Shown here piece by piece: positions 1 through 39,534 of a DNA stretch of 39,534 nt (position 1 is the stretch's first letter; each line of letters starts with the position of its first letter). The stretch is from Nitrospirota bacterium. Lineage in GTDB: Bacteria > Nitrospirota > Nitrospiria > Nitrospirales > Nitrospiraceae. The notes under the pieces are model-generated. The model saw only the letters and a program-made list of their open reading frames with translations. It had not been told where the DNA came from and did not search any database. The stretch covers positions 1 through 39,534 of the forward strand of contig JAGWTI010000025.1 in the NCBI GenBank assembly GCA_028876065.1. The letters run 5' to 3'. A program made the position numbers and the translations under genes.

Positions 1-1886
1 GAGGGGGCCAGCATCCGCCCCTCTGCATCGGCTCGTTGGTACAACAAATACAGCCGCTCCCTGGCCGCTTGCCGGAGCAAGGCAAACAGGAGCGACTCCT
101 CGTCATAGCCGGCCAGTTTTTCATCGATTTTATAGCCCAGGGTTTCCGCAAGGACCCGACGGTCCCGATCACGCAGAAACGCATCTTCCCGAATGACGCG
201 CGGGAACACTTTTTCGTTCAGTCCCAGGACGAAGAGGGCTCGAAAAGACAGACCGCGCGCCGCCATGGCATCCACCACCGTCACGCCTTGGGGCTGGACC
301 GCCGTGATCGGGACCGTGACCCGCTCCATGGCTTTGGTGAAGGTGCGGGCCCACTCCTCCCACGAGACCTCAACGCCCAGCCGATCGAGTTGACGGAGCT
401 GAACCAAGACAGACTCCACCGCCGAGAGCACCAGATCGTGGGCCGGCTCCTGGCTCCCTGTCGTCTGGTCCGACGGATTGACGTGCCGACGGCTCAGCGA
501 GACAAAGGCATCGGTAAGCTGTGCAAAGCTTCCCCGCTGCGGAAGCGCGTGACAGTCTCGGATCAGACGTGCGACCACCCCCCACAGTAGGTTCGCCTGT
601 TCACCGGCCGTATCTCCATATTCTTCCGCCGGCGACAGAGCCGCCAGCCGTTTCCAGTCTTCCTCTCCCCGCCTGATTCCCGCCTCCCCGGCCAACCACT
701 TCCAATAGCTCGGCCTCGGCTCACCGCCCCCATCCCCCTCCGGTTGAGCACGATAGAACGGGGACGACAGCAGCTCGATCACGGCCGACCGCGTGAATCC
801 GGACACAGGCAGCCAGGCCAACTGCACCAGCGCCTTGACCAGCGGTTCACGAATCGCCGGCATCCCGCCCACCGTACAGAACGGAATGCGATGCTCGTCG
901 AACAGCCGCCGGAACAAGGGCTGATAAGGGCTCAACGTTCTGGCGACCAGCCCGATCTCGTCGAAGCGATAGCCTTGCGTTTCGACCAAATCGAGCATGG
1001 CTTTGCAGGCGGTCGCCAGTTCGTCTTCGGCCCCGACCACGCTCATCACGCGCACCAGCCCGGACGGGCGAGCCGCCCCAGGCGGGCCGACCGATTCGCG
1101 CACCGTGCGGGTCGCCGAGAGGTGTCGATCGAAGAAGCGTCGCGCGAATGCGAAGGCCGGCTGCTTGTCCTGGGGAAAGTACAGGGTGGCGTCGATGCGG
1201 GCGGTCACCGCCTCGAAAAACGACAGCTGCACCTGCGTGAGATCGTAGAACCCATAGTAGCAGGCGTGCCGGAGCCCGGCCAGGAAGCGCGACTGAGCCA
1301 CCCAGGGAAGCACCGCCGCCGTCAGATCGTCGGCCGTTCCCACCTCCATCGCCCGGCCGGCTTCCCTCACCGCGGCCTGGAGCGTGAACAGGGCCTGCAA
1401 CACCGGACGTTCTTCCGCCTCAAAAAGGCCTTCGCCGAGCGCACGCAAGCCGACCGCCGGGTCGATCGCGGCATCCTTCACGTCGCGAACCGTGGCCCAC
1501 AAAGCGGCCGCCGCGCCGGGGGTGGAGGCCGAACGGGCCAAGGACGTCAGCTCCGGAAGCCCTCGATTCACGATGTGGGCCAGGAGCTGCTCGCAGAAGA
1601 GATCTTGGACGATCTCGATTCGCGGGGCAGAGGCCTCCGGCTCGTCGGCCGTACGCCATTCATCGGCCAACCGCAACGCCAGCTGATAAAAGGTCACGAA
1701 GTGGACATTGAGGAGCGGAAGGCCGGACTCGACGACCAGCAGACGGCGCAGCCACGCGACCAGGGAGGAGGAAGGGACAATGAGAGCCAGAGGAGCCAGC
1801 GGGTCGGCGGCTTTGAGCCGCCGGATGTCTTCGACCAGCGCTCGTTCAAGGTCGGGGAAGAAGGGACCGGTGACGACGCGGAGCAT
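1..1886 (-). CDS. AddB/RexB-like nuclease-helicase subunit, 3' part outside window
   Basis: The frame is open from ATG at 1886 to the left edge (about 628 codons), with an in-frame TAG three codons upstream of the ATG. The product starts MLRVVTGPFFPDLERALV and later contains a UvrD-like region (FVLGLNEKVFPRVIRED, then LLFALLRQAARERLYLLYQ). Such motifs are typical of AddB-type partners in RecBCD/AddAB-like DNA end-processing enzymes and of PD-(D/E)XK nuclease-family proteins. The nuclease domain would lie in the missing C-terminal part. The N-terminus shows no Walker A motif (GxxGxGKS), so ATP hydrolysis by this subunit is doubtful. No Shine-Dalgarno sequence precedes the ATG; a heptad repeat array ends 8 bp upstream. 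It is probably the last visible gene of a minus-strand unit with the zinc ribbon and thioredoxin-like genes. Family assignment is by motif recognition only. Confidence 0.72.
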   Translation of the reverse strand, partial: MLRVVTGPFFPDLERALVEDIRRLKAADPLAPLALIVPSSSLVAWLRRLLVVESGLPLLNVHFVTFYQLALRLADEWRTADEPEASAPRIEIVQDLFCEQLLAHIVNRGLPELTSLARSASTPGAAAALWATVRDVKDAAIDPAVGLRALGEGLFEAEERPVLQALFTLQAAVREAGRAMEVGTADDLTAAVLPWVAQSRFLAGLRHACYYGFYDLTQVQLSFFEAVTARIDATLYFPQDKQPAFAFARRFFDRHLSATRTVRESVGPPGAARPSGLVRVMSVVGAEDELATACKAMLDLVETQGYRFDEIGLVARTLSPYQPLFRRLFDEHRIPFCTVGGMPAIREPLVKALVQLAWLPVSGFTRSAVIELLSSPFYRAQPEGDGGGEPRPSYWKWLAGEAGIRRGEEDWKRLAALSPAEEYGDTAGEQANLLWGVVARLIRDCHALPQRGSFAQLTDAFVSLSRRHVNPSDQTTGSQEPAHDLVLSAVESVLVQLRQLDRLGVEVSWEEWARTFTKAMERVTVPITAVQPQGVTVVDAMAARGLSFRALFVLGLNEKVFPRVIREDAFLRDRDRRVLAETLGYKIDEKLAGYDEESLLFALLRQAARERLYLLYQRADAEGRMLAP

Positions 1887-1893
1887 GAGGGGC

Positions 1894-1970
1894 TAACGAT
1901 GACTGCGGAACGATGACCGATAAATGTCGGAATCCGCACTGTTCAGCATTCCGCGTTCATCATTCATCAT
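1894..1970. repeat. Heptad repeat array A (11 units)
   Basis: The spacer between the zinc-ribbon gene and the addB-like gene divides exactly into 7-bp units: taacgat, gactgcg, gaacgat, gaccgat, aaatgtc, ggaatcc, gcactgt, tcagcat, tccgcgt, tcatcat, tcatcat. The right half, reverse-complemented, resembles the left half (for example gatgactgcggaac against gatgaacgcggaat), so the transcript could fold. The array touches the zinc-ribbon stop codon at 1971 and ends 8 bp before the next start codon. Confidence 0.75.
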
Positions 1971-2141
1971 TTACCCGGTCTCAGGGCCCATCAATTCGCC
2001 GTTGCAGTCGACGCAGGCCCAGTCACCGTCCACGAAGGCCATGGGATCGCCGCAGATCGGGCAATCCGGAGGAGGGCCCTTGTCGATAATGGGCAAAGGA
2101 GGAAGCTCGAAATCCAGCTCGTCGTGATTGCCATCCATCAT
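1971..2141 (-). CDS. Small zinc-ribbon protein (56 aa)
   Basis: A 56-residue ORF with an acidic N-terminus (MMDGNHDELDFELPPLP) followed by one zinc ribbon: CPICG, then CVDCN, giving four cysteines in two CxxC knuckles. It ends in TAA directly at heptad array A. GAGGA lies 3 bp before the first ATG (2141) and 6 bp before the second (2138), so the second ATG may be the true start. Function is unknown; small single-ribbon proteins of this kind are common. It sits 33 bp downstream of the thioredoxin-like gene and upstream of the addB-like gene on the same strand, so co-transcription is likely. It is real judging by the conserved-looking ribbon, the good ribosome-binding site and the tight packing. 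Confidence 0.68.
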   Translation of the reverse strand: MMDGNHDELDFELPPLPIIDKGPPPDCPICGDPMAFVDGDWACVDCNGELMGPETG

Positions 2142-2174
2142 GCTTCCTCACTGGGCCGTCGGCGCGACAGCCGT

Positions 2175-2429
2175 TCAACCAGGCCTGGGCGCGAGCGCCT
2201 TCTCGACGCTCTGCCTGGTGGGCACGCCGATAAAGGTCAGCCGGCCGTTGATGATCGTGGCGGGCACCGCGCGGATCGAATGGCGCTCGGCCAGCTCCTG
2301 CCCATCCGGCGAATTGATGTCCACTTCGCGGTAGCTAAAGCTGTGCTTCACCCGCATTTCCTTGAACAGGCTTTTGGCCGACGGACAGGCCCCGCATGTC
2401 GACGAGACCAACAGCACGACATTCGCCAT
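2175..2429 (-). CDS. Thioredoxin/glutaredoxin-like fold protein
   Basis: An 84-residue single-domain thiol-redox protein. It has a CGAC active-site motif near the N-terminus (SSTCGACPSAKSLF), the expected beta-alpha-beta pattern, and the cis-proline segment VPATIING before IGVPTRQSVEKAL, as in glutaredoxin-like and NrdH-like small thioredoxins. It probably reduces or senses disulfides in the cytoplasm; the partner is unknown. The start is set at the ATG of MANVVLL because AAGGAG lies 6 bp upstream; a longer in-frame start five codons earlier would place that SD inside the gene. It is the first gene of a minus-strand unit with the zinc ribbon and AddB-like genes, divergent from the ACT-domain gene. 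Confidence 0.8.
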   Translation of the reverse strand: MANVVLLVSSTCGACPSAKSLFKEMRVKHSFSYREVDINSPDGQELAERHSIRAVPATIINGRLTFIGVPTRQSVEKALAPRPG

Positions 2430-2555
2430 AGTGCACTCCTTCACCTAACAGATGGTGCATCTTAACACCGCCTGAAAAGAACGCGCAAGGCCGAGCGAGA
2501 CCGCCTGAGCCTGTCCGCGAGTGGTCCGCTCCCCGGCCGACATCGTTCAAGAACA

Positions 2556-2584
2556 TTGAAAATCCTCACCCAGTCCCGCATAGT
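2556..2584 (+). promoter_or_regulatory. Candidate sigma70-type promoter for the ACT-def unit
   Basis: TTGAAA (2556-2561) and CATAGT (2579-2584) are separated by 17 bp, matching five of six and four of six consensus positions. The predicted start of transcription, near 2591, would leave a leader of about 20 nt carrying the AGGAAGG ribosome-binding site of the gene at 2613. It lies in the 183-bp divergent spacer 2430-2612. Prediction from sequence only. Confidence 0.4.
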
Positions 2585-2612
2585 AGCCTGGCATGTCACA
2601 AGGAAGGCCTGC

Positions 2613-3161
2613 ATGAACTCGTACGCGATGCTGACGGCATTCGGGCAAGACCGTCCCGGAATCGTGGCGGCCCTGGCCGGCGGCCTCTCTCAACTGGGCT
2701 GCAATATCGAAGACACCTGCATGACCAGGCTGCGCGGGGAATTTACCATGATGGTGATGGTGCGTTTGCCGGCGCACCTGCCCGCGGAAGCCTTGGTCGA
2801 ACGGCTGACTCCATTCACCTCCCCCCATGGACTCACGGTCCTCTGCCGCGAAGTCCCCTCGCGGGCAGCCGAGCGCGAGGCCGAACCGGACATGCCGGTC
2901 TTCATGCTGTCCGTGTACGGCGCCGACCATCCGGGCATCGTCGCGCAGGTCGCTCGCGTGGTGGCGGATCACGGGGGCAACATCACGGACATGAACACCC
3001 GCGTCATTGGAGCGGAGGATCGGCCCGTGTATATCATGGTCCTGGAAATCCGGATGCCGGCCGAATCCAGGCCGGAGGCCTTGGGGCAGGCGCTCGAACG
3101 TCTGAAGCCGTCGCTCGGCGTGGATGTGACCTTCCGGCCCCTGGAACAGGTTCGCCTCTAA
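2613..3161 (+). CDS. Tandem ACT-domain protein (GcvR-like)
   Basis: A 182-residue protein with two ACT domains. The first starts with AMLTAFGQDRPGIVAALAGG (residues about 4-85); the second contains SVYGADHPGIVAQVARVVA (about 97-175). The repeated DRPGIV/DHPGIV motif and the length match the glycine-cleavage regulator GcvR family, in which ACT domains bind amino acids and control a partner protein. No DNA-binding domain is visible. ATG at 2613 is chosen because AGGAAGG sits 5 bp upstream; an in-frame ATG 19 codons earlier (2556) has no SD and overlaps the predicted promoter. The peptide deformylase gene follows after 2 bp, so the two are probably co-transcribed. The ligand and target cannot be read from the sequence. 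Confidence 0.82.
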   Translation: MNSYAMLTAFGQDRPGIVAALAGGLSQLGCNIEDTCMTRLRGEFTMMVMVRLPAHLPAEALVERLTPFTSPHGLTVLCREVPSRAAEREAEPDMPVFMLSVYGADHPGIVAQVARVVADHGGNITDMNTRVIGAEDRPVYIMVLEIRMPAESRPEALGQALERLKPSLGVDVTFRPLEQVRL

Positions 3162-3163
3162 TC

Positions 3164-3655
3164 GTGCCGGTCCGACCCATCCTTCTGTATCCCGATCCGG
3201 CGCTCAAAGCCAGCACCGCACGAGCCGACCCGGCCAACCCGGAGGTCGCGGCCATCGTGCAGGACATGCTCGATACCTTGCAGGCTTCCCCCGGCGTGGC
3301 GCTCGCCGCCCCACAAATCGGACACTTGATCCAACTGATCGTCGTGGACGTGTCGCGCAAGAAAGGAGAACAGGGACACGGGCTCGTGGTGCTCCTGAAT
3401 CCTCACATTCTGCAGCAGGACGGGCCGCGGGTCATCCGAGAAGGCTGCCTCAGCGTGCCCGACTACACCGGCAACGTCCTGCGGTACGAACGTACCCTCG
3501 TGCAAGGCCTCTCGCCGGACGGACTGCCTGTCACGCTGGCCACCTCCGGCTTCGAGGCCCTGGCGTTTCAACATGAACTGGACCATCTGGACGGGAAGCT
3601 CTTTTTGGACCGCATTGCCTCGCTGAGCACCGACCTGTTTCGGAGAAAGAGATAG
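3164..3655 (+). CDS. def: Peptide deformylase
   Basis: A 163-residue iron/zinc hydrolase that removes the formyl group from the N-terminal methionine of new proteins. All three family motifs are present: motif 1 as GVALAAPQIG, motif 2 EGCLSVP (metal ligand Cys95), and motif 3 QHELDH (His137, catalytic Glu138, His141). Motif 1 is usually GxGLAAPQ; here the second glycine is alanine, a tolerated but less common variant. Translation starts with GTG 2 bp after the stop of the ACT-domain gene, so translational coupling is likely. Length is normal for the family. It is followed by a 134-bp spacer containing an inverted repeat and then lnt. Confidence 0.95.
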   Translation: MPVRPILLYPDPALKASTARADPANPEVAAIVQDMLDTLQASPGVALAAPQIGHLIQLIVVDVSRKKGEQGHGLVVLLNPHILQQDGPRVIREGCLSVPDYTGNVLRYERTLVQGLSPDGLPVTLATSGFEALAFQHELDHLDGKLFLDRIASLSTDLFRRKR

Positions 3656-3700
3656 AAGCGCATCCGGTCCCCGTCGGGACGAGGTGATTCCGGACGCTTC
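3655..3700 (+). other. Inverted repeat after def, possible weak terminator
   Basis: GAAGCG (3655-3660) pairs with CGCTTC (3695-3700), and a nested CCGG (3664-3667) pairs with CCGG (3690-3693), around a small TCCC/GGGA hairpin. There is no T-tract, so it is either a structured mRNA end or a non-canonical terminator. It separates def from lnt. Confidence 0.3.
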
Positions 3701-3789
3701 CAAAGAAGCGGCGAGGCTGAGTTATTCGGGAACGTACCCCCGCCTCCGTCTTGCAAGTCGCTTCATGGTTCCGATACAGTACCTCGTCG

Positions 3790-5391
3790 ATGCCGCAGCT
3801 CCCCGCCATTCGCATTGCCCTCGTTGTCGCGGTTACCGGCTTTCTCTACCCCCTCTGCTTTCCCGATTTCGACCTGGGGTTCCTGGCCTGGGTGGTCTTG
3901 ATCCCGCTCCACCTGGCAGCTGCCAGGACGACCCCGCGCCGTGCCTTCTGGTTGGGGTGGCTGGCCGGCACCATCGCCTTCTCCGGCATCATGTTTTGGG
4001 TCACCACGGCCATGCACGTGTACGGCAAGGTTCCCTCCGCCGTCAGTTTCCTCCTCATGCTGCTCCTCGCGGTCTACCTCGGCCTGTTCGTGGCTGTCTA
4101 TGCTTTGGGCTGGACCTGGTTCACCCATCGCCTCCCGAAGACGGCCTTTCTCGCTGCCCCTTGCTTGTGGGTCACCCTGGAATGGCTCCGAACCTATCTC
4201 TTCTCCGGTTTGCCCTGGGCCTTGCTGGGCTATTCCCAATATCAATGGTTGCCGGTCATTCAAATCGCCGACATCACCAGCGTCTACGGCCTGTCGTTCC
4301 TGGTGATCCTGGTCAACGTCGCCGCCTCGGAACTGATCTCCTGGGGCCTGGCTATGGGCACGACGAACCGGACGCCTCTTCCCTGGCCGTCCATGGCGGC
4401 CGCCGCGGCGGCCATGACCGTGACGCTCCTGTACGGCCACTGGAAGCTGTACAGTCCGCCGCCGGAACCGGAGAGCCGACCGACGATCGCCGTCGGGCTG
4501 GTGCAGGCCAACATCGACCAGGCACAGAAATGGGACGCAGCCTATCGGCGCGCGACGATCGATCGCTATACCAGGCTCACCGTGCAGGCGTCCGGCGGAG
4601 CGGACCTGGTCATCTGGCCGGAAGCGGCCACGCCGTTTTTGTTCGAGCGGGAGAAGGATTATAAACTGGAGGTCATGGACCTGGTCCGCTCCCGACAGGT
4701 CCCGCTCCTGTTCGGGAGCCCGGCTCTCCGCTACTACCCAGACGGCCGCCCCTATTTGCTGAACAGCGCCTATTTCCTGTCTCAGGACGGCATGCTGCTC
4801 GGCCGGTACGACAAGCGCCACCTCGTGCCGTTTGGGGAATACATTCCCCTCCACTCCTCCTTGCTCTTTTTCCTGGACAAGCTGGTGGAAGGCATCGGCG
4901 ATTTCGAAGCCGGCACCCAGGCCACCGTGCTGCCGTTGCCGAGTCCGCACACCCAGGTTTCCGGCAGCCCGTCCCAGAGCAAGGCGGCGTTCGGCGTCGT
5001 GATTTGCTACGAAGTCATCTTTCCGAACCTCGTACGGGAGTTTGCCGCCAACGGCGCCGACTTCATGGTGACGATCACCAACGACGCCTGGTTCGGCAAA
5101 TCCGCCGCCGCCTACCAGCACTTCGGCATGGTGGTCCTCCGGGCCGTGGAAAACCGCCGGGCGTTTGCCCGTGCCGCCAACACGGGCATCTCCGGGTTCA
5201 TCGACCAACAAGGCCGCATCCTGGAGGCCAGCCCGATCTTCGAAGAAGCCGCCTTGAGCCGACGCATCTCCCTCGAACGGACCCTGACTTTCTATACGCG
5301 TTACGGTGATGTCTTTGCATACGCCTGTGTTATAATCACCGGACTTTTCGCCTGGGTGGCCAGGCGGCGGGCAGTGAGCCCGCACCCATAG
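3790..5391 (+). CDS. lnt: Apolipoprotein N-acyltransferase
   Basis: A 533-residue inner-membrane enzyme that adds the third acyl chain to the N-terminal cysteine of lipoproteins. The first about 220 residues are a run of hydrophobic segments. The nitrilase-like catalytic domain follows, with the expected triad: Glu278 in IWPEAATP, Lys342 in [17 protein letters not shown], and Cys406 in VVICYE. A final transmembrane segment lies near the C-terminus. ATG at 3790 is chosen; an in-frame TTG at 3751 would add 13 polar residues and has no SD. The lipoprotein exporter genes lolC/E and lolD lie downstream on the same strand, so maturation and sorting of lipoproteins are encoded close together, with prfB and lysS between them. 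Confidence 0.93.
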
Positions 5392-5425
5392 CCCCGGACA
5401 AGCGAGACGGAGATCAAGGAATCCC

Positions 5426-6542
5426 ATGCTGGACGAACTGCGCGGCAGACTCAAATCGATCGGCGAACAGGTCAGCGAACTCCGGGGGCATCTTTGACCT
5501 CCCCCACCTGACATCTCAACTCCAGACGCTGGAACAAACGACCGCGCAGCCGGACTTCTGGAAAGACTCCCAGGCCGCCGCACGCGTCAGCCGCAAGAAA
5601 GCCGCTCTCGAGCGCGAACTCCGCCGCTGGACCGAGATCGAGCGGCAGCAGGAGGATTTGCGCGCCATGCTGGAGCTGGCCGAAGAAAGCCAAGACGCGG
5701 CCCTGGCCGGCGAGCTCCAAGGCGAGCTGGGCCGCTTCGAGGCGTCGGTGCACCAGCTGCGGGTCGAGCTCCTGCTGTCGGGCGAACGGGACGCCAGCAA
5801 CGCGATCCTCGAAATCCACCCGGGCGCCGGCGGCACCGAATCGCAGGACTGGGCCCAGATGTTGTTGCGCATGTACGTGCGTTGGGCCGAACGGAAGGGG
5901 TTTCAGGTCGAGACCCTGGACCTGCAGGCCGGCGACGAAGCCGGGATCAAGAGCGTGACGCTGGGCATCACCGGTCCCTACAGCTACGGATATCTGAAGG
6001 CCGAGGCCGGGGTGCACCGACTGGTCCGCATTTCCCCCTTCGACGCCAACAAGCGGCGCCACACGTCGTTCGCCTCGGTGTTCGTCTATCCCGAACTGGA
6101 GGACGACGCGGAAATTCCGATCGAGGACAAGGACCTGCGGATCGACACGTTCCGGGCCGGGGGCGCCGGCGGGCAGAACGTGAACAAGGTGGAAACGGCG
6201 ATCCGGATCACGCACCTGCCGACCGGCATCGTGGTCCAGTGTCAGAACGAACGGTCCCAGCTGCAGAACCGCATGGGCGCGATGAAAATCCTGAAGGCGC
6301 GCCTCTACGAGCTGGAGCTGAAAAAGAAAGAAGCCGAGTTTCAGTCCATCGTCGGAGAAAAGAAGGAGATCGGGTTCGGCAGCCAGATCCGTTCCTACGT
6401 CTTCCAACCCTACCAGATGGTGAAGGACCACCGGACGGACCACGAAGTGGGCAACATCAGCTCGGTCATGGATGGAGAGATCACCGAATTCATCGAAGCC
6501 TATTTGAAACAACAGATGGCGGGCACGAAGGAGAAGAGCTGA
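5426..6542 (+). CDS. prfB: Peptide chain release factor 2 with programmed +1 frameshift
   Basis: RF2 ends translation at UGA and UAA. The gene is read as join(5426..5494,5496..6542), giving 371 residues. Codon 24 in the start frame is TGA (5495-5497) within CTTTGAC, preceded by an internal SD-like CGGGGG: the classic RF2 autoregulatory frameshift site. After the shift the protein continues [10 protein letters not shown]. Both diagnostic motifs are present: SPF (in [16 protein letters not shown]) for stop-codon recognition and GGQ at residues 248-250 for peptide release. The gene starts 34 bp after lnt with AAGGAATCCC just upstream. Annotation that ignores the shift gives a truncated product starting near 5658. 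Heptad array B begins at its stop codon. Confidence 0.96.
5482..5498 (+). promoter_or_regulatory. RF2 programmed frameshift signal
   Basis: CCGGGGG (5482-5488) acts as an internal SD-like element 3 nt before CTT TGA C (5492-5498). The ribosome slips +1 on CTT when RF2 is scarce, so RF2 controls its own level. The layout matches the conserved bacterial prfB arrangement; only the codon before CTT (CAT instead of TAT) differs from the E. coli form. Confidence 0.93.
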
Positions 6543-6603
6543 TGGCGTATGGCAGATGGCAAGAGTCGCTCAGGCCATAAGCTATAAGCCATTAGCTCTT
6601 GTT
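6541..6603. repeat. Heptad repeat array B (9 units)
   Basis: Consecutive 7-bp units from the prfB stop codon to lysS: gatggcg, tatggca, gatggca, agagtcg, ctcaggc, cataagc, tataagc, cattagc, tcttgtt. The right half is the degenerate inverse of the left (ATGGC paired with GCCAT), giving a hairpin with a loop of roughly 12 nt. It ends 4 bp before the lysS ATG, and no Shine-Dalgarno is visible there. The unit resembles that of array D. Confidence 0.75.
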
Positions 6604-6607
6604 CTGT

Positions 6608-8089
6608 ATGGATGAACTGAACGACCAGCAACAGCAGCGCATCAAGAAACTCGACGTCCTCCGCGAGCTGGGGGTCCAGCCGTACGGCACCCGGTTCGAG
6701 GCCACCGACCGGGCCGGCAGTTTGACCCGGCTCCACGGCGAGAAGTCCAAGGAGGCCCTTGAGGCGGAGCGGGTCACCTGCCGGCTCGCCGGCCGGATCG
6801 TCGCCCTGCGCCGATTCGGCAAGGCCGCGTTTGCGGTGCTGCAGGACGGAGCGGACCGGCTGCAGGTCTACCTCAAGAAGGACCTCCTCACCGAACAAGC
6901 GTACAAGGTCTGCGAGGGGCTGGACCTGGGCGACTGGATCGGCGTGAGCGGTCACCTGTTCCGCACCAAGACCAACGAATTGACGGTGGAGGTCGCCGAG
7001 CTCGCCTTCCTGAGCAAGGCGCTGCGCCCCCTGCCGGAAAAGTGGCACGGCCTCACCGACGTGGAGACCCGCTACCGGCAGCGGTATGTGGACCTGATCG
7101 CCAATCCCCAGGTGCACGCGATTTTCGCCGCGCGCAGCAAGATCATCGCCGGCATCCGCGCCTTCCTGATCGAAAAAGGCTTCCTGGAAGTCGAGACGCC
7201 GATGATGCAGCCCATCCCCGGCGGCGCCACGGCCAAGCCCTTCGTCACCCACCACAACGCGCTGGGGGTGGATTTGTATTTGCGCATCGCGCCGGAACTC
7301 TACCTGAAGCGCCTGATCGTCGGAGGCTTCCCGCGCGTGTTCGAGATCAACCGCAATTTCCGGAACGAGGGGATTTCCACGATCCACAACCCCGAGTTCA
7401 CGATGTTGGAATTCTACGTCGCCTATGCGGACTATCACGATCTGATCGCGCTGACCGAGGAGCTGTTCAGCCGCTTGGCCCGGGAAGTGTTGGGCACCAC
7501 GACGATCGAGTACCAGGGCAAGTCCCTCAACCTGGCCTCCCCCTGGCGGCGCTGGTCCTACCGCCAGGCGATCCTCGAGGTGAACAAGCTGAACGAGCGG
7601 GTCTTGACGGACCGAGCGGCGGCCCTGGCGGCGGCCAAACAGCTCGGCATCGAGGTGGAGGACAAGGCCGCGCACGTGGACATCCTCAACGAAATCTTCG
7701 AAGAGACCGTCGAGCCCCAGCTGATCCAGCCGACGTTCATCACGGACTATCCCATCGAAATTTCTCCGCTGGCCAGGCGCAAAGATTCGGATCCGTCGCT
7801 CACCGACCGGTTCGAGCTCTATATCGCCGGACGGGAGATCGCCAACGCCTTTTCCGAGTTGAACGACCCGCTGGACCAGCGGCAACGGTTCGAGGCGCAG
7901 GACGCGCAACGGGAGGCGGGCGACGAAGAGGCGCACTATCTGGACGAGGACTTCCTGCGCGCGCTGGAGCACGGCATGCCCCCCACCGCCGGGGAAGGCA
8001 TCGGAATCGACCGGCTGGTCATGCTCTTCACCAACCAGGCGTCCATTCGCGACGTGATCCTGTTCCCGCAACTACGGCCGGAGAAATGA
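6608..8089 (+). CDS. lysS: Lysyl-tRNA synthetase, class II
   Basis: A 493-residue enzyme that charges tRNA-Lys. It has an N-terminal OB-fold anticodon-binding domain (about residues 55-150), then the class II catalytic core. Motif 2 is FRNEG at 251-255, followed by STIHNPEFTMLEFY; motif 3 is GEGIGIDRLVML starting at residue 462. Length is normal. The start is taken as ATG 6608 (MDELNDQQQQRI); an in-frame TTG three codons earlier is also possible. Neither has a Shine-Dalgarno sequence, because array B fills the upstream spacer. The stop overlaps the start of the next gene (ATGA at 8086-8089), so lysS and the Lol permease gene are translationally coupled. Confidence 0.96.
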   Translation: MDELNDQQQQRIKKLDVLRELGVQPYGTRFEATDRAGSLTRLHGEKSKEALEAERVTCRLAGRIVALRRFGKAAFAVLQDGADRLQVYLKKDLLTEQAYKVCEGLDLGDWIGVSGHLFRTKTNELTVEVAELAFLSKALRPLPEKWHGLTDVETRYRQRYVDLIANPQVHAIFAARSKIIAGIRAFLIEKGFLEVETPMMQPIPGGATAKPFVTHHNALGVDLYLRIAPELYLKRLIVGGFPRVFEINRNFRNEGISTIHNPEFTMLEFYVAYADYHDLIALTEELFSRLAREVLGTTTIEYQGKSLNLASPWRRWSYRQAILEVNKLNERVLTDRAAALAAAKQLGIEVEDKAAHVDILNEIFEETVEPQLIQPTFITDYPIEISPLARRKDSDPSLTDRFELYIAGREIANAFSELNDPLDQRQRFEAQDAQREAGDEEAHYLDEDFLRALEHGMPPTAGEGIGIDRLVMLFTNQASIRDVILFPQLRPEK

Positions 8090-9396
8090 CCGTGCCCTTG
8101 CCCGCCCTCCCCTACGAAGTCTTCGTCGGCCTCCGCTACTTGCGCGCCAAGCGACGCAACCGGACCATTTCGCTCAACACCTTCGTGTCGGTAGCGGGCA
8201 TTACGATGGGCGTGGCCGCCTTGATCGGCACGCTGGGGATCATGACCGGCTTCAAGGAGGACCTCCAGGCCAAGATTCTCGGCACGACGTCCCACATCGT
8301 GGTCCACGATCGGACGCACGACGGCATGCTGGATTACGAGGCCCAAATCCAGAAGGTCGAACAAGTGCCCCACGTCCTGGCCGCCACGCCCTTCGTGTTC
8401 CGGCAGGTCCTGCTGACGTCGGAGTCGGCGGTCCAAGGCATCGTCCTGCGCGGGATCGACCCGCAACGGGAAGTGCGGGTCACCGAATTGGGCCGCAACG
8501 TCAAGAGCGGCAGCCTGGGCGACCTGGACCGTCCCCCACAGCCGGCGCCCCAAACCGCCGACCCGTCGACCGCCGGCGAAGCGGCAACGCCCGAGCCGAA
8601 ACATCCCGGCATCATCCTCGGCAAAGAACTCTCGCTCCGTCTGAACGCGTTCGTGGGCGACCATGTCAACGTGGTCTCCCCGGTCGGCCCCGCTTCCAGG
8701 ATCGGCACGATCGCCATGACGCCCAAAATCCGCGTCTTCACCGTGGTGGCCGTGTTCGAATCCGGGATGTACGAGTACGATTCCTCGCTGGCCTATATCG
8801 CGCTGGGCGAAGCCCAGAAGTTTTTCAACATGGGGAACACGGTCACCGGCATCGAAGTGAAGGTGGACGACATCTTCATGGCGGCCGACATCGCCCGCTC
8901 GATCGAAGCCGCGTTGGGCTTTCCGTTCTGGGCCCGAGATTGGATGCAGCTCAACCGCAACTTGTTCTCCGCGCTGAAGCTGGAAAAAATCATGATGTTC
9001 CTGTTGTTGGTGCTGATCACGATCGTGGCCTCCTTCAACATCGTGAGCACGCTCACCATGCTGGTGACCGAGAAGCAACGGGAGATCGCCGTTCTGAAAG
9101 CCATGGGCGCCACCCGCAAGGCCATCATGCGCATCTTCATGCTGAACGGGCTCATCATCGGACTGACCGGGACCGCGATCGGCGTCCCGCTCGGCTATGC
9201 CTTTCTCTGGCTCATCCAGACCTATTGGACCTTCGATCCGACGGTCTATTACATTTCGCACGTCCCCGTGCACATTCAAGCCCTGGACGTGCTGCTCGTG
9301 TCGTTCTCGGCGATCCTGATCAGTTTCGCCGCCACCCTGTACCCCTCCTGGCAAGCCGCCAAACTGGATCCGGCCGCCGCCCTTCGCTATGAATAA
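8086..9396 (+). CDS. lolC: Lipoprotein-releasing ABC transporter permease (LolC/LolE family)
   Basis: A 436-residue inner-membrane permease of the Lol system, which extracts outer-membrane lipoproteins for transfer to LolA. The N-terminus has the family signature (FVGLRYLRAKRRNRTIS, then a transmembrane helix through VAGITMGVAALIGTLGIMTGF). A periplasmic MacB-like core follows, and three C-terminal helices begin around MMFLLLVLITIVASFNIVST with the FtsX-type loop MLVTEKQREIAVLKAMGA. A proline/alanine-rich insert at about residues 142-180 makes it longer than E. coli LolC (399 aa). Only one permease gene is present, so it may act as a homodimer or with a LolE elsewhere. It overlaps lysS by 4 bp and lolD by 8 bp. 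Confidence 0.9.
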   Translation: MTVPLPALPYEVFVGLRYLRAKRRNRTISLNTFVSVAGITMGVAALIGTLGIMTGFKEDLQAKILGTTSHIVVHDRTHDGMLDYEAQIQKVEQVPHVLAATPFVFRQVLLTSESAVQGIVLRGIDPQREVRVTELGRNVKSGSLGDLDRPPQPAPQTADPSTAGEAATPEPKHPGIILGKELSLRLNAFVGDHVNVVSPVGPASRIGTIAMTPKIRVFTVVAVFESGMYEYDSSLAYIALGEAQKFFNMGNTVTGIEVKVDDIFMAADIARSIEAALGFPFWARDWMQLNRNLFSALKLEKIMMFLLLVLITIVASFNIVSTLTMLVTEKQREIAVLKAMGATRKAIMRIFMLNGLIIGLTGTAIGVPLGYAFLWLIQTYWTFDPTVYYISHVPVHIQALDVLLVSFSAILISFAATLYPSWQAAKLDPAAALRYE

Positions 9397-10081
9397 CGCT
9401 CAGGCACAGCCATTGGTGCGAGTCCAGGACTTGCAGAAGTCTTTCCCGATGGGAGGACAGCAAGTCACGGCGTTGCGGGGCGTGAGCTTCGACATCGGAC
9501 GGGGCGAATTCCTGGCCATCGTGGGGGCCTCCGGCGCCGGCAAGAGCACGCTGCTCCAGATCCTCGGGACATTGGACCGGCCGACCGGCGGAACCGTCCT
9601 GTTCGACGGCCAAGATATTTTTCGCCTCTCGGAAGAGGAACAGGCGTCATTCCGCAACAAACAAATCGGCTTCGTCTTCCAGTTCCATCATCTCCTGCCG
9701 GAGTTCACGGCCCTGGAGAACGCCTGCCTGCCGGCCCTGATTCAAAACCGGCCCAGGGGGGACATCGAAGCGGAAGCGGCGTCGCTGCTGAAAGACGTGG
9801 GACTCGAACGGCGGCTGCACCACAAGCCCGGCGAGCTGTCAGGCGGCGAACAGCAGCGGGTGGCGGTCGCGCGCGCGCTCATGCAACGGCCGGCGCTGGT
9901 GCTGGCCGACGAACCGACGGGCAATCTGGACACCCACACGGGCGAAACCCTCTTCGCGCTCCTGCGCACGTTGAACCGTGAACGCGGCATCACCTTCGTG
10001 ATCGTCACGCACAACGACAAGCTCTCCGCCCAAGCCGATCGGATCGTCCGGATGGAAGACGGATTGATCGCCGGTTCGTAA
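9389..10081 (+). CDS. lolD: Lipoprotein-releasing ABC transporter ATPase
   Basis: A 230-residue ATP-binding subunit that powers lipoprotein release from the inner membrane. Motifs: Walker A GASGAGKST (46-54), Q-loop in IGFVFQFHHLLPEFTALEN (the LLPEFTALEN segment is typical of LolD), ABC signature LSGGEQQRVAVARAL, Walker B LVLADEPTGNLD, and H-loop VTHND. The start codon lies within the permease gene (8-bp overlap), so both subunits should be made in balanced amounts. It is the last gene of the plus-strand run from 2613. The next gene is convergent; the 141-bp spacer 10082-10222 holds no other ORF and no clear T-tailed terminator. Confidence 0.94.
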   Translation: MNNAQAQPLVRVQDLQKSFPMGGQQVTALRGVSFDIGRGEFLAIVGASGAGKSTLLQILGTLDRPTGGTVLFDGQDIFRLSEEEQASFRNKQIGFVFQFHHLLPEFTALENACLPALIQNRPRGDIEAEAASLLKDVGLERRLHHKPGELSGGEQQRVAVARALMQRPALVLADEPTGNLDTHTGETLFALLRTLNRERGITFVIVTHNDKLSAQADRIVRMEDGLIAGS

Positions 10082-10222
10082 GGGTTGCCGCTCCCGCGCC
10101 GCCGGCCGTCACCCCCCAGCGGACCTCACACCTCTGCGCCGGGCGACGATCTCGTTGTCGCTGGGACTCACATTGCGATGGAACGGATGGCGGGGGAAGC
10201 CTTCGGCGGGACCTGCGGACGC

Positions 10223-12778
10223 TCAGGACGGTTTGACTCTCTCGTACACCTTGCCTTCGATAAAGACCTGCAGCAGCTGCGCGTCCACCTTCCCCTGCTG
10301 GACCTCGTCCTCCAAAATCGCCAGCGCCTTCGGCGTCGGGACGGCCGCCTTGTACGGCCGGTCTGAGGCGGTCAAGGCGTCGTAGATGTCGCTGATCGTC
10401 ATCATGCGCGTTTGGACCGAAATCGTCTCGCCCGGCACCTGACGCGGATAGCCGCTGCCATCCAGCTTTTCATGGTGGCCGTAGGCGATGAGCGGGATGT
10501 TCTTGAGGGCCTTGGTCCAGGGAATGGTCGAGAGGAACTTGTAGGTGTGGGTGACGTGGCTTTCGATCTCCAGCCGCTCCTCGGTCGTCAGGCTCCCCTT
10601 CGGAATGGACAGCGTGATGACCTCCTCCGGCGTGAGATACGCCTGCGGGGACGAAAAATAGTCGAACTGCCTCTGCGCGATGTCGCTCAAACGCTCGAAC
10701 CCGCCTTGCTTCAACACCGTCGGCTTGTTGCACTGGAGCAGGAACTCCAGGACGCCTTCCGTATCGGCCACCTGACGCGCCAGATCCTCGTCCACCTCGG
10801 CGAGGAGCGAGGCCGTGGCCTGCCGGTCGCCCGACATCAGGATGTCCACCTTCTTCCTCAGCGCCTGGACCTCCAGGGTCCGCTTGATGAAGTCGAACCG
10901 CGCCTTGAGCATGGCCAGTTGCTCGGGCATCAGTTTGTTGGCCTTGACCAACACGTGCTCGCGCACGCCGACCTTGCCGAAATCGTGGAGCACCGCGGCG
11001 TAGCGGATCTCTTTCATCTGGTCGTAGTCGAACGTCACCGAGGCATAGGGCCCGGCATCCGACCGGTCCACCACCTCCGCCAGCCCGCAGGTCAGCACCG
11101 CCACGCGGCCGCTGTGACCGCTGGTGGTCGGGTCCCGGCTTTCAATCGCCGTCACGCTGGCCGAAATGAAGCCTTCAAAGAGCTTGCTGATCTCTTCATA
11201 GAGGTTGGCGTTCTCGATCGCGATCCCGACCTGGTGGCCCAGGCTCACGAAGTCCTGCAAGTCCTCGTCGCTGAACAGGCCCCCGTCCTTCTTGTTGATC
11301 GCCTGCAGCACGCCCAGCAGCTTGTCCCTGGCCTTGACCGGCACGCAGACCATGTTGCGGGTGATGAACCCGGATTTCTTATCCGCCTGTCGCGCCAAGC
11401 GGGGATCGTTCTGGCAGTCGTTGATGAGCACCGGCTCGCCGGACTGGGCTACGTAGCCGGCGATCCCCTGCCCCACTTTCAGGCGGATTTCGCGGACCCC
11501 CTCCCCCTTCTCGCCCAGCGCGACCTCGAAGTAGAGCTCCTGGGCCGGCTCGTCCAGCAACAGCAACGATCCCGCCTCCGCGTCCATGATGAACGTGATG
11601 GCTTCGATCGCCTTTTTCCTGATCTCCGCCTGGTTCAGGCTGGAGTTCAGCACCTGGCTGACCTCCTGGAGTTTTTTCAGCTGCGTGATTTTTTGCTGAT
11701 GGCTCTGGAAGAGGCGGGAGTTTTCCAGCGCGATCCCCACCTGGTTGGCCAAGCTCGAAAATTCCAACAGGTCCCAGTTGCTGAAGGGCCGGCCCCCCAG
11801 CTTGTTGACCGCTTCGAGCACGCCCAGCATCTTCTTGCGGGCCCGAACCGGCACGGCCAAGAGCGACCGGGTCTGAAAGCCGGTCCGCTCGTCCACCTGA
11901 TGGGCCACACGATCGTCGTGCTGGGCATCGTTCACGATCAGCGGCTGGCCGCTGCTCGCCACGAGCCCCGCCACCCCTTCGCCCGCCTTCAGCAGAATGG
12001 CTTTCAGCTGCACGCCCCTTTCGCCCACGGCCACGGCAAAGTTGAGCTGCCCGGTGCGTTCGTCGAGCAGCAGCAACGAGCCGGCCTCGGCCTCGACCAG
12101 TTGCGCCGCCCCTTCGATCGCGCGCCGGAGGACTTCCTCCTCATTCAAGGTGGAGTTCAGGATTTCACTGACTTGCTCCAGGTGCTTGATCCGGACGATC
12201 TTCTGCGCGTATTTCTCCGCCAGCCGGCTATGGTCCAAGCCCGCCGCCAGCCTGGTGGCGACGAACTCCAGGAGGCCCAGCGTCTCCCCGCCCTGCCGTT
12301 TCTCCGGGGACAGGCCCGCGACCACCAGCACGCCCTCCAGACAATCGGCCCGCTTGAGCGGATAGGCCACCAAATCCGGCGTCATCACCGGGGCTTCCTT
12401 CGCGGCCGCCTGCGCAACCAGTTTCTCCCTCGCCTCCTCCGTCACTCCCTCGACCAGACCGCAATCGGCCACACAGCGGAGTTTGCCCGTTTGCTCGTCG
12501 CGCACGTAGGCCCAGGCCCCTTGCATGCCGCTGACCTCCAGCAGCACCTCCAGACAAGACCGGGCCACGTCCGTCAAGGCTTTGCCGCTGCTGATGGCCT
12601 CGAGGATCACTTGCTGCACATGTGGAGGAATACCGCCGGTGAAGGACGTCCCGTGGGTTGCCAGGGCCTGCTTGACGCGGGCCTTGGTCGCACGCCGACC
12701 CGGGGTGGCCGCGGCGACTCGGCGCCGGCGCGGCGAAGAGCCCGGCTTCCGGCGCTTTCCTGGCTTGGCTGACCCCAT
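10223..12778 (-). CDS. Three-GAF HD-GYP domain protein (putative c-di-GMP phosphodiesterase)
   Basis: An 851-residue cytoplasmic signalling protein. Order: basic, Arg-rich N-terminus (1-40); a divergent GAF domain (about 60-190); two clear, similar GAF domains (about 215-370 and 390-545, each starting with a VLNS/ILNSTLN helix and containing EAGSLLLLDE); then an HD-GYP domain (about 560-840). The catalytic HD-GYP residues are present: HSGRVA, HD at 598-599 in LHDFGKVGVREH, and HHEKLDGSGYP at 768-778, followed by SDIYDALTASDRPYK. About 110 residues between the HD and HHE motifs form a longer insert than in minimal HD-GYP domains. The likely reaction is c-di-GMP hydrolysis controlled by the GAF ligands. 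It starts 25 bp after trpA on the same strand, so it may be read through from the trp operon. Confidence 0.9.
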   Translation of the reverse strand: MGSAKPGKRRKPGSSPRRRRVAAATPGRRATKARVKQALATHGTSFTGGIPPHVQQVILEAISSGKALTDVARSCLEVLLEVSGMQGAWAYVRDEQTGKLRCVADCGLVEGVTEEAREKLVAQAAAKEAPVMTPDLVAYPLKRADCLEGVLVVAGLSPEKRQGGETLGLLEFVATRLAAGLDHSRLAEKYAQKIVRIKHLEQVSEILNSTLNEEEVLRRAIEGAAQLVEAEAGSLLLLDERTGQLNFAVAVGERGVQLKAILLKAGEGVAGLVASSGQPLIVNDAQHDDRVAHQVDERTGFQTRSLLAVPVRARKKMLGVLEAVNKLGGRPFSNWDLLEFSSLANQVGIALENSRLFQSHQQKITQLKKLQEVSQVLNSSLNQAEIRKKAIEAITFIMDAEAGSLLLLDEPAQELYFEVALGEKGEGVREIRLKVGQGIAGYVAQSGEPVLINDCQNDPRLARQADKKSGFITRNMVCVPVKARDKLLGVLQAINKKDGGLFSDEDLQDFVSLGHQVGIAIENANLYEEISKLFEGFISASVTAIESRDPTTSGHSGRVAVLTCGLAEVVDRSDAGPYASVTFDYDQMKEIRYAAVLHDFGKVGVREHVLVKANKLMPEQLAMLKARFDFIKRTLEVQALRKKVDILMSGDRQATASLLAEVDEDLARQVADTEGVLEFLLQCNKPTVLKQGGFERLSDIAQRQFDYFSSPQAYLTPEEVITLSIPKGSLTTEERLEIESHVTHTYKFLSTIPWTKALKNIPLIAYGHHEKLDGSGYPRQVPGETISVQTRMMTISDIYDALTASDRPYKAAVPTPKALAILEDEVQQGKVDAQLLQVFIEGKVYERVKPS

Positions 12779-12803
12779 GCTGCTCCTGCGTAGTTCGACC
12801 CGG

Positions 12804-13622
12804 TTATGCCGACGGGACGGCGGTCCCGGCCATTGCGGATTTCAAAGACCGCACCAAGCGCCCGACCCGCTCCGGCATGTGCGGGTCCTGCTGGTGCTCG
12901 CCGATCTGCCGGACAATCGCGGTCCCGACGATGACTCCGTCCGCAATCTCCGCCACCCGGCTCGCGTCCTGCGGCGTCGCGATGCCGAACCCGACGGCCA
13001 CCGGCACATCGGTCACGGACCTGATCTTCTCGACGTTGCGCCGGACATCCCCCACATCGGTCAGTTTTGCGCCGGTGATGCCCGTGAGGGACACGTAGTA
13101 GACGAAGCCTCGGCTGCGGCGGGCGACCATCGTACGACGAGCCGGCGTGCTGGTTGGCGCCAGCAGGTAGATCAACCTGAGGCCGGCCACGGAGGCAGGC
13201 CCCTCAAGCGGCCCCGCTTCCTCCGGCGGCATATCCGGCACGATCAGGCCATCTACGCCGGCTTCCGCGGCCAGCCGGCAGAACGTCGCCTCCCCCATCG
13301 CATGGATCGTGTTGTAGTAGGCCATGAGGACGAGGGGAACCTGGGTCCGCGCGCGCAAGGACGCCACGGTCCCGAGAATCTTGCGCAAGGAGGTGCCGCT
13401 TCGGAGGGCCCGCTCGGCCGCCGCCTGGATCACCGGCCCGTCGGCGATGGGATCGGAAAAGGGCACGCCCAGTTCGATGACGTCCGCCCCGGCCTTTTCC
13501 AGCTCCAGCACCAACGTTTCCGTTTCCTGCAGCGACGGATCGCCGGCCATGATGTATGCGATCAGGGCCTTCCGGCCGTCGGCCCGCAAGCGGTCAAATG
13601 TGGCGTCAAGACGGTTGATCAC
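12804..13622 (-). CDS. trpA: Tryptophan synthase alpha subunit
   Basis: A 272-residue TIM-barrel enzyme that cleaves indole-3-glycerol phosphate to indole and glyceraldehyde-3-phosphate; indole is channelled to TrpB. Recognisable segments are [16 protein letters not shown], the catalytic glutamate in [20 protein letters not shown], the catalytic aspartate in [14 protein letters not shown], and the phosphate-binding GFGIATPQD. It starts with GTG overlapping the trpB TGA (GTGA, 13619-13622), so the two subunits are translationally coupled, which suits their 1:1 complex. It is the last biosynthetic gene of the trp operon here. Length is normal. Confidence 0.96.
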
Positions 13623-14812
13623 AGTGTCACACCTTTAATACGCGCCACTTGCTGCACGTCCTTATCGCCGCGGCCGGACAGGTTCACGATGATCACCTGC
13701 CGCTTCTTCAGCCTGGGCGCCAGCTTCACCACCTCGGCCACCGCATGGGCGCTCTCCAGCGCCGGCACGATGCCCTCCTCGCGCGCCAACACATCGAAGG
13801 CGGCCATGGCTTCGTCATCGGTCGCCGACGTGTAGTGAATACGCCCGGTATCGTGGTAGTAGCTGTGCTCCGGCCCGACCGCCGCATAATCCAGCCCCGC
13901 CGAGACCGAATGGGTCAGATTGACTTGCCCATCCTCGTCCTGCAACAGATAGGTCATGGTCCCGTGCAACACCCCGGGCCTCCCGCCGGCAAAACGGGCC
14001 GCATGCTTGCCGCTCTCCACGCCCAGCCCCGCCGCCTCCACCCCGACCATCTTGACCTGCTTGTCCTTCAAGAAGGCATGGAAGAGGCCGATGGAGTTGC
14101 TGCCCCCGCCGACGCAGGCCACCAGGCAGTCGGGCAGCTTTCCTTCCAGCGCGAGGATCTGCTTCCTCGCCTCCCGCCCGATCACGGATTGAAAATCGCG
14201 GATCATCATGGGATAGGGATGAGGCCCGAGCACGGAACCGAGGATATAGTTGGTGGTGCGGACGTTCGTCGTCCAGTCTCGCATCGCCTCGTTGATGGCA
14301 TCCTTGAGCGTCCGGCTCCCCGCCTCTACGCCGGTCACGGTCGCGCCCAACAGGCGCATACGGAAGACGTTCAGCGCCTGGCGCTGCATGTCCTCTGTGC
14401 CCATGTAGATTTCGCAGGCGAGGCCGAACATGGCGGCCGCCGTCGCCGTGGCGACGCCGTGCTGGCCGGCGCCGGTCTCGGCGATCACCCGCGTCTTCTT
14501 CATCCGGATGGCCAGCAGGGCCTGGCCGATCGAATTGTTGATCTTGTGGGCGCCGGTATGGCAGAGGTCTTCCCGCTTGAGATAAATCCTGGCTCCGCCC
14601 AACCGCATCGTGAGCCGTTCCGCAAAATAAAGGGAGGTCGGGCGCCCGACGAACCGCTTCAAGTAGCCGGCGAATTCCGCCTGGAACGCTCGGTCCTGCC
14701 TTGCCTTGGCATACGCCTGCTCCAGTTCGAGGATGGCGGGCATGAGCGTTTCGGGGACATAACGACCCCCAAAGTCACCGAAACGGCCGCGTTGATCGGG
14801 GATGGTAGACAT
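13619..14812 (-). CDS. trpB: Tryptophan synthase beta subunit
   Basis: A 397-residue PLP enzyme that condenses indole with serine to give tryptophan. The PLP-binding lysine lies in [19 protein letters not shown], the catalytic glutamate region is [19 protein letters not shown], the PLP-phosphate loop is [15 protein letters not shown], and the C-terminal serine region is [11 protein letters not shown]. It is of the TrpB1 type, which pairs with TrpA. It lies 29 bp downstream of trpF. No Shine-Dalgarno is obvious at the ATG (14812), whose upstream sequence reads AATCAATCCT. Confidence 0.97.
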
Positions 14813-14841
14813 AGGATTGATTGTCCGTTAGGTGACGCCTT

Positions 14842-15507
14842 TCATCGGTCGCTCGAAGTATAGCCCCGAGTCTCTTGTGACACAAGCTTTGCGGCTTCGA
14901 TGAACGCCCGGACTTTGGCTTGGTCCTTTTTACCCGGGCTGGCTTCGACCCCGCTGCTCACATCCACGCCATAGGGCCGGACGCGTTGAATCGCGTCGCG
15001 GACGTTCTCCGCCGTCAGCCCGCCGGCCAGGAGCACCGGGGCATGTCCGGCCACTTCCGCAGCCAGGGCCCAGTCCCCCACTTCGCCCGTTCCGCCATAG
15101 GCAGTCGAGGAGAAGGCATCCACGACAAAGCCGCGCACGCCGGCCCGTCCTTTGAACTCCGCCAGGCCGAGCAAGTCGGCCGGACCACGGAGCCGGAAGG
15201 CCTTGAGCACGGGCCGGCCCAAGCTCTCGCAATAGGCCGCCGTCTCATCCCCGTGGAGCTGGGCCAGAGCCAAGCCGCACGCATCCATGAGGTCGCGGAC
15301 CTTTTTGGCTTCCTCATTGACGAAGACCCCGACCGGCAGTACGAACGGCGGCAGTCCGGCCACGATACGCTTCACCAGCGGAGCGTCCACGCAACGGGGG
15401 CTCTTGGCATAGAACACGAAACCCAGCGCATCGGCCCCCGCGTCGACGGCAGCGGCCGCATCGTCCGCGTTCGTGATCCCGCAGATTTTGACTTTGATGG
15501 GGCTCAT
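14842..15507 (-). CDS. trpF: Phosphoribosylanthranilate isomerase
   Basis: A 221-residue TIM-barrel enzyme for step three of tryptophan synthesis (Amadori rearrangement of phosphoribosylanthranilate). The catalytic cysteine is in VKICGITNADDA and the catalytic aspartate in GFVVDAFS. Phosphate-binding parts are VLLAGGLTAENV and YGVDVSSGVEASPGKKD. The start is ATG 15507 (MSPIKVKICG), which overlaps the methyltransferase stop (ATGA); a 22-codon upstream extension would run deep into that gene and does not resemble TrpF. It sits between the methyltransferase and trpB, separated from trpC by the accessory block. Confidence 0.95.
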   Translation of the reverse strand: MSPIKVKICGITNADDAAAAVDAGADALGFVFYAKSPRCVDAPLVKRIVAGLPPFVLPVGVFVNEEAKKVRDLMDACGLALAQLHGDETAAYCESLGRPVLKAFRLRGPADLLGLAEFKGRAGVRGFVVDAFSSTAYGGTGEVGDWALAAEVAGHAPVLLAGGLTAENVRDAIQRVRPYGVDVSSGVEASPGKKDQAKVRAFIEAAKLVSQETRGYTSSDR

Positions 15508-16304
15508 GCGTCTGCATACCCGATCGCGTCGACGAACGTTTGGGCGAACAGGACCGCCGGCTGCTTGGCCCATTGCCGCAACGCCCGGCAGAGGTCCCCG
15601 ACTTCGGCCCGGCTCAGCCCCGGCCCGGCGACAATCTGTTTCCCCACTCCTTCTTCAATGCGCTGCGCGAGGAGCTCGGCGGCCAGCGGCACGTCCTCGT
15701 AGCAATCGTAGATCGCCGACAGACGGATGCGCGAGAACCCGGCTTCCTGCAAGAGGCATCCGAATTCACGTCCCACGTAGGGATTGCCCCCATTCCGTTG
15801 CTGGATCGCCTTGTAGACCTGGACGGCCTGCTCGACTTCCGGATCGCGCGGCGCCATGAGGTTGCCGGACCAATCGGGGCTGGACAGGGCGGCGATCCCG
15901 CCGGGACGCAGCACCCGTTTAATCTCCTCCAACGCGGCCAGCGGCTCGCCCAAATGTTCGAAGAGGGCATGGGAGAAGACCGCATCGAAGGAACGATCAG
16001 GAAACGGCAATTGATAGACGCTGGCGACTTTCCATTCGACGTTCTTCGTCCCGCGTTGCCGGGCTGTCGTTCGGGCCGCTTCGATCTGGGACTCCTCAAG
16101 GTCCATCCCCGTCACCGGGCCCGGCGCCACGGCTTCGGCCAAGCCCACCGTAATCGTCCCAGGTCCACAGCCACAGTCCAGCACCGTCATGCCAGACTTC
16201 AGTTGCGGCAGCAAAAAGCCCGCGTCGCGCCCCGCATGGCGGCGCCTCATGTACCGCACCGCCACGTCGCTGTAGCCGACCGTATACGTCTCTCGTGTAT
16301 CCAT
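15504..16304 (-). CDS. Class I SAM-dependent methyltransferase
   Basis: A 266-residue methyltransferase with a Rossmann-like fold. Motif I is VLDCGCGPGTITVGLAE, the acidic residue of motif II is in VTGMDLEESQIEAA, motif post-I/IV is FDAVFSHALFEHLGEPLAAL, followed by IKRVLRPGGIAAL. It resembles the UbiE/Methyltransf_11 group; the substrate cannot be predicted. The start is ATG 16304, with GTG directly upstream (16307) as an alternative. The stop overlaps the trpF start by 4 bp, so its product is made together with trpF. Nothing in the sequence ties it to tryptophan synthesis, and its place may be historical. Confidence 0.85.
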   Translation of the reverse strand: MDTRETYTVGYSDVAVRYMRRRHAGRDAGFLLPQLKSGMTVLDCGCGPGTITVGLAEAVAPGPVTGMDLEESQIEAARTTARQRGTKNVEWKVASVYQLPFPDRSFDAVFSHALFEHLGEPLAALEEIKRVLRPGGIAALSSPDWSGNLMAPRDPEVEQAVQVYKAIQQRNGGNPYVGREFGCLLQEAGFSRIRLSAIYDCYEDVPLAAELLAQRIEEGVGKQIVAGPGLSRAEVGDLCRALRQWAKQPAVLFAQTFVDAIGYADA

Positions 16305-16339
16305 CACCTGTCCAACCGCCCGGGCTCTAACGCCAGGCT

Positions 16340-17128
16340 CTACCGAACGGGGCAGAAGCTGATTCGGGCGCCGCCCGTGTCGCGCGGGACAAGAACTCGG
16401 CCGAGCCCGCGGATGCCTTCGTCATAAAAAGGCACGCCTCGGGCCTCCCAATCACGAGCCAGACCGGCCACATCCTGGGTCAGCAACGCCACCATCTGCA
16501 CTCCGTCTCCCGAAAAGCTCTGCGAAAGATGAATCGCCCCCCGCTGGAGCGAAAACTTCCCCTCGGCCGGTCGCTCGCCCACCAGTTGCGTGTAGGCCGT
16601 GATGGCCGGCTGCACATCGGAGGCTCCGACCTCCACCCAGCCCACTCGCGTCGCGCCACCGAGCCCTTCGCTCGGCGGAGGCACGCGCAACTGGCGCGGC
16701 GTCAGGTCCTGGATCAGAAACGGCAGCCGGGGATCATCTGGATGGGCGGTCCGCCAGGAGACCTGCTGCCCGTCGGGCCGGACCCGCCCCCCGGGAGGCG
16801 CCTTGGCCACCTCCAACCCACGGTCCCGGATCGTCGGCACATCGCCGTTCACATCATCGCTCTCCAGCGCAAACCCCACCAGCCGGTTGGGCTTGGCCAG
16901 GGCCTCCAGCACCTGCTGCCCGAAGGGAAACTGCTGCGCCAGCTCCGGCTTCTTCACCCCGATCAACTCCAGATAGCAGCCATCGGAAAGCGACACCAGG
17001 GCATTGTGCGTCCCGACCGTCGGATGCTCCCCGCCGACCAGGACCTGAAACCCCAATCGGCGATAGACCTCGATCGCCTTGGCGAGATCTTCCACTGCGA
17101 TCAAGATATGGTCAATGCCAGCAATCAT
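16340..17128 (-). CDS. VOC-superfamily (glyoxalase-like) protein
   Basis: A 262-residue protein whose first half begins with the typical VOC module: IDHILIAVEDLAKAIEVYRRLGF, followed by GTHNALVSLSDGCYLELIGV. This pattern fits the Glyoxalase_3-like (PF13468) group, where a His and a Glu serve as metal ligands; His7 and the Glu of YLELIGV are candidates. The second half (after VPPPSEGLGGATR) forms a second, weaker module. The reaction is unknown; members include dioxygenases, isomerases and resistance proteins. It lies 35 bp upstream of the methyltransferase gene and 21 bp downstream of the AT-rich PLD-like gene. Its base composition is that of the host, so it is on the native side of the insertion boundary. 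Confidence 0.8.
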   Translation of the reverse strand: MIAGIDHILIAVEDLAKAIEVYRRLGFQVLVGGEHPTVGTHNALVSLSDGCYLELIGVKKPELAQQFPFGQQVLEALAKPNRLVGFALESDDVNGDVPTIRDRGLEVAKAPPGGRVRPDGQQVSWRTAHPDDPRLPFLIQDLTPRQLRVPPPSEGLGGATRVGWVEVGASDVQPAITAYTQLVGERPAEGKFSLQRGAIHLSQSFSGDGVQMVALLTQDVAGLARDWEARGVPFYDEGIRGLGRVLVPRDTGGARISFCPVR

Positions 17129-17149
17129 AGCAAGCCGGATTCGCCATCC

Positions 17150-17656
17150 CTATATCTCGACCTTTGCCTTTTTCCACTCATTAGTCCACTGCTTCCGTAG
17201 TTCATCAACAACGAGCGTCTCTTCAATTCGGGAGAACATGAATCCACGACGACCAAGATCTTTGATTGAAGCTCCAAAATGATAGAAGTCTCGGTCATCT
17301 ATAATTACAAATCGATCATGGAAGACATCAGACGTACGAACCGACAACATTCCATACGGTTTATTGAATGCAATAGCGAGTGTCCTAAACGAATCCGAAA
17401 TTGATTTTGTCAAAACGCTCACCTCAACAGATGCCCCCTTGGATGCAATCAAGTTGAGCACATTATGGTCTATATAACCGTCGATAATGACGACACTCCG
17501 CCTGGCAGACGACAGGATTTCTTTTACGCACTGGAGTGCATCAAAATACTGTCCGGCAAAAAAGACTCCCTCGCTCGTAACCTTAAGCGAAGGAGTCGTG
17601 TCGGTTTTTGTGTCCGATATAACATCAAGACAATAGTCTAAATCTTGCAGCAGCAA
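17150..17656 (-). CDS. PLD-like domain protein, C-terminal part of a gene split by a stop codon
   Basis: A 168-residue ORF (TTG start) carrying a phospholipase-D-like half: VVIIDGYIDHNVLNL followed by FHDRFVIIDDRDFYHFGAS and IKDLGRRGFMFSRIEE. The HDRF replaces the canonical HxK of catalytic PLD enzymes, as in many DNA-associated or defence-associated PLD-like proteins. The frame is open upstream for 11 more codons (GRGYIERSSIA) back to an in-frame TAA at 17690-17692, which also ends the zinc-ribbon ORF 17690-18088 in the same frame. The two are probably halves of one 312-codon gene broken by a nonsense mutation. Base use is far more AT-rich than in neighbours (23 of 60 G+C in 17281-17340), a sign of recent transfer. 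Confidence 0.6.
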   Translation of the reverse strand: MLLQDLDYCLDVISDTKTDTTPSLKVTSEGVFFAGQYFDALQCVKEILSSARRSVVIIDGYIDHNVLNLIASKGASVEVSVLTKSISDSFRTLAIAFNKPYGMLSVRTSDVFHDRFVIIDDRDFYHFGASIKDLGRRGFMFSRIEETLVVDELRKQWTNEWKKAKVEI

Positions 17657-17689
17657 TGCAATGCTGGAACGTTCAATGTACCCACGGCC

Positions 17690-18088
17690 TTAATAGTCGG
17701 TTGTCCCACTCGATTTGGGCACTTCGCGAATCGGCAAATCACCAAAAATGTCCTTATGCTGCATCCGCAAAGTGTCACGGAGCGAAACATATCGAGTAAA
17801 CAGGTCAAGCACAACTTGTGGATCGAAGTACAGCGCCAAGGGATGTTCAATCAATTTCGCGGTCGTATTGCGCAAGGCCCTTAGTCTAGCTCGAATCTTC
17901 TGCTGCCCCCCAACCCCTTCATTGATCAAGGCACCAGCATGGATCAATCTGATAGTTTCTACATTCGTTATTCCTAGCTTAACTTCATGTTTAGCCCCAC
18001 ACTGAGGACAGTTCCACGGGCCATTGTAATTCCACCAGCTACTTGGAGCATCAGAAGTTTTGCTGCAGGCCTGGCATTGAATATCCAT
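17690..18088 (-). CDS. Zinc-ribbon protein, N-terminal part of the split PLD-like gene
   Basis: A 132-residue ORF with an N-terminal zinc ribbon (Cys5, Cys8, Cys27, Cys30: CQAC and CPQC) and a helical remainder ending KSSGTTDY, TAA. The following codons, in the same frame, read GRGYIERSSIALLLQDLDYC and lead into the PLD-like ORF without frameshift. A single substitution from a sense codon to TAA would therefore explain both ORFs. It has its own ATG at 18088. It could still be a separate gene with the PLD-like protein reinitiated at TTG 17656. AT-rich composition marks it as foreign. Function is not known. Confidence 0.55.
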   Translation of the reverse strand: MDIQCQACSKTSDAPSSWWNYNGPWNCPQCGAKHEVKLGITNVETIRLIHAGALINEGVGGQQKIRARLRALRNTTAKLIEHPLALYFDPQVVLDLFTRYVSLRDTLRMQHKDIFGDLPIREVPKSSGTTDY

Positions 18089-18107
18089 ACGTATCAGAGG
18101 AAAATGT

Positions 18108-18240
18108 TCAAGAACGATTTTGGTGCGTCTGACTGCACCCCAGTAATTCTCGAATCTTGTCCCCTGTGTCCTCCGCCTTGATCAACGCCTCCCCGATCAG
18201 CATGGCCTGGCAGCCGGTTCCCATTATCCGCGCAGCCCGG
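18108..18240 (-). pseudogene. trpC': Duplicated 3' fragment of trpC
   Basis: Minus-strand translation of 18137-18240 gives RIMGTGCQAMLIGEALIKAE and DTGDKIRELLG. This closely matches the C-terminus of the intact TrpC upstream (RVMGAGCQAMLIGESLIRAD, then DTGKKIRELLG). DNA identity by eye is about 80 percent, so it is not a recent copy. It begins immediately after the antitoxin stop codon, has no start codon of its own, runs into unrelated sequence after LLG, and stops at TGA 18108-18110. It marks a recombination scar: the toxin-antitoxin pair lies exactly between the two trpC ends. Confidence 0.8.
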
Positions 18241-18513
18241 TTACGCAATCTGCTTCGCAAACCGCAAGACGGGGACGGTCATGTGACGAACCTTCCGCAA
18301 CCCGTTTGATTTGCCTAACAGACTTGCAAGGTAGCCACCGATCTCCGCCTTCACGACCCGCTCTCCGCATTGCGGACATACGCCTGCAGGGACTTTTTCA
18401 ATGACGAGGAGTTTTCCTTTAATCCAAAATTCCTGATCGATCCGCTTTTCCTGAAGCCGCTCCCCGCACACATGACAATCGCCATAGTCATATTTGACGC
18501 GTGATGCTTTCAC
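18241..18513 (-). CDS. YgiT-type zinc-finger protein, probable antitoxin
   Basis: A 90-residue protein with a two-knuckle zinc finger: CHVCGERLQEK and VCPQCGERVV (two CxxC pairs), as in the N-terminal domain of MqsA/YgiT antitoxins. The C-terminal helix-turn-helix domain of MqsA is absent, so it may neutralise its partner without strong operator binding. It starts with GTG 4 bp after the DUF4258 gene stop, with GGGGTGAGA upstream. DUF4258 plus YgiT-type zinc-finger gene pairs are a recurring arrangement, usually read as a type II toxin-antitoxin module. Its stop codon abuts the trpC fragment. Confidence 0.78.
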   Translation of the reverse strand: MKASRVKYDYGDCHVCGERLQEKRIDQEFWIKGKLLVIEKVPAGVCPQCGERVVKAEIGGYLASLLGKSNGLRKVRHMTVPVLRFAKQIA

Positions 18514-18517
18514 CGTC

Positions 18518-18796
18518 TCACCCCACCAGATAGGTTGTAATGAACAGCAGCTTGCCGGTTTCCTTCATCCGACAGATGATCGCAACTTTTCGCCCATCAC
18601 TCGCTCGGCCAACAACTTCAAAACGTAACCCTCTGGGCTCACTCGCAAACCGTCTCCTTATCCGGCCGGTCATGACCGCTTGCTCGATATCCGAAAAGAC
18701 CAAATCATCATTTGCCATCTCTTCGAAGAAATGCGGAATCGCAAACTCAAACTCTCCGTTCCGGACTTTCTCTCGAATCTTGCTGATAAGAGCCAA
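18518..18796 (-). CDS. DUF4258 protein, probable toxin
   Basis: A 92-residue protein of the DUF4258 family: N-terminal helix IREKVRNGEFEFAIPHFFEE, the segment FSDIEQAVMTGRIRRRF, and strands RFEVVGRASDGRKVAIICR and LLFITTYLV. Members resemble small RelE/BrnT-like folds and are often paired with YgiT-type antitoxins; RNase activity is suggested for relatives but cannot be seen here. It begins with TTG, supported by GAGG 6 bp upstream, only 21 bp after the trpC stop. It would therefore be expressed from the trp operon, unless it has its own promoter. The toxin gene precedes the antitoxin gene, as in MqsRA and HigBA systems. Confidence 0.75.
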   Translation of the reverse strand: MALISKIREKVRNGEFEFAIPHFFEEMANDDLVFSDIEQAVMTGRIRRRFASEPRGLRFEVVGRASDGRKVAIICRMKETGKLLFITTYLVG

Positions 18797-18817
18797 GAGT
18801 GTCCTCTTCGACGTCGC

Positions 18818-19639
18818 CTATCCCTCAACCTTTTGAAGCATGCCCAACAATTCTCGAATCTTCTTCCCTGTGTCATCAGCTCGAATCAGGGACTCCCCGA
18901 TCAGCATGGCTTGGCAGCCGGCGCCCATGACGCGCTTCACGTCGTCCCGCTTGTGAATGCCGCTCTCGCTCACGATCACCTTGCCGGTGGGAATGCGCTT
19001 GGCCAGCCGCTCGGTCACGCCCAAGTCCGTCGAAAACGTCTTGAGGTCCCGGTTGTTGATCCCGATCAACCTGGCGTCCGGCAGCCGCTCCAGGACCGTA
19101 TCCAGTTCCCGCTCGTGGTGCGTTTCAATAAGAACATCCAACGAGAGCTCCTGCGCGAGCGCGAAGAAGTCTATGAGCTGCCGCCGCTCCAGCGCCGCCA
19201 CGATCAACAGCACGGCATCGGCCCCATAAGCCCGTGCCTCGTAGAACTGAATGTCGTCCACCATGAATTCTTTGTTCAGACAGGGCAGCCCGACTTTGTC
19301 CTTGATCGCCTGGAGATAGTCCAGCTCTCCCTGAAAAAAATCCTTGTCCGTCAGGACCGACAAGGCCGAGGCCCCATGTTCCTTATACTGTTCCGCGATC
19401 TTCACCGGTTCGAAGAGATCCTTGAACTCCGGCCGCAGCAATCCCAGGCTGGGCGAAGCTTTCTTCACCTCGGCGATGAGGGATGGGCTATTGGGCGGGC
19501 GGGTCGCCTTGAGGGCTTGCATGAACCCCCGCGTCGCGCCCCGGTCGCGGATTCTGGACTTCAGCTCGACCAGATACCCGCGACTCTGCTTGTGCCGCAC
19601 CTCCGCTTTCTTATGTTCCAGGATTCGATCGAGAATCAT
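18818..19639 (-). CDS. trpC: Indole-3-glycerol phosphate synthase
   Basis: A 273-residue TIM-barrel enzyme that closes the indole ring (step four of tryptophan synthesis). Typical motifs: LIAEVKKASPSLGLLRPEF (catalytic lysine), ALSVLTDKDFFQGELDYLQ, PCLNKEFMVDDIQFYEARA (second lysine), LIGINNRDLKTFSTDL, VSESGIHKRDDVKRV and AMLIGESLIRADD. It is complete, ending KVEG, TAG. A diverged copy of its last 35 codons lies at 18137-18240 beyond the toxin-antitoxin genes. It starts 31 bp downstream of trpD. Confidence 0.96.
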   Translation of the reverse strand: MILDRILEHKKAEVRHKQSRGYLVELKSRIRDRGATRGFMQALKATRPPNSPSLIAEVKKASPSLGLLRPEFKDLFEPVKIAEQYKEHGASALSVLTDKDFFQGELDYLQAIKDKVGLPCLNKEFMVDDIQFYEARAYGADAVLLIVAALERRQLIDFFALAQELSLDVLIETHHERELDTVLERLPDARLIGINNRDLKTFSTDLGVTERLAKRIPTGKVIVSESGIHKRDDVKRVMGAGCQAMLIGESLIRADDTGKKIRELLGMLQKVEG

Positions 19640-19670
19640 CCTCGACTCTCTCTTCCCTTCGCGCGCCCGT

Positions 19671-20687
19671 TCACTTCTTGTTCGTAAACGCGATCAACCG
19701 CTCCAGCTTCTCGTAGGCCGCGCCGCTCTTGATCACTTTGCCCGCCAACTCGTACCCTTCTTGCAGCGTCTTGGCCTTGCGGCCCGCCACGAAGGCCGGC
19801 GCAGCGTTGAGACACACGATGTCCCGCTTGGGACCAGGCCGCCCTTGCAAAATTTCGCGCAGGATGCGCGCGTTGTCCTCGGCCGTGCCCCCCGCCAGTT
19901 CTTTCGCACGAACCCGGTCCAGCGAAAAATCGCTCGGCTCGACGAAATAGGTCGAGACCACCCCGCCCTTGCCTTCCGACACCTTCGTCCGATCCGTCAG
20001 CGTGATCTCGTCCAACCCGTCCATGCCATGGACGATGAAACAATGTTGCGTGCCCAGCCCCAGCAACACCTTGGCCATCAGCTCGGTGAGGCGTTCGTCA
20101 TAGACTCCCAGCACCTGAAATCCGGCCCGCGCCGGGTTGGACATGGGCCCCATGATGTTCAGCAGCGTCCTGATGCCCAGTTCCTGGCGAACCGGCGCGC
20201 AATGCTTCATCGCCCCATGGAACAACGGCGCAAAGAGAAATCCGATGCCCACTTCGTTGATGCAGTCCGCCACCCGCTCGGCGGGAAGATCGATCTTCAC
20301 CCCCAGCGCGCTCAGCACGTCCGCGCTGCCGGAGCGGGAGGACACGGCCTTGCCTCCATGCTTGGCCACGGTCAGCCCGCCGCCCGCCGCCACGAAGGCG
20401 ACCGTCGTCGAGATATTGAACGTGTGGGCCCCGTCCCCGCCGGTTCCGCAAGTGTCCACCACCAGGGGATCGGCGACCCGGATGCTGGTCGCTTTGGCCC
20501 GCATAGCCCGGACAGATCCGGCGATCTCGTCCACCGTTTCGCCTTTGAGGCGCAACCCCATGAGGTAGGCGGCAATCTGAGCAGGGGTGGCCACCCCGCT
20601 CATGATCTCCAGCATGACCTCCTCGGCTTCTTTCTCCGAGAGGTGCGTCCTGTCTGCGAGCTTGGCGATGGCGTCTTTAATGACCAT
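19671..20687 (-). CDS. trpD: Anthranilate phosphoribosyltransferase
   Basis: A 338-residue enzyme that transfers phosphoribose from PRPP to anthranilate. The N-terminal helical domain has SEKEAEEVMLEIMSGVATPAQ. The PRPP/anthranilate site has VDTCGTGGDGAHTFNISTT, KHGGKAVSSRSGSADVL, and RTLLNIMGPMSNPA. Length is typical. It is a single-function TrpD not fused to TrpG. The ATG (20687) has no visible Shine-Dalgarno; heptad array C ends 14 bp upstream, filling the spacer to trpG. Confidence 0.96.
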   Translation of the reverse strand: MVIKDAIAKLADRTHLSEKEAEEVMLEIMSGVATPAQIAAYLMGLRLKGETVDEIAGSVRAMRAKATSIRVADPLVVDTCGTGGDGAHTFNISTTVAFVAAGGGLTVAKHGGKAVSSRSGSADVLSALGVKIDLPAERVADCINEVGIGFLFAPLFHGAMKHCAPVRQELGIRTLLNIMGPMSNPARAGFQVLGVYDERLTELMAKVLLGLGTQHCFIVHGMDGLDEITLTDRTKVSEGKGGVVSTYFVEPSDFSLDRVRAKELAGGTAEDNARILREILQGRPGPKRDIVCLNAAPAFVAGRKAKTLQEGYELAGKVIKSGAAYEKLERLIAFTNKK

Positions 20688-20701
20688 AAAGAGGCTAGGA
20701 C

Positions 20702-20778
20702 GCTCTCAGCGTTCAGCCTTCAGCATGAATGCTCCGCCCCAAGCTGACGGCTGATTGATGACGGCTGACGGCTTACAG
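20702..20778. repeat. Heptad repeat array C (11 units)
   Basis: Consecutive 7-bp units between trpG and trpD: gctctca, gcgttca, gccttca, gcatgaa, tgctccg, ccccaag, ctgacgg, ctgattg, atgacgg, ctgacgg, cttacag. The right half inverted reads gccgtca, matching gccttca/gcgttca of the left half. The last unit contains the trpG stop codon (20773-20775). The unit resembles that of array E. Confidence 0.78.
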
Positions 20779-21336
20779 TTTCAGAAAATTCCGGAGCAGA
20801 TCCATGCCGACCGCCGTCAGGATGGATTCGGGATGGAACTGGACCCCTTCGACGCCCAACGTCTTGTGGCGCAGTCCCATGATCTCCCCTTCGGCGGTCT
20901 CAGCCGAGACTTCCAAGCAGTCCGGCAGGTTGGCCCGATTCACCAGCAGGGAATGGTACCGGGTCGCTTCGAAGGGGTTGGCCAGGCCATGGAAAATGGT
21001 TTTGCCGTCGTGGTGGATCATGGAGGTCTTGCCGTGCATCAGCCGCCCGGCCCGGATTACTTCGCCCCCGAAAGCCGCGGCCAAAGACTGATGCCCCAGA
21101 CAGACGCCCAGGATCGGGAGCCGGCCGGCAAACCGCTGGATCGCGGCCACCGACACCCCCGCCTCGTTCGGCGTACAGGGCCCCGGCGAGATGACCATCC
21201 GCTTCGGTTTCAGCGCGGCGATCTCGTCCAACGTGATCTTGTCGTTCCGGTAAACCCGGACGTCTTCCCCCAGTTCACCCAGATACTGCACCAGGTTGTA
21301 GGTGAAGGAATCGTAATTGTCGATCATCAGTAGCAT
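20773..21336 (-). CDS. trpG: Anthranilate synthase component II (glutamine amidotransferase)
   Basis: A 187-residue class I glutamine amidotransferase that supplies ammonia to TrpE. The N-terminal segment [20 protein letters not shown] is typical. The catalytic Cys is in [15 protein letters not shown] and the His-Glu pair in [21 protein letters not shown] is the conserved turn. In many bacteria this subunit also serves as PabA. It is separated from trpE and trpD by heptad arrays D and C, and its ATG (21336) lacks a Shine-Dalgarno sequence. Confidence 0.96.
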
Positions 21337-21346
21337 AACAATAAGC

Positions 21347-21444
21347 GCCTATGGCTTATGGCGAATGGCCGATGGTTAACGACGAGAGAGCCGTTCGTCT
21401 CCGTTCCTTGCTTGCCATTGGCCATACGCCATTTGCTCCTCTCC
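21347..21444. repeat. Heptad repeat array D (14 units)
   Basis: Fourteen 7-bp steps between trpE and trpG: gcctatg, gcttatg, gcgaatg, gccgatg, gttaacg, acgagag, a degenerate centre, then gcttgcc, attggcc, atacgcc, atttgct, cctctcc. Outer units stay in the same 7-bp phase across the degenerate centre. The right part inverted (ATGGCGTATGGCCAATGGC) matches the left part. It runs from the trpE stop to 10 bp before the trpG ATG. Confidence 0.75.
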
Positions 21445-22952
21445 TATTCCAGCCCCTGCTCCGCCAACTCGATCGCCTTCATCATGGCCTTGGCTTTGTT
21501 GCAGGTCTCTTCGTACTCGCGCGCCGGATCGGAGTCGGCCACGATGCCGGCCCCAGCCTGAATATAGGCCTGCTTCCCCTTGATCACGATCGTGCGGATG
21601 TTGATACAGGTGTCCATGTTGCCGGAGAAGCTGAAATAGCCGACGGCCCCCGCATAGGGTCCGCGTCTGGTCGGCTCCAGTTCCTCGATGATCTGCATCG
21701 CCCGGATTTTAGGCGCGCCGGAGACGGTGCCGGCCGGAAAGCAAGCCTGCATCACGTCGTAGGCCGTCTTCGTCGGTTCCAATTCGCCCTGCACGTTGGA
21801 GACCAGGTGCATCACATGGGAATAGCGCTCCACCGTCATGAGCGCATCCACCTTGACGGTGCCCTTCTTCGCCACCCGCCCGATGTCGTTGCGGCCCAGG
21901 TCCACGAGCATCACATGCTCGGCCCGTTCCTTCGCATCCGCCAGCAATTCCCGCTCCAGCATCCGGTCCTGCTCCTCGGTCGTTCCGCGTTTTCTGGTTC
22001 CGGCGATCGGCCGCACCGACACCTTGCCGTCCTCGCAATGCACCAGGATCTCCGGCGACGACCCCACCAGTTCGACGCCGCCGACGCGCAGGTAATACAT
22101 GTACGGCGAGGGATTGACCAGCCGCAGCGCCCGGTAAATCTCGAACGGCGCGGTTTGAATGCGCGTTTCCCACCGTTGCGACAGCACCCCTTGGAAGATG
22201 TCACCGGCTTTGATGTACTCCTTGGTCTTCACCACCATCTTCTCGAAGTCCGCTCGGCTCATATTCGACGCGAAGGCGATAGGTTTGCGGCGCCGCTTGG
22301 GGCTGGCGCGGCGCAACGGCCGCCGCAGGCGCGCGATCATCCGTTCGATGCGGGCCGTCGCGTCGGCATAAGCCCGCTTCAGGTCGGATTCCTTGCTCGA
22401 CGGCACATGGGCGTTCGCCACGACTTTGATTTTCTGCGCGACGTTGTCGAAAATCAGCAGCGTATCGGTGATCAGAAACGCCAGATCCGGCAGCCCCAAC
22501 GCATCCTTGCGGCGCGCCGGAATGTCTTCCCAGTACCGCACAATGTCGTACCCCAGGTAACCGACCGCCCCGCCCACGAACCTCGGGAGGCCCGGGACCG
22601 TGACCGGGTGATAGGCGGCCATGATGTCGCGCAGCCGATCCAGGGGCGTCTCGCCCGGTTTCTCCGAAATCGGCAGGCGTTGCACCTTCTTCCCCTGGAC
22701 GATCAGCAACGTCCCCCGTTCCTCGCGGATGACGATCGGCGATCCGCTGCCGAGGAAGGAGTAGCGGGCCCAGTTTTCTCCCCCTTCCACACTTTCCAGG
22801 AGGTAGGCGGAGGGACCATGGTCGATCTTGGTAAAGGCGGAGACAGGCGTCTCGAAGTCGGCCAGGATTTCGCGGTACAGGGGAATGAGATTCCCCTGCG
22901 AGGCCAGGGCGCGGAACTCCTCGAAACTCAACGAAAAGGAAGGGGTTTTCAT
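21444..22952 (-). CDS. trpE: Anthranilate synthase component I
   Basis: A 502-residue enzyme that converts chorismate to anthranilate with ammonia from TrpG: the first committed step. The N-terminal part has the canonical TrpE opening (FEEFRALASQGNLIPLYREI) and the tryptophan feedback site LLESVEGGE. The chorismate-binding domain contains GDIFQGVLSQRWE, FEIYRALRLVNPSPYMYYL, ELVGSSPEILV, RPIAGTRKRG, VMLVDLGRNDIGRV, and PAGTVSGAPKIRAM. Feedback inhibition by tryptophan is expected from the LLES motif. GAGG directly abuts the ATG, too close to act as a normal SD. It is the first gene of the trp operon. Confidence 0.96.
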   Translation of the reverse strand: MKTPSFSLSFEEFRALASQGNLIPLYREILADFETPVSAFTKIDHGPSAYLLESVEGGENWARYSFLGSGSPIVIREERGTLLIVQGKKVQRLPISEKPGETPLDRLRDIMAAYHPVTVPGLPRFVGGAVGYLGYDIVRYWEDIPARRKDALGLPDLAFLITDTLLIFDNVAQKIKVVANAHVPSSKESDLKRAYADATARIERMIARLRRPLRRASPKRRRKPIAFASNMSRADFEKMVVKTKEYIKAGDIFQGVLSQRWETRIQTAPFEIYRALRLVNPSPYMYYLRVGGVELVGSSPEILVHCEDGKVSVRPIAGTRKRGTTEEQDRMLERELLADAKERAEHVMLVDLGRNDIGRVAKKGTVKVDALMTVERYSHVMHLVSNVQGELEPTKTAYDVMQACFPAGTVSGAPKIRAMQIIEELEPTRRGPYAGAVGYFSFSGNMDTCINIRTIVIKGKQAYIQAGAGIVADSDPAREYEETCNKAKAMMKAIELAEQGLE

Positions 22953-22958
22953 CCTCGA

Positions 22959-22987
22959 AAACTAGCATGCACCCTGCGCAAAGTCAA
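22959..22987 (-). promoter_or_regulatory. Candidate trp operon promoter
   Basis: On the minus strand TTGACT (22987-22982) and TAGTTT (22964-22959) are 17 bp apart, with an extended TGC just before the -10 element. The -35 matches five of six consensus positions, the -10 only three. The expected transcription start would fall at or very near the trpE ATG (22952), implying a leaderless mRNA and no room for a leader-peptide attenuator. No tRNA-like T-box or Trp-rich leader ORF was seen in 22953-23091. Confidence 0.3.
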
Positions 22988-23091
22988 CGAGCGGGAACCA
23001 GCCGGAGGGAACGGGAACGAGCAGACCCGGATGGACATACGAGCGGGAAACGGTCCAGGAAATAGAGGGGAAAACACGCCTCAGAGGAAGG

Positions 23092-24906
23092 TCAGCTTGG
23101 CTTCGGCGCAGTCCCGCGGAAAGAAGAGGCGCGCCAGGCATTGACGATCCGCTCGCGATCGGCGTCCGCGCACCGGGTGAATTCGATCCCGAGCTTGCAA
23201 TAGTCTTTCCCCTTGTCGTCGACAAGTTTCAGGACGTGCACCACCTTGCCCCCCACGTCGGTCAGCTTCTGACCGTTCGGCAGGCTGAACGACAAGGTCA
23301 CCTCGGTCCCCAGCGGGAAGACCTCTCGCGTGCTGAGCTGCACGCCGCCCCGGCTGATATTCTTGATGGAGCCCTGGTACATGCGACTGCTCGTGGCGTC
23401 CCGATAGATCGCAAAGAGCGAGACTTCGAGGCGGTCATGACGGCGGAGGTTTTTCTTGTCCGTGTCCGACGGTTCTCGCTCCAGCAGATCGAACACGGCG
23501 TAGGGCTCCACCAGGCCGGTGCGCCCCTTGACCTGCACGGGCGGCAGCTTGTCCGCTTTGACCAGGTCCTTCACCTGCTGATAGGTCGCCTCGCTGATCA
23601 CGATGCCGTCGGCCGGCGCCAAGGGCTCCAGGCGCGCCGCCACGTTCACCGTATCCCCGACCACGGTGTAGTCCAGACGCGACGGAGACCCGATATTGCC
23701 GGCCACGACCTGCCCGCTGTTGACGCCGATGCGCATGTGAAACCCTTGCAGGCCCTCCTGTTCCGCCTTCTCCCGCAAGCGTTTCGCCTCTTGCTGCATC
23801 TCGATGGCCGCCGCCACCGCCTTGCTCGCATGGTCGGGCATGGCCACCGGCGCCCCGAAGACGGCCATGATCGCGTCGCCGATGAACTTGTCCAACGTGC
23901 CCTGGTGACGGAACACGATGTCCGTCATGGCCGTGAAGTATTCGTTCAGCACGCGCACGACCTGTTCCGGGTCCAGGTTTTCGGACAAGGGGGTGAATCC
24001 GCAGATATCGGCGAAGAGCACCGAACAGTCCAGCTTGGTCCCCCCCAGTTTGAGCGTCCCCTCCTTGCTCTTCATCACGTCGTCCACCACGTTGGGCGAC
24101 AGGTATCGCTGGAGACTCATCCGGGCCTTGGTCTCGGTCTGGACGCTCTCATACAGACGGGCGTTCTCGATGGCGATGGCCGCCTGGTTGGCGATGCCCG
24201 CGAGCAGCTCCACGCTGTCCTCGGTGAACGCGCCGGCCACGATCCGGTTGTCGACGTAGATCACGCCGATGACCTCGCCGCTCTTGGCTTTCAGCGGCAC
24301 GCAGACCAGCGAGGACAGGTTGTGCGCCATCACGCTCTGCATGCCCTGAAACTGGTTCTCGCTCTGCGCATCGGTGGCCAGGATGGGTTTGCCTTCGCTG
24401 GCCACCTTGCTGCAAATATTCGTGCTGATGGTCAGCCGCGATTCCGTCCCGGCCTGGGACTCCGTCGTCATGTCGCGGGCCGCGTGCACGGTCAACTCGC
24501 CGGTCACCGCATCCTTGAGCATCAGCAGCCCGCGCTCGGCGAACATGGCCTTGATCACCACGTCCATGATCAGGTCCAGCAGCTTGTCCATCGTCAGGAC
24601 GGAATTGATCATGCGGCCCACTTCGGCCAACGTCGTCATCTCGCGCTGCGCCCGACTCAGCCGTTCCATGTTGCCCTTGAGCCCCCGCAAGGCATCCCCC
24701 AGGCTGCGGAGGGAGTCCAAGGCCGGCTGATAGGTCGGCGCAGCGGTCTGCACGTGGGTGCGCATCTGTCCGAGGCCGGCTTCGAAGCGAGCGAGGGCGC
24801 TCTTGAGGCCTCCGTAGTGCAAGACATGCACGCGGCAGCGCCCGCAATAGACGACGGCCGGTTGCTCGTAGCCGCAATGCGGGCAGGCGATCTGTTCGTC
24901 GCTCAT
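23092..24906 (-). CDS. Zinc ribbon-GAF-class III nucleotide cyclase-PilZ protein
   Basis: A 604-residue multidomain signalling protein. Order: zinc ribbon (CPHCGYEQPAVVYCGRC, about 7-26); helical linker; GAF domain (about 100-260, with IYVDNRIVAGAFTEDSVELL); a class III adenylate/guanylate cyclase domain (about 285-460) with metal-binding Asp300 in VLFADICGF, DKFIGDAIMAVFG, and YTVVGDTVNVAARLE; then a PilZ domain (about 480-600) with RRHDRLEVS and NISRGG, which fit the RxxxR...(D/N)xSxxG c-di-GMP-binding motif. It could make cAMP under control of a GAF ligand and c-di-GMP. The start is ATG 24906 (GGAG 8 bp upstream); a longer frame to 24984 would overlap the kinase gene. It lies 55 bp after the kinase gene. 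Confidence 0.9.
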   Translation of the reverse strand: MSDEQIACPHCGYEQPAVVYCGRCRVHVLHYGGLKSALARFEAGLGQMRTHVQTAAPTYQPALDSLRSLGDALRGLKGNMERLSRAQREMTTLAEVGRMINSVLTMDKLLDLIMDVVIKAMFAERGLLMLKDAVTGELTVHAARDMTTESQAGTESRLTISTNICSKVASEGKPILATDAQSENQFQGMQSVMAHNLSSLVCVPLKAKSGEVIGVIYVDNRIVAGAFTEDSVELLAGIANQAAIAIENARLYESVQTETKARMSLQRYLSPNVVDDVMKSKEGTLKLGGTKLDCSVLFADICGFTPLSENLDPEQVVRVLNEYFTAMTDIVFRHQGTLDKFIGDAIMAVFGAPVAMPDHASKAVAAAIEMQQEAKRLREKAEQEGLQGFHMRIGVNSGQVVAGNIGSPSRLDYTVVGDTVNVAARLEPLAPADGIVISEATYQQVKDLVKADKLPPVQVKGRTGLVEPYAVFDLLEREPSDTDKKNLRRHDRLEVSLFAIYRDATSSRMYQGSIKNISRGGVQLSTREVFPLGTEVTLSFSLPNGQKLTDVGGKVVHVLKLVDDKGKDYCKLGIEFTRCADADRERIVNAWRASSFRGTAPKPS

Positions 24907-24961
24907 CTCACGCGCTCCACGGAAGGTGTATTCGGACCAGGCCTCCTGAACGGCGCACGGC

Positions 24962-27382
24962 TCAACCGAGCGCCTGCACGTCACGCCCCATGGCTTCCAT
25001 GCTCGGATAACGGTCCTCGGGCCGTTTGGCCAGCGCCGTCATCACGATCGCGTCAAGCGCCGCGGGCACGGCGGGATTGAGCACGCCGGGCAACGTCGGG
25101 GTTTCATGGATTTGCCGGTAGGCGATGTCCCCTTCGTTGAACGGGACGGAGCCGGTGAGCAACTCGTAGAGCATGATCCCCACCGCATATTGGTCGGTCC
25201 GGCCGTCCACCGTCTTGCCCAGGATCTGTTCGGGCGCCATGTAGCGGGGCGTGCCCATGACTTGGCCCGCCCTGGTCATCCCGCCGCCGCCTTCTTCGAT
25301 CCGCGCCAGGCCGAAATCAGCGATCTTGATTCCCCCGCCCTTGCCCGTCAGGATATTGTCCGGTTTGATATCCCGGTGAACGACTCCCTGTTTGTGCGCA
25401 TAGCCCAAGGCGTCGCAGATCTGCGCGGCGAGCACCAGCACCTGTTTGACCGGCCAGGGGCCCTTCTTGAGCTCGTCCCGTAAATTCCCCCCCTCGACGA
25501 ACTCCATCGCGATGTAGATCGGCTCTTTGACGTGAATGTCGTATATCGCCACGATGCTGGCATGACGCAAATGGCTGGCCGCCTGCGCCTCGCGGATGAA
25601 CCGCGCCACGGCCTCGTTGTCGTACTGAAAGTCCTTTTTGATAAATTTCAGCGCCACGGCCCGCTTGAGCACCCGGTCCTGCGCACGGAAGACCGATCCC
25701 ATCCCGCCTTCCCCGATTTTTTCGATCCGGTCATAGCGCTCGCGAACCACCGCCATCGGATCGGCCTGGGGGGCCGGCGTCGCGAAGGGGGCCGGGCTCA
25801 GCGCCGGGTTCGCGGAGGGGGTTTGGACCGGCAGCTGCCGGAGCCGCTGCGCCACGTCCCGGTAGTTCACATCGATCTCCACCGTCCGCTTGTAATAGTC
25901 CCTCGCTTTGTCCGGCTGGCCGATCCGTTCGAAGGTCATGCCGATCTCGTACCAGAACTGCGCCTTCACGCTCTCGGGCAAGGCCAGACGGCCCAATTTG
26001 TCGAACTGGTTCTCCGCCAAGTCGATCAGGCCCTGACGCAGAAAGATGAAGCCGAGGCGGAACAGGGCGTCCGGCTGGTGGGGGGAATTCGGCTTGGCCA
26101 GTTGCTGATAGACCGCGATAATTTTCTCGTCGGGTTCGCCCTGCTTGACGTACAGCTCGCCCAACTCGCTGAGCAAGGCAAAGGCCTCCTGTTCGGAGAG
26201 CAGGCCGCTTTTCAGCCGTTCCTCCATGTCGTAGATCCGCTGCGGCCCCATGACCGACGCCAACTGATCCAGCTGCGCCCGATAGCCAGGATTGGTGGGG
26301 TCGAGCAGCAAGAGCAGTTCGAGCAAGGCATGGGTGGCATCCAATTCGCCGGTGTCGGCATGGTCCTGCGCGGCGGCGGCCAGGATCCGCTCCAATTCCA
26401 CCCGTAGCGGCTGGGAGGCGCGGGCGGTCTGGAGCACGGCCTGTACCCGCGCCCGGGCGGCTTCCGCCCCTCCGCGCCGCAAGGCGAGCGACAGCAGTTC
26501 CGCCTGGAGCGGGACATTGTCCGGGCGCTGGGTGGCCACCCGCTCGAGCCGGGTCTGGACGAGGTCCGCCTTCCCCGGCGACATCTCCATCAGCTGGCGA
26601 TACTCCTGCAGCGCCTTGTCCCACTGCCCCCGCTCCAGCAGGAGGTCGGCCAGAAACCAGCGCGTGGCGTCATCGTCGGGATGGCTTTGCGCATAGGTCG
26701 TGAACAGCTCCATGGCCTTGGCGTCCTGCCCCTCGAATTGATAGTAGAACCCGAGGCGAAAGAGATCGGCCTGGTCCTTGGCGCCGCCCCGCACGGCTTT
26801 CTCCCACCCCTCCACCTGATCCTTGAGCTGGCCCCGCTTCTTGAGCACTTCGATGACGAGACGATGGGCCTTGGAGTTTCGGGGAAACTTCTCCGTAACC
26901 GTCTGCAGACCTTTCAGCACGAGGTCCGCCCGGTCCGGGCGCCATTTCCAGAGCTGCTCATATTCGTTGACCGCTTGATCGGCATGGCCGCGGGCCACGT
27001 GGATCTGCGCCGCACGGTGGAACTTGTCGGACAGGTTGCCTTTCAGGAACCGCAGCCGCTCGAAGACCCGCAACGCCTCATCGTAGTTGCCTCGGGCAAA
27101 GTAGGTCTCCCCCTGCACCAAGTGATAGCGCATGTACCGGACGCCCAGCTCGCTGACCTGCCGAGATAAGTCCTGGACCGGATTGACCTCGTTGATCTTT
27201 TGGCAAATCTGGTGGGCCTCGGTCAGCATCTTCTTGTGGTAGTAGGCCTCGGCCAGGTCGTTGAGGGCCTTGATGTCCTGCGGATCGCTCTGCACCTGCT
27301 TGCGCGCGATGGAGATCACCGTGTCCCAGTCCCGCTGACTGTAGGCTTTTTCCCGCTTTTCAGCCAGCCCTAGTCCGAACAT
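24962..27382 (-). CDS. TPR-repeat Ser/Thr protein kinase
   Basis: An 806-residue protein with an N-terminal superhelix of tetratricopeptide-type repeats (about 1-530, for example AYYHKKMLTEAHQICQKINE and FARGNYDEALRVFERL). A Pro/Ala-rich linker (about 530-550) and a complete Hanks-type kinase domain (about 555-806) follow. Kinase residues: Gly loop IGEGGMGSVFRA, Lys579 in VALKFIKK, HRDIKPDN (His669-Asp671), DFG in IADFGLAR, and the activation-segment end GTPRYMAPEQ. The order (TPR first, kinase last) is the reverse of the usual PknB-like layout. No transmembrane segment is seen, so it is probably cytoplasmic. It precedes the cyclase-PilZ gene, a plausible partner or substrate. Confidence 0.92.
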   Translation of the reverse strand: MFGLGLAEKREKAYSQRDWDTVISIARKQVQSDPQDIKALNDLAEAYYHKKMLTEAHQICQKINEVNPVQDLSRQVSELGVRYMRYHLVQGETYFARGNYDEALRVFERLRFLKGNLSDKFHRAAQIHVARGHADQAVNEYEQLWKWRPDRADLVLKGLQTVTEKFPRNSKAHRLVIEVLKKRGQLKDQVEGWEKAVRGGAKDQADLFRLGFYYQFEGQDAKAMELFTTYAQSHPDDDATRWFLADLLLERGQWDKALQEYRQLMEMSPGKADLVQTRLERVATQRPDNVPLQAELLSLALRRGGAEAARARVQAVLQTARASQPLRVELERILAAAAQDHADTGELDATHALLELLLLLDPTNPGYRAQLDQLASVMGPQRIYDMEERLKSGLLSEQEAFALLSELGELYVKQGEPDEKIIAVYQQLAKPNSPHQPDALFRLGFIFLRQGLIDLAENQFDKLGRLALPESVKAQFWYEIGMTFERIGQPDKARDYYKRTVEIDVNYRDVAQRLRQLPVQTPSANPALSPAPFATPAPQADPMAVVRERYDRIEKIGEGGMGSVFRAQDRVLKRAVALKFIKKDFQYDNEAVARFIREAQAASHLRHASIVAIYDIHVKEPIYIAMEFVEGGNLRDELKKGPWPVKQVLVLAAQICDALGYAHKQGVVHRDIKPDNILTGKGGGIKIADFGLARIEEGGGGMTRAGQVMGTPRYMAPEQILGKTVDGRTDQYAVGIMLYELLTGSVPFNEGDIAYRQIHETPTLPGVLNPAVPAALDAIVMTALAKRPEDRYPSMEAMGRDVQALG

Positions 27383-27534
27383 GGGATGGTGCCCATACGC
27401 CGGCGCGCATTGTCGGTTGCGGATATGGCCCCGCTGGGAGCCATGGCGATGTCGATGGTGGGAAGCCGTCGTTGGAACATGATCCGAGGAATGTCGTTAT
27501 GGGGCCGGAACGGAACGATCGGGCGACGCCGCGA

Positions 27535-28119
27535 TCACTCCCGCCCGACCAACAAACGTTGCCCCACGTGGATCGTATTGTCCTTCATGTTGTTCAGCAG
27601 TTTGAGCGTGTTGACGTCCACCCCATACAGGCGGCCGATCGCCATCAACGTGTCGCCGGGCTTGACCAGGTGATACCGGGGGGTCGCACCGGACGCCGGC
27701 GCCTGATCGAACGTCGGGGCCGGAGCCGTCATGCCGGACTCCATGCTCCCCGGAGCCGGCCTGTCGGCGCGCTTCCCTTTGGCCGGGGCTTTCCGCGCCT
27801 TCCCCACCTCCTGCTCCTTCAGCAGCGCGGCATCCCGCATCGCCGACGCTTCCTCTTGCATCCGGCCCAGTTGCTCACGAACCGCCTGGACCTGCGCGGT
27901 CAATTCCCGGTTGCGCGCCTCCAAATCCGACGAGTCGCGCTTGAGCCGTTTCAGCTCGCTATCCATCTCGCCGGTCCGTTTTTCTTCCTGGGCCAGCAAC
28001 CGCTGAAAATTCATCGCGCGGGCTTTTTCCGCCTCATACTTCTCCGCCATCACACAGCCGGTCAGCAGCACCGTGCCGATCGCCAACGCGACGAGGCGCC
28101 CTGTTTTTCTCCCCATCAT
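27535..28119 (-). CDS. LysM-domain lipoprotein with coiled coil
   Basis: A 194-residue envelope protein. The signal peptide MMGRKTGRLVALAIGTVLL ends in the lipobox LTGC, so Cys is lipidated. A long coiled coil follows (about residues 25-110, rich in Glu, Arg, Leu), then a Lys/Pro/Ala linker, and a C-terminal LysM module (about 147-192) with YHLVKPGDTLMAIGRLYGVD and NTIHVGQRLLVGRE. LysM binds peptidoglycan, so the protein likely links membrane and wall. ATG 28119 is chosen (AAGGGG 6 bp upstream); the frame is open far upstream but without signal-peptide features. It is transcribed away from the MoxR gene and lies 152 bp upstream of the kinase gene. Confidence 0.88.
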   Translation of the reverse strand: MMGRKTGRLVALAIGTVLLTGCVMAEKYEAEKARAMNFQRLLAQEEKRTGEMDSELKRLKRDSSDLEARNRELTAQVQAVREQLGRMQEEASAMRDAALLKEQEVGKARKAPAKGKRADRPAPGSMESGMTAPAPTFDQAPASGATPRYHLVKPGDTLMAIGRLYGVDVNTLKLLNNMKDNTIHVGQRLLVGRE

Positions 28120-28357
28120 AGGTTGCCCCTTCTCCTCCCTCTCTCCATGCCCGTGAATCCCCATGCAAACGCACAAAGCATAGAGCCTAAGGGGCTGAAA
28201 GTCAAAGCGAAAGGCTCTTCGCCACGCGGACCACAAGGGCGATCGGCATGCCGATGCCAGGCCCCTCGTTGGTTTGACCCCTTCCCGAGGGTATGTTACG
28301 GTTTGGGCCGAATCGGCCGCGAGTTGACGCCCCATGACCGGACACCCAGGAGCACCC

Positions 28358-29338
28358 ATGCACGAGCCAGCCGGAGACGGACCCCATAGCTCCCGTGGCA
28401 CAGCCAGAGCGGGCCGCTCGGTGCCGCTGGACGGGATCACGATCCACCTGGCCCAACCCATGGACTCCTCCGAGGAATGGATCGGCGAGCGGGAAATCCT
28501 CCGGCAGTTGCTGGCCTGCTGGCTCGTGATCGACGAGCGGGATCTGCCCCTGTCGCCCCGGATCACCGGACAACCGGGCATCGGCAAGACCACCTTGGCG
28601 ATGGCCGGCGCCCGCGAGCGCAAGCAGGACCTCTACATCGTCCAGTGCACCGCGGACACCAGGCCCGAAGATTTGTTGATCACGCCCGTGCTGGCGGAGT
28701 CCGGCACCATCGCCTACCATGCCTCGCCTCTCGTCACGGCCATGCTGACCGGCAGCGTCTGCGTGCTGGACGAAGGCAATCGGATGAACGAGAAAAGTTG
28801 GGCCTCGCTGGCCTCCCTGTTGGATCACCGGCGCTGCGTGGAATCCATCGTGGCGGGCCTCCTGATCAAGGCCCACGACGACTTCCGCTGTTGCGTCACG
28901 ATGAACGAAGACGCGTCGACGTACGAAGTCCCCGACTATATCCTCTCCCGCCTGCAACCGACGCTGAACATGGGATTCCCTCGCCGGGACGACGAATTGG
29001 CGATACTGCGCTACCACATGCCCTTCGCGCCGGGCGAGATGCTGGGCCTCACCGTGGATTTCCTGCAAGCGGCGCACCAACTGAATCTTGAATTCTCGGT
29101 CCGGGACGGCATTCATCTGTTGCAATATGCGCTCAAGCGGCTGGCACAAGACCAGGCCCATCCCCTGTCGAAAGACGAGGCCTGGCGGGAATCGCTGATC
29201 AAGGTGCTGGGCGAAGAAGCGTTGGACCTGGAAACCCTCTCGCGGCGGCGGAAACGGGCCCTGGGAGACCAGCCCCTGCTCCAAGGGTTGGGCGATTTTT
29301 TCTTCGAAGGGGACAACCCGTTGCACCCGGAACGATGA
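28358..29338 (+). CDS. MoxR-like AAA+ ATPase
   Basis: A 326-residue single-domain AAA+ ATPase. Walker A is GQPGIGKT (71-78), Walker [10 protein letters not shown] (Asp138, Glu139), sensor 1 lies in [10 protein letters not shown], and the arginine-finger region is [13 protein letters not shown]-terminal helical lid follows (about 225-326). The pattern is that of the AAA_5/MoxR group, which remodel partner proteins, usually encoded next door. ATG 28358 is chosen for GGAG 5 bp upstream; an in-frame ATG at 28334 has none. The next gene, 73 bp downstream, encodes a 641-residue protein of unknown function that is the likely partner. No VWA-domain gene with a MIDAS motif follows, which is unusual for this ATPase class. 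Confidence 0.85.
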
Positions 29339-29411
29339 ACGCCACAGGTAGCCGGCAAGGCGCCCTCCCAACTTGCCGGCTTGCCAGGTTCCACTCGAAC
29401 TGCTCACGCCG

Positions 29412-31337
29412 ATGGCTGAACTGACGACAACGACCGACGCCATCCTGCGCCTCTCCCCGAGCATTGAGGTCCTGCCGATCCTGCACGGAAGCGGCGACTT
29501 GGCCCAGGAAGTCCGCGAGGCCATGATCGCCCGCTCCGTCGATTGTCTGGCGGTACCCCTGCCGCCCTCGGTCGAGGGGGCGGTAGAGCAGGCCGTCGAA
29601 GCCTTGCCGGTCATTCGTCTCGTGGTGCTCCCGGAGCCGGATCAAGACGAGCCCCCCACGATCAGCTTCGTGCCCGTCGATCCCTGCCAGGCGGTCATCA
29701 TGGGCATCCGGGTCGCAATGGGTGAGGGCATCCCGCGCGCCTACATCGACCGGGAAGTCACCGTCTTCGAGCCGACGCCCTTCACGGCGCCGGACCCCTA
29801 CGCGCTCAAACGGATTTCGCTGGCCGCCTATGCCGCGGCGCTGATCCCTTCCCTCCCGCCGCCTCCTCCGGACGGGCAGCGCCGCCGTCGCATCGACTGG
29901 ATGGCGTTCCGCCTCCATGAGCTGGAGCTGGACTACGACTCCATCCTCTGCCTCTGCCACGTGGCCGATTGGCCTTGGCTGCGGGAAGCCTATCGGGAAC
30001 GGAGACCCTATGTCGCGCCGGAGCCCCGGACCCACCGCCCGACCCTGCTGCCCGTGTCCTCGTCAACCCTGTACTTTGCGCTCGGCGAGCTGCCGTTTGT
30101 GACCGAGCTCTATGAACGGCGGCGCGCCGAGGTCCGTTCGGACCGCCACCTGTCCGTGGACGGCATCAAGGAGCTGTTGCTGAGCGCCAGAACCCGCTGG
30201 GCCGACAGACACGGCCGCGAGAGCCAGTCGATCGCCAACTGGGTCACGCCCCATTTGCTGCAACGCTATCTCCAATATGTCCGGAACCTGGCCCTGCTGG
30301 ACCGCCGCCTGACCCCGGACCTCTACACCCTGGTCTTGGCCGCGAAGCAGATGGCGGGAGACGACTTCGCCATGACGCTGTTGGAAACGGCCAGAAGCTA
30401 TGCCTTCCAGAACGAGGCGCATCCGTTGGCCGCCCCCGCCCTGTCCGTCGGCATCGGCAAAGTGGAATGGCCGGACGGCCTCGTGGCGAACGCCAAGAAC
30501 CGACTCCAAGGGCCGGCGTTGGCCTGGCGTTCCCTCTCCCTCCGTCCCGCCCCCAAACCCCTCACCAGCCGCCGTTGGGCCCTGCAATGGAATCCGTTCC
30601 GGCAATGTTCCTGGCCGCCGGAGGACAACCGGATCGAAAGCTTCACGCACCATGTGCGGGAGCAGGCCCGGACAATCCTGGGCGCAGACCTGGCGCGTGT
30701 CGAGAAATTCACCAGCTCCGTCAAGGACGGAGTGGATCTGCGCGAAACCCTCCGTCACTGGCACCAAGTCAGGCGACGTCCGGGCGGCGCGGCCGACAAG
30801 CAGGCCGCCCGGCCCCGCATGGACATCTACGTCAAAGACATGCCCCCGGCCCGCGGCCAGGTGGAAGTGGTCCTGTTCCTGTTCGACACGCCGGCCGATC
30901 CGGCCCGCTATTCCTGGCAAGCCACCTGGTACGCCGAACACCAGGAGGAATCCACCCTCTGCTTCTACGCCAGCCCCTTCCAGGATCGGATGGTCGGGCC
31001 GGGCATCGCGCAGTCCTGCTACGGCGGCGCCTTGTTCCTGTTTCCGCCCAGACCGATCCCCAACGTGTGGGAGGACCCCCGGCTGCATTTTGCACGGACG
31101 TTGGAAGAGCGGCTCATCGCCGCCGGATCGCTGCACTCGCAGCAACCCCACATCGTCTTGGTCACGCCGGTCCCTCCGCCGGCCCGCTGGCGAAGGATCG
31201 CCCGGTCGTTCAATCGCCGGTTGGTCCCGATTCCGTTGAGCCGGTTTTCCGGACAGACCGTGGACCGGTTGCGCCGCTTCCATGTCCTCAACGGACACGA
31301 GATCCGGAGCTATGCGTCGAAATTTATCAGGGAATGA
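29412..31337 (+). CDS. Unknown 641-residue protein, probable partner of the MoxR-like ATPase
   Basis: I do not recognise this protein with certainty. The N-terminal about 120 residues (LPILHGSGDLAQEVREAMIA, VIRLVVLPE, FVPVDPCQAVIMGIRVA, GIPRAYIDRE) run parallel to the start of TraB/ChaN-like and DUF5682 proteins, where a His-Gly motif opens, a 'responsible for' helix follows, and GIP(V/R)xxID closes. DUF5682 proteins are typically encoded beside MoxR ATPases. The middle is helical (LRLHELELDYDSILCLCHVA-like and RYLQYVRNLALLDRRLTPDL). The C-terminal about 150 residues are beta-rich with VEVVLFLFDTP and CYGGALFLFPP; no MIDAS DxSxS is present. No signal peptide or membrane segment is seen. ATG 29412 is used; TTG 29373 is possible. 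Array E follows. Confidence 0.75.
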   Translation: MAELTTTTDAILRLSPSIEVLPILHGSGDLAQEVREAMIARSVDCLAVPLPPSVEGAVEQAVEALPVIRLVVLPEPDQDEPPTISFVPVDPCQAVIMGIRVAMGEGIPRAYIDREVTVFEPTPFTAPDPYALKRISLAAYAAALIPSLPPPPPDGQRRRRIDWMAFRLHELELDYDSILCLCHVADWPWLREAYRERRPYVAPEPRTHRPTLLPVSSSTLYFALGELPFVTELYERRRAEVRSDRHLSVDGIKELLLSARTRWADRHGRESQSIANWVTPHLLQRYLQYVRNLALLDRRLTPDLYTLVLAAKQMAGDDFAMTLLETARSYAFQNEAHPLAAPALSVGIGKVEWPDGLVANAKNRLQGPALAWRSLSLRPAPKPLTSRRWALQWNPFRQCSWPPEDNRIESFTHHVREQARTILGADLARVEKFTSSVKDGVDLRETLRHWHQVRRRPGGAADKQAARPRMDIYVKDMPPARGQVEVVLFLFDTPADPARYSWQATWYAEHQEESTLCFYASPFQDRMVGPGIAQSCYGGALFLFPPRPIPNVWEDPRLHFARTLEERLIAAGSLHSQQPHIVLVTPVPPPARWRRIARSFNRRLVPIPLSRFSGQTVDRLRRFHVLNGHEIRSYASKFIRE

Positions 31338-31340
31338 GGG

Positions 31341-34453
<3,113 letters not shown>

Positions 34454-34480
<27 letters not shown>

Positions 34481-35719
34481 TTCGGCCGGCGCGCCGGCTT
34501 TCTCCTCCTTGACGATCTGCACGCTCTTGATGGACCTGGCGTCCGCTTCATGCACGATGAGACGGCAAGACCCGGTGCGCACTTCCTCGCCGGGCACCGG
34601 GATGCGCCCGAGCTGGTCCTGAATCAATCCGCTGATCGTGTTCGCTTCATCGTCCAGCGCGACCTTCAGAAATTCGTTGATCCGTCGCACCTCGGTCCGC
34701 CCGTGCACGAGGATCTGATTCTTGCCGATCCGCTTGATCAGCTCCTCGGACAGGTCGGTCTCGTCCATGATCTCGCCCACGACTTCCTCCAGCAAATCTT
34801 CCAGCGTGATCAGCCCCATCACCCCGCCGAATTCGTTCACGACGATGGCCATGTGCCGCTTCTCCCGCTGGAACTGCTTCATCAAGTCGTCCGCCGGCTT
34901 TCCCGCCGGCACGAACAGCGCTTGTTGCGCGATCTCCTTGAGACGGACATCGCAACGGCCCTGGGCCAGCTCCGTCAGGGCCTTGGTCTTGTAGAGAATG
35001 CCGGTGATATTGTCCAGATTGCCGTCGAAGACCGGGATGCGGGAATACTTGGACTTGAACAACGGCTCCTGCGCCTCCTTCAACGTCAGATTCCCGTCCA
35101 GTGCAAACATGTAGATGCGGGGGGTCATCGAATCTTCGGCCGTGAGGTCGTTCAAATGGAAGACGTTCTTGATCATCTTGACCTCTTCGGTCTCGATCAC
35201 CCCCGCCTTGCCTCCCACATCCAGCATGATCTTCAGCTCCTCCTCGGTCACGAAGGGCACGGTGAGCCCCTTGCCGCCCGTGATCGCGGCGATCATCGGC
35301 TCCAAAGCGAACAGGATCGGCGAGAGCGCCTGTTCGATCCAATAGACGGGATAGGCCATCGTCAGCACGACGGGCACCGCATGCTTGGCGGCCAACGTCT
35401 TGGGCACGATGTCCCCGAAGATCAGCAGCAGAAAAGTCAGGATGCCGGTCGCGATCGCCACGGCCTCGGAGCCGAACATCCGGATCGTCAGGATCGTGGC
35501 CCAGGAGGCAGCCCCGATATTGACCAGATTGTCCCCGATCATGATGGTCGAAAGGAGCCGTTGGGGATTGCTTCGCAGGTGCAGCGCCAACACCGCCCGT
35601 TTGCTCCCCTCCTCCGCCAACGCTTTCAGCCGCGTCTCGTTGACGGAAAAAAACCCGATCTCGGCGGCCGAGATGACGGCTGACAGGAAAATCAAAACCA
35701 GCAGGATCAACAAGTCCAT
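34454..35719 (-). CDS. HlyC/CorC-family membrane protein (DUF21-CBS-transporter-associated domain)
   Basis: A 421-residue inner-membrane protein. The N-terminal DUF21/CNNM domain (about 1-180) has several hydrophobic helices and the characteristic FLSAVISAAEIGFFSVNETR and IMIGDNLVNIGAA. A CBS pair follows (about 205-330: MTPRIYMFALDGNLTLKEA; HMAIVVNEFGGVMGLITLED), then the CorC_HlyC domain (about 345-410). Relatives export Mg2+/Co2+ or protect against metal stress; the substrate is not certain. The start is ATG 35719 (MDLLILLVLIFLS); the frame is open 28 codons further upstream but those residues are Arg/Pro-rich and not membrane-like. Convergent with the GGDEF gene. Confidence 0.9.
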
Positions 35720-35896
35720 GGGAAGATCAGGCGAAGACCGGTGCCGTGGATATGGCTGCGCGACTGGCAGATGTCGGCAGGGGCGTCGCCACGAAGAGAG
35801 CACCCGCGGTGGTGCGGCGCAGAACGAACGGCTTGGGGCTTATAGGGCCATCGTCATCCATAGCCAGCCTTTTGTACCACACTCCTAGCAACCAGG

Positions 35897-35932
35897 CAAT
35901 TGATCAATAACAAATCGCCATAAAATCAATTG
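35897..35932. promoter_or_regulatory. AT-rich inverted repeat in the HlyC/HDOD divergent spacer
   Basis: CAATTGAT (35897-35904) and ATCAATTG (35925-35932) form a perfect 8-bp inverted repeat with a 20-bp gap. TTGATC (35900) and TAAAAT (35921) overlap the arms and could be a promoter with a short 15-bp spacer. The whole spacer 35720-36067 (348 bp) contains no other gene that I can support. It may be an operator or a promoter region for the HDOD gene. Confidence 0.3.
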
Positions 35933-36067
35933 GTTGGCATTACATGCGATGTGGCGTTCAGTCGGTCGGTTCGAGCCATAGCCCGGACTGGCCCAGTCCT
36001 CGCTCAAGCAATCCAGACAAAAGACCGTTGAAGAGAGTGCGTCTCCCGATCACGACAGGAGTTGTGA

Positions 36068-37642
36068 ATGCCGGTCCTGACCAAGTCGGTACTCGACCGA
36101 CTGCAAGACAAGATTAAAGAAAGCGAACTGCCGATCCTCCGGCAGAGCGCTGCCCGTGTCATTACGTTGGCCAGCTCCTCAAAGACCGAGGTCAATGCGC
36201 TGGCACAAATCATTCTGCAGGACCAAGCCTTCACGGCCCGCGTTCTCAGGATGGCCAATACCTTCTTCTACAATCGACAATCAGGACGGCCCGTCACATC
36301 CGTCACGCGAGCGATCCTCTTGATCGGGTACGGCGCATTGCGCGACCTCGCCCTCGCCGGGGAGTTCGCCGAATTCGCGCAGAAACATCTGCCGGCCGGG
36401 GTGGACCTCCGCCAGATCATCGCCAAAGCCTTCGTCGCCGCCAACCAGGCATCCGACCTGGGCAAAGCGCTCGAACTCCCGAACACGGAACTCCTGTTCA
36501 CCAGCGCCCTTCTCCAGAGTATCGGCGAGTTGGCCTTGGCCTATCATCTGCCGACGGTCCGCCAGAATATCCAAACCCTCATGATCGAGGAAAACCTGTC
36601 ATACAGCAACGCCCACCAGCGGGTCGTGGGCGCCAGCCCGAAGGAGACGATGCACAAGGTATGCGAGCCCTACCAGATTCCGCAGGAACTCGTGGCCGCC
36701 ACGCTCCCATGCTGGGAGGCCAGCGCGCAGTGGACGGACGAAGACCGGTGGGGAGCCGTCATCCACCTCGCGAACGACGTGGCCAGGAACCTCCTCTCCC
36801 CCGCCTCCCCTGCAAGCAATGCGAGTTTGGATCATCTTCTACGCAATGCCGCCGCCGCCTTCCACATCGAGACCACCAGACTCACCAGCACCGTCACCTC
36901 GGCGTTCGAACAAACGCTTCAATTGGCCGACGTCGTGAAATTCGATCCCAAGCATCTGGTGCCTTCGACGGTCGCGTCCGTAGGAACGCCCACGGTTCGG
37001 GCAGAGCTCGTGGAAGCGTGCATCAAAATCGTGGCGCCGGCGTTGACCTCGTCGGCAAGCCAGGCGGCGTCACGGACAAACGACCCAGTCGCCGCACCCT
37101 CGTCGGAGAACGCGAACCCGCCCATCACAAGCGCCGACGGGACCGCGTCCGCTCCGGCCTATCTCAATTACCTGACCGATCTCGGCGCGCACATGCTCGA
37201 AAAGCCGGACTTCAACACGATCTTAAACCTCACGCTCGAAGGCCTCCATCGCGGGGCCGGGTTCACCCATACCTTCCTGCTGTTGAACAGCCCCAAAGAT
37301 CGCCAATTCATCGCTCGCTTGGGATTCGGCCCCCTCTCCGATACCTTCCTGAATGAGCTCGCCATTCCACAGGAGGGCCAAGCCGCCTGTCCGGGCCTGA
37401 CACAAACCTCAACGTCGCTGCGATTCGATAGCCCCTGGCCTGGACTTGCAGAGACGCTGCCGCCTCAACTTTGGCAAAGCCTGCGCCCGGTCGGAATCGC
37501 CATTGGCCCCTTGCGGACCAACAATCGGCTGATCGGGATGATCTGGGCCGATCTCCCCGCGCCGATTCCCGACCCCCTGTGGGCCGCCTTTGAGCTGCTG
37601 ACCCTCCAAGCCAACGTGGGACTGCGCTCCCTCGCCCGCTAG
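36068..37642 (+). CDS. HDOD-domain protein with C-terminal GAF-like region
   Basis: A 524-residue cytoplasmic protein. The HDOD domain (about 5-215) is clear: LPILRQSAARVITLASSS, LAQIILQDQAFTARVLRMAN, SVTRAILLIGYGALRDLAL and LFTSALLQSIGELALAYHLP. HDOD domains are catalytically inactive HD relatives that act in signalling, motility and stress. A low-complexity Ala/Ser/Thr-rich linker (about 305-355) leads to a GAF-like domain (about 360-520: HMLEKPDFNTILNLTLEGLH, FLLLNSPKDRQFIARLGFG, RLIGMIWADLP). AGGAG lies 6 bp before ATG 36068. It is transcribed alone. The 171-bp spacer to rlpA (37643-37813) contains a 12-bp palindrome GTTCAGCTGAAC near 37667 but no T-tract. Confidence 0.9.
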   Translation: MPVLTKSVLDRLQDKIKESELPILRQSAARVITLASSSKTEVNALAQIILQDQAFTARVLRMANTFFYNRQSGRPVTSVTRAILLIGYGALRDLALAGEFAEFAQKHLPAGVDLRQIIAKAFVAANQASDLGKALELPNTELLFTSALLQSIGELALAYHLPTVRQNIQTLMIEENLSYSNAHQRVVGASPKETMHKVCEPYQIPQELVAATLPCWEASAQWTDEDRWGAVIHLANDVARNLLSPASPASNASLDHLLRNAAAAFHIETTRLTSTVTSAFEQTLQLADVVKFDPKHLVPSTVASVGTPTVRAELVEACIKIVAPALTSSASQAASRTNDPVAAPSSENANPPITSADGTASAPAYLNYLTDLGAHMLEKPDFNTILNLTLEGLHRGAGFTHTFLLLNSPKDRQFIARLGFGPLSDTFLNELAIPQEGQAACPGLTQTSTSLRFDSPWPGLAETLPPQLWQSLRPVGIAIGPLRTNNRLIGMIWADLPAPIPDPLWAAFELLTLQANVGLRSLAR

Positions 37643-37813
37643 CCGGCTGTTGAAAAACCGTTGCGGTTCAGCTGAACGACCAGAGTCTGGATGACTCGGA
37701 TCACACAAGCACGGTTCCCTTGCGGGAAACGTCACGACCAATCTTTGGAGGAAGGACGAACGACAGCCGATACGCAACGGAAGTGCGCCCGCGATCAAGC
37801 CCGGAGGGATGCA

Positions 37814-38500
37814 CTACGTATCGTCGCGCAAGACCATCGGATCAAGATTCAACTGGGAGCCAAGCCGATCGGCGACCGCCTCTGCCTGTTGCTCCGAGGT
37901 AAAGCGGCCGACCAGCACCCGGTACCGGACGCCGGAAGGCAGCTCGACTTGCGTCACGCGCACGTCCGGATATTGAGACTTGAGCCGTCCCGCCAGCGAT
38001 TGGGCATTGGCTTGTTCGGCAAACGAGGCCACCTGGACCCGGAGATAGCCCATGGCGCCGGGCCGGCCCTGATAGTCGGTCACGCGCAACTCGATCTGAT
38101 CGGTGCCGGCTCCGGTCATGCCCAGACGTTGCGCCGCAGCCAGCGACAGGTCCAGGATGCGATGTTTGGCGAAGGGCCCCCGGTCGTTGACGCGCACCAC
38201 CACCGTCCGGCCGTTGCTCAACGACTTCACCTGCAGGACGGAGCCAAGCGGAAGGGTCCGGTGGGCGGCCGTGAACTGGTGCATGTCGTACCGTTCACCG
38301 TTGGCGGTCTTGTTCCCGTGGAACCCCGGCCCATACCAGGAGGCCACGCCCCGCTCCGTATAGCCGACCGGGTAACCGGCCAGCTGGCCGGCCGAGCCTC
38401 CGTCCCGGACCGACGTCCGTCCCGCGCAACCGGGGAAAGCACAAACCAGGAGAACGAGTAGAAGCGGGAGACGAAAACGCCGCGCGGAAGGAGCAGCCAT
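37814..38500 (-). CDS. rlpA: RlpA-like lytic transglycosylase/lipoprotein with SPOR domain
   Basis: A 228-residue envelope protein. The signal peptide (RLPLLLVLLVCAFPGC) ends in a lipobox-like FPGC, imperfect but probably lipidated. The double-psi beta-barrel (about 45-135) has GVASWYGPGFHGNKTANGER, YDMHQFTAAHRTLPLGS and VVVRVNDRGPFAKHRILDLS, with the conserved His and Asp of RlpA. A SPOR domain (about 150-225: LRVQVASFAEQANAQSLAGR, VLVGRFTSEQQAEAVA) binds denuded septal glycan. RlpA cleaves or binds peptidoglycan at the division site. It starts 3 bp after the ACT gene stop, so the two are probably co-transcribed. Confidence 0.92.
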   Translation of the reverse strand: MAAPSARRFRLPLLLVLLVCAFPGCAGRTSVRDGGSAGQLAGYPVGYTERGVASWYGPGFHGNKTANGERYDMHQFTAAHRTLPLGSVLQVKSLSNGRTVVVRVNDRGPFAKHRILDLSLAAAQRLGMTGAGTDQIELRVTDYQGRPGAMGYLRVQVASFAEQANAQSLAGRLKSQYPDVRVTQVELPSGVRYRVLVGRFTSEQQAEAVADRLGSQLNLDPMVLRDDT

Positions 38501-38503
38501 GCC

Positions 38504-38914
38504 TCAGATTTCGTCCAACGATTGATCTTGCAACGTCGCCAGGGCTTGCTGGATGTTGGACACGGTCAGGACCACGATGGCCCGGCGGCCTTCCCGCGAG
38601 GGCGTCAGGTAGGCGCAGTCGATATTGATCTTGGCCTGGGTGAGCAATTCGGCCACCTGGCTCAGCGCGCCCGGCTTGTTTTCCAGACTCAAGACCAAGG
38701 CCGCCTCTTCCCGAAACTTGATCGCCGCCTTGGTGAGCGCAACTTTCGCCTTCTCCACATCGTTCACCAATAAGCGCAGATGCCCATGGCCGGCGACTTC
38801 CGGGGCCGAGAAGGCCTTGATGTTCACACCAGCCGCTCCGAGCACCGACGCCACGTTCGCCAGGGTGCCCGGTTTGCTTTCCTCGCTGATCACCAATTGC
38901 GTTATCGCCGGCAT
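38504..38914 (-). CDS. Tandem ACT-domain protein
   Basis: A 136-residue protein made of two ACT domains: TQLVISEESKPGTLANVASV (1-65) and LVLSLENKPGALSQVAELL (70-136). The KPGTLA/KPGALS motifs are amino-acid-binding turns. Proteins of this size act as stand-alone amino-acid sensors; the ligand is not known. GGAG lies 8 bp before the ATG (38914), the only one of the six genes behind a heptad array that has an SD. It sits between the cupin and rlpA genes on the same strand. Confidence 0.88.
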   Translation of the reverse strand: MPAITQLVISEESKPGTLANVASVLGAAGVNIKAFSAPEVAGHGHLRLLVNDVEKAKVALTKAAIKFREEAALVLSLENKPGALSQVAELLTQAKINIDCAYLTPSREGRRAIVVLTVSNIQQALATLQDQSLDEI

Positions 38915-38946
38915 AATGTTCGCTCCGTGTTAAACAGGTCGTTCTT

Positions 38947-38985
38947 CTTCACGCTTCACGCTTCACGCTTCACGCTTCACGCTTC
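38947..38985. repeat. Heptad repeat array F, five perfect copies of cttcacg
   Basis: CTTCACG is repeated five times without change (38947-38981), followed by a partial CTTC. Unlike arrays A-E it is a pure direct repeat with no inverted half. The cupin stop codon (TGA, minus strand 38979-38977) and last codons lie inside the array, so copy-number change could alter the cupin C-terminus. Perfect identity suggests a recent expansion. Confidence 0.9.
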
Positions 38986-39264
38986 TTTATACCCGTAGAG
39001 CCACTTGGCTGTAGTCCCGCCCACGTTGCGCACCGAATGGGTGACGTGGGCCGGAATGAAGACTTCTTCTCCGATTGTTGGGCGGAACGTCTTGCCGCTC
39101 ATCTCCAGCTCCAATTCCCCTTCCAACACCATCACCAACTCGTCCGTGTCGTGCACATAGTCTTCCCACACTTGCCCCGGCGGGTCAACCCAGAGGCCGC
39201 AGGAAAAGCCACGGGATTGCCAGTCTTGCTCGACGCGAGGCCGACTCAGCTCAACCAAACTCAT
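38977..39264 (-). CDS. Small cupin-domain protein
   Basis: A 95-residue single cupin. The two metal-binding boxes are recognisable: HDTDELVMVLEGELELEMSG (cupin motif 1, with His/Glu ligands) and GEEVFIPAHVTHSVRNVG (motif 2, with His). Small cupins bind metal and sugars or amino acids, or act as sensors; no specific reaction can be given. It ends KEA, TGA inside heptad array F. The upstream spacer 39265-39401 holds no gene that I can support; a TAAATA just before the ATG is a possible -10 but no matching -35 was found. Confidence 0.88.
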   Translation of the reverse strand: MSLVELSRPRVEQDWQSRGFSCGLWVDPPGQVWEDYVHDTDELVMVLEGELELEMSGKTFRPTIGEEVFIPAHVTHSVRNVGGTTAKWLYGYKEA

Positions 39265-39401
39265 ACATTATTTACCCTGACTTCGAGACCTTGAGTAGGC
39301 AATTGCTCGACCGATCAGTGACGCAACAAAATTGCCAAATCCAAGTTCGGGCACTGGCTCTGTATACTGACCTTTTAACCCGCCCGCCTTGTCCGACAAT
39401 G

Positions 39402-39534
39402 AAGAACCCCGCCCTTACAGGCGGGGTCTCCTTAAAGTTCAAGCTGCGCTTGACCCGTCTCCTGCTCGCCCTGGTACCGGACATACTGCCGAATCGTGGC
39501 TTCGTTGACGCCCACTGTCGAGGCGAAAAATCCT
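39402..39534 (-). mobile_element. IS200/IS605-type element, one end, cut by window edge
   Basis: The transposase C-terminus (39432-39534) is followed by a strong hairpin ACCCCGCC/GGCGGGGT (39406-39413 and 39420-39427) with a CTTACA loop. Subterminal hairpins just past the transposase gene are the hallmark of IS200/IS605 ends, which are recognised as single-stranded DNA. The outer border is probably within 39360-39405, but no flanking duplication is expected for this family, so it cannot be fixed here. Confidence 0.62.
39432..39534 (-). CDS. Transposase C-terminus, IS200/IS605 TnpA-like (partial)
   Basis: The open frame entering from the right edge reads FFASTVGVNEATIRQYVRYQ, then GEQETGQAQLEL and TAA (39434-39432). 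The segment STVGxNEATIRxYVxxQ, near the C-terminus and followed by a short polar tail, matches the last helix of HUH-type TnpA transposases of the IS200/IS605 group. That helix carries the catalytic tyrosine region. Only 34 codons are visible, so the assignment rests on this segment and on the adjacent hairpin. Confidence 0.62.
   Translation of the reverse strand, partial: GFFASTVGVNEATIRQYVRYQGEQETGQAQLEL

Follow-up and report, generated by a model that had tools for sequence, protein, structure and literature searches.

MoxR ATPases are thought to reach their clients via VWA proteins and the MIDAS site that these proteins carry, and a gene for a VWA protein is usually, if not universally, found beside the ATPase gene, its presence not being decisive for MoxR membership. 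We investigated a locus in a 39,534-nucleotide stretch of Nitrospirota DNA (contig JAGWTI010000025.1; the whole analysed stretch is called the window below), which raises the question of how a MoxR-like ATPase might act on its clients when its partner gene encodes a large protein, P641, from a family without a name in the libraries searched. The first-pass annotation had proposed a two-gene remodelling system, in which this unrecognised partner would combine a DUF5682-like role with a new effector.

The gene pair and its inheritance

The ATPase gene (28358..29338, plus strand, 326 aa) has an uncertain start, conservation setting in at about residue 20, and the P641 gene (29412..31337, 641 aa) begins 73 bases 3′ of it on the same strand. 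Both ORFs lie where the first-pass annotation had placed them, as do the flanking genes, a divergent LysM lipoprotein gene on one side and ligA downstream; a 470-aa minus-strand ORF overlapping the pair was dismissed as a high-GC shadow ORF. Further away in the window, a minus-strand run of trpE, trpG, trpD, trpC, trpF, trpB and trpA (12807-22961; named by sequence) shares its synteny with the pair and ligA in many Nitrospirales, and two adjoining genes, named by eye only, encode a GAF/adenylate-cyclase-like protein with a PilZ-like tail (23092-24984) and an 806-aa protein with a TPR-like N-terminus and a Ser/Thr protein kinase C-terminus (24962-27382). The ATPase exceeds the Pfam cut-offs of both AAA_5 (PF07728, E=1.2e-18) and AAA_3 (E=1.1e-7), and its Walker A, Walker B, sensor-1 Asn and arginine-finger candidate show no variation across 18 homologues; with domain, Walker motifs and sensor 1 intact, it belongs among the MoxR AAA+ ATPases. 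The solved structures nearest to its profile are midasin, CbbQ and NorQ. Membership of the YehL subfamily was rejected, as an hmmsearch with the profile (E<=10) recovers other MoxR ATPases and zero YehL members.

Homologues of P641, nearly all full-length and open and with 58-86% identity, are present in 30 of 61 relatives, which argues against a chance ORF. Its description as an unrecognised partner stands: P641 gave zero matches above threshold in Pfam, NCBIfam, PADLOC, PHROGs and the PDB, and falls into none of the known enzyme families in the libraries searched. In an hmmscan against Pfam, P641 and 44 relatives drew chance-level names only (RNase T2, Imm35 and others), the PDB sequence search gave no meaningful match, and searches of PADLOC and of nuclease/protease families gave none. 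Foldseek of the P641 model against the PDB likewise retrieved no significant match; the AF2 model used was built from 44 sequences (mean pLDDT 81, uncertain around 428-480) and supersedes an earlier one from 19 sequences (pLDDT 64), the C-terminus of which was unusable.

The two genes were neighbours in 20/20 Nitrospirales loci of the first set fetched. Of the 79 P641 loci returned by a scan of named genomes, which span Nitrospirota, Nitrospinota, Gemmatimonadota, Latescibacterota and Planctomycetota, 70 also contain the ATPase. Among the 61 relatives, where the ATPase was found in 29, both genes are present in 28, neither in 30, P641 only in two and the ATPase only in one; the three discordant relatives comprise two contig-edge fragments (G055 and G010, one P641-only and one ATPase-only) and a P641 remnant (G054). 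This decayed remnant (G054:C1:1638836-1639307) lies in a single-contig relative from which the ATPase is also missing, and the two genes appear to have been lost together there. In another relative, G017, the pair is present twice (C1:479557-482414 and C13:14081-16938). P641 is present in 59 of 392 Planctomycetes. Of seven Planctomycetes examined in which the P641 locus contains no ATPase, six encode it elsewhere in the genome. In divergent Planctomycete and chlamydial loci, the genes share one locus in 17/21 cases, including Neochlamydia sp. S13, where plasmid pS13 (L217, 9105-11818) bears a P641 homologue of ~26-28% identity directly after an AAA ATPase gene. This plasmid is large and non-mobilizable, and its P641 homologue has intact TIKI-type residues (see below). 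Genome-wide, P641 occurs without an ATPase orthologue in a complete Nitrospirota chromosome (CP070743.1; L056/G200) and in one Planctomycete (G195).

Within Nitrospirales, the presence of the pair is patchy and its setting is a stable housekeeping locus reaching from the trp genes to ligA. Since the trp genes, the LysM gene and ligA also keep their synteny with the pair in this order, part of the linkage reflects shared ancestry, and one could imagine that two unrelated genes became adjacent by chance and were kept together by this synteny only. We regard this as very improbable, given that the pair recurs beyond Nitrospirales, down to ~26% identity in Chlamydiota, and that the genes co-occur even when unlinked, which already contradicts it. 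Given the shared synteny within Nitrospirales, it is on the other phyla that the sequence-based case for coupling rests. Adjacency recurring across phyla, along with the co-occurrence in the 61 relatives, answers the concern that the pair might not be conserved; by these comparisons, the ATPase and P641 genes are a conserved two-gene unit, inherited together across several phyla.

A TIKI/TraB-fold domain and its active site

E. coli YehM is a DUF5682 (PF18934) protein of the yehLMPQ operon, in which YehP is the VWA and YehQ the SWIM protein. By profile alignment, fold and residues, P641 residues 16-193 (29457..29990, plus strand) form a predicted domain of TIKI/TraB fold, with homology to the DUF5682 N-terminus. 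In hhalign, the N-terminal 205 residues of P641 matched DUF5682 (YehM and 23 relatives) at 97.7% (P=1.6e-12, score 96.5), while column-shuffled controls reached at most 29.4 (0/100 matching the real score) and the YehP, YehL and YehQ controls all stayed below 5%. With 95 diverse sequences, the match covered residues 16-312 (97.1%, P=5.3e-11); it reaches residue 312 with the full profile, and the region 249-329 (30156..30398, plus strand), a helical stretch that weakly resembles an AAA lid or histone fold (VIA-align Z ~5 only), does not match by itself. P641 nonetheless lies below the Pfam cut-off: the best member of its family reaches E=0.028 and 13.2 bits against PF18934 (cut-off 26), and none among 148 Nitrospirota genomes has a PF18934 match over the gathering score. 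Hence, P641 is a remote homologue of DUF5682 rather than a member as curated. Moreover, a true DUF5682 gene occurs in addition to P641 in eight Planctomycete genomes, and the two systems are therefore distinct.

The fold comparisons point in the same direction. Against viral structures (BFVD), the best match of the AF2 model was a TraB family protein of Marseillevirus (prob 0.99, E 4.3e-3). In VIA-align, the top row for P641 residues 12-199 (29445-30008) was a Tetrahymena complex IV subunit (8b6h_DQ, Z 10.6), and the top rows also included HopBA1 (Z 7.2), PMT (6.4) and RRSP (6.3), all three members of the TIKI superfamily (PMC6254334); such Z values of 6-7 are moderate and were taken as evidence only jointly with the sequence homology. 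The Neochlamydia homologue reached E=0.0022 against TIGR00261, under the cut-off. Profile comparison against shuffled controls and predicted fold together confirm the N-terminus of P641 as a TIKI/TraB-fold domain remotely homologous to DUF5682, as the DUF5682/TraB-like opening read by the first-pass annotation had implied. Our literature search returned no paper naming DUF5682, and a paper on conflict systems (PMC7159879) mentions neither TIKI, TraB nor Yeh.

TIKI enzymes employ conserved His and Glu residues, and PMT has the TIKI fold without the catalytic motif (PMC6254334). The first His, H25 of P641, is present in 91/95 sequences, including that of the window, while the position equivalent to the Glu (49) holds Glu in 21/95 and that of the second His (186) holds His in 20/95, the window protein having P49 and D186 and thus lacking the His/Glu set of active TIKI members. 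The H/E/H set is retained in divergent Planctomycetes and Neochlamydia (19/42 tree rows). In a maximum-likelihood tree, one branch, with full support, separates the sequences in the degenerate state from the others; with the root assumed to lie outside the degenerate group, a single loss of the active-site residues, in the common ancestor of the clade to which the window belongs, is likely. The degenerate site makes an enzymatic DUF5682-like role unlikely in the window protein; of the earlier proposal, the two-gene unit and the N-terminal homology stand.

The same residues bear on the possibility that P641 is an effector enzyme regulated or loaded by the ATPase, in a conflict or defence module, with E509, E513 and their neighbours as active site. 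The extreme conservation of the C-terminal motifs, the intact TIKI-type residues of the divergent branch, the patchy distribution and the plasmid-borne copy in Neochlamydia would all suit such an enzyme. We nevertheless consider it unlikely, as the window's clade has lost the TIKI site, PADLOC and the nuclease/protease families give no match, and the Nitrospirales locus is a stable, housekeeping one between the trp genes and ligA.

The C-terminal part and the missing VWA protein

The most invariant positions of P641 fall in residues 381-641. The block 381-430 (30552..30701, plus strand; WxxxWNPxxQCSWPPEDxxIExF) is weakly colinear with DUF5682 430-475, its hhalign score exceeding 60/60 shuffles yet being low in absolute terms. 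It is followed by a nearly invariant segment at 433-450 (30708..30761, plus strand; FTxSxKDGxDxRETLRxW), a candidate pore finger which lies in a stretch of low pLDDT, as would be expected if it folds on a partner. Its KDG motif, considered as a ligase motif beside ligA, was rejected by eye, the spacing not fitting KxDGxR. The most conserved region by alignment and AF2 model, a predicted alpha/beta domain without MIDAS, covers residues 484-641 (30861..31334, plus strand) and contains the motifs TWxAExxESTLxFYA, VGPGI, YGG, PPRPIPDIW and FHVLNGHEIRSYA; in hhalign, residues 470-641 did not match DUF5682. In the model, the C-terminus previously called beta-rich consists, more exactly, of a beta-meander and, after it, an alpha/beta stretch. 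The absence of MIDAS noted earlier holds for the family, DxSxS being missing from every member inspected.

A VWA protein was also sought elsewhere. The host genome, rated 100% complete, gave no match to the two VWA models searched, PF05762 (VWA_CoxE) and PF13519 (VWA_2), or to DUF5682, and none to SWIM that reached the cut-off. No VWA gene lies in the neighbourhood of the window's ATPase, and in the neighbourhoods inspected the pair is not accompanied by any further conserved gene for an adaptor or a VWA protein; by eye, the unlinked Planctomycete ATPases have no recognised VWA neighbour, and a profile search of the divergent Planctomycete and chlamydial loci finds no YehP-like VWA. By these models, the genome lacks the VWA and SWIM genes of a yehLMPQ-type system, and the vWA component of a vWA-MoxR-VMAP ternary conflict system is missing from both the neighbourhood and the genome-wide search with the two Pfam VWA models. 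Neighbourhoods, co-occurrence and the whole-genome search together confirm the earlier reading of a unit of two genes that has no VWA or SWIM partner. In four Planctomycete loci (L134, L140, L143 and L152), longer true DUF5682 proteins are fused to a YehP-like VWA in one ORF, a precedent for a one-chain adaptor.

Possibly, the C-terminus of P641 is itself a degenerate, MIDAS-less VWA domain, in which case P641 would fuse the roles of YehM and YehP in a condensed yehLMP-type machine. The DGxDxRETLRxW motif lies ~186-207 aa from the C-terminus of P641, and a similar motif of YehP, NFDxxxTLRxNLxxW, which precedes its VWA domain, lies ~200-216 aa from that protein's end; the AF2 order of strands and helices after residue 484 (b-b-b-b-a-b-a-b-a-b-a) resembles a VWA domain minus helix 1; and the Planctomycete fusions, along with a genome without VWA_2 or VWA_CoxE matches, are consistent with this. 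However, hhalign of the P641 C-terminus against YehP is not significant even with 71 diverse sequences (shuffles as high in 5/150 for the finger and 16/150 for the domain), the MIDAS is missing, most of the conserved residues (TWxAExxEST, YGG, PPRP) find no equivalent in VWA domains, and no VWA chain appears among the VIA-align rows, which barely cover the C-terminal region. We give the fusion somewhat less than an even chance; the sequence and model features suggest such a VWA domain, equipped with a pore finger, and this reading would narrow down the adaptor explanation developed below. The new effector formerly seen in this C-terminus was not substantiated: the region is the most conserved of the protein and unplaced, and a degenerate VWA-like domain is an alternative reading of it.

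It could also be argued that P641 is an enzyme dependent on MoxR for its maturation, and hence the client of the ATPase rather than its adaptor. MoxR chaperones encoded in operon-like fashion with their clients are known from norCBQD and the cbb genes, and the ATPase is still present where it is unlinked from P641. We consider this quite improbable, considering that P641 matches no recognised enzyme family, that the TIKI site is degenerate in its clade, and that the neighbourhoods show no other conserved adaptor or VWA gene.

A possible mechanism and its relation to known systems

In NorQ-NorD, a finger of the VWA partner enters the pore of the ring, the C-terminus of the partner contacts the ring, and rotation driven by ATP remodels the client (PMC13036017; PMC9976466); McrC is cited as a non-VWA partner with the same finger-in-pore mode (PMC13036017). 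By analogy with the finger-in-pore mode of NorQ-NorD, we postulate, with a probability of roughly 0.6, that the pair is a self-contained MoxR-adaptor remodelling machine, in which P641 would be a dedicated adaptor with its TIKI-like domain facing the client and its C-terminus on the ring, taking over the role of the VWA protein. The ATPase would, as its family suggests, form a ring; the conserved C-terminal part of P641 would dock on it, probably via the DGxDxRETLR segment as pore finger, while the N-terminal TIKI/DUF5682-like domain, its catalytic-type residues gone in this lineage, may bind a target or ligand. P641 would thereby fill the role of the VWA proteins of NorQ-NorD, CbbQ-CbbO and RavA-ViaA, and the ATP-driven motion of the ring could twist or strain it so that a client protein is remodelled, perhaps for cofactor loading or reactivation; we infer ring assembly, physical contact, finger insertion and remodelling from these analogues. 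Against the adaptor explanation weigh the two genomes with P641 and no ATPase orthologue (L056/G200 and G195), the pore-finger and VWA-like profile matches that fall short of significance, the uncertainty of the AF2 model around 428-480, an ATPase other than the YehL type with which true DUF5682 proteins are paired, and the part of the Nitrospirales linkage that is shared ancestry.

More tentatively, we speculate that the pair represents a VWA-less MoxR family, found in at least six phyla, whose one adaptor chain consists of a mostly dead TIKI-fold domain and a pore plug of degenerate, VWA-like type; one protein may have taken over both the DUF5682 and the VWA role, and would then have lost the MIDAS and, in one branch, also the active site of the TIKI domain. 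A module of two genes that is widespread and works with neither VWA nor MIDAS would reveal which elements of the coupling are indispensable, and could serve as a minimal system for its study. Our findings also connect the TIKI fold with the uncharacterised yehLMPQ/DUF5682 group and provide a natural series that runs from an intact active site to a lost one; they further define P641 as a conserved family without a name in Nitrospira, relatives of Nitrospina and Planctomycetes.

Compared with known systems, the pair resembles NorQ-NorD, CbbQ-CbbO and RavA-ViaA (MoxR with a VWA adaptor) in joining a MoxR ATPase to one dedicated partner, and its ATPase profile matches CbbQ and NorQ; unlike NorD, CbbO and ViaA, P641 has a TIKI-fold N-terminus and no recognisable VWA domain or MIDAS. 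With the TIKI/TraB/EreA/ChaN superfamily (HopBA1, PMT C2, RRSP), P641 shares the fold of residues 12-199 and the first His, and, in its divergent branch, the Glu and second His; it departs from that superfamily in the loss of these two residues in the window's clade, in the long conserved C-terminal fusion and in the pairing with an AAA+ ATPase. McrB-McrC, an AAA+ ring with a non-VWA pore-finger partner, offers a precedent for coupling without VWA (PMC13036017), although we saw no sequence relation and P641 matches no nuclease family. With DUF5682/YehM, the pair shares a homologous N-terminal domain (16-193, extended to 312) and a MoxR gene alongside, whereas P641 stays under the Pfam cut-off, its highly conserved C-terminus is different, the window pair has no YehP-type VWA or YehQ-type SWIM gene, the ATPase is not of the YehL type, and both systems occur side by side in some Planctomycetes. 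Hence, the system of the window most likely works like a MoxR-adaptor pair, related to the yehLMPQ/DUF5682 group and standing outside of it.
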